Position numbers and translations under genes: made by a program | Part shown: positions 1-64,000 of the stretch, one piece after another | Layout: every line of letters starts with the position of its first letter | Numbering within the stretch: the first letter of the stretch is position 1 | DNA from: Akkermansia muciniphila | GTDB lineage: Bacteria; Verrucomicrobiota; Verrucomicrobiia; Verrucomicrobiales; Akkermansiaceae | Direction: 5' to 3' | NCBI GenBank assembly: GCA_945901795.1 | Contig: CAMDLP010000011.1 | Span: forward strand, 1 to 64,000 | DNA length: 64,000 bases | Notes under the pieces: generated by a model | Databases searched by the model: none | Told to the model about the DNA's origin: nothing | Seen by the model: only the letters and a program-made list of their open reading frames with translations

Positions 1-990
1 AGGTCGAGGATGCGCGGAGATGACGGGCTCGGGGCACCATGCGGGAATCCCCTCGATCTCGATCTGCCGGACCACTTCCACCCGGCTGGTGGTGAAGGTG
101 ATCTTCAGGTCGGCGCAGAGCGTGGCGTCCACGTTTTCACCGAGCGGCAGGAGGAAGAGGTCGGGATCGACGAATTCCAGGGAGGCGTTGGTGGTGGTGA
201 GCGCGTTGCGGAAATTGGTGGAGCGGTGCAGGCCGCGGTGCTGGAGCGTGCGGACGAGCCGGAGGTCGGCGTGCTCGTTGAAGAACGCGAGCGCGGTGAA
301 CCACGGATATTGCAGGATGGCGACGAACGGTTTTCCAGGAGTCGGCTCGACTGCTTTACTCAGCCCCATGATCGCCACCAAAGGAGCGCTCAAGGCGTGG
401 GTGATGATCGGGAAATTTTCGGCATCGCCGGTTTCGCGGAGCTTGGCGATGAGAGGCGCGTGTTGCTTGGAAATCGTGATGGTGGTGCCGATCACCTCGC
501 TGCCCGCAGCGGGGTAGGGAAGCACCCGCCAGGAGGCTTGGTCGGCGAGGATCGACGAGTCTTCGAGAATCGATCCGGGGTCGGAAATGGCGGTATCCCG
601 GAGGTCGGAGAGCGCGGCGGGGTTGTCGAGTTCCGGCTTGAGCTCGGTGGTGGCGAACTCATCGGCGACGTGCAGGATGACACCCAACGAGGTGGCTCCG
701 TGCGAGCGGGAGAAGCGGAGTATCTCGGCGACGAAAGTGTCCAGCGGGGCCGGGTCTTGCAGGATCTCCTCGGAGAGGGATGGCCCGTTGCTCCACTTGG
801 CCTTCTTGGAGTCGTGATAGAAAGTGGTGATCCCGGAGCCATCCGTGCGGATGTGGATCTGGAACTTCAGTTCAAGGGCATCTTGATACCAAGCGGGATT
901 ACTCGCGCGAGTGGTATTGCGCAGGATCGAGCAGGCTTGTCCGAACTGCTGGAAGGCATTCAGGGATGCGGGATGTTGGAACGTGGCCAA
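1..990 (-). CDS. Hypothetical protein next to pilus genes (3' part outside window)
   Basis: An open minus-strand frame runs from a stop at about 1051-1053 to the left edge of the window, so the C-terminus is missing. It is typical of the GC-rich coding sequence here, and the opposite strand reads as a compositional shadow. No ATG fits near the 5' end. The best start I can offer is TTG at 990, giving a protein that begins MATFQHPASLNAFQQ. There is no signal peptide, and the part seen is soluble with mixed alpha/beta character. I do not recognise the family. It follows a pilin-like gene and a PilT-like ATPase gene on the same strand, so a role in pilus or secretion assembly is possible, but only by position. 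Confidence 0.6.
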   Translation of the reverse strand, partial: MATFQHPASLNAFQQFGQACSILRNTTRASNPAWYQDALELKFQIHIRTDGSGITTFYHDSKKAKWSNGPSLSEEILQDPAPLDTFVAEILRFSRSHGATSLGVILHVADEFATTELKPELDNPAALSDLRDTAISDPGSILEDSSILADQASWRVLPYPAAGSEVIGTTITISKQHAPLIAKLRETGDAENFPIITHALSAPLVAIMGLSKAVEPTPGKPFVAILQYPWFTALAFFNEHADLRLVRTLQHRGLHRSTNFRNALTTTNASLEFVDPDLFLLPLGENVDATLCADLKITFTTSRVEVVRQIEIEGIPAWCPEPVISAHPRP

Positions 991-1068
991 GGGACTGGAA
1001 AGTACGGGAGTGCATGGCGGACGGGGGAGTGATCCGGAAGCAGGGAAATTTCAGGCAGGGAGAACGGC

Positions 1069-1123
1069 CCGCCCGCCATGGGCAGGCGGACCGTGGAATG
1101 GTTTGTCCCTACCGGGAGTAGGG
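1069..1123. repeat. Two adjacent hairpins downstream of the pilin gene
   Basis: Arms at 1069-1077 and 1081-1089 pair at 8 of 9 positions around an ATG loop. A second, perfect hairpin has CCCTAC at 1107-1112 and GTAGGG at 1118-1123. Neither is followed by a T-run on the minus strand, so they are not classical intrinsic terminators. They may be an intergenic repeat element or may stabilise the pilin mRNA 3' end. Confidence 0.5.
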
Positions 1124-1130
1124 TGCTAGT

Positions 1131-1559
1131 TTACCAGCCGGTAATTTCAGTAAATGCATTGTGGCCATAAGGCTGTCCGGGAATTCCTTCACCACCAGGG
1201 CCAAGCCAGAGGTGAAGAACGTCAGCAGCCGGGTCGGCAGACTGGGGCGTGATTGTCTCTGTAGGGGTGTAAGTGACTGTGGGAGCCGGAGCCACCGGCA
1301 ACTTCAGGTAGGTTTTCAATGTGACTGTGGTGAAAGCATCTCCCACCGCGAGGGTTTTCATGTTTTCTTCGCCGCGCATCGCTTGTTGCGTGTTGCGAAT
1401 GTTCATGATGTTGGCGGAGCGGTCCGAACCCTTCTTCCAAGCGCGGGCGCCGACGAAGAGGATCGAGATGAGGGAGAGCAAGACGAGGATGACGACTGTC
1501 AATTCGAGCAGGGTCATACCGGACTTGGACTTTATGTTTTGGGTGTTGGTCAGTTTCAT
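1131..1559 (-). CDS. Type IV pilin / pseudopilin-like protein
   Basis: A 142-residue protein with a classic class III prepilin leader: a short basic leader of about 14 residues ends in Gly and is followed by MTLLEL and a 20-residue hydrophobic helix (to about residue 35). The Glu at position +5 after the cleavage site is present. Known of the family: the leader is cut by the PilD-type peptidase and the helix packs the filament core. The C-terminal half is short, Pro/Thr rich and lacks the disulfide loop of major pilins, so a minor pilin or T2SS-type pseudopilin is as likely as a major pilin. It lies downstream of a PilT-like ATPase gene, separated from it by a repeat island. Confidence 0.8.
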   Translation of the reverse strand: MKLTNTQNIKSKSGMTLLELTVVILVLLSLISILFVGARAWKKGSDRSANIMNIRNTQQAMRGEENMKTLAVGDAFTTVTLKTYLKLPVAPAPTVTYTPTETITPQSADPAADVLHLWLGPGGEGIPGQPYGHNAFTEITGW

Positions 1560-1683
1560 AGTGTGTTATTTCCTATTTTTTATTCGGGTGTGTTTGTTTT
1601 TTTGTCGGATTGAGAGTGCTTTTGGACTCGAAGGTTTCTGAGTTCTTCGGAGTTTGGGCGGGGTCTCGGAAAGTGGTTGGGAA

Positions 1684-1843
1684 GAGGTCTTAAAGTCGAA
1701 GGTCTTAAAGTCTGAAGGTCGGAAGATGAGATTAAGATTAAGAGGGTCTGAAGGTCTTAAAGTCGAAGGTCGGAAGAGGAAGAGTCGCTGGCGTCTTTGA
1801 CTTTCAGACCTTTGACTTTAAGACTTTCAGACATCTCATCTTC
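1684..1843. repeat. Direct and inverted repeat island between pilin and PilT-like genes
   Basis: The word GGTCTTAAAGTC plus flanking GAAGGTC/GGAAG recurs at about 1686, 1701 and 1752. An inverted copy, together with the flanking AAGATGAG motif, lies at about 1797-1843. Left and right copies could fold into a long imperfect hairpin with arms of roughly 40 bases. The rest of 1560-1841 shows no gene. The right edge touches the stop codon of the PilT-like gene. Confidence 0.7.
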
Positions 1844-3116
1844 AATCGTCATCATTTTTGTTCATTTTGGAGTTCTGGAAGGTTTCCTGGGTGATGAGGC
1901 CTTGGTTGAGGAGGCGGCGGAGATTGGAGTCCCACTCGATGTTGCCGGCGCGGCGGATGACGTCCTCCAGCGAGCGGGCGCCGCCGTCGTAGTTGGCGAT
2001 GGCGCTGGAGACGGCGTCGTCGTTGTTCTGGAGGAATTCGTAGGTGAGCACCCGCTTCTGGACGCCGTTGAGAAGTCCTTGGGAGTGGATGAAGATGAGG
2101 ATTTCCGCGAGGCGGCTGAGGACGGAGGTGTGGTTGTCCTTCGGATAGAGTTCGAGGATCCGGCCGATGGTTTTGACGGCGCCGGTGGTGTGGAGGGTGG
2201 AGAGGACGAGGTGACCGGTCTGCGCGGCTTCCATGCAGGTTTCCATGGCCTCGCGGTCGCGGATTTCTCCGAGCAGGATGATGTGGGGCGCTTTCCGCAG
2301 CACGTCTTTGAGACCTTGCTTGTAGGAATGGACGTCGCGGCCGACTTCCTGTTGGGTGACGATGCTGGGTCCGGGAATCCGGTGGCCGGGATAATCCGGA
2401 TCATCCATGTCATCGGGGTATTGATACTCGATGGGGTCCTCGACGGTGACGATGTGCTTGGGATGATTCCGGCGGGCCCAGTCGATGAGCGAGGCGAGGG
2501 TGGTGGATTTCCCGGAGCCGGTGGGACCGGTGACGAGGCAGAGTCCGGCGCGCTTGAGGACGCCGTGGCGCAGGGTGTCGGTGGTGTCGGGATCGATGCC
2601 GAGGGACTCGAGCTCGGGGATGAAGTCGTTGAGAATCCGGCAGGTGACGCCGAGGCCGGAGGAACTCAAGTGCGCCTGGATCCGGAGGCGGCCGGAGCGT
2701 TCGCCGCTGTCGCCCATGGGGATGCCGTCGCAGGAGAAGTCGGCGACGCGGGTTTCTGAAAAGCTGGCGATGGCGAGGCGGATTTTTTCATCGACGCGCA
2801 TTTCGAGACCATTTTCCTGGCCGAATCCGTGGCTGCCACTCTCGCGGTTGGAGATGAGTTCCTTGAGGATCTCGTCCATGTTGCCAGCGTTGAGGATGCC
2901 GAGGAAATCGAGTTTCTCCATGCCTTTGTTGGTATGGATGTAGACCGGGCGCTCGGCGCGCATCTGGATGTCCGAGACGCGGAGCTCGCGGCAGACGCGG
3001 AAAATGATGCCGAGCAGGTCGGTGCCCCGCATGCCCGCTGCGAAACGCACCGGCACGGCGGCCGGGGTGTAACCCGGAAGCGGTGGGGGTTCGAGAACTG
3101 ATGCGTTAGATGACAT
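1842..3116 (-). CDS. PilT-family type IV pilus / type II secretion ATPase
   Basis: A 424-residue P-loop ATPase of the GspE/PilT secretion superfamily. Walker A GPTGSGKST is at residues 197-205. It is followed by an Asp box (VEDPIEY), a Walker B-like region with the sequence LLGEIRDREAMETCMEAAQTG, and a His box (STLHT). GEIRD and the absence of the tetracysteine zinc motif fit the PilT/PilU side better than PilB/GspE. The N-terminus (about 30 residues, Pro rich) is longer than in Escherichia or Pseudomonas PilT. Known role: ATP-driven disassembly of pilin filaments at the inner membrane. The adjacent pilin gene supports pilus function; whether it is the principal retraction motor cannot be told. 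Confidence 0.85.
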   Translation of the reverse strand: MSSNASVLEPPPLPGYTPAAVPVRFAAGMRGTDLLGIIFRVCRELRVSDIQMRAERPVYIHTNKGMEKLDFLGILNAGNMDEILKELISNRESGSHGFGQENGLEMRVDEKIRLAIASFSETRVADFSCDGIPMGDSGERSGRLRIQAHLSSSGLGVTCRILNDFIPELESLGIDPDTTDTLRHGVLKRAGLCLVTGPTGSGKSTTLASLIDWARRNHPKHIVTVEDPIEYQYPDDMDDPDYPGHRIPGPSIVTQQEVGRDVHSYKQGLKDVLRKAPHIILLGEIRDREAMETCMEAAQTGHLVLSTLHTTGAVKTIGRILELYPKDNHTSVLSRLAEILIFIHSQGLLNGVQKRVLTYEFLQNNDDAVSSAIANYDGGARSLEDVIRRAGNIEWDSNLRRLLNQGLITQETFQNSKMNKNDDD

Positions 3117-3200
3117 GGTGGGAGAAGTGCCGAGTGATGTGTGAGAGGGCGTCGGGTGGATTTTTTTTAGAGGCGGTCACAGACTGCGGCACAGTCGAAT

Positions 3201-4091
3201 TTAATTGGCGGCTTGGCGGTGTTGGGACTCTTTTTCGAAGCGGACGATGGTTTTTTCCGCGGCGTCGCGGATCTTGCCGATGAAACTGTAGTGGGCCTGG
3301 CATTCTTCGATGCGTTGGGGCGAGATGAGGTGCCAGCTTTTCGACTCATCCCACTGTTTGGCGATGGTGTCATACCGGGCGAGGCACTGATCGAGAGTGT
3401 CGAGATACCGGTGCATGTCCGTCGTGTTGAATTGCGGGTTTTCGTTGCGGCGGTCGGTAAACATCAAATGCAGCATGTTGGTGCATGCGGCGGCGGCGGT
3501 CAGGGCCGGGCGGGGATCGCCTTCCTGCTGGAGGCAGTATTGGATGGTGTCCTCGGCAAGCGTGCCAGCAGTGTGTTTGAGTTCGGGCCTGGTGGTGATT
3601 CCTTCGATGAGGAAGAAGTGGAGCGAGTTGTAGTTCGCGTAATGGGATGGATCGAGTTGATAGGCGAAGCGGAGCTTGTCCTCGGCCTGGCGGCGGAGAA
3701 AGAATTTCAGGTCTTTACTCGCGGGTCTGGGGTTGGTGCGCTCTTCGGAGCCTTGTTCCATCGCCGCGATCATCTTCCGCAGGCGGTCGGGCGGCGAGAG
3801 ATTCGCGGGTTTCGGGGGCTCCGGTTTGACGAGAATCAGGCTGCCCGGCGCGGGTTCTTGACGATGCGAGGGCGCCGCGCCCATGCCCATTCCGATGTTG
3901 AATTCGGTTTGGATGGGACCTTGCAGGGCCATGGCGAACACTTCGCCATAGGGGCTGCGGTTGATGCCGAATACGTTGAGTGGCGTATCAAGATCGGGGT
4001 TATTGAGAAGCGGGCGTCCGGCAAGCGCCCACGCGAGCACTCCCAAGCCAATGAGGCCGGTGGTGATGGCGGTGGATGAAATGCGTGACAT
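3201..4091 (-). CDS. Membrane-anchored hypothetical protein
   Basis: A 296-residue protein with an N-terminal hydrophobic segment (about residues 9-26) that could be an uncleaved signal anchor. A short Pro/Gly/Met-rich linker follows, and from about residue 100 there is a helical, charged domain with no recognised motif. The segment around residues 130-190 is rich in aromatic and His residues. It lies 35 bases downstream of an ABC-2-like permease gene and upstream of the PilT-like gene on the same strand, so it probably shares a transcript with the transporter. Function is unknown; the ATG at 4091 is the only convincing start. Confidence 0.65.
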   Translation of the reverse strand: MSRISSTAITTGLIGLGVLAWALAGRPLLNNPDLDTPLNVFGINRSPYGEVFAMALQGPIQTEFNIGMGMGAAPSHRQEPAPGSLILVKPEPPKPANLSPPDRLRKMIAAMEQGSEERTNPRPASKDLKFFLRRQAEDKLRFAYQLDPSHYANYNSLHFFLIEGITTRPELKHTAGTLAEDTIQYCLQQEGDPRPALTAAAACTNMLHLMFTDRRNENPQFNTTDMHRYLDTLDQCLARYDTIAKQWDESKSWHLISPQRIEECQAHYSFIGKIRDAAEKTIVRFEKESQHRQAAN

Positions 4092-4126
4092 GTGGAGGTG
4101 GAAGCTGAGATGCTGAAATCAAAAAA

Positions 4127-4894
4127 TCAGGCGGAGATTTTGGTGCGGAAACACAGGCGTGAGAGGCCGGCATAGACGGCGAGAATGCCCGTGAAATAGA
4201 CGATCATGGTCCAGAAGGCCGCAGTCGGGAGTGCTCCGCTTTTGAAGTAGAGGCGTTGGGTCAGATCCGCGAAACGGTATTGCGGAGAAAAGAGCAGGAA
4301 GCCTTGAAGTATCGGGTTTTCCTCGATTTTGAGCATGTTGTCGAGGTAGCCGACGCCATAGAGACCATAAAGGGTGATCAGCAGCGTAACGGCGAAGCCG
4401 GTGATGCCTCCAAAACGCGAGGCCAAGGCGGTGGCGAGGGCGAGCAGGGGCGCGGTGACCAGTAGGAACAGCGCGGCGTATTGGCCGTTGAGCACCCACC
4501 ACATCGAGCGTTCGACGGGATCGGTCGGGGTGGCGGCGAACTGGCAGATCAGGGCGGTGATGATGGTGAGCGGGGCGACGAAGCTGAACACGGCGAGCCA
4601 AATTTCAAAAAGTTGGCGGGTGGCGGAAACTCCGGTGGTTTGGAAATACTCGCCGACGCCGGTTTTGGCATTGGTCTCGCCCTCGCGGGCGGCGGTGAAC
4701 AAGCCCCACAGCAGGGTGCTGGTCCAAAGCGTGCCCCAGGCGGCGAGAATCCGGGCCGGTTGCATGAGCAGCGGTTTTTCGGTGGCGCTGGAAATCATCG
4801 GCAGCGCGAAAGGCAGGGCGGTCACCGCAAAAGCGCAGATCGCCCAGGCTTTACGCTGGAGAATCGTGGCAAATGTGAGTCGGAAGAGTCTCAT
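4127..4894 (-). CDS. ABC-2-like transporter permease
   Basis: Starting from the ATG at 4894, just after the stop of the ATPase gene, this is a 255-residue polytopic membrane protein with about six hydrophobic segments (near residues 15-35, 55-75, 100-125, 145-170, 175-195 and 225-245). A longer reading from 4966 would overlap the ATPase gene and adds a non-hydrophobic, Pro/Arg-rich extension, so it was rejected. The tight spacing (8 bases) after an ATP-binding protein marks the pair as an ABC exporter. The substrate is not evident. Confidence 0.75.
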   Translation of the reverse strand: MRLFRLTFATILQRKAWAICAFAVTALPFALPMISSATEKPLLMQPARILAAWGTLWTSTLLWGLFTAAREGETNAKTGVGEYFQTTGVSATRQLFEIWLAVFSFVAPLTIITALICQFAATPTDPVERSMWWVLNGQYAALFLLVTAPLLALATALASRFGGITGFAVTLLITLYGLYGVGYLDNMLKIEENPILQGFLLFSPQYRFADLTQRLYFKSGALPTAAFWTMIVYFTGILAVYAGLSRLCFRTKISA

Positions 4895-4902
4895 GGCTTG
4901 GT

Positions 4903-5550
4903 TCAGTTCATCAAATTCTTGAGGGCGCTCCAGGTCTGGCCATCGGCATTGAGGTGGCGGGCGCATTTGCCTTCGATCATCAGCGCGCTGGGCATTTCCA
5001 TCGCATCGTAGTCCGGATGGCAGCTCACGAGGCGCAGCACGTTGGCGGAGGATTGTTTCCAGATTTCCTCGAAGGATTGGCGGGCGAAGGCGTCGAGACC
5101 GCTGAACGGCTCGTCGAGAAGCAGGATGTTGCCGGTGTCTGGTTTCACGGAAAACTCGGCCATGATCAGGCTGGTTTTGCGGCGGTTGCCGGTGGAAAGG
5201 CGGCCGTAAGGCTTTTTGACGTCGAGCTCGATGCGGCCGGCGAGGTCGAGGGCTTCCTGCAGGCGGGCCTTGGGAAGCAGCATCCGGAAAACCATCGCCG
5301 GAGTGATTTCGGGATCGAAGCGGAGATCCTCGGGAAGATATTGAACGAAGCCCTCGGCGCGGAATTTTCCGGAAACCGGCTTCAAGGTGCCGGCGAGGGT
5401 GCGGAGCAGGGTGGTCTTACCGCGGCCGTTGCGGGCCAGCAGGAAATGGGTGCCGCCGGTCAGCTTCACCTCTTGCCCGAAGCGGGCGAGCGGGCTGCCG
5501 TAGCCAATTTCAAGACCGGAGTCGAGATGGATGGTGGCTTGCTGGTTCAT
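4903..5550 (-). CDS. ABC transporter ATP-binding protein
   Basis: From the ATG at 5550 the product is 215 residues. It carries a Walker A variant ARNGRGKTT (residues 39-47, Ala replacing the first Gly), a weak signature LSTGN (118-122, where LSGGQ is usual), Walker B LLLDEP (143-148) with the D-loop SGLD, and a switch His in SCHPD. An in-frame start at 5604 would fall inside the candidate promoter at 5577-5604, so 5550 is preferred. It is a compact single NBD, likely dimerising with itself and coupling to the permease encoded immediately downstream. Confidence 0.85.
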   Translation of the reverse strand: MNQQATIHLDSGLEIGYGSPLARFGQEVKLTGGTHFLLARNGRGKTTLLRTLAGTLKPVSGKFRAEGFVQYLPEDLRFDPEITPAMVFRMLLPKARLQEALDLAGRIELDVKKPYGRLSTGNRRKTSLIMAEFSVKPDTGNILLLDEPFSGLDAFARQSFEEIWKQSSANVLRLVSCHPDYDAMEMPSALMIEGKCARHLNADGQTWSALKNLMN

Positions 5551-5576
5551 CGTTGCGGGTTTCGATTTCGTTGCGG

Positions 5577-5604
5577 GTTCTAGATCGTTGATGTAGATTG
5601 TCAA
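5577..5604 (-). promoter_or_regulatory. Candidate sigma-70 promoter of the ABC operon
   Basis: On the minus strand TTGACA (5604-5599) is followed after 16 bases by TAGAAC (5582-5577). The expected transcription start lies about 20 bases before the ATG at 5550, which also supports that start codon. Confidence 0.5.
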
Positions 5605-5841
5605 GATGTCTTAAATATCGGCTTCGCTAACCTTTCTGACAACTAGGACAATCATTTTAGGTTGGCAATCTTTTTTTGAACATTTCAAGGGTTCGGGGTG
5701 TCTATTTTTTGTAAAATTGGATTTTGCCGGCTCAGATCCTTGTAAATTTGAGGATTCCGTGGATTGTTGGTGCGATAAAAAAACCAAAGATTTTTTCTTC
5801 GTGACGGGAAGAAGGTGGCTGGTAAAAGCCCGCAGCGGAAT

Positions 5842-6837
5842 ATGGCGGGCAAGTTAACATACCAACAGGCAGGAGTGGACACGCGCAAAGCGGCCGCTCT
5901 GGTGGGCGACATCGGCACTCACGTGCGCAGAACTCAACAGACACGCAAGTTGTGGGGGGCTTTCGGGCTTTTCGCCGCTTGTTACGACCTGAGCAGCTAC
6001 AAGGAGCCGGTCATGATGACCGGTTGCGACGGCGTCGGGACGAAGTTGGAACTGCTGCTGGAGCACGATCTTCTTGAAACGGCCGGCAAGGATCTCGTCG
6101 CGATGAGCGTGAACGACATCCTCACCACCGGCGGCGACGCGCTGCTTTTCCTCGATTACATCGGCATCGCGGCGCTACATGAGGAGAAAATCACGCGGCT
6201 CATTTCCGGCATGGCGGATTACCTTGAGGCCTGCGACTGCATTCTCGCCGGCGGCGAAACCGCCGAAATGCCGGGGATTGTTCCTGTGGATGTCATCGAG
6301 CTTTCCGGATTTTGCATCGGTTGCGCGGAAAAGCCCGACCTGATCGACCCGACCACCGTCGCTGTGGGCGACGTGCTCATCGGCTACGCGTCCGACAGCA
6401 TCCACGCCAACGGTTGGTCGCTCGTCCGCCGCGTGCTCAACGAATTTCCCGGCGAAGTCACCGACGAGGAACTCCACGCCTGGCTCAAACCCACCCGCCT
6501 TTATCACGACGTCACCCGCGATTTGAAGAAATCCGGCGTGAAGCCGAAAGCGATGTCGCACATCACCGGCGGCGGCCTGCCGGAAAACCTCGAGCGCCTG
6601 TTCCGCGGAATGGGGGCCGATCTGGAAATCCCGAAATGGAATCTTCCCGGCATTGAAAAACTTCTCTCCCACGTCGATGCGGAAGACCGCTTCCACACCT
6701 TCAACATGGGCATCGGCTGGGTGGCGATCGTCGCCGAGGCGGATGTCCAAACCGCACTCAAGGCGGGCGACGGCGGCACGGTTTTAGGCCGGATGGTGCC
6801 TGAAGAAGGTGTCCGAGTTTGCGTAATCGGCGAGTGA
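5842..6837 (+). CDS. purM: Phosphoribosylformylglycinamidine cyclo-ligase (AIR synthetase)
   Basis: From the ATG at 5842 the product is 331 residues, normal for PurM. It carries the family's ATP/FGAM-binding signatures: a DGVGTK motif near residue 60, an SVNDILTTGGDALLFLDY stretch, AGGETAEMPG, and GYASDSIHANGWSLVRR. Reaction (family knowledge): ATP-dependent ring closure of FGAM to 5-aminoimidazole ribonucleotide, step five of purine synthesis, in the cytosol. A GTG at 5815 would add nine residues and cannot be excluded. The purF homologue follows after 19 bases, so the two genes form a purine operon. The AT-rich stretch 5605-5841 upstream should hold its promoter. Confidence 0.93.
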   Translation: MAGKLTYQQAGVDTRKAAALVGDIGTHVRRTQQTRKLWGAFGLFAACYDLSSYKEPVMMTGCDGVGTKLELLLEHDLLETAGKDLVAMSVNDILTTGGDALLFLDYIGIAALHEEKITRLISGMADYLEACDCILAGGETAEMPGIVPVDVIELSGFCIGCAEKPDLIDPTTVAVGDVLIGYASDSIHANGWSLVRRVLNEFPGEVTDEELHAWLKPTRLYHDVTRDLKKSGVKPKAMSHITGGGLPENLERLFRGMGADLEIPKWNLPGIEKLLSHVDAEDRFHTFNMGIGWVAIVAEADVQTALKAGDGGTVLGRMVPEEGVRVCVIGE

Positions 6838-6856
6838 CGCTAAATTTTCCCCACGC

Positions 6857-8782
6857 ATGAGCGACTTCCTCACCCACGAATGCGGAATCGCCGCAGTGCG
6901 ACTCCGCAAGCCGCTGGCTTATTATTACGACCGCTACGGCACCTGTCTGTGGGGGCTCAACAAGCTGTTCCTCCTGATGGAAAAGCAGCGCAACCGCGGC
7001 CAGGACGGCACCGGGATCGGCTGCGTGAAAATCGACATGCCCATCGGCCAGTCCTACGTCCATCGCCGCCGGGGCGTGGAAAAGGACGCGCTGTCCGAGA
7101 TTTTCCGCAAGGAGACCAAGGATTTCTACAAAATGTCCCGCAAGGGCCTGCTGAACGCCAAGGACCCGGAAAGTGTGAAAAAGCACTTCGATTTCGGCGG
7201 GGAAATCCTCATCGGCCACCTGCGCTACGGGACATCCGGGGAATTCGACGCCGGCTGCTGCCATCCTTATTTGCGCCGCAGCAACTGGCCGACGCGCACC
7301 CTGATGGTGATGGGAAATTTCAACATGACCAACGCCGGCGCGCTCAACGAAGTGCTCATCGACCGCGGTCAGCACCCGGTTTTCGGCACCGACACGCAGA
7401 CGGTGTTAGAGGAAATCGGCTACCATCTCGACGAGGCGCACACCGACCTTTACCGCCACCTGCGCGACTCGGGAGTGCCCGGCGCGGAAATTCCGGCGAT
7501 GATCTCCGCGGGCTTGGACGTGCCCAAGCTGGTCGCGGAATCTGCCGCCGCGTGGGACGGCGGCTACGCGATTTGCGGTGTCATCGGCAACGGCGACATG
7601 TTCGTCATGCGCGATCCGCACGGCATCCGCCCGTGTCACATGTTAGTGACTGACGAGGTCATCGCCTTCTCTTCCGAGCGGGTGCCGCTGATGACCGTGT
7701 TCGAAGCGGACGCCAGCGAGGTGAAAGCAGTCGATCCCGGATCGATGATCACCATCAAGTCGGACGGCTCGATATCCGACTCCGCCTTCACGCCGCCGCA
7801 GCGCTACACGCCGTGCTCGTTTGAGAAAATCTATTTCTCCCGTGGCAACGACCCGCAGATCTATCGCGAGCGCAAAGCGATGGGCGCCGCGCTCGTCTCG
7901 CAGGTTGTCGAGTCCATCGGCGGCGCGTTCGACAAGACCGTCTTTTCCTTCATTCCTAACACCGCAGAAACGGCGTATTACGGCCTGATGGACGGCCTCC
8001 GTCTTTACCGCCGCCAGGAAGTGCGCTCGGAAATTTTGAAGGCCTCCAGCGAAGGCACCCTCACGCCCGAGCTGGTCGATGATTTAATCCTCCGCAATTG
8101 GCCGAAGGGCGAGAAAATCGCGCACAAGGACATCAAGATGCGGACCTTCATCTCGCAGGAAAAAGGCCGCGACCAAATGGTTTCCCACGTTTACGACATC
8201 ACTTACGGCGTCGTGAAGCCGGGGGATCTCCTCGTCGCGCTCGATGACTCGATCGTCCGCGGCACCACGCTCAAGCAGTCGATTCTCAAGATCCTAGCCC
8301 GCACCAAGCCATCGAAGATCGTCGTCTGCTCCACCGCGCCGCAGATCCGTTATCCGGATTGTTATGGAATCGACATGTCGGAGCTCGGCAAGTTCATCGC
8401 CTTCGCGGCCGCCGTCGCGCTGCATCGCCGGGCGGGCAGGCAGTCGCTGCTAGACCGAATTTACGACGACTGTCAGGCGGAGCTCAAGCGGCCCGCCGCC
8501 GAGCGCAAAAATCGCGTGAAGGCGGTTTACGAGGCGTTCACCGATGAAGAGATTTCTGCCGAAGTGAGCCGGATGGTCTATCCGGAAGGTATTGATTGGC
8601 ACGGCGAGGTGCAGGTGATTTTCCAAAACATCGACAACCTCCACGCCTCGATTAAGGGCGACTGCGGTGACTGGTATTTCACCGGAAACTATCCGACTCC
8701 CGGCGGCTACGCGATGGTCAACCAAGCTTACATCCGCTGGTATGAAGGTGTCGGTGGGCGGAGTTACGATTTGGCACTGTGA
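6857..8782 (+). CDS. purF: Amidophosphoribosyltransferase, long Bacteroidetes-type PurF
   Basis: A 641-residue class II glutamine amidotransferase. The nucleophilic Cys is residue 9 (HECGIAAVRL), so an eight-residue propeptide would be removed. Other glutaminase elements include NRGQDGTG, GHLRYGTSG and a GNFN segment. The C-terminal phosphoribosyltransferase domain has the PRPP loop VALDDSIVRGTT near residues 460-471. Known reaction: PRPP plus glutamine to phosphoribosylamine, the committed purine step. It is about 130-170 residues longer than Escherichia coli or Bacillus PurF and matches the long type known from Bacteroidetes. It lacks the CxxC-type iron-sulfur cysteines of Bacillus PurF, as far as I can see. 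Confidence 0.9.
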   Translation: MSDFLTHECGIAAVRLRKPLAYYYDRYGTCLWGLNKLFLLMEKQRNRGQDGTGIGCVKIDMPIGQSYVHRRRGVEKDALSEIFRKETKDFYKMSRKGLLNAKDPESVKKHFDFGGEILIGHLRYGTSGEFDAGCCHPYLRRSNWPTRTLMVMGNFNMTNAGALNEVLIDRGQHPVFGTDTQTVLEEIGYHLDEAHTDLYRHLRDSGVPGAEIPAMISAGLDVPKLVAESAAAWDGGYAICGVIGNGDMFVMRDPHGIRPCHMLVTDEVIAFSSERVPLMTVFEADASEVKAVDPGSMITIKSDGSISDSAFTPPQRYTPCSFEKIYFSRGNDPQIYRERKAMGAALVSQVVESIGGAFDKTVFSFIPNTAETAYYGLMDGLRLYRRQEVRSEILKASSEGTLTPELVDDLILRNWPKGEKIAHKDIKMRTFISQEKGRDQMVSHVYDITYGVVKPGDLLVALDDSIVRGTTLKQSILKILARTKPSKIVVCSTAPQIRYPDCYGIDMSELGKFIAFAAAVALHRRAGRQSLLDRIYDDCQAELKRPAAERKNRVKAVYEAFTDEEISAEVSRMVYPEGIDWHGEVQVIFQNIDNLHASIKGDCGDWYFTGNYPTPGGYAMVNQAYIRWYEGVGGRSYDLAL

Positions 8783-8790
8783 GCCCGTGC

Positions 8791-8856
8791 GTAGCGGCGA
8801 TCACCGGTCGCCGCGACGTGTGACAGATCTAACACGGCGACCCGTGATCGCCGTTA
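8791..8856. terminator. Long inverted repeat between convergent purF and pyrE
   Basis: Arms of about 23-25 bases at 8791-8815 and 8834-8856 (GCGGCGATCACCGGTCGCCG against CGGCGACCCGTGATCGCCG) pair almost perfectly around an 18-base loop. It sits between convergent genes, so bidirectional termination is likely. The + side is followed by TTACTTT, a weak T-run. The arms' length suggests a repeat element doubling as terminator. Confidence 0.6.
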
Positions 8857-8904
8857 CTTTCAACCACGCCTATATCCGCAGCCAAGGAGGCTGCCGTTAG
8901 CGGC

Positions 8905-9474
8905 TCATTCGTCGAGCAACGAGCTCCGCGTGAACAGCGAGATGACGTGCACGCCGCGCGCTTCGATGGCTTGGCGGCCGCCTTCCTCGCGGTCCACGAG
9001 GACCAGCGCGAAGGCGACTTTTCCACCATCGCGCTCGATGGCGTCGATGGCTTTCAGCGTCGATCCGCCGGTGGTGATGACGTCATCGACGACGATCACG
9101 GTGTCGCCGGCTTTGAAATTGCCCTCGATTTGTTTGCCCGCGCCGTGGCCTTTGGGCTCCTTGCGGACGGTGAAAACCTGGAGTGCTTCGGCGGGATTTT
9201 TCATGGCGGAGGCCATGCCGACGGCGAGGGAAATGGGGTCGGCGCCGAGGGTCATGCCGCCGATGGCGTCGATTTTAAGGTGCTCGGAATGGATCTTGGA
9301 ACGGACGGCGTGCCAGCCGAGGTCGCCGATGAGAAGGGCTCCGAAGGGATCGAGGGCGGTGACGCGGCAGTCGATGTAGAGATCGCTTTGCGCGCCGGAG
9401 GCAAGGGTGAAGTTTCCGGTGCGGACGGATTTTAGGAGGAGAAGTTTCTTCAGCGTGGAAGCGGTTTGGAGCAT
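8905..9474 (-). CDS. pyrE: Orotate phosphoribosyltransferase
   Basis: A 189-residue type I phosphoribosyltransferase. The N-terminus has the OPRTase pattern FTLASGAQSDLYIDCR (residues 22-37), and the PRPP-binding loop VIVVDDVITTGGST is at residues 126-139. The active-site loop with RKEPKGHG (about 104-111) supplies the conserved Arg/Lys/Glu/His. Known reaction: orotate plus PRPP to orotidine monophosphate, in pyrimidine synthesis. It is monocistronic, convergent with purF and divergent from the small basic protein gene. The length is slightly short of the 210 residues usual in proteobacteria but normal for this subfamily. Confidence 0.92.
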   Translation of the reverse strand: MLQTASTLKKLLLLKSVRTGNFTLASGAQSDLYIDCRVTALDPFGALLIGDLGWHAVRSKIHSEHLKIDAIGGMTLGADPISLAVGMASAMKNPAEALQVFTVRKEPKGHGAGKQIEGNFKAGDTVIVVDDVITTGGSTLKAIDAIERDGGKVAFALVLVDREEGGRQAIEARGVHVISLFTRSSLLDE

Positions 9475-9612
9475 GGCGGGATGATGAGCTGGGAGAGCAA
9501 ACGGTGGAAAGCGGAAAAAGCAGTCGATGACTTCAGCCGTTCCGCCTCGTGCTCTCGACCACCCACTTTCAGGGATCAGCGTCTTCCCGCGAAAAATTTC
9601 CCCTTTTTCGGA

Positions 9613-9641
9613 TTGCCACGCGGAAAAGCCGTCCCTAGTTT
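9613..9641 (+). promoter_or_regulatory. Candidate promoter of the small basic protein gene
   Basis: TTGCCA (9613-9618), a 17-base spacer and TAGTTT (9636-9641) lie 32 bases before the ATG at 9674. The same arrangement, including the following TCCGCC, recurs before the acetyl-CoA synthetase gene. Confidence 0.5.
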
Positions 9642-9673
9642 CCGCCTCCCGCGATTTTTAACCTCACTCCGAG

Positions 9674-9829
9674 ATGTCCAAGCACAATAGCCTCAAGTCC
9701 AGCGCCACCGTCGGCGGCAAACGTTCCGTTCTCAAGCGCTTCGAGCGCGTCAAACTCCTCAAGGAGCGCGGCGAATGGAAAGACGGCAAGTCCCCTGTCG
9801 GACTTCCGAAGACCAAGCACGAGGGTTAA
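9674..9829 (+). CDS. PVC-family small basic protein (proposed ribosome-associated)
   Basis: A 51-residue, very basic protein beginning MSKHNSLKSS and ending KTKHEG, with an RSVLKRFERVKLLKE helix and a W at position 36. It matches what I know as the small basic protein family shared by Chlamydiae, Verrucomicrobia and Planctomycetes (the TIGR04137 type), proposed to interact with rRNA. The ATG at 9674 is fixed by the conserved N-terminus. It stands alone between pyrE and the rluB homologue with its own candidate promoter. It is one of the best taxonomic markers in the window. Molecular function is not established. Confidence 0.88.
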   Translation: MSKHNSLKSSATVGGKRSVLKRFERVKLLKERGEWKDGKSPVGLPKTKHEG

Positions 9830-9898
9830 TCCCCTGCTCCGATCCATTTTCTAAAACGCGCGGATCCCACCGGGTTCGCGCCTTTTGTATTGATTCCC

Positions 9899-10663
9899 AT
9901 GGCAACTAACGACGGCACCCGCCTCAACAAATACCTCGCTTCCTGCGCGGTCGGCTCGCGCCGCGCCTGCGACGAGCTCATCAAGGCCGGACGCGTCGAG
10001 GTGAATGGCAGCCCGTGCATCAACATGGGAACCCGCATTTCGCCGGGCGATCACGTGAAGGTGGACGGCAAGCGGGTGGCTCCGCGCGAGACGATGATCA
10101 TCGCCTTTCACAAGCCGCGCGGCTTCGTCTGCACCCGTGAGGACGAGCTCGGCCGCGCCACGATTTACTCGATGCTGCCCGCCTCGCTGCACTCGCTGCA
10201 CCACGTGGGCCGGCTGGACATGGACTCGGAAGGATTGCTGATTTTGACTAACGACGGCGATCTCTCGCAGCAGTTGATGCATCCGTCGAAATCCATCGAG
10301 AAGGAATATCTCGTCACCTCTAACCAGGCTTTCGAGAACGCCCACCTCGACCAATTTCTCGAAGGCGTCTTCACGACCGAGGGGAAATTGAAGGCGAAAT
10401 CCATCGAGCGGCTTTCCTCCCGCCGCCTCAAGGTGGTGCTCGATCACGGCGCGAAACGCCAGATCCGCGTGATGTTCGACACCCTCGGCTATCAGGTGAC
10501 CAAGCTGCTGCGCGTCCGCATCGGCGCGTTGTGGCTCGGCGATCTGGAGCCCGGTGGCTGGGCGGCTTTGAACGCTTTGGAAATCCAGATGCTGCTCGGA
10601 AATCCGCAACCCGCGAAGAAGCGCGAGGCCTCGGACGAGACCCGTAAAAAAAGACCCACCTAA
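9899..10663 (+). CDS. rluB: Ribosomal pseudouridine synthase, RluB/RsuA family
   Basis: From the ATG at 9899 it is 254 residues: an N-terminal S4 RNA-binding domain (about residues 8-55, RLNKYLASCAVGSRRACDELI) and then the RsuA-family catalytic domain. The catalytic Asp is D107 in GRLDMDSEGLLILTNDG. Family knowledge: isomerises a uridine of 23S rRNA (RluB, U2605 region) or 16S rRNA (RsuA); RluB is favoured by the KPRGFVCT and RQIRVMFDTLGYQVTKLLRVRIG pattern. A TTG at 9890 would add three residues. The Lys/Arg-rich tail is typical. It lies 69 bases after the small basic protein gene. Confidence 0.87.
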   Translation: MATNDGTRLNKYLASCAVGSRRACDELIKAGRVEVNGSPCINMGTRISPGDHVKVDGKRVAPRETMIIAFHKPRGFVCTREDELGRATIYSMLPASLHSLHHVGRLDMDSEGLLILTNDGDLSQQLMHPSKSIEKEYLVTSNQAFENAHLDQFLEGVFTTEGKLKAKSIERLSSRRLKVVLDHGAKRQIRVMFDTLGYQVTKLLRVRIGALWLGDLEPGGWAALNALEIQMLLGNPQPAKKREASDETRKKRPT

Positions 10664-10677
10664 GGCATTCTCAGGAC

Positions 10678-10706
10678 TTGCCGCGGGCACAATGGTTTCC
10701 TAGCTT
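10678..10706 (+). promoter_or_regulatory. Candidate promoter of the acetyl-CoA synthetase gene
   Basis: TTGCCG (10678-10683), a 17-base spacer and TAGCTT (10701-10706) lie 50 bases before the ATG. The pattern parallels the one at 9613-9641. Confidence 0.5.
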
Positions 10707-10756
10707 CCGCCCGCGATACAAGGCGTGCGTTGTCCCGCCAAAAAATTTGAGAACCT

Positions 10757-12712
<1,956 letters not shown>

Positions 12713-12729
12713 GCCAACCGGCCTTTTTC

Positions 12730-13611
12730 ATGACTTCCTCCCGCTACCTCATCGCCCGCGTCGCGCAGACCTTCGGTTATTTCCGGAGGACCCTGCGCAT
12801 GGCGGACGCGGCGAGCGAAACGCAGCTCCTGCGCCAGGCCGAAGCGCAACTCGGCTCCGCGATCTGGCAGAAAGTTGAAGACATCGAGGAGCTCTCCGTT
12901 GAATACTGGAACTTGCGGAAATTCCTCAAGGAGGAGAAGATCATCCGGAAAAAAGTCGCGGAGTCCCAGGTCGAGCTCGACAAGGCCCACGAGGAGCGCG
13001 CCAGCGTTCTCAATAACACTCCGGAAGTCCATCAGGAGCTGATGGACCAGCGCATACTTCTACTCACCGAGATCGAAACACTCGCCCTGCGGCGCGATGA
13101 AATCGTCGCCGAGGCCCGCGAGGTCCGCCGCGCCTATGACGGGTTCAAGATGAAACTTGAGGTGATCACTAACGAGTCGCAAGGCTCGGAATCGGGCAAA
13201 GTGAAAATCGAAGAGGTCAAGCGCCGCCTTGCCGATCTCAAAACCAAGTTTTCCGACCTCAAAAAGCAGCGTCTTCTCATCGGTGCCGAAATCGAAGCGG
13301 GCGATGACAAGGTTGACCTCGTGGACGAGCAGCTCAACGAGAAGAAAAAAGACCGCCGGCTCCATGCTTCCGAGGCCTTCCAGGTGATCAGCGAGCGCAA
13401 CAAGGAGATCTCGATCCTGCGGGCGGAAAGCGGTTTGCTAGACACCCAGATGCGCCAGCTTTACGCCGAGATCGGCCGCTTCGTCAGCCGCAACGCCCAT
13501 TTGAATCCGGCCTGTGCCGAAGCGGCTCACTCCCATCAAGGTCTGGTAGATGTCATGCGCGCGCTCCGCCGCTCGATCGCGCTGAACCACCGCCTCGCAC
13601 GCACCGCCTGA
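12730..13611 (+). CDS. Coiled-coil hypothetical protein
   Basis: A 293-residue, strongly charged helical protein with heptad-like patterns over roughly residues 30-240, without signal peptide or membrane segment. The N-terminus (MTSSRYLIARVAQTFGYF) is amphipathic and could touch a membrane. No catalytic motif or family was recognised. It lies 17 bases behind acs, so it is probably co-transcribed, but a functional link is not implied. The gene is followed by an untranslated stretch (13612-13813) holding one weak GAGCCC/GGGCTC hairpin and then a strong terminator. Confidence 0.65.
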   Translation: MTSSRYLIARVAQTFGYFRRTLRMADAASETQLLRQAEAQLGSAIWQKVEDIEELSVEYWNLRKFLKEEKIIRKKVAESQVELDKAHEERASVLNNTPEVHQELMDQRILLLTEIETLALRRDEIVAEAREVRRAYDGFKMKLEVITNESQGSESGKVKIEEVKRRLADLKTKFSDLKKQRLLIGAEIEAGDDKVDLVDEQLNEKKKDRRLHASEAFQVISERNKEISILRAESGLLDTQMRQLYAEIGRFVSRNAHLNPACAEAAHSHQGLVDVMRALRRSIALNHRLARTA

Positions 13612-13813
13612 TCCGATAGTTAGGTTTCATGGGTTTCTTATTGGAGCCCTCTCCGGGCTCGGGGCATGGTGTTTTTGATTTACGCCACAGCGGATTTGTG
13701 AGAATCCCATGGTTTAATAAGGTTTCAGATCGGAAATCTATCAATCAATCAGACATCAACAAATACCATCATCGGCAAAGAGGAAAAAACTACACGCTGA
13801 TAGGGATTAAACG

Positions 13814-13850
13814 AAAAGGGCTGCCTGATTCGAATCAGGCAGCCCTTTTT
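13814..13850. terminator. Strong bidirectional intrinsic terminator
   Basis: A perfect stem GGGCTGCCTGATT / AATCAGGCAGCCC with a very short loop is flanked by AAAA on the left and TTTTT on the right. It therefore serves both the + strand coiled-coil gene and the minus-strand katG. Confidence 0.92.
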
Positions 13851-13863
13851 GATAGGCCGGCAA

Positions 13864-16194
<2,331 letters not shown>

Positions 16195-16267
16195 TCAAAA
16201 GATGGTGAATGGCCCATCGCTTTGGCGAGAATGAATGATCGGAAATGCGCCATCGGTAAAGACTACG

Positions 16268-16297
16268 ATAACAATGCTTGCCATCGGCATTTCCTAT
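16268..16297. promoter_or_regulatory. Candidate OxyR operator in the katG-oxyR intergenic region
   Basis: An imperfect dyad ATA-N4-ATGC ... GCAT-N4-TAT (16268-16297) lies 15 bases before the oxyR ATG and inside the 153-base divergent region. LysR-family operators often show such ATA/TAT-bounded dyads. It is not a clear match to the E. coli OxyR consensus. Confidence 0.35.
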
Positions 16298-16311
16298 GGG
16301 ATGGATCCGCC

Positions 16312-17205
16312 ATGGATTTGCGCCAACTCGAATATTTCACGGCGATCGTGAGGGAAGGCTCGCTGACGGCGGCCGCGAAACGCTGCCGGATCGCGCAGCC
16401 GTCGCTGAGCCAGCAACTGCGGGCGCTCGAGGACGAGCTCGGCGAGGCGCTGGTCCACCGCAAGCCGCGCGGGGTGGAGACCACGGCGGCGGGAAAAATC
16501 CTGCTGGAGCACGCCGAGCGGGTTCTCGTGGAGGCGCGGCTGCTGCGGGAGCGATTCACCCAGCGCCGCGACAGCCAAGAGGGATCCGTTATTTTCGGGA
16601 TGATCCCGACCATCGCGCCCTACCTGCTGCCGAAACTGCTGGCACCGTTTCGTGAGGCGTTTCCGAAAATCGACGTGCAAGTCCGCGAGGCCCGGACAGA
16701 AGGGCTGATCAAGCTGGTGGTGGATGGCTCCATCGAATTCGCCATCCTGAGCGACGTCACCGCGCAGGACCAGAAACGCTGGTCGCTGCATGTGCGAGAG
16801 CTTTTCCGCGAGCCGCTGATGCTGGCGGTGCCGCTTTCCCATCCTTTTGCCAAGGGGTCCCCAGCGCCCTTGCCCGAACAGCTTCTACCCGAAACCCTGA
16901 TCCACCTGCGCGACGGCCATTGCCTCACCGACCGCACGCTCAAGGTGTGCAGCCTCGACCGCCTCGATCCAAGGCTGGAGTGCGACCAGCTCGAAACCGC
17001 GCTCGCGATGGTCGAGGCCGACATGGGGATCGCGGTGGTGCCGGAGCTCGCCACCCGTTCGCGTCCGCTGCCGGGCGTGGTCATCCGGAGCTTCGGCGAG
17101 CCCGAGCCGGAACGCACGATCAGTCTGATGAAGCGCCGTGCCGCGCCATTTTCGGCCGCCGCCACGGAATTGGTGCGGCTGGTGAAATCCTTCGCCCGTG
17201 ATTGA
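16312..17205 (+). CDS. oxyR: OxyR-type peroxide-sensing LysR regulator
   Basis: From the ATG at 16312 it is 297 residues: a LysR winged helix-turn-helix (about 1-60, MDLRQLEYFTAIVREGSLTAAA) followed by a LysR substrate domain. Two cysteines nine residues apart, C204 and C213 in DGHCLTDRTLKVC, correspond to the redox pair C199/C208 of E. coli OxyR, including the preceding DGHC. Peroxide sensing by disulfide formation is therefore a well-supported inference. A longer reading back to 15841 runs into katG antisense sequence and was rejected. Divergent orientation to katG is the classical regulator-target layout. Confidence 0.9.
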   Translation: MDLRQLEYFTAIVREGSLTAAAKRCRIAQPSLSQQLRALEDELGEALVHRKPRGVETTAAGKILLEHAERVLVEARLLRERFTQRRDSQEGSVIFGMIPTIAPYLLPKLLAPFREAFPKIDVQVREARTEGLIKLVVDGSIEFAILSDVTAQDQKRWSLHVRELFREPLMLAVPLSHPFAKGSPAPLPEQLLPETLIHLRDGHCLTDRTLKVCSLDRLDPRLECDQLETALAMVEADMGIAVVPELATRSRPLPGVVIRSFGEPEPERTISLMKRRAAPFSAAATELVRLVKSFARD

Positions 17206-17262
17206 TCCTTGGCATTCCCTCGTTCTGCGATAATCGTCGGCTATCAATCCCTTTTGACCCTT

Positions 17263-18507
17263 ATGAGAACACTCACCCAAATCGCTCCCATCGCCGCGCT
17301 CGTCTGCGCTACCGCCAGCTTCGCTGCGGAAGCGCTCGTCATGCGCCCTCTCTTCAACGGCAAGGACCTCAGCGGCTGGACCGGCGGCGGATACATCGTC
17401 GAGGACGGCGCCATCGTCTGCACTCCCGCGGGGAAAAACCTGATGACCGAGCAGACGTTTTCCAACTACGTGCTCGATTTCGATTTCAAGCTGCCGCCCG
17501 GCGGAAACAACGGGCTCGGCGTGCACTATCCGGGAACCGGCGATGGCGCCTACACCGGAATGGAAATCCAGGTCCTCGACAACACCGCCGAGAAATACAA
17601 GGACCTCAAGGAATACCAGTTCCATGGCTCGCTCTACACGCTGGCCCCGGCGAAAAAATCCGGACTTAAACCCGTGGGCGAATGGAACCATGAACGGGTG
17701 AGCGTGTTAGGTCCGGCCGTGACCGTCGAGCTCAACGGCGAGATCATCCTCAGCGCGAATCTCGACGAGCTCAGCGCCAGCCACCCGGATCACCAGGGTG
17801 TGAAACGCCGCGCCGGTCATATCGCCTGGCTCGGTCACGGCGATCGTGTCGCGTTCCGCAACATCCAGATCGCGGAAGTCCCGCCAGCCGCTAACACCGA
17901 AGGCGTGATGGCCGCCGGGTTCACCCGGTTTTTCAACGGCAAGAACCTCGACGGCTGGAAACATGGAAACAGCCCGGAATGGACCGTTTCCAACGGCATT
18001 CTCAAACACAGCGGCCGTCGCGGCGAGCCCGCCGATCTCTGGACCGAAAAGGAATACGGCGACTGCACCCTCGTCTTCGATTGGCGCTGGAGCGGCCGCG
18101 GGCCGATGAAATCCCAGCCCACTGTGATGCCCGACGGTTCACATAAAGGAAAGAGCGAGGTTGAGGAGTTAGACAGCGGCATCTACCTCCGCGGCAGCAC
18201 CAAGAGCCAGGTCAATTTGTGGAACTGGACCGTCGGCTCCGGCGAGGTTTACGGCTACCGCACCGATCCAAAGATGTCGGCCGAGGTCAAAGCCGGCGTG
18301 ACTCCCAAGACCAAGGCGGACCTCCCGCTCGGCGAGTGGAACCGCACGATGATCACTCTCAAGGGCGACCGCCTCAGCGTCTCGCTCAACGGCCGCGTGG
18401 TCATCGAGAATGCGCAGCTTCCCGGCGTCCCGGCCAAGGGTGCGATCGGCCTGCAACATCACGGGGGCGCGATCGATTTCGCGAATCTGTGGATCAAGGA
18501 GCGTTGA
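17263..18507 (+). CDS. Secreted double DUF1080 (3-keto-disaccharide hydrolase-like) protein
   Basis: From the ATG at 17263 it is 414 residues with a signal peptide (MRTLTQIAPIAALVCATASFAAEA). Two tandem DUF1080 beta-sandwich domains follow: residues about 27-205 (FNGKDLSGWTGGGYIVEDGAIV) and 215-412 (FNGKNLDGWKHGNSPEWTVSNGIL). Known of the family: a jelly-roll fold related to GH16/laminin-G domains, abundant in PVC bacteria and Bacteroidetes, and shown in some members to hydrolyse 3-keto-glycosides. Substrate and catalytic residues cannot be assigned here. It follows oxyR on the same strand after 57 bases but seems functionally unrelated. Confidence 0.85.
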   Translation: MRTLTQIAPIAALVCATASFAAEALVMRPLFNGKDLSGWTGGGYIVEDGAIVCTPAGKNLMTEQTFSNYVLDFDFKLPPGGNNGLGVHYPGTGDGAYTGMEIQVLDNTAEKYKDLKEYQFHGSLYTLAPAKKSGLKPVGEWNHERVSVLGPAVTVELNGEIILSANLDELSASHPDHQGVKRRAGHIAWLGHGDRVAFRNIQIAEVPPAANTEGVMAAGFTRFFNGKNLDGWKHGNSPEWTVSNGILKHSGRRGEPADLWTEKEYGDCTLVFDWRWSGRGPMKSQPTVMPDGSHKGKSEVEELDSGIYLRGSTKSQVNLWNWTVGSGEVYGYRTDPKMSAEVKAGVTPKTKADLPLGEWNRTMITLKGDRLSVSLNGRVVIENAQLPGVPAKGAIGLQHHGGAIDFANLWIKER

Positions 18508-18522
18508 ATTGACTGCGTCACC

Positions 18523-19734
18523 ATGCGCTATCGTGAAGCTATCGACTGGTTGTTTGGCACCCAGATGTTTGGAATCAAACTGGGGCTCGACGGGCCGCGC
18601 CAGTTACTCAAGGAGTTCCTCGCCTACCCGGCGCACGGGGTGAAGGTCATCCACGTCGCCGGGACTAACGGCAAGGGCAGCACCTGCGCGATGATCGACA
18701 GCATCACCCGCGCTTGCGGCCGGCGCTGCGGGCTTTTCACCTCGCCGCACCTCATCGACTACCGCGAGCGGATCAAGGTGAACGGCGCAGAAATCCCGGA
18801 AGACGCCTGCGCCGCAATGCTCACCGAGCTGCGCGCCTTGTGCGAGCGGATGGAGACGCATCCGACGTTTTTTGAAATCACGCTGGTCCTCGCGATGCGC
18901 TGGTTCCGCCTCCGCGAGTGCGAGATCATCGTCCTGGAAACCGGCATGGGCGGACGACTCGACGCCACCACCGCGGTGCCCGCGGATGTCTGCGTGATCA
19001 CTCCGGTCGGCATGGATCACATGCAGTATCTTGGAAATTCCCTCGAAGAAATCGCCGCGGAAAAAGCCGGGATTCTGGTGAGCGGAAAACCCGCGATTTC
19101 CGCCCCTCAGGATGCCTGCGTGCGGCGGGTTTTGGAAAAGGAGGCGAATGAAAAACGATCGCCGCTAGAATTCGTGGAGGAGCCGCTGCTCGGCTATCCG
19201 ATGGCGCTGGCGGGCGAGCACCAGGCATGGAACGCCGCGCTCGCGGTGGCCGCGCTCCACCGATTGGGCATCCCTCTCAGCTCCGACAGCGTCGGCTACG
19301 GCCTCCGCAACGTCAACTGGCCGGGGCGCTTTGAAGTCATCCGGCCCGGCGTCATCCTCGACGGCGCGCACAATCCCCAGTCTGCGGAGGTCCTCGCAGC
19401 CACCTGGTTGCGCAGCTTCCCGGGCAAGCAGGCGGCGCTCGTCTTCAGCGCCGTGACCGGCAAGGATATTTCCGGCATTCTGGAAATCCTCGCCCCGCTC
19501 GCCTCGCGGATTTTTCTCTGCCCCGTCGATACCCCGAGGGCGGTTTCCCCCGCAGAACTCGCGGGCTATCTGCCGCCGGACGCGCCGCCGCACGAGATGT
19601 TCGGGAGTTTTGAAAATGCCTTCGCCGCCGCGAGCTCGTTCGGGGAACCCGTCCTCGTGGCGGGCTCGCTTTTTCTCATCGGCGAGGCGCGGGCTTTTCT
19701 AACTTCCGGGAAGTTCCAGCCGAGCTCGCAGTGA
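18523..19734 (+). CDS. folC: Folylpolyglutamate synthase / dihydrofolate synthase
   Basis: A 403-residue Mur-ligase superfamily enzyme. The ATP-binding P-loop VAGTNGKGST is at about residues 43-52; FTSPHLIDYRERIKVNG is the FolC signature; ETGMGGRLDATT and ILDGAHNP follow in the expected order. Family knowledge: adds glutamate to dihydropteroate and extends folate polyglutamate tails. The central Mur domain is slightly shortened compared with the roughly 420-440 residues usual. The start 15 bases after the DUF1080 stop and the conserved MRYREAIDWLFGTQMFGIKLGL fix the N-terminus. Convergent with korB. Confidence 0.92.
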   Translation: MRYREAIDWLFGTQMFGIKLGLDGPRQLLKEFLAYPAHGVKVIHVAGTNGKGSTCAMIDSITRACGRRCGLFTSPHLIDYRERIKVNGAEIPEDACAAMLTELRALCERMETHPTFFEITLVLAMRWFRLRECEIIVLETGMGGRLDATTAVPADVCVITPVGMDHMQYLGNSLEEIAAEKAGILVSGKPAISAPQDACVRRVLEKEANEKRSPLEFVEEPLLGYPMALAGEHQAWNAALAVAALHRLGIPLSSDSVGYGLRNVNWPGRFEVIRPGVILDGAHNPQSAEVLAATWLRSFPGKQAALVFSAVTGKDISGILEILAPLASRIFLCPVDTPRAVSPAELAGYLPPDAPPHEMFGSFENAFAAASSFGEPVLVAGSLFLIGEARAFLTSGKFQPSSQ

Positions 19735-19752
19735 TTTGAAAGACTACCGGCC

Positions 19753-20784
19753 TCACTCCACCGTCCAGGTGGAGCCGCCGCGCAGCAGTTCCTCCCAGGT
19801 GCCGGTGCCCTTTTTCGCCTTGGCCGCTTCGACCTGGTCATGGATCAGCGACTCGTAGGTCGGGCGCTGGATCTGGCGGACCACGCCGATGGGCGTCGGG
19901 AAATCCGGCAGACCCATGGTGGCGAGCATCTGCGAGTAAAGCGGGCTCGCGTGGTCGGGCTCGTGGATCAGAATTTCGCCCGGAGCGGCGCTGGCGGCAT
20001 CGACGACTTCCGGCACGAGGCCGTTGAGGCGGATGCCCTTTTCCTTGTCCTTGCCGAAGAGCAGCGGCTTGCCGGCTTCGAGGTTGAGCATTTGGTTGTC
20101 GCGGTTTTCCTTGCCGTAAACCGGGTCCCACGCGGCGTCGTTAAAGATCACGCAGTTTTGCAGGATCTCGACGAATGAAACTCCTTGGTGCTCGTGGGCG
20201 GCCTTGAAGGTGGCAACCATGTGCTTCGGGTTGTTATCCACGGTGCGGGCGATGAAGGTGGCCTCGGCGCCGAGCGCGAACAGCAGCGGGTGCAGCGGAT
20301 AGTCCACTGAGCCTAACGGGGTGGTCTTGGTCTTGGTGCCGACCGGCGAGGTCGGGCTGTACTGGCCTTTGGTGAGGCCGTAAATCCGGTTGTTGAACAG
20401 CAGGACGGTGACGTCGAGGTTGCGCCGAAGCAGGTGGAGCAGGTGGTTGCCGCCGATGCTCAGTCCGTCGCCGTCGCCGGTGACGATCCAGACGGATAGA
20501 TCGGGATTGGCGACCTTGACGCCGGTGGCGACGGTGGGCGCGCGGCCATGGATCGTGTGGAATCCATAGGTGTTCATGTAGTAGGGAAAGCGGCTGGAGC
20601 AACCGATGCCGCTGATGATGCAGAAGTTTTCGCGCGCGATGCCGAGCTCGGGCAGCGTGCGCTGGAGCGAGTTGAGGATCGCATAATCGCCGCAGCCGGG
20701 ACACCAGCGGACGTCGTTGGAGGTGACGAAGTCCTTGCGGTTGAGCTCCGGCACGGCGGGGATGTTTTGAATTTCGGTGGCCAT
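19753..20784 (-). CDS. korB: 2-oxoacid:ferredoxin oxidoreductase, beta subunit (KorB-like)
   Basis: A 343-residue thiamine-diphosphate-binding subunit. It has the cysteines of the VRWCPGCGDYAIL motif near residue 28 and GIGCSSRFPYY, which ligate the Fe4S4 cluster in the family. The TPP/Mg site is IVTGDGDGLSIGGNH with the downstream NNRIYGLTKGQYSPTS. Together with the alpha-gamma fused subunit encoded 5 bases upstream it would form an oxidoreductase converting 2-oxoglutarate (or another 2-oxoacid) and CoA to the acyl-CoA with ferredoxin reduction. The GLTKGQYSPTS pattern favours 2-oxoglutarate over pyruvate. Confidence 0.9.
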   Translation of the reverse strand: MATEIQNIPAVPELNRKDFVTSNDVRWCPGCGDYAILNSLQRTLPELGIARENFCIISGIGCSSRFPYYMNTYGFHTIHGRAPTVATGVKVANPDLSVWIVTGDGDGLSIGGNHLLHLLRRNLDVTVLLFNNRIYGLTKGQYSPTSPVGTKTKTTPLGSVDYPLHPLLFALGAEATFIARTVDNNPKHMVATFKAAHEHQGVSFVEILQNCVIFNDAAWDPVYGKENRDNQMLNLEAGKPLLFGKDKEKGIRLNGLVPEVVDAASAAPGEILIHEPDHASPLYSQMLATMGLPDFPTPIGVVRQIQRPTYESLIHDQVEAAKAKKGTGTWEELLRGGSTWTVE

Positions 20785-20789
20785 GGCGA

Positions 20790-22634
20790 TCAGTCGTTGA
20801 TGAGTTGAAGGATGCGTTCGCGGATTTCGCTGACTTTGAAGGGACGCCCCATGATTTTGGGCATGGAGATCGCATCTACCAGATAATGCGCCCGCAGGAT
20901 CATGCAGAGCTGGCCGGAGTTGAGTTCCGGGATGAGGACCTTGTCGAAGCCCTTGAGCAGCTCGCCGAGGTCGGGCGGCAGCGGGTTGAGGTAGCGAATG
21001 TTAGTGCTGCTGACCTCGAAGCCTTCGAGCCGGAGCGACTCGACCGCCGAGGTGATCGCGCCGTGGGTGCCGCCCCAGCCGATGACTAACATTTTGCCGT
21101 TTCGTTCGCCGGTGACGTTGAGCGGCGGGATACTTTTGGCCACGGCTTCGACCTTGGCGGCGCGCAGGCGGGTCATTTCGCTGTGGTTGTCCGAGTCGTA
21201 ACTGATGTTTCCCTTGCCATCTTTTTCGAGTCCGCCGAGGCGGTGTTCGAGTCCCGGTTGGCCGGGAATGGCCTGGGTGCGGGCGAGCGTCTCCGGATCG
21301 CGGGCGAAGGTGACGTAGGGCTTCGACGGGTCGGCGAAAGGCTTGCAAATTTCCGGCAGCGAGGCTTCGTCCGGCACTTTCCACGGTTCGGAACCGTTAG
21401 CCAGATAGCCGTCGCTGAGCAGGATGACGGGCGTCGAGTATTCCAAGGCGATGCGTATCGCTTCGAAAGCAGCGCGGAAACAATCGGACGGGGAGTTCGC
21501 CGCGACGACCGGCAGCGGGCTTTCGCCATGGCGGCCGTAGAGCGCCTGGAGCAGGTCGGATTGCTCGGTCTTGGTCGGCAGTCCGGTGCTGGGGCCGCCG
21601 CGCTGGACGTTGACGATCACCAGCGGCAGCTCGGTGGAAATGGCGAGGCCGATGAACTCGCTCTTCAGACACATGCCCGGGCCACTGGTGCCCGTGACGC
21701 CGATCTGCCCCGCGAAACTCGCACCGAGCGCCACGCCGATGGCGGCGATTTCATCCTCCGCCTGCACGGTCTTCACGCCGAAGTGTTTGTAGCCCGCGAG
21801 GGTTTCGAGAATCGAGGAGGCGGGCGTGATCGGGTAGCCCGAGAATAACAAGTCGCGGCCGGCCTTTTTCGCTCCGGCGATCAAGCCCAGGGCGAGCGCC
21901 TCGTTGCCGGAAATCTTGCGGTAGGTGCCGGGTGCGACCTCCGCCCGCGCCACCATGTAGCGGTTGCGGGTGGTCTCGGTGGTTTCGCCGAGGAAATAGC
22001 CGGCTTTGAGGACGCGGATGTTAGCCTCCGCGAGGTCGGGCGCTTTTTGGGCCCACTTGGAATTGATGTAGTCGATGGTCGGTTCCAGCGGCCGGCCATA
22101 GACCCAGTAGGTGAATCCGAGCGCGAAGAAGTTCTTGGTCCGGAGTTTCTCCTTCATGGTGAGCGGGCTTTCCTTCAGCGACTCCACCGCCAAGCCGCTG
22201 ATGTCGAGTGGGAGAACTTCGTATTTCTTCTGGATCGCCGGATCGTCGAGCGGGTTCGACGTGTAGCCGGCCATCGCCAGGTTTTCCGGGGTGAAGGCGG
22301 CGGAATTGGCGATCAACAGCCCGCCTTCGACGAGATCCATCAGGTGGACGGCGAGGGCGGCGGGGTTCATCGCCACCAGCGAGTCCGGCTCGTCGCCCGG
22401 AGTGAGCACGGTCACGCTGCCGAAGTGGACCTGGAACGCGGACACGCCCGCGATGGTGCCGATCGGCGCGCGGATTTCCGCCGGGTAATCCGGGAAGGTC
22501 GCGATGGCGTTGGGGACGGTGACGCTGGTGTCGGTGAAACGCTCGCCAACGATTTGCATTCCGTCGCCGGAATCACCGGCGAAGCGGACTACCACGGATT
22601 TCATCTCGCGGAAGCCGCGGGTGGATGGGGTCAT
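20790..22634 (-). CDS. korA: 2-oxoacid:ferredoxin oxidoreductase, fused gamma-alpha subunit (KorA-like)
   Basis: A 614-residue subunit. An N-terminal gamma-type domain (residues about 10-190, VVVRFAGDSGDGMQIVGERF) is fused to the alpha pyrimidine-binding domain (about 225-480, containing NEALALGLIAGAKKAGRDL and GTSGPGMCLKSEF) and a C-terminal domain (WGGTHGAITSAVESL). This gamma-alpha fusion with a separate beta is the two-subunit KOR architecture. No ferredoxin domain is fused. A shorter start at 22604 is possible. A candidate promoter lies just upstream, and korB follows after 5 bases. Confidence 0.9.
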   Translation of the reverse strand: MTPSTRGFREMKSVVVRFAGDSGDGMQIVGERFTDTSVTVPNAIATFPDYPAEIRAPIGTIAGVSAFQVHFGSVTVLTPGDEPDSLVAMNPAALAVHLMDLVEGGLLIANSAAFTPENLAMAGYTSNPLDDPAIQKKYEVLPLDISGLAVESLKESPLTMKEKLRTKNFFALGFTYWVYGRPLEPTIDYINSKWAQKAPDLAEANIRVLKAGYFLGETTETTRNRYMVARAEVAPGTYRKISGNEALALGLIAGAKKAGRDLLFSGYPITPASSILETLAGYKHFGVKTVQAEDEIAAIGVALGASFAGQIGVTGTSGPGMCLKSEFIGLAISTELPLVIVNVQRGGPSTGLPTKTEQSDLLQALYGRHGESPLPVVAANSPSDCFRAAFEAIRIALEYSTPVILLSDGYLANGSEPWKVPDEASLPEICKPFADPSKPYVTFARDPETLARTQAIPGQPGLEHRLGGLEKDGKGNISYDSDNHSEMTRLRAAKVEAVAKSIPPLNVTGERNGKMLVIGWGGTHGAITSAVESLRLEGFEVSSTNIRYLNPLPPDLGELLKGFDKVLIPELNSGQLCMILRAHYLVDAISMPKIMGRPFKVSEIRERILQLIND

Positions 22635-22661
22635 GGGTCTGATTGGATTTGAATCTGAAGC

Positions 22662-22690
22662 ACTTAAGAATTTGATCCCCCGGGCGTCAA
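22662..22690 (-). promoter_or_regulatory. Candidate promoter of korAB
   Basis: On the minus strand TTGACG (22690-22685), a 17-base spacer and TTAAGT (22667-22662) lie 28 bases before the korA ATG at 22634. Confidence 0.5.
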
Positions 22691-22785
22691 TGGCTGATGT
22701 CGGCCGCTCCGCAATTCATCCGCTTTTCTCAGTTTGAAGAAGGAGTCGGGAAATGTGATTCCCCAAGCAGAGCCTCTGTTGAAAG

Positions 22786-22980
22786 CTACGCCACGCGGTC
22801 GCGCTCACCGATGAAACGCGCCGTGTATTCGGGATCGAGTGTTCCGAAAAGCTTGTCCCAGAACAGCGTGTAGAATCCGAAATTGTATCCCGGATGCTCG
22901 TGATGTTCCGCATGAAAAGTGGATGGCGCGGAAAACTCCGGGCCCAAATCCGGAATGAGACGGAAGCCGCCCGCCGGCCA
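22786..22980 (-). pseudogene. C-terminal remnant of a fatty-acid hydroxylase / sterol desaturase-like gene
   Basis: The minus strand reads, up to a TAG at 22786, a peptide containing FHAEHHEHPGYNFGFYTLFW followed by DKLFGTLDPEY. This is the His-box (HxxHH) and terminal signature of the membrane di-iron fatty-acid hydroxylase family. Upstream the frame is closed by a TAA at about 22987, and nothing resembling the four membrane helices or the other His clusters precedes it. The rest of 22691-23095 holds only the korA promoter region and the upstream region of the SprT-like gene. It is most likely a decayed gene end left after a deletion. Confidence 0.7.
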
Positions 22981-23095
22981 TACGTGTTAGCTTTTGCGGC
23001 GGGCGGCTGTGGAAACGCGGGTCCGGCTGGAAAAATCCTGATTTTCCGCGAAGGCCTGTTGCCATTTTCCGGGAAAGCTGGTAACCGTTTTTTCG

Positions 23096-23686
23096 ATGGG
23101 CCGAAGCACGCCGCAACTTGAATTCCGCTGGACCTCGTGGTTCCGCGTTTTGAAGACCCCGGAGGTCCCGAAGACGACGCCCCTGCGGGATGACAGCGGC
23201 CTAACGGCCTGGTGCGCGGAGGCTTCGAAATCGCTCTTTCTCAACGAGCTCGCCCGCAAGGTCCGCGTGACTTGGAACCCGCGGATGCAGACGACGGCGG
23301 GCCGCGCGTGGTGGCCGGACCGGTCGATCGAGCTCAACCCGAAGCTCAAGGACTGCGAGCCGGAGGAACTCTGGCGCACGCTCAAACACGAGCTCGCGCA
23401 CCTCGTCGCCTACGAGCGCTGTGGCCGCCGGCGGATCGATCCGCACGGGCCTGAGTGGCAGGCCGCCTGCAACGACTTGGGGATTCCAGGCGAGCAGCCG
23501 TTTCACAACCTGCCCTTCAAGCGCCGCAAGATGAAGCGCAACCACGCCTACATCTGCTCCAACTGCTTTTCCGTGATCCACCGGGTGAAGCCGATCAAGC
23601 GGGCGGTCGCGTGCTACGATTGCTGCCGGAAATTCGGCAACGGCAGCTATCACGACCGCTTCCGCCTGATCAAGCACACGCCTTGA
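23096..23686 (+). CDS. SprT-like zinc metalloprotease-domain protein
   Basis: A 196-residue SprT/Spartan-like protein. The zinc motif HELAH is at residues 98-102 (KHELAHLVAYERCG) and a third-ligand candidate is in DPHGPEW. A C-terminal zinc ribbon has two CxxC pairs (YICSNC and ACYDCC). Family knowledge: bacterial SprT proteins are of poorly known function; eukaryotic Spartan cleaves DNA-protein crosslinks. The first 25 residues are variable, so the true start may be slightly downstream, but the ATG at 23096 is the first in frame. It ends back to back with the next minus-strand gene. Confidence 0.85.
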   Translation: MGRSTPQLEFRWTSWFRVLKTPEVPKTTPLRDDSGLTAWCAEASKSLFLNELARKVRVTWNPRMQTTAGRAWWPDRSIELNPKLKDCEPEELWRTLKHELAHLVAYERCGRRRIDPHGPEWQAACNDLGIPGEQPFHNLPFKRRKMKRNHAYICSNCFSVIHRVKPIKRAVACYDCCRKFGNGSYHDRFRLIKHTP

Positions 23687-24355
23687 TCAATCGCGATCCG
23701 CGACGAAGAGCGTGTGGGTGAAGCGTTTCGCTTTGGGATAGGCTTTCGCGCTGATGCACTCGACGTGCTTGAAAGAACCTTGCAGCGACTTCGCGAATGA
23801 CTTGTCCGGGTGCGCGGACCAGAAGATCACGCGGCCTTCCGGCTCCAGCGCGTTCTTGATGCGGGTGATGCCTTTCTGGGCGTAAAGCCGCTCGTTGCCT
23901 TTTTGCACGAATGGGTCCGGGCCGTTGTCCACGTCGAGCAGGATGGCGTGGTAGCGGTCGTTTTCACAACGGTCGATGAGGTCGTAAACGTCGCCGACAT
24001 GGATGCGCACCCGCGGATCGTCGAGCAGCTTGCCGTTGACCTCGTGGAGGAATTCGCGGTTCCAAGCGACCACTTCCGGCAGGAGTTCCGCGACATCGAC
24101 GACGGCGTCCTGGCCGGTTAGAGCGAGCACCCGCTTGAGCGTGAAGCCGAAGCCGAGCCCGCCGATGAGAATGCGGGGCCGGGACGGAAGACGCGCGCAG
24201 GAGAGTTCGGCCATTTGCTCCTCGGAGGAGGAGGCCGTGGTGCTCATCAGTTGCAGGCCGGCGACTTTGAGGAAATGGTGGCCGTCGTGCTCGTGGAGCG
24301 TGAGCTGGGCTCCGTCGGGCGTTTTGCAGGTCGCGAGAGTGCGGGTGATTTTCAT
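23687..24355 (-). CDS. Spermidine synthase-fold / class I methyltransferase-like protein
   Basis: A 222-residue protein. It has the Rossmann motif ILIGGLGFGFTLK near residues 62-74 and an acidic residue after the second strand (VDVAELLPEVVAWNREF). A PABP-like HAILLDVDNGPDPFV stretch follows. The order resembles spermidine synthase-like proteins (SpeE fold), but the N-terminal beta domain is much reduced and the polyamine-site residues cannot be assigned. A methyltransferase or aminopropyltransferase-related enzyme is likely; substrate unknown. Its stop is adjacent to the SprT-like gene stop (convergent). Between 24356 and 24576 there is no further gene. Confidence 0.72.
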   Translation of the reverse strand: MKITRTLATCKTPDGAQLTLHEHDGHHFLKVAGLQLMSTTASSSEEQMAELSCARLPSRPRILIGGLGFGFTLKRVLALTGQDAVVDVAELLPEVVAWNREFLHEVNGKLLDDPRVRIHVGDVYDLIDRCENDRYHAILLDVDNGPDPFVQKGNERLYAQKGITRIKNALEPEGRVIFWSAHPDKSFAKSLQGSFKHVECISAKAYPKAKRFTHTLFVADRD

Positions 24356-24576
24356 GGGAACAACGGAGGCGGCGCGGCGCGGCGGAGTGTCATCCGTGAT
24401 TTTCTCCGGAGCAAATCATTCGCGCCGTCAGCTTGTCGAAAGTGAAAACGATGGGTTCCTCCGGCTTGTCGGCGGTATCTACTGGTGGGATAAGTCTTTT
24501 ACCTTGAGTTGAATGAGCAAAATCATCATGAGGCTTGCGTGGTCGCTCGTCACCCGCCAAGCTGCCCCACTAAATT

Positions 24577-25824
24577 ATGAGCGAACGACGCGTCGTCATC
24601 ACCGGCATTGGCTGTATCACCCCACTTGGCAAGGACCTGACCACCACTTGGGAGGGACTCAAGAGCGGGCGCAGTGGCATTGGAACCATCACCCAGTTCG
24701 ATCCGTCACCGTTCGATTGTAAAATCGCGGGCGAGGTCAAAAATTTCAATGCCGACGATTATTTCAACGTCCCCAAGGACGCCCGGCGCTCGGACCGCTA
24801 CGTCCAGCTTGCAGTCGCCGCGTCGAAGATGGCGATGGATGACTCGGGTGTGGATGTTTCCACCATCGACTCGCGGCGCTTCGGCGTGATGGTCGGCAGC
24901 GGCATCGGCGGACTCGCGACCCTTGAGCGCGAGCACTCGACTTACATCAACAAGGGGCCCAAGCGGGTTTCGGCGTTCACCATCCCGATGATGATTTCCA
25001 ACATCGCCAGCGGCATCATCTCGATGGAATACGGCCTCCACGGCCCGAACATGGTCATCGTCACCGCCTGCGCGACGTCTAACCACAACATCGGCGAAGC
25101 CTGGCGCATCATCAAGTTCGGCGATGCCGACGCCTTCGTCTGCGGCGGCGCGGAAGCCGCGATCCTGCCGATGGGCCTTGCCGGCTTCAGCAGCATGAAA
25201 GCCCTCAGCACCCGCAACGGCGAGCCCGAGCGCGCCTCGCGGCCGTTCGATAAAAACCGCGACGGTTTCGTCATGGGTGAAGGGGCCGGAGTGGTCGTCA
25301 TCGAGGAACTCGAGCACGCCCGCAAGCGCGGCGCGAAGATTTACGCGGAGCTCATCGGCTACGGCGTCAGCGCCGATGCCTATCACCTCAGTGCTCCTTC
25401 GCCCGATGGCAGCGGCCCGGCTTACGCCATCGGCATGGCGCTCAAGCACGGCAAAAAGAACCCGCAGGACGTCGATTATCTCAACGCCCACGCCACCTCC
25501 ACCGGACTCGGCGATGTCGCGGAAACGAAGGCGATCAAGCTCGCGTTCGGTGACTATGCGACTAACGGACTGGTGGTCAGTTCCACCAAGTCGATGACCG
25601 GCCACATGCTCGGCGCGGCCGGCGGCGTGGAGCTCATCGCGAGCGTGATGGCCATCAAGGACGGTGTTATTCCGCCGACGATCAACGTCGAGGAGCAGGA
25701 TCCCGAGTGCGATCTGGACGTCTGTCCGAACGTCGCCCGCGAGGTGCCCGTCAAGGTAGCCCTCAGTAACAGCTTCGGCTTCGGCGGTCACAACGCGTCG
25801 GTGCTCGTCAGCAAGTTCGAGTGA
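24577..25824 (+). CDS. fabF: 3-oxoacyl-[acyl-carrier-protein] synthase II
   Basis: A 415-residue KAS II with the complete Cys-His-His triad: C165 (VTACATSNHNIGEA), H305 (NAHATSTGLGD) and H343 (SMTGHMLGAAGG). The GSGIGG and FGFGGHNASV elements are present. Reaction: condensation of malonyl-ACP with acyl-ACP in fatty-acid elongation. No acpP gene precedes it in the window, unlike the common acpP-fabF pair. A small thioesterase gene begins at or just after its stop, suggesting an acyl-chain operon fabF-thioesterase-rsmI. Confidence 0.93.
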   Translation: MSERRVVITGIGCITPLGKDLTTTWEGLKSGRSGIGTITQFDPSPFDCKIAGEVKNFNADDYFNVPKDARRSDRYVQLAVAASKMAMDDSGVDVSTIDSRRFGVMVGSGIGGLATLEREHSTYINKGPKRVSAFTIPMMISNIASGIISMEYGLHGPNMVIVTACATSNHNIGEAWRIIKFGDADAFVCGGAEAAILPMGLAGFSSMKALSTRNGEPERASRPFDKNRDGFVMGEGAGVVVIEELEHARKRGAKIYAELIGYGVSADAYHLSAPSPDGSGPAYAIGMALKHGKKNPQDVDYLNAHATSTGLGDVAETKAIKLAFGDYATNGLVVSSTKSMTGHMLGAAGGVELIASVMAIKDGVIPPTINVEEQDPECDLDVCPNVAREVPVKVALSNSFGFGGHNASVLVSKFE

Positions 25825-25832
25825 GTTCGCCC

Positions 25833-26225
25833 ATGGAAAATCCGGTCTATCGGCAGGCGGGGAAGATCGCTTTCGGCGATACCGACGCCAGCGGCTGGAT
25901 GCACTTTCCGCACATTTTCAAATACGCCGAGGAGGCGGAGCACGCGTTCCTGCGTTCGCGGGGTGTGTTGGTTTTCGACAGGGAAAAAGGCGGTTGGCCG
26001 CGGGTGAAAGTTTCCTGCGATTACAAGCGACCGTTCCGATGTGGGGATTCGTTCGAGGTGCTGCTAGGCATTGCCCGGATCAGCGCGTCGTCGGTCACGT
26101 GGAATTTCGAGGTCGTCAACGCTGCGGGGGAAATCGCCGCTTTCGGCAGCATGACCAACGTCCGCGTCGATCACGAAGGACGGCCGAAGCCGATCAGCGA
26201 GGATGAGCGCGCCGCACTCATTTGA
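25833..26225 (+). CDS. Acyl-CoA/ACP thioesterase, 4-hydroxybenzoyl-CoA thioesterase-like
   Basis: From the ATG at 25833 it is 130 residues; a GTG at 25821 overlapping the fabF stop (GTGA) would add four. It is a single hotdog domain with the YbgC/4HBT catalytic loop FGDTDASGWMHFPHIFKYAEEA, whose Asp of DASG is the expected nucleophile or general base. Family knowledge: hydrolyses short acyl-CoA or acyl-ACP thioesters. Coupling to fabF suggests acyl-ACP turnover. No Tol-Pal genes are nearby, which argues against a classical ybgC locus. Confidence 0.83.
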   Translation: MENPVYRQAGKIAFGDTDASGWMHFPHIFKYAEEAEHAFLRSRGVLVFDREKGGWPRVKVSCDYKRPFRCGDSFEVLLGIARISASSVTWNFEVVNAAGEIAAFGSMTNVRVDHEGRPKPISEDERAALI

Positions 26226-26226
26226 T

Positions 26227-26934
26227 ATGGAATCCACTCCCGAAATCTCCGGTCGCGTCATCCTCGTCCCGACGCCCATCGGCAACATGGGCGACATCAC
26301 GCTCCGCGCCCTGGAAATCCTCCGCTCCGCCGACCGCATCGCCTGCGAGGATACCCGTCACTCCGGCCAGTTGTTAGCGCATCACGGGATCTCAGGAAAG
26401 CCGCTCGTCTCGCTGCACGAGCACAACGAAGCCCGCCGCGCGCCGGACCTGATCGCCGCCGCCAGAGCAGGCGAAACTATCGCCGTCATCAGTGATGCCG
26501 GCATGCCCGGCATCTCGGACCCCGGCTATCGGCTGGTGCAAGCCTGCATCGAATCCGGCACGCCGCTCGAAGTCCTGCCCGGCCCGTCCGCCGTCATCAC
26601 CGCGCTGATCGGTTCGGGATTTCCCTGCCACGCCTTCCGCTTCGGCGGCTTCCTCTCGGTAAAATCCGGTAAGCGCCGCAGCGCCCTAACTGCCGCGTTG
26701 GAGTCGGGCGAAACCGGGATTTTCTTCGAGTCGCCTCACCGCATCATTTCCACCCTGGAAATCCTAGCGGAAATCAATCCGCTCGCCCGCACCTGCGTCG
26801 CCCGCGAGCTAACGAAGAAATTCGAGACCTACCACCGCGGCACCGCCGCCGAAGTGCTCGCGCATTTCCAAAGCCATGCCCCAAAGGGCGAGATCGTCCT
26901 CCTCGTCCACGCGGCGGAAGTTAGAAACTCCTGA
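26227..26934 (+). CDS. rsmI: 16S rRNA (cytidine-1402 2'-O)-methyltransferase
   Basis: From the ATG at 26227 it is 235 residues. It is a SAM-dependent tetrapyrrole-methylase-fold enzyme with the RsmI signatures LVPTPIGNMGDITLRA, CEDTRHSGQLLAHH, SDAGMPGISDPGYRLV and PGPSAVITALIGSG, plus FFESPHR and ARELTKKFE. Known role: 2'-O-methylation of C1402 in the ribosomal P site. It is shorter than the 280-290 residues usual because it lacks the C-terminal extension, as in several RsmI homologues. It starts one base after the thioesterase stop and overlaps the convergent toxin gene by 14 bases. Confidence 0.9.
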   Translation: MESTPEISGRVILVPTPIGNMGDITLRALEILRSADRIACEDTRHSGQLLAHHGISGKPLVSLHEHNEARRAPDLIAAARAGETIAVISDAGMPGISDPGYRLVQACIESGTPLEVLPGPSAVITALIGSGFPCHAFRFGGFLSVKSGKRRSALTAALESGETGIFFESPHRIISTLEILAEINPLARTCVARELTKKFETYHRGTAAEVLAHFQSHAPKGEIVLLVHAAEVRNS

Positions 26935-27358
26935 CTTTTAGGCCCGCCGCTTTGGCGAGCGATGCCTGGCGTTTGTCGGAGGTGATGAACACGTCGGTTC
27001 CGACAATGATCGCCATCGCGACATGGAGGATGTCGAGGCTGCGGGTTCCGAGTTTTTCAACGTGCATCGCGCTCAATCTCTCCGCTTCGATAGTGACCGC
27101 GTCGAGAGCGGGGGAAATTGGCTGAAAGACCCCTCCTGCCAGGTCGGCGCGCATCAGGTTCAGGGATGCGTCCCGCTGTTTCGGGGTGATTTCCTTTCGG
27201 AAAACGCGAAGGCGCATGGCGTTGCGAAACTCCAGGTGGTGAAGCCACGTGAAACTCATGGGCAGGATGATCCGCTGGATTTCCGCAATCGCCTGCTGGC
27301 TGTTCGCATCGTTGGAGTAGAGGGAGCAAAGAAAACCGGTGTCCGGATAATGATTCAT
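26921..27358 (-). CDS. PIN-domain toxin, VapC-like
   Basis: A 145-residue PIN-domain protein with the expected acidic residues: D6 (YPDTGF), a Glu in LHHLEFRNA, an Asp in RSLDILHVA, and a further Asp in FITSDKRQ. These coordinate Mg for RNase activity in VapC toxins. Its ATG overlaps the antitoxin stop codon (ATGA), the usual translational coupling of type II modules. Family knowledge: many such toxins cut tRNA or rRNA. The 3' end overlaps rsmI by 14 bases. Confidence 0.86.
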   Translation of the reverse strand: MNHYPDTGFLCSLYSNDANSQQAIAEIQRIILPMSFTWLHHLEFRNAMRLRVFRKEITPKQRDASLNLMRADLAGGVFQPISPALDAVTIEAERLSAMHVEKLGTRSLDILHVAMAIIVGTDVFITSDKRQASLAKAAGLKVRSF

Positions 27359-27594
27359 CGCTCGCCGCGGAGTTCGGAGATGATTTCAGTTCCGGTCGTC
27401 GGCAGCACCATGTCGCCGTAGATCTCTTTCAAGCGGGCTGCGAAGTCGGGGCGCTTGACAGGCGGCTTCGTCACCGGGGAAAGGATGGCTACCGGTTGAT
27501 TGTAGCGGGTGATTTCCACGGTTTCCCCCGCCTCCACAATGGCCAGCACCTTCTTGGTATCGTGCTTCAATTCACGGATTGATGTCGTTTTCAT
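27355..27594 (-). CDS. Phd/YefM-type antitoxin of the PIN module
   Basis: A 79-residue protein. The N-terminal part (MKTTSIRELKHDTKKVLAIV ... ETVEITRYNQPVAIL) is the Phd/YefM dimerisation and DNA-binding fold. The C-terminal part (RLKEIYGDMVLP) is the likely toxin-wrapping tail. The start at 27594 is set by the conserved N-terminus. A frame that extends upstream into xth antisense is spurious. Expected to repress its own promoter together with the toxin. The gap to xth is only 32 bases, so read-through from queA-xth is possible. Confidence 0.85.
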   Translation of the reverse strand: MKTTSIRELKHDTKKVLAIVEAGETVEITRYNQPVAILSPVTKPPVKRPDFAARLKEIYGDMVLPTTGTEIISELRGER

Positions 27595-27626
27595 GGGTGA
27601 TACACTGGTGTGACACATCATCAGTG

Positions 27627-28385
27627 TCAAGCCAGCGTGATTCCCACCGGGCAATGATCCGAGCCGGTAACATGCGGCAGGATCTCCGCGTCTTTCACGC
27701 GATCCATGAACGGCGTCGAGACGCCGAAGTAGTCGATTCTCCAGCCGACGTTCCGCTCCCGCGCTCCGCCGCGGAAGGACCACCACGAGTAGGCGTCCTT
27801 CTTGTCCGGATAGAAATGACGGAAGGTGTCGGTGAAGCCGGCACCTAGCAGCTCTCCGAAACCCGCGCGCTCCTCGTCGGAAAATCCTGCGGAAAAGCGG
27901 TTGTCCTTGGGCCGGGCGATGTCGATTTCCTGATGGGCCACGTTGAGGTCGCCGCAGAAAACGACGGGCTTGGTCTTCGCCAGCTCGGCGACGTGGCGGC
28001 GGAACGCGTGGTCCCACGTCATCCGATAGGGCAGCCGGCGGAGCGCGTCCTGCGAGTTCGGCGTATAAACATTCACCAAGTGGAAATCCGGATACTCCAG
28101 CGTGAGCACGCGGCCTTCCTGGTCGTGCTCTTCGATGCCGAGGCCGGTCCGGAAATCGAGCGGCTTCTCGCGGGTGAACACCGCGACGCCGGAGTAACCG
28201 GGTTTTTGCGCGGAATCCCAGTAGCCGTGATAGCCGCCGAGTTCCAAAGGCAGTTGCACTTGCTCGGGCCGGGCTTTGGTTTCCTGAAGACAGAGGATGT
28301 CTGGTTTTTCAGCCGTCACAAAATCTCCCAAGCCTTTGCCAATCGTGGCGCGGATGCCGTTTACGTTCCAGGATATGAGTTTCAT
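27627..28385 (-). CDS. xth: Exodeoxyribonuclease III / AP endonuclease
   Basis: A 252-residue EEP-family nuclease with the full motif set: SWNVNGIRA, LCLQETKA (Mg-binding Glu), VNVYTPNSQ, FCGDLNVAHQEIDIARP (catalytic Asp and Asn), and the terminal GSDHCPVGI Asp-His pair. Substrate-sensing SWWSFRGGARERNVGWRIDY is also typical of XthA/ExoA. Function: cleavage at abasic sites and 3'-end processing in base-excision repair. It is encoded 18 bases after queA on the same strand and precedes a toxin-antitoxin pair. Confidence 0.93.
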   Translation of the reverse strand: MKLISWNVNGIRATIGKGLGDFVTAEKPDILCLQETKARPEQVQLPLELGGYHGYWDSAQKPGYSGVAVFTREKPLDFRTGLGIEEHDQEGRVLTLEYPDFHLVNVYTPNSQDALRRLPYRMTWDHAFRRHVAELAKTKPVVFCGDLNVAHQEIDIARPKDNRFSAGFSDEERAGFGELLGAGFTDTFRHFYPDKKDAYSWWSFRGGARERNVGWRIDYFGVSTPFMDRVKDAEILPHVTGSDHCPVGITLA

Positions 28386-28403
28386 CGGCGCGGAGTTTTC
28401 ACC

Positions 28404-29375
28404 TCACACCAGCAACATGCAATCGCCATAGCTGAAAAACCGGTAACGCTCCTCGACGGCTTTGCGATACGCCTCCATCACCAACTCCTGTCCGGCGAAC
28501 GCGCTGACCAGCATGATCAGCGTGCTTTGCGGCAGGTGGAAATTCGTCAGCAAACCGCCGACCACGCCGAACTGATAGGGCGGATGGATGAAGATATCCG
28601 TCTCGCCGCGCTGCTCGCGGAGCGGCCTGCCAAGGGATTCAAGCACCCGCGTCACCGTCGTGCCCACGGCGACGACGCGGCTGGCGGCGTTGACTCTTTC
28701 TGCGGTCTCCGCGCTCACGACGTAGCGCTCGGAGTGCATGATGTGATCCGCGACGACTTCCGCGCTGACCGGGCGGAAGGTGCCGACGCCGACGTGCAGC
28801 GTGAGGAAGGCGTGGGAAATTTTCTCCAACAGCTCCGGCGTGAAATGCAGCCCGGCGGTGGGCGCGGCGATGGCCCCTTCCTCGCGGGCGAACACAGTCT
28901 GATAGCGGTCGCGGTCGGCGGGGTCGGCGGCGCGGCCCATGTAGTGCGGCAGGGCGAGCTGGCCGTGTTTATCCAAATCGACGGGCGCGTCCCAGCGGAT
29001 CAGGCGGTCGCCGTTTTCGAAGACTTCAGTAACCGTGCCGGTGATGCCGCCGACGCTCACGGTGCGGCCGGGTTTCATGCGCTTGCCAGGTCTAACGAGA
29101 CAGCGCCATTCCAGCGGGGAAAGCCGGTCGAGGCAGAGCAATTCGGTGCGGCCGTCGTCCGAGAAGAGCCGCGCGGGGATGACTTTGGTGTCGTTGAGGA
29201 CGAGCAAATCATCCGCCCGCAGGTAGTCGGGGAAATCACGGAACATCCGGTGCTCGATCACGCCGCTGTCCTTGTGGACGACCAGCATCCGCGAGGCGGC
29301 GCGCTCGGCGAGCGGCCGCGCGGCGATCAATTCCTCGGGCAGGTGGTAGTCGAAATCTTTCGTCCGCAGCGGCAT
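28404..29375 (-). CDS. queA: S-adenosylmethionine:tRNA ribosyltransferase-isomerase
   Basis: A 323-residue QueA. It has the N-terminal DFDYHLPEELIAARPLAERAASRML pattern, VLNDTKVIPARLF, the mid-domain YMGRAADPADRDRYQTVFA, and PTAGLHFTPELL followed by HVGVGTFRPV. Reaction: transfers and isomerises the ribosyl group of SAM to preQ1 in tRNA, giving epoxyqueuosine. It is shorter than the 350 residues usual because the segment after TVSVGGITGTV is compact. The gene is divergent from a YefM/YoeB module. No other queuosine genes are in the window. Confidence 0.92.
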   Translation of the reverse strand: MPLRTKDFDYHLPEELIAARPLAERAASRMLVVHKDSGVIEHRMFRDFPDYLRADDLLVLNDTKVIPARLFSDDGRTELLCLDRLSPLEWRCLVRPGKRMKPGRTVSVGGITGTVTEVFENGDRLIRWDAPVDLDKHGQLALPHYMGRAADPADRDRYQTVFAREEGAIAAPTAGLHFTPELLEKISHAFLTLHVGVGTFRPVSAEVVADHIMHSERYVVSAETAERVNAASRVVAVGTTVTRVLESLGRPLREQRGETDIFIHPPYQFGVVGGLLTNFHLPQSTLIMLVSAFAGQELVMEAYRKAVEERYRFFSYGDCMLLV

Positions 29376-29467
29376 GGGCTTTGGTAGTCACGACCCTGTC
29401 GGTTCGCAAGAAAAGCCCTGCCGAAAGCAAGGTTGACAGAATTCTGTGCATGAGCCATTTTTCAGTC

Positions 29468-29719
29468 ATGCAAACGATTTCCTATACCGAGGCGAGAAAT
29501 GGTCTGGCAGGACTTATGGAGATCGCGACCCGTGATCGGAAGCCGATCACGATCACCCGCAATGGTGCGGGGACAGTTGTTTTGCTTGCAGCCGAGGAAT
29601 ACGCGGCAATGGAGGAGACGCTCCACCTGCTGTCCACCCCGGCAAATGCCGAGCGGATTCGGCAAGGTCTGGCGGATTACGCGGCGGGCAATCTTCAAGC
29701 CGGCGAGCTATGCGACTGA
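29468..29719 (+). CDS. yefM: YefM-type antitoxin
   Basis: From the ATG at 29468 it is 83 residues, close to E. coli YefM. It opens with MQTISYTEARNGLAGLMEI and contains PITITRNGAGTVVLLAAEEYAAMEETLHLL, the conserved Phd/YefM core. The C-terminal tail (NAERIRQGLADYAAG) is the expected toxin-binding segment. A TTGACA hexamer at 29433-29438 is a possible -35 element. The stop lies inside the first codons of the yoeB gene (10-base overlap), giving translational coupling. Confidence 0.88.
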   Translation: MQTISYTEARNGLAGLMEIATRDRKPITITRNGAGTVVLLAAEEYAAMEETLHLLSTPANAERIRQGLADYAAGNLQAGELCD

Positions 29720-30045
29720 TGTGGCTGCCGGGTGGCTGGGGAGAATATCTTTACTGGCAAGAGCATGACCGCAAGGTGCTGGGACGGGTGAACGAACTGA
29801 TCCGCGACACGCTGCGAAACCCATTTTCAGGAATTGGAAAGCCGGAGCCCTTGAAGGGAAACTTGAAAGGATGGTGGTCGCGGCGGATCACGCAGGAACA
29901 CCGGCTCGTTTACCGAGTTGATGGTCAAAATCTGATTATCATGCAATGCCGGTTCCATTATGACGATCGAGCGGCGCATGCCTCTCGCTCAGAACCGCGC
30001 GTCCTTGGGATTTCCGCCGGAGAGGATGTAGGCGAACAGGTCTAG
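29710..30045 (+). CDS. yoeB: YoeB-type mRNA interferase toxin with extended C-terminus
   Basis: The first 86 residues align end to end with E. coli YoeB: catalytic residues E46 (KPEPLK), R65 (EHRLVY), H83 and Y84 (CRFHY) fall at exactly the same positions. Known action: ribosome-dependent mRNA cleavage. Unlike typical 84-residue YoeB, which ends at the HY dipeptide, the frame continues about 27 residues, with the end of the tail lying inside the 3' end of the convergent cytochrome gene (57-base overlap). The active centre normally includes the C-terminal Tyr, so the tail may alter activity. Confidence 0.88.
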   Translation: MRLMWLPGGWGEYLYWQEHDRKVLGRVNELIRDTLRNPFSGIGKPEPLKGNLKGWWSRRITQEHRLVYRVDGQNLIIMQCRFHYDDRAAHASRSEPRVLGISAGEDVGEQV

Positions 30046-32544
30046 CAGCTCGTCCTTGTTGAGTGGCGTGAGCAGGCCGGGCGGCATCATCGAGACGTTG
30101 AACGGCTGGCGCGCCTTGACGTGGGTCTCGTCGATGGCGGTGAGCGCGTCCGGGGCGAGGGCGCTGGTCATGACGAAGAGCTTGCCGTTTTCCTGCACGA
30201 CCACGCGGCCGACGATGACTCCGCCGTCCTTGAGGTCGATCTGCTCGCTCGGGTATTGGTCGCTGATGACCTTGGAGGGCTCGACGATGTTTTCTGCGAG
30301 GTCGCGGACGGTGTAGCGGCTGCCAGAGCCGGTTAGGTCGGGGCCGCTGTTGCCGCCGTCGCGGCCGAAGTGATGGCAGTTGATGCAGAGCTGAGAGGCG
30401 AACATCGCCTTGCCTTGCTCGAAGTTGCGGCCCTTGAGTCCGTCCTTGGCGAGCGCGTCGATTTCATCGGCGGTGTAGTTCTTGCCGGGGCCTTTGGGCA
30501 TGACCAGATTGGCCGGGGCTGCGGGTGGCGCTTGTTGCGAGAGCGTGTCGAGGGCGGCGCGCTCGGCGGCATCCGGCACGCAGTTGGCGAGAGCGTCGGT
30601 CCGGATTTTTTTGAGGAAGCCTGTGAAGCTGTTGCCGCCGGACCATTTGGAGGTGCGGGGGAACCAGCTGAAGAAGGCCTTGCGGAGAGCAGGCGTCCAG
30701 CCGCTGCGGGCTTCGCGGAGGGCGTAGGCGTAGGCGATGGCCTGGCGGTTCGGGAGGCTGTTGTGCATGCCGGCCACGGCTTGGGCGTAACCGTCGTTGC
30801 GGGCAAGCATGTTTTCACTGGCGATGGTGATGTCGGCGTCCTTGGCGGTGTCGAGCATCGGCACGGTTTTCGCGACGATGCTGCGGGACTCCAGATAGAC
30901 GAGCAGGGAGACGAGCTCGCGGTTAACCATGGGGTCGGTGTTAGGGAAGAGCGGGTCGAAGCGCTCGGCGATTTTCGCGAGGATTTCCGGGGCCGGCTTG
31001 CCCATGCGGGTGAAGACGAGCTGCCAGGCGCGGAGGTAGGGCAGGCGGAGTTCTGCCGGCAGCTTGGTGAAATCGAGCCTGCCGAGGGAAACGATGATCT
31101 TCGGCTGGAGCGATTTGTCGCCGACGCGGGCGAGCGCGATCAACGCCTCGATGGAGGCCTGCGGGTCGGTTTCCCCGAGCGCTTGGTCCGCCCATTTGGC
31201 GGTGGGCTGGCGCTCGATCGCGGCGCGTGCGGCGAAGCGGATGAAGCGGTCCTTGCTGGCGAGCGACGGCCAGGCCTTGGCGACAGCTTCCGGGCCGGTG
31301 CCTTGCGCGTGGAGACCTTCTAACGATGCGCGGAGTTTCATCCCGGGATCCGGCTGGACTTTCGCGGCGGCGACGGTACTTTCCTTGCCGGTGTAGCTGA
31401 CGCGGTAGAGCGCGGACTGGCTGTTGCGGCCGCCGGTGGTGAAATACATGGCGCCGTCCTCGCGGCGGATGATCGCGTCGGTTAGGGGCAGCGGTTTGCC
31501 CGTGACGAACTCTTCTTTCTCCGCCTTGAAGGTCGCGCCGTCGGGCTGGAGGTGGATGGCCCACATCGTGCCGTAGGTCCAGTCGAGCGCATACATCGCG
31601 CGCTGGTATTTTGCGGGAAATTTCGCGCCCGTGCCGAAGACGGTGCCGGTCGGCGAGCCTGGGCCGATGTCGATCACGGCGGGCAGCGAGTCTGCGTAGT
31701 AATCCGGCCAGCGGCCGGCTCCGGAGCGCCAGCCGTAGTCGCCGGCGCTGACGATGTGGTTGATGCGCGTCGGCATGTACCAGGGGGATCCCAAGTCCCA
31801 CTCCATGTCGGAATCGAAGGTGAAGAGTTCGCCGTTCGCATCGAAGGCGATGTCGTATTGGTTGCGGAAGCCGCCGGCGACGAGCTCAACGCGTTTGCCG
31901 TCCGGGTCGATTTTGCAAACGTATCCGCCGGGCGCGAGGATGCCGCTGGCGTGGCCGTTGGCGTCCCACAGGCGCTCGATGAGGTGGTCCTCGCCGATCG
32001 CGACGGGGCGGGAGTAGTCGAGATTGTCCGGGAGTTTCGTGTGGTTGCCGTTAGCGAAGTAGATCGATTTTCCATCAGGTCCGAGGACGATGGCGTGGGT
32101 TCCGTGTTCGCCGCCGCCGTCGCATTTCCGGATGAAGTCTGCCTTGTCGAACTGGTCGTCACCGTCGGTGTCTTTCAAGCGCCAGAGGCCCTTGTCGGCC
32201 ATCTCGTTGACCATCACGTAGAGGCTGTCGAAGGCGTAAAGCAAGCCGTGGGCACCGCCGGTGGGCTTGCCGTCGGGCATGTTGAGCGGTTCCACCTTGA
32301 GCGCGTCGCCCTTGCCGGCGGCGGGCAGCGTGATCCGATAGATCTTGCCGTATTGGTCGCTGGTGATGAGGCGGCCCTTGTTGTCCTCGGTGATGGCGAC
32401 CCATGAGCCTTGCTGTTCTTTGGGCACGCTGTAGAGCAACTCGACTTCAAAGCCGGCGGGCACTTGGATTCGGTTCGGATCGGGCGCGGCCTCTAGGGGG
32501 ATGGCGAGAAGGGTGAGGCTTGAGAAGAACAGGGAACGATTCAT
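29989..32544 (-). CDS. PVC-type dehydrogenase with C-terminal CxxCH cytochrome domain
   Basis: From the ATG at 32544 it is 851 residues with a signal peptide (MNRSLFFSSLTLLAIPLEA). It has an N-terminal beta-propeller of the PVC membrane-bound dehydrogenase type (about 30-380, containing VPAGFEVELLYSVP, GGGEHGTHAI and GGFRNQYDIAFD). A helical HEAT-like middle follows (about 400-640). A C-terminal cytochrome c-like domain has C720-I-N-C723-H724. This architecture is hugely expanded in Planctomycetes and Verrucomicrobia; individual substrates (probably sugars or sugar alcohols, periplasmic) are mostly unknown. It is monocistronic, convergent with yoeB. Confidence 0.87.
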   Translation of the reverse strand: MNRSLFFSSLTLLAIPLEAAPDPNRIQVPAGFEVELLYSVPKEQQGSWVAITEDNKGRLITSDQYGKIYRITLPAAGKGDALKVEPLNMPDGKPTGGAHGLLYAFDSLYVMVNEMADKGLWRLKDTDGDDQFDKADFIRKCDGGGEHGTHAIVLGPDGKSIYFANGNHTKLPDNLDYSRPVAIGEDHLIERLWDANGHASGILAPGGYVCKIDPDGKRVELVAGGFRNQYDIAFDANGELFTFDSDMEWDLGSPWYMPTRINHIVSAGDYGWRSGAGRWPDYYADSLPAVIDIGPGSPTGTVFGTGAKFPAKYQRAMYALDWTYGTMWAIHLQPDGATFKAEKEEFVTGKPLPLTDAIIRREDGAMYFTTGGRNSQSALYRVSYTGKESTVAAAKVQPDPGMKLRASLEGLHAQGTGPEAVAKAWPSLASKDRFIRFAARAAIERQPTAKWADQALGETDPQASIEALIALARVGDKSLQPKIIVSLGRLDFTKLPAELRLPYLRAWQLVFTRMGKPAPEILAKIAERFDPLFPNTDPMVNRELVSLLVYLESRSIVAKTVPMLDTAKDADITIASENMLARNDGYAQAVAGMHNSLPNRQAIAYAYALREARSGWTPALRKAFFSWFPRTSKWSGGNSFTGFLKKIRTDALANCVPDAAERAALDTLSQQAPPAAPANLVMPKGPGKNYTADEIDALAKDGLKGRNFEQGKAMFASQLCINCHHFGRDGGNSGPDLTGSGSRYTVRDLAENIVEPSKVISDQYPSEQIDLKDGGVIVGRVVVQENGKLFVMTSALAPDALTAIDETHVKARQPFNVSMMPPGLLTPLNKDELLDLFAYILSGGNPKDARF

Positions 32545-32628
32545 GTGCGGGAGTTTCAAAAGTGTGCGGTTCTTACGCGGGGTGCTTACGAAATTTTACG
32601 GAATTCTCAAACGCGGCGAATCGAAGGC

Positions 32629-34719
32629 TCAGGAAACGATTTTCTCTCCGAGGATCCGGGCGATCCGGGCCGACTCGGAACCCCAAACGCGGACGAGCGT
32701 GCGTCTGGCGGTTCCGCCGCCGCGCTCGGTGGCCATCAGCACGCGGGTGCCGGCTTTTTCGACGTCCCAGGCGTCGGTTTCGCCTGCGGTCTTCCAGCCT
32801 TGGCGAAGCAGGATTCCGAGGAAATGGTGGCGGTCCTCGCCTTCTGCGGAGTCGATCGAGAACTCATCGGCTTGGCCGGAAGTCCGGGGGTTCCGGTCGG
32901 ATTCCGGGCGAAGGAAAAGCGTCCGACTTCTCGCCCAAGCGCGGATTCGGGGTTGGAGGAATTTCACGGCTTCGAGGGCGAGTCGGGAACTCAGCGAGTC
33001 GAAATTTTTCCCCAACCCACGCAGCGGCAGCATCCGGTTGGTGATCACCTGATAGCCCGCGTCGCCCATCGGGCCGTGGTAGATGATGGAATCCGCCATC
33101 ACGCGGACCGGGCCGCCGCCGTAAATGAAGCCGTGCCATTTCGCGTCGCCGCGCTTTGAGAAGCGGGCGGGGTGTTTCGCTAACAACAGGTGCTCGGCGC
33201 GGCCGTAGCCGAGTTGCTGGCCCAGGAATTTCGAGATCGACGGTCGCCGCCAATGCCAGACGAAGGCGCCGGGCACGAAGCCGAGACGGAAGCCGGCGTC
33301 CCTCAGCCGCCAGCAGAAATCCACGTCGTCGCCAGCGGTGTGGAACTGCGGATCGAAGCCGCCGACGGCGTCGAACGCGGCCCGCGTCACGGCCAGGTTG
33401 CAGCCCGGCAGGTGCTCGGCCTCCTCGTCGTCTAGCATCACGTGGCTGGGCGCTCCGGGCGCGGCGCAGACGACCGCTTCCTCCCAGGTTTTCGGTTTCG
33501 GCGGTAGATTCGGTCCGCCTGCCGCTGCGAATATTCCCTCGTGAAAAATGGGCCTCAGCCGCGCGATCCATTCCCGGTCCGGCTCGCAATCGTCGTCCGT
33601 GAATGCCAGCACCGCGCCTCTCGCGGCGGCCGCGCCGATGTTGCGGGCGCTGCTTAAGCCGCACGGTTCCAACCGCACGAGCCGGGCCCACGGGAAATTT
33701 TTCTCCACGAAATCGGGGCTGCCGTCGGTCGAGCCGTCATCCACGACGATCGTCTCAAAACCGCCGCCGTCCATTTTCCCGATTGCGGTTAGGCAGGCAC
33801 CGATGCGGTCGCGGCCGTTTCGCGTGCAGACGATGACGCTGAAGAGGTTGATGGCGGAAAGTTGATGGCTGATGGGAAGATGTTGAAGAGTTTGGAGCGC
33901 GGGCTTCGCGTTGCCCTGCCGGTCTATCAGTCCGAAATCCCAGTCGAGCACTTCGGTGCCGACCCACCAGCGGTCGCTCCACGCGTAGATGGTCATTCCG
34001 GCGGTTTCCAGATCGAGCGCGGCCTGGCTGGCCCAGCGGAGAATTTCCGCCTGCCGCTCCAGTCCGTTCCGCCGTGAGTCGATGCCGAATTCCGAGATCA
34101 CCAGCGGCCGGTCGCCGGCGATGTGATGCAGCCGTCTGAGGTAGCTGCGGCATGCTGGCTCGCCTTCCAGATAGATGTTGAAGGCGGTGAAGTCGGCGTT
34201 TTCCGGCTCCAGATACTCGGTGCTCGGGTAGTTCGCGTAGGCGAATAACAGATTTGGCGCGAGTTCCTTGCCGAGGGCGATGAGCTCTTCGATCGCCCGT
34301 CGCACCTTGAGCGGACCCATCCAGCGCGCGAGGTCGGCGGGGATCTCATTTCCCACATAAACGCCCGCCAACGCCGGATGATTGCCGGTTTCCTTCAAGG
34401 CGTTGACCAGTGCGACCGCGGCGGATGTATAAATCCCTGGACGCTGGAAAAAATCCGCGCTCTGGCCCCATTCGAGCCCGCCGAATACTTTCAAGCCGTG
34501 ATCCGCCGCAGCGTCTAGCAGCCTCATCCCCGGCATTTCATAAAGCCGGATCGCGTTGAAACCCGCCGCCGTCATTTGCGCGAAATCGGTCGCGAAAGAC
34601 GTCGGCCAGCCGCCGGGAAACGGCCCGTAAGTGACCGCGTTCATCCGCACGCGCCGATCCCCGGAGCGGAAAAATTTTCCGTCCGTCCGCCATCGTCCTG
34701 AGTCATCTCCAGCGGCCAC
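32629..34719 (-). CDS. Fusion of a glycoside-hydrolase-like TIM barrel and a GT2 glycosyltransferase
   Basis: A 696-residue protein starting with GTG at 34719; the next Met would cut into the conserved DGKFFRSGDRRVRMNAVTYGPF. Residues 10-280 look like a GH2/GH5-type (clan A) barrel, with acid/base candidate E125 (YVGNE) and nucleophile candidate E210 (VISEFGIDS). Residues about 293-560 are a family 2 glycosyltransferase: FSVIVCTRNGRDR, DDGS at 327-330, FTDDDCEPDREW (DXD) and GGFDPQFHTAGDDVDFCWR. A C-terminal region of roughly 100 residues is unassigned. There is no signal peptide or clear membrane span, so both halves should be cytoplasmic unless exported in another way. It probably acts in synthesis of a beta-linked exopolysaccharide or glycolipid. 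Confidence 0.8.
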   Translation of the reverse strand: MAAGDDSGRWRTDGKFFRSGDRRVRMNAVTYGPFPGGWPTSFATDFAQMTAAGFNAIRLYEMPGMRLLDAAADHGLKVFGGLEWGQSADFFQRPGIYTSAAVALVNALKETGNHPALAGVYVGNEIPADLARWMGPLKVRRAIEELIALGKELAPNLLFAYANYPSTEYLEPENADFTAFNIYLEGEPACRSYLRRLHHIAGDRPLVISEFGIDSRRNGLERQAEILRWASQAALDLETAGMTIYAWSDRWWVGTEVLDWDFGLIDRQGNAKPALQTLQHLPISHQLSAINLFSVIVCTRNGRDRIGACLTAIGKMDGGGFETIVVDDGSTDGSPDFVEKNFPWARLVRLEPCGLSSARNIGAAAARGAVLAFTDDDCEPDREWIARLRPIFHEGIFAAAGGPNLPPKPKTWEEAVVCAAPGAPSHVMLDDEEAEHLPGCNLAVTRAAFDAVGGFDPQFHTAGDDVDFCWRLRDAGFRLGFVPGAFVWHWRRPSISKFLGQQLGYGRAEHLLLAKHPARFSKRGDAKWHGFIYGGGPVRVMADSIIYHGPMGDAGYQVITNRMLPLRGLGKNFDSLSSRLALEAVKFLQPRIRAWARSRTLFLRPESDRNPRTSGQADEFSIDSAEGEDRHHFLGILLRQGWKTAGETDAWDVEKAGTRVLMATERGGGTARRTLVRVWGSESARIARILGEKIVS

Positions 34720-34755
34720 GGGGAAAAAGTAGGATTGCGAAGCGGCTTAGGCAAG

Positions 34756-34803
34756 GTGTCCCGACTGTCTCAGTCGGGAGTCCGGCTGAGACATCCGGGA
34801 CAC
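34756..34803. repeat. Nested palindromes between the GH-GT2 gene and the RNA methyltransferase gene
   Basis: Outer arms 34756-34775 and 34784-34803 match at 17 of 20 positions. Within the left half TCCCGACT-GTCTC-AGTCGGGA (34759-34779) is a perfect 8-bp hairpin, so two mutually exclusive folds are possible. The surrounding 34720-34926 holds no gene. It could terminate transcription or be a dispersed repeat. Confidence 0.6.
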
Positions 34804-34926
34804 GTTCTGGGTTACCACTCGCACAAGTTCATTTCGCGGGTTTCTCGTCTTTCTGGCTTTGGGCTGGTATGCGGCGGCGATCAAGCATTGAACGGGGGGG
34901 GCTTGGCGGCGGGACGGGTGAATGGC

Positions 34927-36210
34927 CTATCTCACCTCGTCGCCCGCGGTCACCTTCGCATTCACTCCGCCATTATCAGCACCTGGGCCACCGTTTTTCA
35001 CCAGCGTCATCACGCACTCCAAGTGACGGGTGTGCGGGAAAAGGTCGAAGGGCTGGACGTCCGCCAGCTGATAGCCGCCTTCGCTGAGCTGCTTGAGATC
35101 GCGCACTTGGGTCGCCGGATCGCAGGAAACATAAACCACGCGGGCGGGACCGAATTTTACGAGCTGGTCGATGAACTCCGGCGTGCAGCCCTTGCGCGGC
35201 GGGTCGATGACCACGGCCGTTTCCGCGGCGGGGAAGGCGATCTGGTCGAAGATTGCCTCGGCGGACGCGGTGAGGAATTTGGCGTTGGTGATAGAGTTGG
35301 CGGCGGCGTTCTTGCGCGCCCACTCGCAGGAGGTTTCGGAAACCTCGACGCCGGCGACCTGCTCGAAATCCTTGGCCAGTGTTAGGGAAAACAGGCCGGA
35401 GCCGCAGTAGGCGTCGACCAGGAACTTCGCGCCACCGGCGGCGGCCTGCTTGGCGACGTAGCCGGTGAAGGCGGGGAGGATGAACGGATTGTTCTGAAAG
35501 AAATCGCCGGCGAGAAACTGGAATTCCAAATCGCCGACATGCTCGGTGGCCACGGCGCGGAAGTCGGTTTCCACGCGGTCTTCGGTCGCGCGCAGCAGCA
35601 CGGTGGCGCCGCGCTTGAACGTGTTAGCCCGTGCGCGGAGTCCTTCGCGGATCGCCGGCAGCTCGCGGTTGATGACGTCCATCGCGATCGGGCATTGCGG
35701 CACGTCGATGATCCGCGAGCGGGTGCCGATGTGGAGAAAGCCGATGGGACCGATCTCGCCGTTGCGCGGCTGGTCGAAGTGCGGCGTGATTTTCGAGCGG
35801 TAGTTCCACGTTTGTTCGGAGGACAGGCAGTCGTTCACCGGGAAGGTGATCGCGGCCATGTATTTCATCAGCTCGCCGACCTGGCGGGTCTTCCACGCGA
35901 GCTGTTTGTCGTAGGAAAGGTGCTGGTATTGGCAGCCGCCGCACTCGCCGAAGAGCGGGCAACCCGGAGTCACTCGGTCGGGCGAGGGTTCGAGCACCTC
36001 GACGAGATCCGCTTGTGAGAAACTTTTATCATTCCTGAAAACCCGGGCTTTCACGAGTTCGCCCGGCAGAGAAAACGGCACGAAAACCACCCAGCCGTCG
36101 ATCCGGCCAACGCCGGCCCCGAGATTGGTTAGGGAGTCAATCCTCAGCTCGATTTCCTGATGATACGCGAACGGTGTGGGGATGAATTTTTTCGGCGGGC
36201 GTGGAAACAT
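34927..36210 (-). CDS. RNA (uracil-5-)-methyltransferase, RlmD/RlmC/TrmA family
   Basis: A 427-residue protein. An N-terminal TRAM-like domain (residues about 16-75) is followed by an Fe-S type cysteine set (CPLFGECGGCQ near 84-94, and CPI further on). The SAM domain has DAYCGSGLFSL, and VIDPPRKGCTPEF is followed by the catalytic Cys in YVSCDPATQVRDL. Family knowledge: methylates C5 of uridine in 23S rRNA or tRNA; which site cannot be decided from sequence alone. The last 20 residues after ECVMTLVK are extra. The start at 36210 gives a Pro-rich leader. Confidence 0.88.
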   Translation of the reverse strand: MFPRPPKKFIPTPFAYHQEIELRIDSLTNLGAGVGRIDGWVVFVPFSLPGELVKARVFRNDKSFSQADLVEVLEPSPDRVTPGCPLFGECGGCQYQHLSYDKQLAWKTRQVGELMKYMAAITFPVNDCLSSEQTWNYRSKITPHFDQPRNGEIGPIGFLHIGTRSRIIDVPQCPIAMDVINRELPAIREGLRARANTFKRGATVLLRATEDRVETDFRAVATEHVGDLEFQFLAGDFFQNNPFILPAFTGYVAKQAAAGGAKFLVDAYCGSGLFSLTLAKDFEQVAGVEVSETSCEWARKNAAANSITNAKFLTASAEAIFDQIAFPAAETAVVIDPPRKGCTPEFIDQLVKFGPARVVYVSCDPATQVRDLKQLSEGGYQLADVQPFDLFPHTRHLECVMTLVKNGGPGADNGGVNAKVTAGDEVR

Positions 36211-36257
36211 GGTCGGGCGGAAGATTGTCCGCCCGACCCGCCTGCGGCAATCGAAAG

Positions 36258-36692
36258 TTAAGGTGCCTTCGCGAAGGGCTGCGCGGTGTCGCGGCGCTGG
36301 ACCTCACCAGGCATCCAGGTCCATGGATTGACATCTTTCTGGGTGAAAACGGCGATGCCGATGACGCCGACGTTGCGGGTGTTGCCATGGCGCATGTTCG
36401 CGCAGGAATTCGAGACGCTGGAGAATTTGAAGGCCGCCACCCGGCTGTAGCTGGTGCGAAAGCCCTCGATTTCAATGGGTTTTCCAGGCTCCACGATGTA
36501 GCCCCGTTTGGAGAACGAGCCGGACTGGCCGTCCTGCACGTCGAGCCCATCGACGCTGGCGACGATTTCGAGCGCGCTCTTGCAGCGGTTTTTCACGACG
36601 ATGGAATAGGTGCCGTCCTCCTGCCCCGCGACGAGGCGGCGGCGATATCCGCTCTCCTTGTAGGCGGGTTTTTCGTTGGGCCGCTGATTCAT
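36258..36692 (-). CDS. Hypothetical protein
   Basis: From the ATG at 36692 it is 144 residues without signal peptide. The middle (DGTYSIVVKNRCKSALEIVA to about residue 115, including SNSCANMRHGNTRNVGVIGIAVFT) looks like a beta-rich folded domain. The last 20 residues are polar. A longer reading to 37166 runs antisense through the antiporter gene and is not credible. It is divergent from a small membrane protein gene and 47 bases upstream of the m5U methyltransferase gene, on the same strand. I do not recognise the family. Confidence 0.6.
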   Translation of the reverse strand: MNQRPNEKPAYKESGYRRRLVAGQEDGTYSIVVKNRCKSALEIVASVDGLDVQDGQSGSFSKRGYIVEPGKPIEIEGFRTSYSRVAAFKFSSVSNSCANMRHGNTRNVGVIGIAVFTQKDVNPWTWMPGEVQRRDTAQPFAKAP

Positions 36693-36716
36693 CCGCTTTC
36701 GAGCAGGGCGAACCTC

Positions 36717-36887
36717 GTGACCGGCATCGTCGCCTGCATTGCGATTTTTCCGCTCGCCATGATCTGTGGCCCGCTGCGTGGGATCCCGTTCTATTGGCGT
36801 TTGATCGACTGCTCGTTCGGCGTGATCGGCATCATTCCGTTGGTCTATTGCCTGGGCCTGCTCAAGCAGATCGAGAAAAATGACTGA
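36717..36887 (+). CDS. Small putative membrane protein
   Basis: A 56-residue frame beginning with GTG at 36717 (MTGIVACIAIFPLAMICG...) and ending QIEKND. It has two hydrophobic helices (about 3-18 and 30-46) around a short GPLRGIPFYWR loop and a charged end. The hydrophobic pattern and codon use look genuine, but no ATG is available and the frame also opens upstream. It could be the tail of a larger decayed membrane protein. It lies 90 bases before the antiporter gene on the same strand. Confidence 0.45.
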   Translation: MTGIVACIAIFPLAMICGPLRGIPFYWRLIDCSFGVIGIIPLVYCLGLLKQIEKND

Positions 36888-36977
36888 TCGATTGATTTGG
36901 GGAAAGCTCTTCATGTCACGCTCGGACAATCGCAGCAAATTCATTGCCTGTCCCGCCCCCGCGGCCAGTATGGGCCG

Positions 36978-38651
36978 GTGACTGAATTCCTCTCCCGCAT
37001 CAAAGAAATCTCGCCGCACGCGGAACCCATCCTCGTCATCTCCCTCACGGCCATTCTCGGACTGCTGCTCGGCAGCATCAAGATCCGCGGCATGAAGCTC
37101 GGCGTCGCCGGGATGCTCTTCAGCGGGCTGCTGCTCGGCCACTTCGGCCTCAGCTTGGACCCGCATCTGATGGCGTTCCTGAAAGAGTTCGGGCTGGTGC
37201 TGTTCGTCTTCACCGTAGGACTCCAGTTAGGACCCGGGTTTTTCAACTCCCTGAAAAACGATGGACTCAAGCTGAATTCACTGGCCGTCATCGTGGTGCT
37301 CCTCGGCGCGGGCATCGCCTACGGCACCGGATATTTCCTCAAGTGGGACATCGGCGTGATGGCCGGCACCTTGTCCGGTGCCACCACCAACACCCCGTCG
37401 CTCGGTGCCGCGCAGCAGGCGATGGCGACCGCCGGCAACGGAGCTCAACAGGCGAATCTCGCCGCCATGGCCTACGCCGACGCCTATCCGTTCGGGGTGC
37501 TCGGGATCATTCTCGCGATGGTGATCATCCGCATGATTTTCCGGATCGACCCGAAAAAGGAACTGGTCCTCCTCCAACAGAAAATGGCGGAAGGCGCCAG
37601 CGAAGTGCGCCGCGCCACCTTCGTTATTGGAAACGCCAATCTGGCCGGCGAGTCGATCAAGAACATCCCCGGCCTCGGCGACAAAGGCATTGTGGTCTCG
37701 CGGATCCGCAGGAAATCCGATGCTCAAACCCTGGTGGCGACCCGCGACACAGTGGTGGAGCTCGGCGACAAGGTTCTCGCGGTGGGGTCACCGGAACAAT
37801 TGCACCGCGCCGGGCTCAGCGTGGGCAGCGAAGTGGACGAGGATTTACGCGACGCTCCGGGAACCATCACCTCGAAGCGGGTGATCGTGACTCACAAGGA
37901 CGTCGTCGGCAAAACCATCGCCGCGACACAAATCAGCCAGCGCTTCGGGGTGACTGTCAGCCGCGTCAGCCGCCAGGATATGATCCTGACCGCCATGCCT
38001 AACATGCGCTTGCAGTTCGGCGACATGCTCAATCTCGTCGGCGAGGAAGCCGCGATCGAGCAAGCCGCCAAGGTGCTCGGCAACTCCGTCCGCCAGCTCA
38101 ATGAGACGAGCTTCGCCTCGATTTTCATCGGGATCACCGTGGGGATATTTTTCGGACTCTATCCGTGGAGCCTGCCCGGAGTGCCAATCCCGTTGCGCCT
38201 CGGTCTGGCGGGAGGACCGCTCATCATCGCGATCCTGATGGGCCGTATGGGGAAAATCGGCCCGCTGGTCATCCACATGCCGATCAACGCGAATACCGCC
38301 TTCCGCGAGCTCGGCATCATCTTCTTCCTCGCCTGCGTCGGCCTCGGCGCGGGTGCGAAGTTCGTGGAAACCGCCTTCTCCGCAACCGGCCTGCAATGGA
38401 TGGCGCTCGGAGCCGCCGTCACCACCATTCCGCTGCTCATCGTCGGCGTGATCGCCCGGAAATGGCTCAAGGTCAACTACCTCACCCTCGTCGGCGTGCT
38501 CGCCGGCAGCATGACCGACCCGCCGGCCCTCGCCTTCGCCAACAAGCTCGCCAACTCCGACTATCCGTCACTGTCCTACGCCAACGTCTATCCGCTCACG
38601 ATGCTGCTCCGGATTCTCGTCGCGCAGATGGCGGTGCTATGGCTCTGCTGA
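36978..38651 (+). CDS. AspT/YidE/YbjL-family antiporter with TrkA-C domains
   Basis: From the GTG at 36978 it is 557 residues. Two half-repeats of five or so membrane helices (about 15-190 and 370-555), each with the family's Gly/Thr-rich signature ([19 protein letters not shown] and [19 protein letters not shown]), flank two cytoplasmic TrkA-C (RCK_C) regulatory domains (about 205-360). This is the aspartate:alanine exchanger family; substrates of YidE/YbjL members are unknown, while AspT exchanges aspartate and alanine. An upstream TTG would prepend a non-hydrophobic leader. Its last 15 bases overlap the antisense cusA fragment. Confidence 0.85.
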
Positions 38652-38768
38652 TTCACTGCCGAGCGATCTGTGGAGCGTGCCTTTATTGAGCTCGCGCTCG
38701 CGCAACCAGAGGAAAATCACCGGGGTGACGATGAGGATGTGAATGAGGCTGGAAATCATCCCGCCGAT
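38637..38768 (-). pseudogene. C-terminal fragment of a CusA-type RND pump gene
   Basis: The minus strand reads [20 protein letters not shown] then [11 protein letters not shown], identical to the end of the CusA-type protein encoded at 48737-52120. It then diverges ([12 protein letters not shown]) to a TAG at 38637. Nothing of the remaining ~1090 codons precedes it. It is a truncated duplicate, not a functional gene. Confidence 0.85.
38674..38768. repeat. 95-bp direct repeat, left copy
   Basis: This segment, starting AGCGTGCCTTTATTGAG and ending CCGCCGAT, is 93/95 identical to 48777-48871 in the same orientation. Identity stops abruptly at both ends. Confidence 0.92.
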
Positions 38769-38825
38769 TTGCCGGCATATCCCGCACGCTCTGATCAAGC
38801 GCTTGAGTTTGAAGCGCTAAAAAAT

Positions 38826-38853
38826 CCGCCCGGCAGACTGGGTCACCGGGCGG
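38826..38853 (-). terminator. Intrinsic terminator of the Cys-rich protein gene
   Basis: CCGCCCGG (38826-38833) and CCGGGCGG (38846-38853) form a GC stem. Read on the minus strand it is followed by ATTTTTTAG. It lies 30 bases downstream of the stop at 38883. Confidence 0.8.
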
Positions 38854-38882
38854 CTTGGACAAAGACCTGAATCGGGCCGGGG

Positions 38883-39293
38883 CTATCCCTTCATCGGCAC
38901 GATGAACATGCATTCCTTGCCTTCTCCATTCACAATCGTCACCTTGGATGAATCGGCTCCCTTGCCGGGAGGGCCCAAGTGTTTGATGGTCAATTTCTTT
39001 TTGCAGGAGTCGCAATGTAAGGATCCGCCGTCATGGCATAGCGCCTCGACCTCTTTTTCGTCGGCGACTTCCTTCACGGTGATCGATTTGCATTCCGTGC
39101 AGACCAACGCGTAGTGACCACCTGTCTTGAGGGCTTGGATCTCTTCCACCGTGGAGGCGTGTTTGTAACTACCCGCCCTCAAGACCCCACCTTTTCCGGG
39201 AGGTAGTGCTGACGCCGAAGTGGCAAGACCCACCGCAAACGCGGTGACGAGAATTGCTTTTAACGAGGATTTCATAATTGTAATCAGTTTCAT
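38883..39293 (-). CDS. Secreted Cys-rich protein of the metal island
   Basis: A 136-residue protein (or 130 from the ATG at 39275) with a signal peptide ending near ATSASA. The mature part has a CTEC pair (ALVCTECKSITV), a lone Cys-His (EALCHDGG), a CDSC pair (LHCDSCKKKLTI) and a final Cys in KECMFIVPMKG. Four to six thiols in zinc-ribbon-like spacing suggest metal binding, probably in the periplasm. A shortened second copy lies at 48242-48418. It neighbours a copper/silver-type efflux island, and soft-metal chelation is a reasonable inference. The family is not known to me. Confidence 0.75.
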   Translation of the reverse strand: MKLITIMKSSLKAILVTAFAVGLATSASALPPGKGGVLRAGSYKHASTVEEIQALKTGGHYALVCTECKSITVKEVADEKEVEALCHDGGSLHCDSCKKKLTIKHLGPPGKGADSSKVTIVNGEGKECMFIVPMKG

Positions 39294-39676
39294 GGTAGTG
39301 GTTTGTGTGGTTTAGTTTTTGATTTCTCACTGGCCGCCTTGGACGGCCTGATGAAACCAACCTATCCCCTCAACGCGGTTACTGCTCCGCATCTCTGCGA
39401 AAAGACTGTGCATTTTATTAACCTGCCGAACCCCCAACCATGCTGGCACGATGTGATGCGAATTAACGCCCGCCCGCTGCTTGTCGGTCAATCCGGTACA
39501 CCTTAGCTGCCGAGGTTCGCTCGTTGTTCCGCTCAAACCCGCGCCAAGTTCGGATTCCCCCCACCCCCCCGAAAAGAATTTCAAATTCAAGGATTGTCCA
39601 AGGTCGGGTTATACCCTAATACAATAAGTCTGACTGATCCCTTTAATAAAAGGATGATCTCCAAAGAAATCGTGAA
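39294..39676. other. Intergenic region between divergent Cys-rich and AraC-type genes
   Basis: 383 bases with no credible gene on either strand. It contains a C-tract (CCCCCCACCCCCCC near 39557) and an AT-rich segment (about 39600-39675) next to the regulator start, where divergent promoters and regulator binding sites are expected. I could not identify a specific operator. Confidence 0.6.
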
Positions 39677-40609
39677 ATGACCCAGTTTTCCCGGGTAAAT
39701 TCCCAGCTGTCGATGACCGCGCTCTCAAACAACCCCCACACGCTGGAAGTCCTATCCGCTTCCAAGGTCTATCGCGATTATGAGAGGGCATTCACGGAAG
39801 GCACCGGTCTTCCACTGCGGCTTCAAGCCCCCACGTTGTTCAATGGGGTCCACTACGGGAAAAAGCAGGAGAATCCCTTCTGCGCACTCATGTCGAAAAC
39901 CGACGAGGGCTGCGCGGAGTGTTATGCGTTGCAGTGTAAGGTGGAGGAGGAAGCCCAATATCAACCCAAGACTCTCAAATGCTTCGCGGGAATGTGTGAA
40001 ACCGCCGTTCCGGTTCGAGTCGGGGAAAACCTGATCGCATTCCTGCACACCGGACAAGTCCTTTTGCACCGGCCCGATAAAGTGCGCTTCAAGCAGATCG
40101 CGGCGACAATTCTCAAATGGGGGGCGGAGGTGGACTTGAAAAAACTGGAGGAACATTACCTCAACACGCGCGTCCTCACCCCGCAGCAATACGAGGCCTT
40201 GATCCGGCTGCTGGCAATTTTTGCCCAGCACCTAGCCGAGTGCGGCAACGCGCTGGCGTTGCACGGCACCAGCGGCGAGTTCCCGGCCGTCGAAAAGGCG
40301 CGGAGTTTCATCCGCGATCATTCCGATGACGAACTCTCACTGGCCGCCGTGGCAAAGACCGTCAATATGAGCGCGACCTATTTCAGCGGTAAGTTCAAGG
40401 AAGTGACCGGGATCAACTTCGTCGAATACGTGGCGCGGACCCGCATTGAGAAAGCCCGCCATTTCCTACTCGATCCAACCCGGCGGGTGAGCGAAGTGGC
40501 GTTTGACGTGGGCTTCCAGTCGCTGTCTCAGTTCAACCGGACCTTTAAAAACATCGTGGGTGAATCGCCGAGCGCCTATCGGGCGAAACTGCCCTTGGCG
40601 GTTTCTTGA
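39677..40609 (+). CDS. AraC-family regulator with PocR-like Cys-rich sensor domain
   Basis: A 310-residue protein. Residues about 25-195 form a PocR-type sensory domain with the cysteine pattern FCALM...GCAECYALQC...KCFAGMCETAVPV. A C-terminal AraC double helix-turn-helix follows (about 208-305, ending with FDVGFQSLSQFNRTFKNIVGESPSAYR). Family knowledge: PocR domains sense small ligands such as propanediol; in related proteins the Cys cluster is conserved. Here the gene opens a metal-efflux island, so sensing of copper, silver or thiol state is an attractive but unproven inference. An alternative start is the Met at 39713. Confidence 0.83.
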   Translation: MTQFSRVNSQLSMTALSNNPHTLEVLSASKVYRDYERAFTEGTGLPLRLQAPTLFNGVHYGKKQENPFCALMSKTDEGCAECYALQCKVEEEAQYQPKTLKCFAGMCETAVPVRVGENLIAFLHTGQVLLHRPDKVRFKQIAATILKWGAEVDLKKLEEHYLNTRVLTPQQYEALIRLLAIFAQHLAECGNALALHGTSGEFPAVEKARSFIRDHSDDELSLAAVAKTVNMSATYFSGKFKEVTGINFVEYVARTRIEKARHFLLDPTRRVSEVAFDVGFQSLSQFNRTFKNIVGESPSAYRAKLPLAVS

Positions 40610-40745
40610 TCCAATCAGTTCGGTTCCGGACTGAAGGGTCGAAAAAATGCGCGATATTTCAGTGCGGATGCATAGCCAATCTTCGGATGACCCGCGAAGG
40701 TATCGTTTGCAAAACACCGAAACATCGAACCTATCATCCAAACCC

Positions 40746-41033
40746 ATGCATCATCTATCAGTCAACCTGAGCACCGCGACCGGTTGCGTCTTTTCCGGGA
40801 GTGCGGCATCGCTCGACGTTCGCACCGATGATGGCAGCATTCACGTCAACGCGAATGAAGAGAGTTTCCTGAACATGCTTCACGCCACCGAGATCTCCGT
40901 CCAGACCCCGGAGGGTCTTCGCGTCTTCAAGCTTGATAATGCCGTTGCGGGGTTGAAGGGACACTGCTTCACCGTCCTTGCGGAAAACATCCGCCTCATC
41001 GAGCCGGGGACAGATGAATCGACCGCTTCTTGA
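40746..41033 (+). CDS. Small protein resembling the ATP synthase epsilon N-terminal domain
   Basis: A 95-residue protein starting MHHLSVNLSTATGCVFSGSA. Spacing of HHLSV, VFSG, the DDGSIHV stretch and the terminal FTVLAENIRLIE resembles the beta-sandwich N-terminal domain of F1 epsilon (AtpC), without the helical C-terminal hairpin. No other ATP synthase genes are nearby. It stands alone between the AraC-type regulator and a small lipoprotein gene at the start of the first efflux operon. The function is unknown, and the similarity is by eye only. Confidence 0.6.
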   Translation: MHHLSVNLSTATGCVFSGSAASLDVRTDDGSIHVNANEESFLNMLHATEISVQTPEGLRVFKLDNAVAGLKGHCFTVLAENIRLIEPGTDESTAS

Positions 41034-41230
41034 CCTTGTTCCGCGTTGGCATCCATCGCACAAGGCCGTCCAAACGGAATATCCCCCAACTGAAGAAATG
41101 CAGGGTTTATCATTCGAGGTGCATAGCGGAATTCATACGGCCGCCCTATCGTGTATATCAGTCAGCGGGGTTCTCGTCGCCCGCCGGAATTCAATTCCAC
41201 CACGAGTAATAACCACAAACACCAGGAATT

Positions 41231-41404
41231 ATGAAAATCAAACTTAGACACACGTTGGCCGCCATTGGCCTCATCATCGCTGCCCTGACCTTCTCCAACT
41301 GCAGCACTGGCTCAACTTCGGGCGGAACCCACAACATGGGAAGCCACAGAAGCTATAATCCCATGCCTAACTCGGAAATGCCTAACGAGAAGGATCGCCA
41401 TTGA
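41231..41404 (+). CDS. Small putative lipoprotein
   Basis: A 57-residue protein with a lipoprotein signal (MKIKLRHTLAAIGLIIAALT then FSNC as lipobox, Cys24). The 33-residue mature part is rich in Ser, Gly, His, Asn and Met (NMGSHRSYNPMPNSEMPNEK). Met/His richness suits a periplasmic soft-metal binder. GGA-containing GGAATT sits before the ATG at 41231. It precedes the first TolC/adaptor/pump operon. Confidence 0.65.
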   Translation: MKIKLRHTLAAIGLIIAALTFSNCSTGSTSGGTHNMGSHRSYNPMPNSEMPNEKDRH

Positions 41405-41577
41405 TCATGCCGCTCCTCGCCCTGTTGCATGCCTAACGCGGATATGCCCGGTCGCTGAGACCGCCGTTCCGGAGAGCAGGCTCCGCCCGGTTGCACCGCT
41501 CCGGGCGGCGCTTCCGGTCGAGGACTCACCTGATCGATATTGAGCGGAGAGAAGCGCTGGCAAGTGCTTCATCAGCG

Positions 41578-42837
41578 ATGAGTATGAAACTATCAGGACA
41601 AATGAAAGCGGGTGGCAATTGGAAGTTGCTGGCCAGCCTTGCGGTCTTCTCCGGCGTCCTCGTGTCGGCGGCAGCAATGACCTTCGAAGACATCGGGCGG
41701 CAGGTAGCTGCCAGGAATCCCGACCTTGCCGCTGCCCGCTTCATGATCGAAGAAGCAGGAGGCCGGAATCTTGGAGCGGGGCGGCTGATGAATCCGGAGC
41801 TTGAACTTCGCGGCCGGCACATGACCGAGGGGAGCGAGGCCGGATTCGGCATCGAGCTGATGCAAAAGTTTCCAGTGACCGCACGCCTTCGATTGGAGAA
41901 AGCGGTGACCGCGGCGCAGATCGCAGCCGCGAAAGCCGAGGTGGATGAGATGCGGCGGATGCTAACGACTGAGGCCGAAACCATGGCGGTGAAACTTCTG
42001 GCGATGCGGGCTGAAGTCGGCATTACGGAAAGCCAGGCAGCGTTGGCAGAGACGCTGACGGAGGTGGCCACGGCACGAGCCGCGGCCGATGAGTCCGCGA
42101 TTGATGCCGCGCAAATGCGTTTAGAAGCCGGTCGCCAGCGGAACTCGATCCGGCGGATGCAAGCTGAGATTGCGGCCATGAACGAGTTGCTTAAACCCAT
42201 GCTCGGCCTTACCGCCGAACAACCACTGGACATCAGAGGAACGTTGCCCGAGGCCAGCGCGCCAGGTGGCACGCAACCGAGTGAATTCCGCCCGGATATT
42301 GAAGCCGCGCGGCAGCGCATGAATGCGGCGGGTCAGTCGATGGATCTCGCCCAGGCACGCAAGTGGGGGGACATCTCCGTCGGCATCATGGTGGATTATG
42401 CGCGGACGATGGATGAGCCAATGGGCCTGCGGGACGAAACCATGATCGGAGTGAAGTTGACCATCCCGCTGCCATTCTGGAACCAAAACCAAGGAGAGAT
42501 CGCTGAGGCAACTGCGATGCGGGCAAGAACCGCGGCGGAGGTGCGGGCGCTGCGCTTGAAGGCGGCCAGCCAGGTTTCTTCGGCGAAGAGGGAGATGGAG
42601 CGCTTGCTGCCATTCATTACTGAAAACAACAGGCAGCTTCTCCCTCTGGCGAGGCAACAGATCGAGCGCGTGCGTGAAGCCTATTCTAACAACAATGCTT
42701 CGCTTCAGGACCTGCTGAAGGCACGCGATCAGCTTCTCATGGTGGAGATGGACAGGGTGGAGGCGCTGCGGGATTTCCATCTCGCCAAGGTGCGCTGGAA
42801 GGCGGCGGTCGGACGAGGATTCACTGATGAAAACTAG
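41578..42837 (+). CDS. TolC-family outer-membrane factor of efflux system 1
   Basis: About 419 residues from the ATG at 41578 (41584 is an alternative). A signal peptide (SLAVFSGVLVSAAA) is followed by the helical coiled-coil repeats of an outer-membrane efflux protein (FEDIGRQVAARNPDLAAAR ... ELELRGRHMTEGSEAGFGIELMQKFP ... MIGVKLTIPLPFWNQNQGE). The pattern fits CusC/CzcC proteins. No lipobox Cys is seen after the signal, unlike E. coli CusC. It is the first gene of a three-gene cluster with the adaptor (23 bases on) and the RND pump. Confidence 0.88.
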   Translation: MSMKLSGQMKAGGNWKLLASLAVFSGVLVSAAAMTFEDIGRQVAARNPDLAAARFMIEEAGGRNLGAGRLMNPELELRGRHMTEGSEAGFGIELMQKFPVTARLRLEKAVTAAQIAAAKAEVDEMRRMLTTEAETMAVKLLAMRAEVGITESQAALAETLTEVATARAAADESAIDAAQMRLEAGRQRNSIRRMQAEIAAMNELLKPMLGLTAEQPLDIRGTLPEASAPGGTQPSEFRPDIEAARQRMNAAGQSMDLAQARKWGDISVGIMVDYARTMDEPMGLRDETMIGVKLTIPLPFWNQNQGEIAEATAMRARTAAEVRALRLKAASQVSSAKREMERLLPFITENNRQLLPLARQQIERVREAYSNNNASLQDLLKARDQLLMVEMDRVEALRDFHLAKVRWKAAVGRGFTDEN

Positions 42838-42860
42838 GAAACCCATGGAGGAACAGAATC

Positions 42861-44333
42861 ATGAAAGGCAAACGTCTCATCATCATCATCGCTACCGCCG
42901 TTATCGTGCTGGCGGTAGCCCTCAGCTTTTGGAGTTCGCGCCCGGCACCGAGTGCCGCCGAGCACCAAGGTCACGAAGCCGCGCACGACAAGGGCGAAGG
43001 CACGCTGCACGTCGCTGAGGCAGCCCGGGAAAGGGCGGCGCTGGAGACGGCGGTCGTTGAACGACGTGACCTGAAGCACTCGCTCCGGGTGTTCGGGAAA
43101 ATTGACTACAACGAAACGGGGTTGGCAACGATCACAAGCCGGGTGGAGGGCTACGTGGAGAACCTCTTCGTCAATTTCACCGGTGTGGAGGTGAAAAAGG
43201 GCGATCATCTCGCCGAGATATACAGCCCTGATCTCGCCGTCGCCCAGCGCGAATTGTTTCTCGGCAGCAGAGATCCAACTGACAAAACGTTGCTCGCGGC
43301 AGCAAAGACAAAGTTGGAACGTTGGGGCCTGCTGCCGGAGCAGATCGAGGGGTTTTTGCGCGAGGGCAAAGTCACGGAGCGCGTCACGTTGATGGCACCA
43401 ATGGACGGCACGGTGACGGAGAAGATGGTCGTGCAAAACAGCATGGTGAAGCCCGGCGAGATGCTCTACAAGCTGGCCAATCTCGATTCCGTCTGGCTGT
43501 ATCTCGACATTTACGAATACGAACTTGGCATGATCCGCTATGGCCAGGAAGTCGCGGCCACCACCGAGTCGTATCCGGGCGAGACCTTCACGGGCCGGGT
43601 GTGGTTCATTAATCCGACGTTGAGTGAGGAAACGCGCACCGTGAAGGTCATCGTGTCGTTAGACAACAAGGGCCGCAAACTCAAGCCGGGGATGTTCGTC
43701 AGCGCCAATGTGGAGGTCCCGCTGCTCGCGGATGGAACGGCCGCATCGAGCGGTGTGGAAGGTCGCTGGTCATGCCCGATGCATCCGCAGGTGCTGCGCG
43801 ATGCTGCCGGTCCTTGTCCCGTGTGCCAGATGGCACTCGTGCAAATCCCTGGCAAAGCGGGAACTGCAAAGCCAGCGCAAGCACTGGCGATCCCGCTCAC
43901 GGCAGTGTTGGACTCCGGCACGCGCAAGCTGGTGCATGTGGAGGTGAGCGAGGATGTCTATCGTCCCGTCGAAGTGAAGGTGGGCCCCCGCAGCGGAGAT
44001 TATTATCCGGTGCTTGAAGGAGTGAAGGAAGGTGATCGCGTGGTGGTGCGCGGCAATTTCCTGCTCGACTCGCAGTTCCAGATCGCGGGTCTGCCGAGTC
44101 TTTTTTATCCGAAGGGTCAGGCCCCGTCAGCGGGCCATTCAGGGCACGGTGGAACCGTGACACCTGGGTCCAAGAGCGCGACACCTTCACCCATACCTGA
44201 ATCTAACAATATTGAGCCTGCGGAGCCCTCAGGTCACGAAGGGATGGTCATCCCACCTGACAAAGCCGCGCCGGTTCCACCGCCTCCCGCTAAAGAAACC
44301 AAGGACGCGACACCTCCCGGTCATCAACACTGA
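42861..44333 (+). CDS. RND periplasmic adaptor with internal heavy-metal-binding domain, system 1
   Basis: A 490-residue membrane-fusion protein with an N-terminal anchor (LIIIIATAVIVLAVALSFW), a His-rich stretch (EHQGHEAAH), and the barrel-sandwich/lipoyl region (about 70-210). The beta-barrel includes LDIYEYELGMIRYGQEV. A YHS-like heavy-metal-binding domain CPMHPQVLRDAAGPCPVCQM near residues 304-323 sits inside the membrane-proximal part. The C-terminus is Pro/His rich, ending GHQH. CPMHP...CPxCxM units are known in copper/silver CusB-type adaptors and Cu-ATPases, so copper or silver is favoured over Co/Zn/Cd. A good SD (GGAGGAACAG) precedes the ATG. Confidence 0.88.
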   Translation: MKGKRLIIIIATAVIVLAVALSFWSSRPAPSAAEHQGHEAAHDKGEGTLHVAEAARERAALETAVVERRDLKHSLRVFGKIDYNETGLATITSRVEGYVENLFVNFTGVEVKKGDHLAEIYSPDLAVAQRELFLGSRDPTDKTLLAAAKTKLERWGLLPEQIEGFLREGKVTERVTLMAPMDGTVTEKMVVQNSMVKPGEMLYKLANLDSVWLYLDIYEYELGMIRYGQEVAATTESYPGETFTGRVWFINPTLSEETRTVKVIVSLDNKGRKLKPGMFVSANVEVPLLADGTAASSGVEGRWSCPMHPQVLRDAAGPCPVCQMALVQIPGKAGTAKPAQALAIPLTAVLDSGTRKLVHVEVSEDVYRPVEVKVGPRSGDYYPVLEGVKEGDRVVVRGNFLLDSQFQIAGLPSLFYPKGQAPSAGHSGHGGTVTPGSKSATPSPIPESNNIEPAEPSGHEGMVIPPDKAAPVPPPPAKETKDATPPGHQH

Positions 44334-44341
44334 CCCCCACC

Positions 44342-47300
44342 ATGACTTCCTGGATCATCCATTCGTGTCTGCGCAATCCCTTCCTCGTGATCGTGGGAGT
44401 GATGGCGTTGATCTTCGGCGGCGTCTATGCCTTGAAGCAAACACCGGTGGATGCGATCCCCGACATCGGTGAAAAACAAGTCATCGTCTATGCCGACTGG
44501 GATGGTCGCTCGCCGCAGGACGTGGACAATCAGATCACCTATCCGCTGACCACCGCGCTCACTGGCACGCCTGGTGTGAAGGCCATCCGCAGCATGTCGG
44601 GCTTCGGCTTCTCGATGGTCTTCGTGATCTTCAAAGACGAAGTCGATTACTACTGGGCGAGGTCGCGGGTCATCGAGCGCATGAATGTGGTGCAGCAGCG
44701 TCTGCCCAAGGGCGTGGTGCCCGTCATCGGCCCGGATGCCACGGCGCTCGGACAGGTCTATTGGTACACTGTCGAGGGCGAGGGCTTCGACCTCGCGGAG
44801 CTGCGATCCATCCAGGACTGGTATCTCCGCTATCAGCTCAACGCCGAGGACGGCGTGAGCGAAGTCGCCAGCATCGGCGGCTTCGTGAAGCAGTATCAGA
44901 TCGACATCCATCCCGACAAACTGCGCGCGCATCGCGTCACCTTGATGGAAGTGAATGAAGCGGTCCGCAAAGCCAACATCGATGTGGGCGCGAAGGTGCT
45001 GGAGAAAAACGGCGTTGAGTTTTTCATCCGCGGCATCGGCTTCATCAAGTCCGTGGAGGATTTGGAAAAGGTCGTCATCCGGCAGGAAGGCGGCACACCC
45101 ATACAGGTCAAGAACGTGGCCACCGTCACGCTCGGTCCCGACTTCCGCCGGGGCTCGCTGGACAAGAACGGGCAGGAAGTCGTGGGTGGCGTGGTGTTGA
45201 TGCGTTATGGCGAAAACCCGCAGCACGTCGTCGAACGCGTGAAGCAAAAGATCAAGCAGCTTGAACCGGGCTTGCCAAAAAAGAAGCTCGCGGATGGCCG
45301 CATCGCCAAGGTTCACATCGTGCCATTCTATGATCGCACGACCATTGTGGAGGAAACCATCGGCACGCTCAAGGAAGCGCTCGCTGAAGAAGCGCTTCTC
45401 GGAAGCCTGGTCATCCTCATTTTCCTCCTGCACCTGCGCAGCACCGTCTCCGTGCTGGTGACGTTCCCGCTCAGCGTCGCGATCTGCTTCATCCTCATGT
45501 ATGTCGTTGGAGTTGACTCTAACATTATGTCGCTCGCCGGTCTTGCCATTGCCATCGGCGATGTGGGCGACATGGGTATTATCATGACGGAGAACATCTA
45601 TCGTCACGTCGCGGCGAGGGACAAATCGAAGAGCTACTTCGACACGATTTACGAAGGCGCATCGGAAGTCGGCGGCGCGATCATCACCGCGGTGTCGAAC
45701 ACATTGGTTTCCTTTATCCCCGTATTCTTCCTCGCGGATCAGGAAGGCAAAATGTTCCGCCCACTCGCCTTCACCAAGACCTTCGCCATCAGCGGCTCTG
45801 TCATCCTCGCCATCACGGTGGTGCCACTGATATGTTATTTCATTTTCTATCCGGTGAAGTGGAAGAAGCAGATCGTGTGGGGCTTGGCGACAGTCCTTGG
45901 TATTGTGAGCGCCATCGCGGTTCATCTCATCCTCGTGTGGACCACGGACGTCGGTCACTACAGCGGCTGGCCGACTTCCATCGCCGTTGGCATCATCGTC
46001 GCACTTGCCGTGGTGCGAATGACTAGGGAACGCTTCCTGCCGCTGGAGGAGAACGTCGTTTCACGCAGTGTGTTCAAGGTTTACGACCCGACCCTGCGTT
46101 GGATTCTCGCGCACAAAAAGACGTTCATGATGGCGCCTATGTTGATCCTCTTCACCGGGATCACCATCTGGCTTGGAGTCTCCACCACGTTGGCTCCCGT
46201 CGGTTGGGGCATCAATCTCTTCGCCCGTGAGAAGGCATCGCCAGAGCTGAAACGTGACATGAGTCTAACTCCCAAAGAGGACGCGACGCGACCCTTGATC
46301 GAGCTGGATCAACTTCGCTGGCAACGCGTGCGAAATACCGACGGCTCCACGCACCACCGCATACTCTGGCGTCGCCAGGATCCGCGTGACCGCGCCACTG
46401 AAATGGCATCAGGCGCAAAGGTCACCGCCGAGCGCCGCTTTCTGCCTGGCATCGGGCGCGAGTTCATGCCGCCGCTGGATGAAGGCTCGTTTCTCTATAT
46501 GCCATCGCTGCTGCCGCAGACCGGTCTCGGACCCGCCATCGAAGTGAATGCGAAACAAGACCTCGCAATCGCCAGCGTGCCCGAAGTCGAATCCGTCGTC
46601 GGCAAACTCGGACGCGCCGAGAGCGCGCTCGATCCCGCGCCGATCTCGATGCTGGAGAGCATCGTCATTTTGAAACAGGAGGATCAATGGCGGACCTTCC
46701 CGGTGAAACGTTGGTTCTCCAGTTGGCCTGGCTGGCTCAAGGCACCGCTCGCCTGGATCGCGCCGGAACAACGCCGCATCACCAAGCCCGAAATTCTGGC
46801 AGAACTGCAGGTGAAGACCGCCTTGCCCGGGGTGCTGCCGACGTGGCTGCAACCGATTCAAACCCGCATCACCATGCTGCAAACAGGCTTCCGCGCGATG
46901 ATGGGCGTGAAGATCTATGGCAGCGATTTGAAGGAGATCGAACGCCTCGGCCTCCAGATCGAATCCCTGCTCAAAGAAGTGCCCGGCTCCACCGACGTGG
47001 TCGCGGATCGCATCGTCGGCAAACCCTACCTCGAATTTGAAATCGACCGCGACCGCATCGCCCGCTACGGCGTGAACATCCGCGACGTGCAGGACGTGAT
47101 CGAGATGGCCATCGGCGGCATGAACCTGATGGAGTCGGTGGAAGGACGCGAGCGCTATCCGATCCGTGTTAGATACTTGCGCGAGTTTCGTGAAGATATC
47201 CCCGAGCTGGAGAAAATCCTCGTGCCATCCAGCACCATGGCGCAAGTGCCACTCGCGCAAGTCGTCACTATCAAGAGCGTGCTCGGCCCGCAGGAAATCA

Positions 47301-48073
47301 AGGGCGAGCGCGGATTGCTCGTCGGCTATGTGACGATGAATACGCGCGACCGCGATGAAATCAGCGTCGTCGAGGATGCGGAGAAACTGTTGCAAGCCGC
47401 CTTGAAAGACGGCCGACTCACGCTGCCCGCTGGCTACTACTGGGAATGGAGCGGCCAGTTTGAGAGCCAGCGGCGTGCGACCGCGCGGATGCAAATCCTG
47501 GTCCCGGTCACGTTGCTCATCATGATCGTCATGCTCTATCTCGGCTTCCGCCGCTGGTGGATTGCGCCGATCATTTACTTCGGCATTCTAACATCGGCCG
47601 CAGGCGGTTTCATCATGCTGGCATGGTGGGGCGCGAACCTTTCCGTCGCCGTGTGGGTTGGCTTCCTCGTGCTTTTCGGCGTGGCCGATGATGATGGCGT
47701 TGTCATGTCCACCTACCTGGAAAACAGCTTCGACAAGTTGAAGCCCGATTCCATCAAGGAGATCCGCGAAGCGGTCGTTCAAGCCGGCTTGAAGCGCATC
47801 CGCCCCTGCCTCATGACGCTATCCACCACGGTTTTCGGCCTGATGCCCATCTTCTGGGCCACGGGCCGCGGCTCCGACGTGATGCAGCCCATGGCCATCC
47901 CAAGCATCGGCGGACTCGCCGTCAGCCTTCTCGTCAGCATCTTCATCGCGCCCACGCTCTTCTGCGCCGTAGAGGAGTGGAAATGGAAGCGGGCGCAAGC
48001 TCGCCCGCCCCACGAAACTGAAACCGACAAGTGCGAAGCCGATGATTCGCTAGGCGCGCTTCACCATCCGTAA
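44342..48073 (+). CDS. Heavy-metal RND efflux pump (CusA/CzcA family), system 1
   Basis: A 1243-residue inner-membrane pump, about 200 residues longer than E. coli CusA. The N-terminus (TPVDAIPDIGEKQVIVYADW) is diagnostic for the HME subfamily. TM4 carries the proton-relay acids as GDVGDMGIIMTEN, where VDAAIVMIEN-like sequences are usual. The extra length is two hydrophobic segments near residues 505-560 and a charged stretch near 625-695 before GREFMPPLDEGSFLYMPS. TM10-11 have WVGFLVLFGVADDDGVVMS. Together with the adaptor and TolC protein it should export a soft metal from periplasm and cytoplasm, using the proton gradient. Confidence 0.9.
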   Translation: MTSWIIHSCLRNPFLVIVGVMALIFGGVYALKQTPVDAIPDIGEKQVIVYADWDGRSPQDVDNQITYPLTTALTGTPGVKAIRSMSGFGFSMVFVIFKDEVDYYWARSRVIERMNVVQQRLPKGVVPVIGPDATALGQVYWYTVEGEGFDLAELRSIQDWYLRYQLNAEDGVSEVASIGGFVKQYQIDIHPDKLRAHRVTLMEVNEAVRKANIDVGAKVLEKNGVEFFIRGIGFIKSVEDLEKVVIRQEGGTPIQVKNVATVTLGPDFRRGSLDKNGQEVVGGVVLMRYGENPQHVVERVKQKIKQLEPGLPKKKLADGRIAKVHIVPFYDRTTIVEETIGTLKEALAEEALLGSLVILIFLLHLRSTVSVLVTFPLSVAICFILMYVVGVDSNIMSLAGLAIAIGDVGDMGIIMTENIYRHVAARDKSKSYFDTIYEGASEVGGAIITAVSNTLVSFIPVFFLADQEGKMFRPLAFTKTFAISGSVILAITVVPLICYFIFYPVKWKKQIVWGLATVLGIVSAIAVHLILVWTTDVGHYSGWPTSIAVGIIVALAVVRMTRERFLPLEENVVSRSVFKVYDPTLRWILAHKKTFMMAPMLILFTGITIWLGVSTTLAPVGWGINLFAREKASPELKRDMSLTPKEDATRPLIELDQLRWQRVRNTDGSTHHRILWRRQDPRDRATEMASGAKVTAERRFLPGIGREFMPPLDEGSFLYMPSLLPQTGLGPAIEVNAKQDLAIASVPEVESVVGKLGRAESALDPAPISMLESIVILKQEDQWRTFPVKRWFSSWPGWLKAPLAWIAPEQRRITKPEILAELQVKTALPGVLPTWLQPIQTRITMLQTGFRAMMGVKIYGSDLKEIERLGLQIESLLKEVPGSTDVVADRIVGKPYLEFEIDRDRIARYGVNIRDVQDVIEMAIGGMNLMESVEGRERYPIRVRYLREFREDIPELEKILVPSSTMAQVPLAQVVTIKSVLGPQEIKGERGLLVGYVTMNTRDRDEISVVEDAEKLLQAALKDGRLTLPAGYYWEWSGQFESQRRATARMQILVPVTLLIMIVMLYLGFRRWWIAPIIYFGILTSAAGGFIMLAWWGANLSVAVWVGFLVLFGVADDDGVVMSTYLENSFDKLKPDSIKEIREAVVQAGLKRIRPCLMTLSTTVFGLMPIFWATGRGSDVMQPMAIPSIGGLAVSLLVSIFIAPTLFCAVEEWKWKRAQARPPHETETDKCEADDSLGALHHP

Positions 48074-48091
48074 GGTTGTGAACCTAAAGCG

Positions 48092-48241
48092 ATGAGTTCA
48101 CACGCCGAACCAGACATTATGAGTCCCTCATTGCGAGTGCAGCGCCTCGGCGTGGTGATGGAGCCGGAGGCAGGCAATCCGATGGAGGCGGAAGGCGTCT
48201 TGAACCCCGCATCGGCGCGCGGTCGCGACGGGCAACTCTAA
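48092..48241 (+). pseudogene. N-terminal fragment of a GH130-type glycosidase gene
   Basis: From an ATG at 48092 the frame encodes 49 residues including LRVQRLGVVMEPEAGNP and EAEGVLNPASARGRDGQL. This is the opening of GH130-family mannoside phosphorylase-like proteins, which normally continue with LYLFPRLV. The frame stops at TAA (48239-48241) exactly where the family's Tyr codon is expected, and no further GH130 sequence follows. This marks a recombination junction near 48240. Confidence 0.75.
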
Positions 48242-48418
48242 ATGGAACTTGATGAGTTTTGCCACAACGGCGGGTCCATCCACTGTCCTTCCTGCAAGAA
48301 GCAAGTCACCGTCAAGACTGTAGGGCCTCGGCCCGGCGCAAGCCCGGGAATTACAAAAGTCACCATTGTCAACGAGGCTGGCAAGGAATGCATGTTCGTC
48401 GTCCCGCTAAAGGATTAA
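48242..48418 (+). pseudogene. Shortened second copy of the Cys-rich metal-island protein
   Basis: A 58-residue frame (MELDEFCHNGGSIHCPSCKK ... TKVTIVNEAGKECMFVVPLKD) is clearly homologous to the C-terminal 60 residues of the protein encoded at 38883-39293. It keeps the CH, CPSC and KECMF cysteines but lacks signal peptide and the CTEC half. It starts directly after the broken GH130 fragment. It could still be expressed as a small cytosolic peptide, but is better read as a truncated copy. Confidence 0.7.
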
Positions 48419-48437
48419 CCAAGCATCCTGGAGTTCA

Positions 48438-48462
48438 TCCGGCGGACGGGTCTTCCGCCGGA
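48438..48462. terminator. Hairpin terminator between convergent genes
   Basis: TCCGGCGG (48438-48445) and CCGCCGGA (48455-48462) form a perfect 8-bp GC stem, followed on the + side by CTTATTTCAATTT. It separates the Cys-rich fragment from the minus-strand lipoprotein gene. Confidence 0.65.
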
Positions 48463-48463
48463 C

Positions 48464-48721
48464 TTATTTCAATTTCGCCAGATACTTTGCGGGTTCCTTC
48501 TCGAACTTGGGCAGGCAGCTTTTGCAGCAGAATTTAATCTGCTGACCTTGGTGGATGAACTCGTAGGGCTTACCCATTTCGCCGAGCTTCTCGCCGGAGA
48601 CGAGACAAGTGTTGAGGGTGTAGGGCTTGGCGGAGTCCGTGGTGGCGGTTTCGGTTTTCGCGGGATTGCACGAAACGAAGAGCAGCGAGGTGATTGCGGT
48701 TGTGATGATGGTGGTTTTCAT
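48464..48721 (-). CDS. Small lipoprotein with YHS/TRASH-like metal-binding domain
   Basis: An 85-residue protein with a lipoprotein signal (MKTTIITTAITSLLFVSC, lipobox Cys18). The mature domain has TCLVSGEKLGEMGKPYEF, QIKFCCKSCLPKFEKEPAKYL: a lone Cys followed by CCxxC and the terminal FxxxPxKYL signature of YHS-type domains, which bind copper or other soft metals. It is the last gene after the second RND pump gene, 15 bases downstream of it, so it is probably co-expressed and located in the periplasm. Confidence 0.8.
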   Translation of the reverse strand: MKTTIITTAITSLLFVSCNPAKTETATTDSAKPYTLNTCLVSGEKLGEMGKPYEFIHQGQQIKFCCKSCLPKFEKEPAKYLAKLK

Positions 48722-48736
48722 AATGTGCGTTTGGTG

Positions 48737-51700
48737 TTAGTGAGGAGAATGATCATGGGTGGACAGGGAGTGCTGAAGCGTGCCTTTATTGAGCTCGCGC
48801 TCGCGCAGCCAGAGGAAAATCACCGGGGTGACGATGAGGATGTGAATGAGGCTGGAAATCATTCCGCCGATGACGGGGGTGGCTAACGGCTTCATGATCT
48901 CCGCGCCCTGGCGGCTGCTCCACATGATGGGCAACAGGCTGGCCACTGCCGTGGCCACGGTCATGACCTTCGGACGCAAGCGGAGTTTGGCGCCGTCCTT
49001 GACGGCCTGGATCAGATCGGCTTGGGAAAACGCGGAACCGAGTTTTGCCATGCGGGTCTTCACGGTTTCCTCCAGATAGACGACCATCACCACGCCGGTC
49101 TGCACGGCGGTGCCGAACAGTGCGATATAACCGACCCACACCGCGCCGTTGAAGTTATAACCCAGCGCCTTTTGTAACAGCACGCCGCCGCTGAGCGCGA
49201 AAGGCACGGCAAGCATGACGTGCGCGGCTTCCATCCCACTATGGAAGACCATGAACAGCAGCACGAAAATCACCATCAGCACCAGCGGGAAAATCAGCCA
49301 CATGGTCTTGGTGAATCGGCGTTGGTTCTCATACTCGCCGGTCATCTTGTAGGTCATGCCCTCCCAGTTGACGGTCTTGAGCTTTTGTTCGATTTCCTCG
49401 ACGAAGCCGCCCAGGTCGCGGTCCTGGACGTTCGCCTGCACATAGCTCCGCAGCTTGCCGTTTTCCGAGGCGATTTCGTTAGCACCGATGCTGCGGGTGA
49501 TTTTCGCGACCATGCCGAGCGGGATATATGGCGTGTTAGCGCCAGCTCCGCCCGTCGCGGTCGCCGCCGGAGCGGAGCCTCCGCCCATTCCGCCGCCAGC
49601 TTGAGGGGCGGAAGTCGCGCCACTCATGCCGGGCTTGGCGGCGATCAGGATGCGGCTGAGTTTCTCAATGTCGTCGCGCTCGCCGCGCTCGACGCGGATT
49701 TGGATCGGGAACCGTTGGCGGCCTTCGATGGCGGTGCTGACGTTCTTGCCGCCGATGGAAATTTCCACCGCGTCCAGCACATCCTTCGCGCTCAGGCCGT
49801 AGCGGGCCATCGAGACGCGATCGACCTCGATGTTCAGATAGGGTTTCCCCTGGACGCGTGACGGGGAGACACCTGCCGCGCCGGGAACTTCGTTGATGAG
49901 CTTTTCGATCTCAAACGCCTTGCGTTGGATGGCATCGAGATTGTCTCCATAGATCTTCACCCCGACCTGCGCGCGGATGCCGGTGTAGAGCATGAGGATG
50001 CGGTTCTCGATGGGTTGGAGGAACGCGGGCACATAGCCGGGCACTTCCTTCATTTTCTCGGTGAGCTCGGCCTTGAGCTTTTCCATCGTCATGCCTTCGC
50101 GCCATGCCGGGTTGCGTTTGACGCGGAATTTCCCGTTAGGAATGTATTCGGGCTTGAGCATGATGGTGGTTTCCAACATTTCCGTCGGCGCGGGATCGGT
50201 GGCGGTTTCGAAGCGGCCGAGCTTGCCGGCCACAGTTGCCACTTCGGGCGTGGCGGCGATGATCTGGTCCTGCCAGGACATGACGCGCTGGATTTCCTTG
50301 AAGCCGGTCTTCGGCATTAGCACCGGCATGTGCAGCAGACTGCCCTCGTTGAGCGGCGGCATGAACTCCTTGCCGAAGCCGGCGAACAAATCCGCGGTGC
50401 GCGTAAATCCGGCGTCGGCGAGTTGTTTGGTGGTGGCGCGTGGCAGGCCGAAGGCCAGCAACAGGCAGAAAGCTAACAATAAAACGGCCGCGCCGACAAC
50501 CGTCTTGCGGTGGACCAGCGCCCACGACAGCGCCGGATCGTAAATCCGCATTAGGAAACTCATCACGATGTTGCGGTCCTCCTCATGATACGGACCGCGC
50601 ACGAGGAAGGAACATAGCACGGGCACCAGCGTCACGCCCAGCACCGTGGCTCCGAGCATCGCAAAGGTCTTGGTGAAGGCCAGCGGGTGGAACAATTTTC
50701 CCTCCTGGCCGGTGAGCGCGAAGACCGGCAGGAAGGCGAGCAGGATGATGCCCATCGCGAAAAAGATCGGACGGCCGACCTGCTGAGACGCGGTGAGCGT
50801 CGTCTGCCACCGCTCGATGGCGGTGAGCGGGCGGCCTCTCTCCTTTTCCTCCGTCTCGCAATGTCGGATGACGTTTTCCGTCACCACGATGGCCGCGTCC
50901 ACCAGTACGCCGATGGCGATGGCGATGCCTGTTAGCGACATGATATTGCTGGTGATGCCGAATTCCTTCATCAGCAGGAAGGAAACGAGGATCGAGATCG
51001 GCAGCGGCAGCGTGACGATGAGGATGCTGCGGAAGTGCCACAGGAAAATGATGTGGGCGAGCGTGACGAGGATGATTTCCTCGACGAGGGCGTGCTTGAG
51101 CGTGTCGATGGTGCGGTCGATCAACTCGCTGCGGTCGTAAAACGGCCGGATGGTGACGCCGGGCGGCAAGCTGGCGGCGATTTCATCGATTTTTTGCTTC
51201 AACCGTTCAATGACGGCTTTGGCGTTCTCGCCGGTGCGCATGACGACGGTGCCGCCGACGGCTTCGCGGCCGTTCAAGTCAAGCGCGCCGCGGCGGTAGT
51301 CGCCGCCGATCTGGATGGTGGCGATGTCTTTCAGATAGATCGGCGTGCCTTCCACCGCCTTGACGGTGACGAGCTCTAGATCCTCGGGTCCGGTGACGAG
51401 ACCGATGCCGCGAAGGACAAACTCCGCGCCGTTTTCCTCGACGGTTTTGCCACCGACGTTGAGGTTGGCGTTCTGCACGGCGGTAAGCACTTCCATCATC
51501 GTGATGTTGGCGGCCCGCATTTTGGTGGAGGAAAGTTCCACCTGATACTGCTTCACAAAACCGCCGATGCTGGCGACTTCCGCGACGCCCTGCACGCTGG
51601 CGAGGTCGTAGCGGATTTTCCAATCCTGAAGCGAGCGGAGTTGGGCGAGGTCATAACCGCCTTCCGGGGATTTCGCCGGATCGACATGCAGGTAATATTG

Positions 51701-52120
51701 ATAGACCCAACCGAGACCGGAGGCGTCGGGTCCTAACTGCGGTGTCACGCCCTCGGGCATCTGCCCTTGGAGGAAATTCAGCCGTTCCAAAACCCGTGCC
51801 CGGGCGAAGTAGGTATCGACTTTGTCCTCAAAGATGATGGTGGCCAGCGAGAAACCGAACATGGAGGTGGCGCGCACTTCCTTCACTCCCGCGAGTCCTT
51901 GCAGACCGGTGGAGAGCGGGAACGTCACCTGATCTTCCACTTCCTGCGGGCTGCGACCCATCCAATCAGCATAAACCAGCACCTGGTTTTCCGTGAGGTC
52001 CGGGATGGCGTCCACCGGGGTGAGGTAAACAGCGCGGACGCCGAGCGCAACTAACAATAGCGAAGTGCAGAGCACGAGGAACCGGTTTTTCAGGCTCCAT
52101 TCGATGACTTTTTCGATCAT
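48737..52120 (-). CDS. cusA: Heavy-metal RND efflux pump (CusA family), system 2
   Basis: From the ATG at 52120, preceded by AAAGGAG and overlapping the adaptor stop (ATGA), it is 1127 residues. HME motifs: TPVDAIPDLTENQVLVYADW and AIGVLVDAAIVVTENVIRH (proton-relay Asp). GKEFMPPLNEGSLLHMPVLMPKTG is rich in Met, as in the CusA methionine relay. An unusual Gly/Ala/Met-rich insertion (about residues 845-880, AGGGMGGGSAPAATATGGAG) interrupts the porter domain. The C-terminus is His rich (THDHSPH). Its last ~95 bases exist as a second copy at 38674-38768. Likely Cu(I)/Ag(I) export with the adaptor and TolC protein encoded upstream. Confidence 0.92.
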   Translation of the reverse strand: MIEKVIEWSLKNRFLVLCTSLLLVALGVRAVYLTPVDAIPDLTENQVLVYADWMGRSPQEVEDQVTFPLSTGLQGLAGVKEVRATSMFGFSLATIIFEDKVDTYFARARVLERLNFLQGQMPEGVTPQLGPDASGLGWVYQYYLHVDPAKSPEGGYDLAQLRSLQDWKIRYDLASVQGVAEVASIGGFVKQYQVELSSTKMRAANITMMEVLTAVQNANLNVGGKTVEENGAEFVLRGIGLVTGPEDLELVTVKAVEGTPIYLKDIATIQIGGDYRRGALDLNGREAVGGTVVMRTGENAKAVIERLKQKIDEIAASLPPGVTIRPFYDRSELIDRTIDTLKHALVEEIILVTLAHIIFLWHFRSILIVTLPLPISILVSFLLMKEFGITSNIMSLTGIAIAIGVLVDAAIVVTENVIRHCETEEKERGRPLTAIERWQTTLTASQQVGRPIFFAMGIILLAFLPVFALTGQEGKLFHPLAFTKTFAMLGATVLGVTLVPVLCSFLVRGPYHEEDRNIVMSFLMRIYDPALSWALVHRKTVVGAAVLLLAFCLLLAFGLPRATTKQLADAGFTRTADLFAGFGKEFMPPLNEGSLLHMPVLMPKTGFKEIQRVMSWQDQIIAATPEVATVAGKLGRFETATDPAPTEMLETTIMLKPEYIPNGKFRVKRNPAWREGMTMEKLKAELTEKMKEVPGYVPAFLQPIENRILMLYTGIRAQVGVKIYGDNLDAIQRKAFEIEKLINEVPGAAGVSPSRVQGKPYLNIEVDRVSMARYGLSAKDVLDAVEISIGGKNVSTAIEGRQRFPIQIRVERGERDDIEKLSRILIAAKPGMSGATSAPQAGGGMGGGSAPAATATGGAGANTPYIPLGMVAKITRSIGANEIASENGKLRSYVQANVQDRDLGGFVEEIEQKLKTVNWEGMTYKMTGEYENQRRFTKTMWLIFPLVLMVIFVLLFMVFHSGMEAAHVMLAVPFALSGGVLLQKALGYNFNGAVWVGYIALFGTAVQTGVVMVVYLEETVKTRMAKLGSAFSQADLIQAVKDGAKLRLRPKVMTVATAVASLLPIMWSSRQGAEIMKPLATPVIGGMISSLIHILIVTPVIFLWLRERELNKGTLQHSLSTHDHSPH
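48777..48871. repeat. 95-bp direct repeat, right copy
   Basis: This lies within the 3' end of the system-2 pump gene and is the presumable parent of the left copy at 38674-38768 (two mismatches). Confidence 0.92.
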
Positions 52121-53826
52121 GGTTTGATCTCCTTTCCGCATTCGAGCATTTCACTTCCGAAGAACGGGTTGCCCATGCTGCGGCCGCCGGTCTGGATCCA
52201 GCGGGCTTTATTGGGCGCTCCGGGGATCGCTTCATCGACCATCGGACACTCGTAGATTTGAAACTCCGGAGTCTGCCCGGCTTTGCGCAACGGTTCGAGC
52301 GCGGCGGTGGCGGCGACGGAGAATTTGTGGAAGGCGATGCGTGCGGCTTTCAGATCATCGAAGCCGTGGAAGTGGCGGGCCTTGTCGAGGTCGTCGAGGT
52401 CGTCGAGGTCGTCGAGGTCGTCGAGGTTCTCCACGTTCGGGCGCAGGAGTTTGACCATCGCGCCGGTGATGTTCATCGCCGGTTCGCTGGCGGTGTTGAA
52501 TTTCGCCAGATCATCCGCGGCGAGCGCGGCAGACATGGCGTCGGCGACCTTGAGGAAATCCGCGATGGATTTCTTTTGCTCGTCGTTGATTGCCGCAAGG
52601 GGCGCCGCCACGGTCATGGTTTCCGGCGGAGTCATGAAGGCGCGGTTCATTTCCGCCTGGCCGTCTATCAGCAGGTTACCGTTGGTGACGACGGCGTCGC
52701 CCTCCTTGAGTCCTGATAGGATTTCGACGAGTGTGTCGCCGCGGCGGCCGGTCTTGATGACGGTGTGCTCGTAGGCGCCGCCCGTTTGGTCGATGTAAAC
52801 CACGGCATCGGCCCCGGTTTCGATCACGGCGGAACGGGGGACGGTGAGCACGGCGGGCGCTTCAAGCGCGATCTTGCCATCGGCATAGAGGCGGTGGAGT
52901 AGTTCGCGGCGGCCGTTGACGAGCGGGTTGTCCAGTTCGACTCGCACCTTGGTGGAGCGGGTGGATTCGTCGAAGTTGGGATCGATGAAGGTGATTTTCC
53001 CGACGAACTCCTTGTTGGGAATCGAGGGCGTGGTGATCGTCACGGGCAGGCCGGGTTTGATCCACGGCATGTCCTGTTCGTAAGCGCGGAACATGAACCA
53101 CATGGTGGAGAAATCGGCGAGCTCGAAGAGTTGCTGGCCGGTGGCGACGTATTGGCCTTCGTAGATTGACTGGGCGACGACGGTGCCGCTGATGGGTGAT
53201 AGAATCTGCGAGGTGAGCGAGTCGGCGGGCTTTTGATCGAGCGTGTCGATCTGTGTCTGGGTGAGTCCCATCTGGCGGAGCCGGAGCGCGGTGTTCTTCT
53301 TGAGCTCGCCGCCGAGTTGGCGGTATTCGCGCTCGGCCTGGAGCAGCGAGGGGCTGTAGAATTCCGCGAGCGGCTGGCCTTCGGTGACCTCGGCTCCGAT
53401 GTAATTCACGTGCAGTTTGTCGATGCGTCCGTCCACGTAGGCGGAGAGCACGCGGTGGCGCATGGCGTTGTCATCGATGGTGCCGGACACGCTGAGGGTG
53501 CGGACGAGCGGGCGGGTTTTCGCCTCGGCGGTCTGCACGTGCAGCACCTGGATCTGGTTCTGGGTGAGAGCGACCACGTTGCCGCCGCCGGACTCGTCGA
53601 AGCCTTTTTCCCCCTCGTAAACGGGGGTGAGCTCCATGCCGCAGATCGTGCAGCGGCCGGGCTTGTCGCTCTTGATCCACGGGTGCATGGCGCTCTGATA
53701 GAAGAGCGGTTTGCGTTCGCCGGCCGAGGTGGTGGCTCCTGCTTGGGGTGCGGTTTTTTGCAGGGTGAACCAGGTGGCTCCCGCGGCTAACAAAGCGGTG
53801 ATGAGGATGGTGAGGAATGTTTTCAT
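52117..53826 (-). CDS. cusB: CusB-type periplasmic adaptor with HMBD and DUF3347-like domain, system 2
   Basis: A 569-residue membrane-fusion protein. It has an N-terminal signal/anchor (FLTILITALLAAGATWF), then a heavy-metal-binding domain with AMHPWIKSDKPGRCTICGME (about residues 50-70), then the lipoyl/barrel core (VLSAYVDGRIDKLHVNYIG ... LFELADFSTMWFMFRAYEQD). From about residue 405 there is a DUF3347-like helical domain ending with ECPMVDEAIPGAP...GNPFFGSEMLECG, as in copper-type adaptors. Between them lies a five-fold LDD tripeptide run from a 9-bp tandem repeat. Its stop overlaps the cusA start by 4 bases. Confidence 0.9.
   Translation of the reverse strand: MKTFLTILITALLAAGATWFTLQKTAPQAGATTSAGERKPLFYQSAMHPWIKSDKPGRCTICGMELTPVYEGEKGFDESGGGNVVALTQNQIQVLHVQTAEAKTRPLVRTLSVSGTIDDNAMRHRVLSAYVDGRIDKLHVNYIGAEVTEGQPLAEFYSPSLLQAEREYRQLGGELKKNTALRLRQMGLTQTQIDTLDQKPADSLTSQILSPISGTVVAQSIYEGQYVATGQQLFELADFSTMWFMFRAYEQDMPWIKPGLPVTITTPSIPNKEFVGKITFIDPNFDESTRSTKVRVELDNPLVNGRRELLHRLYADGKIALEAPAVLTVPRSAVIETGADAVVYIDQTGGAYEHTVIKTGRRGDTLVEILSGLKEGDAVVTNGNLLIDGQAEMNRAFMTPPETMTVAAPLAAINDEQKKSIADFLKVADAMSAALAADDLAKFNTASEPAMNITGAMVKLLRPNVENLDDLDDLDDLDDLDKARHFHGFDDLKAARIAFHKFSVAATAALEPLRKAGQTPEFQIYECPMVDEAIPGAPNKARWIQTGGRSMGNPFFGSEMLECGKEIKP
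52384..52428. repeat. 9-bp tandem repeat inside the cusB coding sequence
   Basis: Five copies of GTCGAGGTC (the last with one change) encode repeated Leu-Asp-Asp on the minus strand. The unit is a multiple of three, so copy-number change would keep the frame. Confidence 0.9.
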
Positions 53827-53830
53827 GGTT

Positions 53831-55075
53831 TCAGCGGTTGGGGACTAGGGTTTGGAGTTCTTCAAGCGCCGCAAGTTGCATGGCGATCATGCGGCGTTGT
53901 TCGAGGCGGATGGAGAAAAGCGTGCGGGCGGAGTCGAGCAGGTCGGTCAGCGGGGCTTTGGAGCTGATCCAGGCGGCTTCGATGGACTTGGAGGCGGTCT
54001 GGGCCTTGTCATGGATTTCTCCGGAATACGCGCGAGCCTGGGCGGCGGCGTTGGCGGCTTCCGTGACGGCGGTTAGGACCATGGCTGCGATTTCCCGGCG
54101 CATGGTTTCCACATCCTGGGTGGCGGCGAGTTCGCGGCTTTTCGCGGCGTTGATTTTCGCCTGATAGGATGGATCGTTAAACCATGGCAGGCTCATCTTC
54201 ACGCCGACGGTAGTGCTCTTGATGTCGCCGGTGCCGGAGTAGAGCTGGGTATCGACGCCGATGGCGATTTCCGGCAGTCGTTCACGGTCGCCCATGCGGG
54301 TTTCCGCGTTGGCGGCACCGGCCATTTCCTTCATGGCGCGGACCCGCGGATTCGCATGTGGAATGCGGGCGATTTCGGCTTGGGCCAGTGGCACGGGTGG
54401 TGGCGTGGCGGGGAGTTTCAGCTGAGGCCAGGGAGAATCAAGCGGGCGGCCAAGTGTGAGGTTGAGCTTCTGGGCGAATCCGTCGCGACCCCGGCGGGCG
54501 GCGTCGAGCATTTGCTTTTCCTTGGCCAGTTCGGTTTCCATGCGGAGAGCGTCGCGGCTGTTTCCCAAGGGATTGGCGGCCATCTGACGGGCGTTTTCGA
54601 CCATGGCGGTGAGCCAGTCGATTTGCGCTTGCTGGAGCCGGATCGATTCGTCAGCGAGCGCGATCTCGATGGCGGATCGTGTGCCTTCCGCGCCAGCCGC
54701 GAGTGACGCAGTGATGGAATTTTGCAGTTCCGCTCGGCCCATTGCTTCGGCCTTGCGGCGTTGCGCATCGAACATGCCGGGTTTCGGCAGGGCTTGTTCG
54801 ATGCCAAACATGATGTCGCCGTCATCCATGCGCATCATTTTCGAAGCGCCCATGAAGCCGAAGCCGATCATGGGATCATTCCACAAGCGGACCGACCGCG
54901 TGTCCTGGTTCGCCGCAGTGGCTTTGTATTTCCCGGCGATGGCGGCAGGATGACTGCGGGCGGCCTCGGTCCGCAGGGCGGAGAGGAATTTTTCGTCAAC
55001 AAGTTTGGTTTCCTGCGCTTGCAGCAGGCCCCCGGCTACGAAGAGTCCGGTGAAAATTGGAATCATAGGTTTCAT
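53831..55075 (-). CDS. TolC-family outer-membrane factor of efflux system 2
   Basis: A 414-residue outer-membrane efflux protein with a signal peptide (IPIFTGLFVAGGLLQAQ). The two helical repeats include RLWNDPMIGFGFMGASKMMRMDDGD and TVGVKMSLPWFNDPSYQAKINAAK. The Met-rich FMGASKMMRMDD is notable and is shared with copper-island TolC proteins. No N-terminal lipobox. It is the first gene of the minus-strand tolC-cusB-cusA-lipoprotein cluster; the adaptor follows after 4 bases. Confidence 0.87.
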   Translation of the reverse strand: MKPMIPIFTGLFVAGGLLQAQETKLVDEKFLSALRTEAARSHPAAIAGKYKATAANQDTRSVRLWNDPMIGFGFMGASKMMRMDDGDIMFGIEQALPKPGMFDAQRRKAEAMGRAELQNSITASLAAGAEGTRSAIEIALADESIRLQQAQIDWLTAMVENARQMAANPLGNSRDALRMETELAKEKQMLDAARRGRDGFAQKLNLTLGRPLDSPWPQLKLPATPPPVPLAQAEIARIPHANPRVRAMKEMAGAANAETRMGDRERLPEIAIGVDTQLYSGTGDIKSTTVGVKMSLPWFNDPSYQAKINAAKSRELAATQDVETMRREIAAMVLTAVTEAANAAAQARAYSGEIHDKAQTASKSIEAAWISSKAPLTDLLDSARTLFSIRLEQRRMIAMQLAALEELQTLVPNR

Positions 55076-55178
55076 AAGTCATGTGAGTCATTGGATGGAA
55101 TTCCCAAGCATCCGTTTCTAACCGCAAGAGATTGACGGTCGATATGGATGGGCACAATACGCCTGTCAGGGCGTTGAC

Positions 55179-55544
55179 TCAGATGATGAAACTGCAGAAG
55201 GCCACGGACAGTGGCACTCCTGCGAATCCGCTGCGGGATTCGGTGGGAGAAACGGAGAAAGTCAAAATATGCGCCGGAGGAGAAATGACAACGGCGAGGC
55301 GATTGGCCGAGGGGGGCGGCGAGATCAGCCATTTCAAACCCACCGTCGCGGGAATCAGCGGGGCGGGCTTTTGATCAGGATCGGTGTTCCCCGCGCACGG
55401 GCAGGATTCGAATCCTTCGCAGCAACCCGCCGGCTGCGACCGGGTTGCGCAGGTCTTCGTGGATTCCGTGGCCAGATACGACGGCGCCTGGGTGAGCTGG
55501 ATGACCAGTCCCATCAGCAACGCGATGACCAACCTGAAACTCAT
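55179..55544 (-). CDS. Small exported or membrane protein upstream of efflux system 2
   Basis: From the ATG at 55544 it is 121 residues. It has a hydrophobic N-terminus (MSFRLVIALLMGLVIQL, possible signal peptide), a Cys-rich stretch (CATRSQPAGCCEGFESCPCAG), then Pro-rich and hydrophobic segments. It precedes the TolC-type gene by 103 bases on the same strand. Four clustered cysteines next to a metal efflux system suggest metal binding, but I do not recognise the family. A longer start at 55661 adds a non-signal leader and is less likely. Confidence 0.6.
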   Translation of the reverse strand: MSFRLVIALLMGLVIQLTQAPSYLATESTKTCATRSQPAGCCEGFESCPCAGNTDPDQKPAPLIPATVGLKWLISPPPSANRLAVVISPPAHILTFSVSPTESRSGFAGVPLSVAFCSFII

Positions 55545-55713
55545 TGCGGTGATAAGAGTAAAACCGATGCCAGAATATTCCAAGAGCTTTTTGTGCAAGC
55601 CATCTTCAACAGAGCTTCCGCTCTTCTGGAATACCCCTGCGGGAGCGATGTGGAGCGTCATTCACTTTCCACTTGCCAGCAGTGGATAGAATTTCCAATG
55701 TTTTGCTGTTCAC

Positions 55714-57249
55714 ATGATTACCCGCCTATTTTCAGCCGCGTTGCGCGGGGTCGATGCCCAGGAGGTCGAAGTGGAGGTCAACGCCCGCGGTGCGGACAAG
55801 CCGATCGTGATCATTGTGGGTCTGCCGGATGCTGCCGTTAGGGAGTCCTCGCAGCGGGTCATTTCCGCCATCGGCGCGTCCGCGCTCTATCTGGATGACG
55901 GGATCAAGACGGTGAATCTCGCGCCGGCGGATTTGAAAAAGGAAGGACCGTCGTTCGACCTGCCCATCGCGCTGGCGATGATCGCCGCGAGCGGCACTAA
56001 GCCGTTCAACGCGGAGGATTGCTGCGTCGTCGGCGAGCTGGGGCTGGATGGCACGGTGCGGCCGGTGAAGGGCGTTCTATCCATCGCTCTGGAAGCGAAG
56101 AGCCGGGGCCGGAGCCGCTTGTTCGTGCCTGAGGCAAATGCACCGGAAGCGGCGGTGATCGAAGGCATCGATGTATTTCCGATTCGCAATCTGAAACAGG
56201 CGTGGGATTTCCTTAATGGTGACATCATCATCCCGCCCTTCCATCTTGACCGCCGGGCGTTCTTCAATTCCCACCGGTCTTACGAAGTCGATTTCGACGA
56301 GGTCAAAGGCCAGTATCAGGTGAAGCGCGCGCTCGAAGTGGCGGCTGCCGGAAATCATAATTTACTGATGGTCGGCCCGCCAGGGACCGGGAAGTCGATG
56401 CTGGCGAAGCGCATGGCGTCGATCATGCCAGACATGACGGAAGAGGACGCGATTGAAACGACCAAGATCCACTCGGTCACCGGGCTGCTGGATTCGAAAC
56501 GATCATTTCTAACGACTCGCCCCTTCCGCTCGCCGCATCATACGATTTCCGACGCCGGTCTGCTCGGTGGCGGCACGAATCCGGGGCCGGGCGAAGTTTC
56601 GCTGGCGCATCACGGTGTGCTTTTCCTCGACGAGCTTCCCGAGTTCCGGCGGCAGACGCTGGAGGTTTTGAGACAACCGCTAGAGGACCGGGTCGTAACC
56701 ATTTCCCGGGCGGCGGGATCGCTGACGTTCCCGGCGAATTTCATGCTGGTCGCGGCGATGAATCCGTGTCCCTGCGGCTATTACGGAGATTCAAAGCGCG
56801 AGTGCCGCTGCTCGAACCGGCAGATAGAAACCTACCGGCAGCGCATCAGTGGTCCCCTGCTGGACCGGATCGACATCCACTGCGAGGTGCCACTGGTGGA
56901 TTTCCGCGAACTCTCCTCCAACACCAACACTGGCGAGTCGTCGGAGACGATCAGAAAGCGCGTGATCGCCGCACGGGGCATCCAGTTGGAGCGCTTCAAG
57001 AAATCGTCCAATTCCACGAACTCGTCGATGGGCTCGCGCCAAGTCCGGCAACATTGCCAACTCAGCGCCGAAAGTAATGGCTACCTCGAACACGCGATGG
57101 AGGAAATGAACTTTTCCGCCCGAGCGCATGATCGGATTTTGAAAGTCGCCCGCACGCTGGCTGATCTAGCAGGTTCGATGGAGATCCGGCCGAACGACAT
57201 CCTGGAGGCCATCCAATTCCGCTCGCTTGACCGGAAACTCTTCAGTTGA
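55714..57249 (+). CDS. comM: YifB/ComM family Mg-chelatase-like AAA+ ATPase
   Basis: A 511-residue protein. An N-terminal LonC-like domain ([34 protein letters not shown]) precedes an AAA+ module with Walker [12 protein letters not shown] near residues 219-229, Walker [11 protein letters not shown], and the family's [10 protein letters not shown] and CRCS cysteines. A C-terminal Mg-chelatase domain follows ([36 protein letters not shown]). Known role: ComM is a hexameric helicase promoting branch migration during natural transformation. Full length, so likely functional; relevant to uptake of island DNA. Confidence 0.92.
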
Positions 57250-57255
57250 CCCGCC

Positions 57256-57720
57256 ATGAAAATCATCCCCGCCATTTTCGAGGACCGTGAAATCCGTCGC
57301 ATCTACGAAGAAAAATCAGAAACCTGGTTCTTCTCCGTCGTGGACATCATCCAGGTTCTCACCCAACAACCTGATTACCAGACGGCCAGAAAATACTGGG
57401 ACAAGCTGAAAGAGCGGCTTCGTAAGGAAGGAAGTCCGTCGGTGACAAATTGTCACCGACTGAAATTGCCCGCCGCCGACGGCAAAAACTACCTCACCGA
57501 CGTCGCCACCGCCGAGACTCTGCTGCGGCTCGTCCAAAGTGTTCCAAGCCCGAAAGTTGAGCCGATCAAGCTCTGGCTCGCCAAGGTCAGCTACGAGCGG
57601 ATGCAGGAAATGTCCGATCCCGCGCTCTCACTTGAGCGAGCCCGCGCCACCTGGCAGAAACACGGCACGCTTCGGCTCAATCAAGCGAGTAAGGACGTGG
57701 AAACGATCAGGGTTGGGTGA
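57256..57720 (+). CDS. Bro-N domain protein, C-terminally shortened
   Basis: A 154-residue protein with a Bro-N/anti-repressor-like domain (IFEDREIRRIYEEKSETWFF SVVDIIQVL; YWDKLKERLRKEG; LPAADGKNYLTDVATAETLLRL). A LWLAKVSYERMQEMSDPALSLERA helix follows. Related proteins continue past RAR-YW-KHGRS with EKWIQQRM and a second domain of over 100 residues; here the frame leaves that pattern after QKHG and stops. The Bro-N fold binds DNA in phage and some chromosomal proteins. The gene starts 6 bases after comM and ends in the decayed fragment on the other strand. Confidence 0.7.
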   Translation: MKIIPAIFEDREIRRIYEEKSETWFFSVVDIIQVLTQQPDYQTARKYWDKLKERLRKEGSPSVTNCHRLKLPAADGKNYLTDVATAETLLRLVQSVPSPKVEPIKLWLAKVSYERMQEMSDPALSLERARATWQKHGTLRLNQASKDVETIRVG

Positions 57721-57869
57721 TCTTGAGTCGTCCGAAGAGCTTGCCGCCCGGTGCCACGCTTTTGGGAATCATCACGGTGATGGCATCGGTGGAAGCGTTC
57801 TGGAAGACCTGCACCGTCGGCAGGTCGCGGGACGCTGAAGGCGGAGAAGCGGGCGCGGACGGCCTGGTT
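57707..57869 (-). pseudogene. Detached C-terminal segment of the following hypothetical gene
   Basis: On the minus strand a frame reads RDLPTVQVFQNASTDAITVM then IPKSVAPGGKLFGRLKITQP to a TGA at 57707-57709. The bases between the TAG of the hypothetical gene (57870) and this segment read NQAVRARFSAFSVP in the upstream frame. One nonsense change plus one single-base frameshift would therefore separate it from the gene at 57870-58475. Confidence 0.55.
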
Positions 57870-58475
57870 CTAGCGACTGACGTGTTGCAGCACCAGGTTC
57901 ACGTTATGGCGCAGGCCGGCGGAGAGGTCCGCGCTTTTGACGTTGTTTCCGGACATGCGGCTGAAGAGGTCACTGCGCACGGTTCCTTTGCCTTCGGTAA
58001 ACTTTTTCATCTCGGAGTCGAAACGGACAAACAATTCGGTGATCATTTCATCGGTCGCATGAACCGGGCGAGCGGGTGCGACTGGAGAAGCTCCTTCTGT
58101 GGGCACCGGCGCTGCGGGGGCTTCCGGGCGGCGGATTAGACCGGTGTCGAGCGACTTGCTGCCGATGGTGCCTTTGATTTGGAGTTCTTCTAGAACACCG
58201 GCGGCGGAGAGGGTCAGGCCGATCTGGCAGATGGCGCCTTTTCCAGCAAGTGCCAACATGTCAACCTGCGTGGACAGGAACATGGCGCCAGAGGGCGAGT
58301 AGGTGATGGTGGGAGAATGGGTGCGGTATTTGGCATCCGTGAAGGAGTAAACGGCGGTGCGGTCTTTTTTCCAACCGTTCAAACGGGTGCCGAAGCCTTC
58401 CATATCGAAGGAAGCGGCAAACGGGTTGGAGGTGAGAGCGAGGCTGACAATGAACGGGATTGTTGGGAATTTCAT
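57870..58475 (-). CDS. Exported hypothetical protein, probably truncated
   Basis: From the ATG at 58475 it is 201 residues with a signal peptide (MKFPTIPFIVSLALTSNPFAA). The mature part has a beta-rich first half (YSFTDAKYRTHSPTITYSPS), a Pro/Ala linker (EAPAAPVPTEGASPVAPARP) and a helical end. It stops at TAG after QHVSR, while coding-like sequence continues (57707-57869). It is 28 bases downstream of the porin gene, so it likely belongs to the exbB-tonB operon. No family recognised. Confidence 0.6.
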   Translation of the reverse strand: MKFPTIPFIVSLALTSNPFAASFDMEGFGTRLNGWKKDRTAVYSFTDAKYRTHSPTITYSPSGAMFLSTQVDMLALAGKGAICQIGLTLSAAGVLEELQIKGTIGSKSLDTGLIRRPEAPAAPVPTEGASPVAPARPVHATDEMITELFVRFDSEMKKFTEGKGTVRSDLFSRMSGNNVKSADLSAGLRHNVNLVLQHVSR

Positions 58476-58503
58476 CGGAGTAATTATTGTGTTATGATTA
58501 GAG

Positions 58504-59847
58504 TTAGAATGAGACGCGGGCACCGGTGTGCCAGATGGCGGCATCGGTATTGAAATTTCCACCTTGTTCGTCCTTGATGATGACCTGCTCGAAGCCGCTC
58601 ATCAGGGTCATTTGGTTTTGATAGAGATGGAGATTGGCTCCGAGGTAGAAGGAGTGGAACTCGTCGCCGATGAAAAATGGCGAATCATCAAACGCAAGGT
58701 CCGACGAGGTTCCAAGGGTGGAAACCAGCGACCCCGCTTCGTCGCTGCCGGTGTATTGATAGCGGCCTACGAGCTGGACGGTGCCGGGAATGAGCCAGTA
58801 GGTGGGTGAAAGTGTCACGCCCCATGCGGTGGCATCTCCTTTGGCCAGTTTGAAATCTCCGGTGAAGGAGAAGTCGCCTTGATCGATGCTGATGCCGGTG
58901 GAGAACAGATGGCGGAACGCGGGATTTTGAGCGACGAGTTGGTTGCCATTGGCAGAGCGTTTGCCAGCGAGGTTGTAACGCGGGATGCTTCCAGATCCGC
59001 CGCCATCGAGGTTGTGGATGTAGTCGAGGTGCCAGCGGGTGCACATGACGGATTTGCCCGAAGGTTCGACAAAAGTCCGGCAGAGGTTGAAGGCCAGGAA
59101 ACCATTGCCTTCGATGCTTGGAATGTTAGGACTTGCATCGCTGGAAAACCAGCCAAAGCCGTAGTCCCAGACTTGCCCGAGTTGATTGAACATCACGCCC
59201 AGGGAAGGACCCGGCGCGAGCATGTGGGTGAGCATCGAGCGGTCGGGATACGGGTTGTAGGCGTCGTCGTTCGATTCAGGGCTGAAGGTGGGGCGGAACT
59301 TGCCGTATTGCACGGAGGTGCCGGGTGCGATTTCGGTGCGCGCGCTGAGTTTTTCGATGCCGTTGTAGTCATTGTCACCGGCGAGTTCGACGCTGGCTTC
59401 AAGGTCGGTGTTGCGGAAGGCGCGCAGGCGGGCACCGAGGCGGGCGCGGCGGGTGCGGGTGTTGTCGAGGTCGATGTTTTTTGCGGCGGTGGCAGCGACG
59501 GCTTCCACCTCGGCTTTGCCGTAGGACGCTTGCCAATCGAACATGCCTGCGATGGCGATTTGCTGAACCCACGGGTTGGCGGCGTCTTCGAAAAGAATCG
59601 CCCGCGACCAGACGGCGTCAGCCGGGCTGGCCATCCATTCCGGCTCAAGATAGATGAGGTCTTCTTTTGCGCCGGTTTCCTCTGTGCCCTCCTCACCAGG
59701 CACGATTTCCGCAGGCGGCAGCTGGATGTCCGACGCCTTCTTTTTTCCCTCCAGAACATCGAGCGCCTCATTGGCAGACGCGACGCTGACCAGAGCCAAA
59801 AACAGGAGCAGCTGTTTGGGGAAAATGGAATCGAAGTGAGTCATCAT
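58504..59847 (-). CDS. Outer-membrane porin-like beta-barrel protein
   Basis: From the ATG at 59847 it is 447 residues. It has a signal peptide (FPKQLLLFLALVSVASA), a short acidic N-terminal region and then alternating beta-strand pattern with many aromatic girdle residues (YGKAEVEAVAAT, DLEASVELAGDNDYNG, QYGKFRPTFSPESN, WHLDYIHNLDGG). It ends in Phe (HTGARVSF), the BAM recognition residue. The pattern resembles phosphate-selective porins O/P. Its position behind exbB-exbD-tonB-TPR suggests it is the outer-membrane partner of that system, although it has no TonB box or plug that I can see. Confidence 0.8.
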   Translation of the reverse strand: MMTHFDSIFPKQLLLFLALVSVASANEALDVLEGKKKASDIQLPPAEIVPGEEGTEETGAKEDLIYLEPEWMASPADAVWSRAILFEDAANPWVQQIAIAGMFDWQASYGKAEVEAVAATAAKNIDLDNTRTRRARLGARLRAFRNTDLEASVELAGDNDYNGIEKLSARTEIAPGTSVQYGKFRPTFSPESNDDAYNPYPDRSMLTHMLAPGPSLGVMFNQLGQVWDYGFGWFSSDASPNIPSIEGNGFLAFNLCRTFVEPSGKSVMCTRWHLDYIHNLDGGGSGSIPRYNLAGKRSANGNQLVAQNPAFRHLFSTGISIDQGDFSFTGDFKLAKGDATAWGVTLSPTYWLIPGTVQLVGRYQYTGSDEAGSLVSTLGTSSDLAFDDSPFFIGDEFHSFYLGANLHLYQNQMTLMSGFEQVIIKDEQGGNFNTDAAIWHTGARVSF

Positions 59848-59854
59848 CTGGAGA

Positions 59855-61303
59855 TTAAGATTTCTTTTTCTCCTTCTCTTCCTGTCGGTCTGAGGCACGG
59901 CGGACGCGGCTCACGTATTGTTCCAAGCTTTCGCTCTTCTTAATGGCGAGGGCGGTTTGCAAGCTGGGAAGCGCCTCGGTGTAGCGGCGCTCACGCACCA
60001 GCATTTGCCCGAGGGCGAGGTTGGCGGGGTAGGCGACGGACTCGGTCTTGAGGGCGAGCTGATAGTTGGTCTTCGCCTCTTGGACAAACTTGGCGCGGTT
60101 GTTCTCGTCGGTCTCTTCACGTGCTTTCAGATCGAGATGACGTGCCACTTCGAGCAGGATTTCACCGTTGGCAGGTTCGAGCTCTTGTAACTGAGCGAGA
60201 CACTCGCCCACCCGGCTATGCTCGTGCTTGGCTTGGGCCACGCGAACTTCGGTGAGGAGGAAGGCGACCTGATCCGCCTTGGCGGGAGTGGGGCCCATTT
60301 TCGGCCGGATTTTTGATAGAAACTCCGAGGCCCGGTCGGGGAAGCCGTAGTCGCTGAGAATGCGGGCGGATTTGAGGGAACGCTCGACGTTGAAAACGGT
60401 GGCCTTGTCGATGGCTGCTAGATAGGCATAAAGGGCAAGCTGGGCCTGGTTTTGCTCCATGTAGAGGTTGCCGAGAAGGTTGAGGTTCGCTTCATCGGCG
60501 ATGCCCTTGAGTTGAAGAATTTCCAGATTGATGGCTGCGTCCTTTTTGCGGTCAAGGGCGAGGTAGGCATGGGTTTGTTGGAGCCAGAGTTGCTTGTCGT
60601 TCGGGTTCTCCTCAATGAGCGTGCCGATCAAGCTGGCGGATTCCTCAAAGCGGTCCTGGGCGTTGAGGGCTTGGGCGAGGCCCATTTTCCAATCGCGCGA
60701 CGCAGGGTCTAGCAGGTAAGCCTGGCGGTAGGCGTTTTCGGCGGCGAGTGGATTTTGCTTGAGGAGGTGGCAGTAGCCGAGCAGGCCGTAGGCGCGGCTG
60801 GAAGACTCACCGAGTTCGATGGCTTTCTGGAGCATCGGCAGGGCTTCATTGGTTTGGTTTTTTGAAATGTAGAGATAGGCGAGGTTGGTGTGGGCGCGGC
60901 GGAAACGCGGGAAGCGGCGGATCGCTTCGAGGAAGGCACGGCGGGCATCGTCAGCACGGTCGGCTTGGAAGTAGAGATTGCCTAACACGAATACCATGGC
61001 GGGGCTGATCTCAGTGGGAGATTTTTCCGGATCGGCGGGCTTTTCGGCTTCCTGAATGAAACGAACGACCTCGGTTTCGGCCTCCTTGAATTTGGAGGCT
61101 CCGAACAGCTCGCTCACTTTCCCTAATAACGCCTGCTCGTCAGCACTGACCTTGGGCTCGACGTCGGATAGAAATCCATAACTTCCCACGAAGTCGCGGA
61201 CAAATTTTGGGTCTCGGAAAAGACTGGCTGGCGGGATGATCGCTTGCGCGAAAACGCCGGGTGTGCCGAGGAGCAGCAGGAACAGAATGGCTTTACGGTG
61301 CAT
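59855..61303 (-). CDS. Periplasmic TPR-repeat protein
   Basis: A 482-residue protein with a signal peptide (ILFLLLLGTPGVFAQA) and at least eight TPR-like helical repeats between about 85 and 460, e.g. VLGNLYFQADRADDARRAFLEAIRRFP and TNLAYLYISKNQTNEALPMLQKAIEL. The C-terminus is Lys/Glu rich. TPR proteins are encoded directly after tonB2-type genes in Vibrio (TtpC/TonB2 loci) and may scaffold the system. It is 22 bases downstream of tonB and 7 bases before the porin gene. Confidence 0.82.
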   Translation of the reverse strand: MHRKAILFLLLLGTPGVFAQAIIPPASLFRDPKFVRDFVGSYGFLSDVEPKVSADEQALLGKVSELFGASKFKEAETEVVRFIQEAEKPADPEKSPTEISPAMVFVLGNLYFQADRADDARRAFLEAIRRFPRFRRAHTNLAYLYISKNQTNEALPMLQKAIELGESSSRAYGLLGYCHLLKQNPLAAENAYRQAYLLDPASRDWKMGLAQALNAQDRFEESASLIGTLIEENPNDKQLWLQQTHAYLALDRKKDAAINLEILQLKGIADEANLNLLGNLYMEQNQAQLALYAYLAAIDKATVFNVERSLKSARILSDYGFPDRASEFLSKIRPKMGPTPAKADQVAFLLTEVRVAQAKHEHSRVGECLAQLQELEPANGEILLEVARHLDLKAREETDENNRAKFVQEAKTNYQLALKTESVAYPANLALGQMLVRERRYTEALPSLQTALAIKKSESLEQYVSRVRRASDRQEEKEKKKS

Positions 61304-61325
61304 GAGAGAATAATAGTTTACGAAA

Positions 61326-62027
61326 TCAGGCTCTTTTAACTTCGAAGTTGAAAGGGACGATGCAGACGGCCTTGACGGGCTTGCCGGCTTGCATGCCGGG
61401 CTTGAACTTCCATTTGTTCACGGCGTTGATCGCCGCTTTGTCGAGGTCTGGGTGACCGGAGGATTGTTTGATGGTGGTGGAAATAACACGGCCCGTATCG
61501 TCAATGGTGCAAGTGATGAGGACTTTGCCGCCGACGCCTTTTTTGAGGAGGGATGATGGATAGGTGGGCTGTGTTTTACTCGTGGGCGATGGTGGGGAAT
61601 CCAAATCGCCACCTCCGAGGGAATCACTGCCATCGCCGCTGCCACCGCCACCGCGCCCGAAGCGGGGGATGTTCATGACGAAGCCGCCCGCACCGGAGGA
61701 GGCAACGAGTTCGCCGATGTCGATTCCGAGATCCATGTCGGAGGATTCCTCGGCGCTGTTCTCAGGGCCGGCTGCCATTTCTAGCGGTTCAATGGATTCT
61801 TCGATTTCTTCCGGTTCGTCCAGTTCATCCTCTGGCGGAGGAGGGGGTGGTGGCGGAATCGTCACATCCACGATTTGATATTCCTCTGCTTTTTCTTTCT
61901 CCGGGCCAGCTGGACCACTAAAGATGAATGAGAGAATGCCGCCAACCAACACGACTGCCAACAAGCCGACGACGAACCATCGTTGGCGGTTGGTCTTCTG
62001 GGGGGCTGACGCTTGATAAGAAGGCAT
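61326..62027 (-). CDS. tonB: TonB-family energy transducer
   Basis: A 233-residue protein with one N-terminal membrane helix (about residues 18-36, WFVVGLLAVVLVGGILSF), a periplasmic Pro-rich stretch (VTIPPPPPPPPEDELDEPEE), a Gly-rich linker (RFGRGGGGSGDGSDSLGGGD) and the C-terminal TonB domain (PTYPSSLLKKGVGGKVLITC ... SSGHPDLDKAAINAVNKWKF). Known role: transmits proton-motive force from ExbB/ExbD to outer-membrane transporters. Immediately downstream of exbD (9 bases). Confidence 0.9.
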   Translation of the reverse strand: MPSYQASAPQKTNRQRWFVVGLLAVVLVGGILSFIFSGPAGPEKEKAEEYQIVDVTIPPPPPPPPEDELDEPEEIEESIEPLEMAAGPENSAEESSDMDLGIDIGELVASSGAGGFVMNIPRFGRGGGGSGDGSDSLGGGDLDSPPSPTSKTQPTYPSSLLKKGVGGKVLITCTIDDTGRVISTTIKQSSGHPDLDKAAINAVNKWKFKPGMQAGKPVKAVCIVPFNFEVKRA

Positions 62028-62036
62028 CGAGGCGGA

Positions 62037-62432
62037 TTACTTCTGCGCTTGGGTAGCGAGGCCGATTTTTTCGATCCCGAGACGACCGAGGACTGCGACG
62101 ACGGCCATGACTTTCTGATATTGTGCCGCGCTATCGCCACGGACGACGACGGGTAGGTCCGGAGTGGAGGCCTTGAGGGCGCCGAGCTTTGACTCGAGTT
62201 CTTCGAGGGTCACAGGAGTGAGGTTGAGGGAAATGCTGCCCTCGGAATTCACGGTGATGGCCTGAATCTTAGGCGCACCGATGTCGGAGGATGCCTTGCC
62301 ACTGGCTTTGGGGAGCTCGACCTTTACCCCCTTGACGCCAGCGGCGGTCATGACGATGAAGATGAGGAGAAGGACCAGGTAAAGGTCCACCATGGGAGTG
62401 ACGTTGATGTCGTCGTAGTTTTCGGATGCCAT
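62037..62432 (-). CDS. exbD: ExbD/TolR biopolymer transport protein
   Basis: A 131-residue protein with a short cytoplasmic N-terminus, a single membrane helix carrying the critical Asp (NVTPMVDLYLVLLLIFIVMT) and a periplasmic alpha/beta domain with LPVVVRGDSAAQYQKVMAVV, typical of ExbD/TolR. It works with the ExbB-like protein encoded 12 bases upstream and the TonB encoded downstream. Confidence 0.92.
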   Translation of the reverse strand: MASENYDDINVTPMVDLYLVLLLIFIVMTAAGVKGVKVELPKASGKASSDIGAPKIQAITVNSEGSISLNLTPVTLEELESKLGALKASTPDLPVVVRGDSAAQYQKVMAVVAVLGRLGIEKIGLATQAQK

Positions 62433-62444
62433 GATTGGTGATGA

Positions 62445-64000
62445 TTAGAGGTTCTTGGGCGTGTTCGCCGAGGTCTCGCCAGTGCTTGGATAGAACTCGG
62501 CCATTTTGGCGACGAACTCGTCGATGAAGACTTGAATCTCAGCGGTGGTGTTCTTGATGCGGCCATTGAGATAGGAGTAAACGAAGAGGGCGGGAATCGC
62601 GACGATCAGACCGGCCACGGTGGCAAGCAGCGCGGAGGCGATACCGGGGGCGATGGCGTTGACGTTGACTTCACCTTCTTTGGAAATGATGGCAAAGGTG
62701 ATCATCACGCCGACCACCGTTCCTAGCAGACCGACATAGGGGCCGCCGGCGATGCTGATGGTGAGATAGACAAGGCCGTCGGTGAGCTTGTGCTGGATCT
62801 GGACCAGCCCGGCATCGAGCGAGGCGCGGATGGCCTGGATGGAGCGGGCGGTGAGGCCGGCAGTCTGGTTCGGCCCGGCGGAGATTCGGTGACTGATTTC
62901 CTCGGAACCGATATGGTAGATCTCGTAGAATGGCGATTTCCGGATGAGTGCTTGGGCGGCGGGGTCGGCATTGCCACCGAAGCTGCGGATGCTGTCGCCG
63001 TCGCCGTGGTCGATGGCCGTGAGATCGGAAGAGAGCAGGCGCCACTGGCGAAGGAACTCGTTGCTGCCTTTGTGGATGGAATTCAAATAGAAGATTTTCT
63101 TCACCGCTACGGACCATCCCACGGCGATCATCAGGACGCAGATGCCGATGGCGACCCAGCCGTCAAACATCATGTTCTTGGCGATGTCGCCGAAGAGCAT
63201 GACGTGTTCCATGGCTTTATTCTGGCCACCGGGGTTTTTAACCTCGGCTTGAATGGCTTTGCCCATGGTGCCGTCGAGCGGCAAATCGCCTTTTCCCGCG
63301 GCGATGGTCTGGGCGATGGTGCCATTCGATTTATTGATAGAGACTACGGCGGGAAGGCCAGAGCCGGTATCGGCGGGTGGGGAAATGCCTTCGATGGATT
63401 TATCCGTGGAGGCAAAGAAGACGGAGGGTCCCGCGACGAAAATCGTGCCGGGGATCGAGCGACCGGCGAAGCCGAGCGCTTTGCCCGCGAAGCGGTGTCC
63501 GCCGGCGATCAGGCTGAGGCGAGCGATGCCTAGTTCGAGAATCTTGAGACGTTCGACGAGTTCTGCTTTCGGATCGCCAGTGAGCTTGGAAGCCTTTTGA
63601 TCGATCTCAGAAATGCTCTGCGAATAGAGCTGGTATTCAGCCGGATGGATGCGGGAGACAACGGCCTTGGCATACTGACTGAGAACACCGGAGGTATAGA
63701 TGAATCCGTTTTTGCGGGTGTCCAAATCGCGCTCGAGAGCTTTAATTTTAGAAGTGCGGAGTTCTTCTTCGCGATCAAGGGTGCGAAGTTCTTTGACGAG
63801 ATTGAGAGCCTCGTCGTCCAGCCGGTTCACGTCGTTGTAGAGGGCGCGGCGGAGATCGGCGTATTCTTTTTGGGTGTTCTGGAGTTCGCCCACTGCTTTT
63901 GTGAGCGATGCGCGGGCGTTGTCGATCGGGTTCGGATTGCTGGCGGCATGCAGCGTGTGAAGGCCGATCAAGGCGGTGGCGAATAAGGTGCGGTGGATCA
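62445..64000 (-). CDS. MotA/TolQ/ExbB proton-channel protein with large periplasmic coiled coil (start codon at window edge)
   Basis: The frame continues past an internal TTG to the window end, where TG-ATC-CAC is seen; the initiating A would be the base just outside, giving MIHRTLFATALIGLHTLHAA, a signal peptide. The full protein would be 518 residues. A DUF3450-like coiled coil (about 25-130) is followed by a short beta-rich part and then the three TolQ/ExbB helices (near 275-295, 410-440, 455-485: GPYVGLLGTVVGVMITF and ATVAGLIVAIPALFVYSYL). This resembles the TtpC proteins of Vibrio TonB2 systems. Confidence 0.85.
   Translation of the reverse strand, partial: IHRTLFATALIGLHTLHAASNPNPIDNARASLTKAVGELQNTQKEYADLRRALYNDVNRLDDEALNLVKELRTLDREEELRTSKIKALERDLDTRKNGFIYTSGVLSQYAKAVVSRIHPAEYQLYSQSISEIDQKASKLTGDPKAELVERLKILELGIARLSLIAGGHRFAGKALGFAGRSIPGTIFVAGPSVFFASTDKSIEGISPPADTGSGLPAVVSINKSNGTIAQTIAAGKGDLPLDGTMGKAIQAEVKNPGGQNKAMEHVMLFGDIAKNMMFDGWVAIGICVLMIAVGWSVAVKKIFYLNSIHKGSNEFLRQWRLLSSDLTAIDHGDGDSIRSFGGNADPAAQALIRKSPFYEIYHIGSEEISHRISAGPNQTAGLTARSIQAIRASLDAGLVQIQHKLTDGLVYLTISIAGGPYVGLLGTVVGVMITFAIISKEGEVNVNAIAPGIASALLATVAGLIVAIPALFVYSYLNGRIKNTTAEIQVFIDEFVAKMAEFYPSTGETSANTPKNL

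Follow-up and report, generated by a model that had tools for sequence, protein, structure and literature searches.

The window analysed here is a 64,000-nt stretch of contig CAMDLP010000011.1 from a draft genome of Akkermansia muciniphila. An AspT-type permease gene (Asp-Al_Ex and TrkA_C domains; Pfam PF06826, 1.8e-85) lies on its plus strand at 36897..38651. Further to the right, on the minus strand, cusA2 (48737..52141; PF00873, 6.7e-219) encodes the resident RND heavy-metal pump, and the next genes of the cusA2 operon are those for CusB2 (52117-53826) and, after it, OEP2 (53831-55075). Between the permease gene and the resident operon lies a segment of 10,005 bp (38769..48773), which is missing from three relatives with an empty site and is referred to below as the insert. 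Its G+C content is 58.0%, compared with 63.0% in the left flank and 60.7% in the right flank.

The leftmost gene of the insert encodes a 136-aa exported Cys-containing protein with no Pfam family (38883..39293, minus strand), homologues of which adjoin metal genes in three other genomes (G177, G026 and G015). A second partial relative of this gene, with 81% DNA identity, is found elsewhere in the same genome (G000:C9:32717-32931). An AraC-type regulator with a PocR sensor domain (39677..40609; PF12833, PF10114) and a 128-aa protein resembling the N-terminal domain of the F1-ATPase epsilon subunit (40647..41033; PF02823, 1.3e-6, score 28.7 against a cut-off of 27) are encoded next, both on the plus strand. 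The epsilon-like gene sits between the metal regulator and an RND system, with no ATP synthase gene in the neighbourhood, and its relatives in G177 and G026 likewise have regulator and Cys-protein genes of these types next to them. The RND system, also on the plus strand, consists of an outer-membrane efflux protein, OEP (41491..42837; PF02321, 3.5e-31), a CusB-type membrane fusion protein with a heavy-metal-binding domain (42861..44333; PF16576, 2.7e-68; PF19335) and the heavy-metal pump CusA1 (44342..48073; PF00873, 1.9e-198). According to Pfam, the OEP, CusB-type and AcrB/CusA-type genes of a CusCBA-type system thus stand together. CusA1 and CusA2 have different versions of a conserved transmembrane motif.

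Two gene fragments on the plus strand follow towards the right end of the insert. The 49-codon one (48092..48241, a reading frame) matches no Pfam family, and a homologue of it was not found in the related loci compared. The other (48242..48418) is a 58-codon C-terminal remnant, kin of the 136-aa Cys protein at a DNA similarity of 70%, and forms an inverted repeat with 38881-38945. Over 48092-48418 the start of a gene with no family match abuts the end of a Cys-protein gene, as if the two had been joined by a deletion. The contents of the interval are those given by a sequence-only reading of the same DNA, namely the AraC/PocR regulator, OEP, CusB-like and CusA-like proteins, small Cys genes and two gene fragments. 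Neither an integrase, a transposase or another recombinase nor a relic of one was found by Pfam in the genes of the insert or in the ten reading frames of its gaps. Terminal inverted repeats at the ends of the insert were considered and rejected, the match amounting to only 7 nt.

Like Cus/Czc-type tripartite heavy-metal RND clusters, the insert has genes of the OEP, CusB and CusA types, accompanied by a regulator and by small proteins that putatively bind metal. It differs from the usual clusters of this kind in its accessory PocR-AraC regulator, the epsilon-like protein and the 136-aa Cys protein. Among the papers listed by a literature search on copper clusters of Verrucomicrobia, none was relevant.

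Direct repeat and empty site

The insert is framed by direct repeats located within the 3' end of a gene. The sequence-only reading had described them as 95 bp long with 93/95 identical positions. The repeat is real and in the same orientation, and its true extent is 98 nt (38671..38768 and 48774..48871) with 95/98 identical positions and a spacing of 10,103 bp. Mismatches fall at repeat positions 3, 35 and 90, and the longest exact stretch common to both copies is 54 nt. Identity drops abruptly beyond both edges of each copy, in agreement with the sharp loss that had been claimed. A whole-genome search of the 3.28-Mb draft (120 contigs) yielded these two copies only (E 8e-46 and 1e-41), which excludes a chance origin of the repeat.

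The left copy starts 20 nt past the stop of the permease gene. On the minus strand, which is that of cusA2, it reads on, into the AspT 3' end, to a native stop, and its tail matches the SAEP* and SAQP* tails found at the same place in the empty-site relatives. The agreement with these relatives in both the tail and the position of the stop identifies the left copy as the former terminus of the gene. It had been taken for a cusA end without a body, which holds, and can now be specified as the displaced native cusA2 terminus with its own stop. The right copy is inside the live cusA2, also as proposed; it is not the extreme end of the gene, however, as cusA2 runs 37 nt further to its stop at 48737. 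This new 3' tail (48737..48773, minus strand), supplied by the insert, ends QHSLSTHDHSPH. Read on the minus strand, the right copy continues as ...LNKGTLQHSLSTHDHSPH, and 15 nt downstream of the cusA2 stop follows an 85-aa YHS/TRASH-like gene (48464..48721, minus strand; YHS 4.5e-6, below the curated cut-off).

Nine other congeners likewise have a gene of the YHS-like family closely following cusA2 and pointing the same way. The region from cusA2 to the YHS-like gene forms one unbroken DNA match across the repeat edge in three of them (G011, G170 and G002), and in G189, G238, G144, G031, G027 and G026 the YHS-like gene lies a short distance downstream of cusA2. Together with the tail of the left copy, these contexts mean that both copies have a natural cusA2 downstream context, of two kinds, and that only the joint 38768/38769 is without one. 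The kinship of the 37-nt new tail to the YHS-linked cusA2 tails appears in gene order more than in sequence. Other arrangements were also seen: G015 has two cusA2-type operons at different places, with a YHS-like gene upstream of each and not downstream, and in G024 the possible first codons of a YHS-like gene (ATGAAAACCATCATC) come right after cusA2 and then give way to unrelated sequence, as though the gene had been cut short there.

Three congeners (G012, G010 and G221) have the uninterrupted site, in which the repeat sequence is present once and the AspT gene is adjacent to and convergent with cusA2. They are approximately 88-90% identical to the window across AspT and the repeat. Colinearity with the window covers approximately 34993-38768 on the left (from 34975 in G221) and starts again on the right at 48774, from where it extends to 56777 in G012, 57242 in G221 and 55590 in G010. 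On the side of the cusA2 operon, the colinear DNA up to 56777 is 90% identical to that of G012. When window positions 38401-38768 were joined to 48872-49300 and aligned to each of the three genomes, the alignments had 797 columns and 0 gaps, and the same 98 bases of the empty site were matched twice in the window. The rejoining without gaps implies that the 10,005 bp (38769-48773) and a 98-bp duplication were added, and that resident sequence was not lost. Together with the empty site it gives the direction of the change as insertion, barring precise loss in the relatives, which is disfavoured by the near identity of the two copies. With the reservation that the assembly is a draft, the insertion as such is nearly certain. 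The sequence-only reading had suggested searching for relatives that possess one copy and lack the module, and the three congeners, colinear on both sides, are of exactly this kind. Its proposal that recombination inserted the module and left the repeat as a scar is borne out by these empty sites and the gapless flanks, and the relatives compared showed neither the same gene order without the repeat nor a full-length cusA at both places.

The two copies differ from each other at 3/98 positions, whereas a comparison of either one with four relatives gives 7-13/98 differences. The copies share, at two sites, a base seen in none of the four. The low divergence and the shared private states indicate that the duplication is recent, that the donor was of the same species, or that gene conversion has taken place. 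The best explanation would be that the insertion dates after the split from the nearest sequenced relatives.

Origin of the inserted genes

No orthologue of CusA1 was found in 72 other genomes of the genus, in which its best matches are approximately 51-54% identical and mostly orthologues of cusA2, with 58% identity to one short piece. CusA1 is closer to other Verrucomicrobiota, with identities of 77-79% along almost the entire protein to sequences from several of them and of 82% to part of a protein from a Prosthecobacter MAG; identities to proteins of Planctomycetota and others are approximately 53-76%. Judged from these matches, the CusA1 RND system is foreign to the genus. A plasmid search with CusA1 gave only relatives below 60% identity and no donor record.

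Within the genus, the epsilon-like gene is found here and in G026 only, and outside it also in G177. The latter genome, which belongs to another genus, has relatives of nearly the whole gene set on one contig within approximately 27 kb, and its AraC regulator, located directly downstream of its cusA2, is 77% identical to that of the insert at the amino acid level. The source of the insert is probably a linked metal-resistance region of the G177 kind. In G170, G031 and G027 the module was not found directly beyond the YHS-like gene, within approximately 7-8 kb. With the insert the genome presumably gained a second RND pump, whose metal is uncertain, in addition to the resident Cus-like one. For metal resistance in Verrucomicrobiota, a foreign second RND pump is hereby documented beside a resident one.

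Mode of insertion

We consider it rather likely that the cluster entered the terminal part of the resident cusA2 through a single homologous crossover (Campbell-type) with a circular molecule. The donor circle would have carried the cluster together with the small YHS-like gene and the last part of a cusA2 gene (approximately 98 bp plus the tail). A crossover within the shared stretch would have left the resident old end beside AspT as the left copy and given the gene body the tail of the circle as the right copy, so that the whole circle would have landed between the copies with the resident DNA intact. A gapless insertion with a duplicated homologous gene end is the expected product of a single crossover with a circle, and here the repeat is homologous gene sequence and the target is undeleted. 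The circularity of the donor, the making of both copies by one crossover and the identity of the donor are what we infer from this. In Escherichia coli, single crossovers by circular plasmids that carried a shortened lacZ end produced lacZ duplications of 109-950 bp flanking the insert (PMC3240628). As in that plasmid integration, the insert is located between direct duplications of a gene end and the resident DNA is kept; in the lacZ case, however, the incoming molecule was a laboratory plasmid, and the 98-bp repeat is just below the range of 109-950 bp (PMC3240628). Several points stand against the single crossover. Neither a donor molecule nor a strain carrying the circle was found, a homology of 98 bp is short for efficient RecA recombination, and the new tail is tied to the YHS-linked cusA2 tails by gene order more than by sequence. 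The near identity of the copies, moreover, requires that the donor belonged to the same species or a very close one, or that gene conversion came later.

The main rival to the single crossover is the one-sided illegitimate integration of linear DNA. In such homology-facilitated illegitimate recombination, one end of a linear donor would have been anchored by its homology to cusA2 and the other attached by illegitimate joining, with the former 3' end persisting as a relic. The joints are compatible with this route, as only the left inner one (38768/38769) lacks a natural context and the right one is homologous cusA2. A parallel exists in the effector modules of Vibrio cholerae, for which displaced relics of gene ends have been proposed to arise by the illegitimate route (PMC5361080). 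The likeness to those T6SS clusters is that the incoming cluster is thought to have been anchored in a resident homologue, with old 3' parts remaining beside it; the difference is that the old parts there were displaced by a proposed illegitimate joining, whereas the duplication here is lossless (PMC5361080). The illegitimate route normally deletes resident DNA of a size similar to that of the insert (PMC3240628), but in the present case 0 bp were lost and 98 bp were duplicated. The lack of a target deletion is unlike typical homology-facilitated illegitimate recombination, and we regard this route as unlikely. The possibility that the module and both repeats are ancestral, and that G012, G010 and G221 each lost them precisely between the repeats, would yield exactly the empty site observed. 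It demands, however, at least one precise loss as well as the absence of CusA1 from all other congeners, and copies of that age should differ at approximately 7-13/98 positions, as the species do, and not at 3/98, unless gene conversion has acted; we give it very little weight.

Site-specific integration accounts for the same structure by reading the 98 bp as attL and attR of an element that targets and restores the 3' end of cusA2 and has later lost its integrase. A target at a gene 3' end, a restored tail that is changed and an old end displaced to the far side all fit such an architecture, and the fragments at 48092-48418 suggest a partial deletion of the segment. The prophages e14 and phage 21 in icd similarly bring their own version of the 3' end of the target gene and restore the gene. 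Those elements encode an integrase, whereas none was found in the genes of this insert or its ten gap frames, nor a transposase or a relic. In addition, no integrase-bearing element at the 3' end of cusA2 was seen in a non-systematic look at the relatives. The architecture is the only positive support for site-specific integration, which we hold to be quite improbable. An assembly artefact, in which the repeat joins unrelated pieces in one contig, is suggested by the draft of 120 contigs and by an exact match of up to 54 nt between the copies. On the other hand, the left inner joint lies outside repeated sequence and would not be created by a misjoin through the repeat, there is a single cusA2 in the genome, and the flanks are ordered as in the relatives. 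These facts leave hardly any room for an artefact.

The single crossover remains our preferred reading, and overall the locus represents an ordinary, though well-supported, genomic-island insertion by which a metal-efflux cluster was acquired. It is a clean case, recent in comparison with species divergence, of a resistance cluster entering a genome without recognisable mobile-element machinery. The landing site was a homologous gene already resident in the genome, and no sequence was given up. With the scar in place the event could in principle be undone, since a RecA-dependent exchange between the two copies would excise the insert and bring back the former cusA2 end. The locus also illustrates that a recent acquisition can be marked by a short repeat next to a metal operon. 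It is a highly doubtful extension of this that the 3' end of cusA2 might be a recurrent docking site, where metal-resistance circles without an integrase move in and out by homologous recombination via a gene-end repeat of approximately 100 bp, with the C-terminal tail of the pump exchanged on each occasion.

Identity along the resident operon

Identity to G012, G010, G221 and G024 was profiled along cusA2-cusB2-OEP2. A mosaic import of the 3' part of cusA2 from a distant donor was rejected, as no identity step at the 3' end singled out one relative. In the CusB2 region, positions 52137-52937 are 96-99% identical to G010, compared with approximately 85-93% in most of the remaining operon, which suggests recent recombination between species. 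OEP2 (53831-55075) has approximately 74% amino acid identity to G010 and G221 as against 91-92% to G012 and G024, and was apparently exchanged on its own, without the other genes of the operon.
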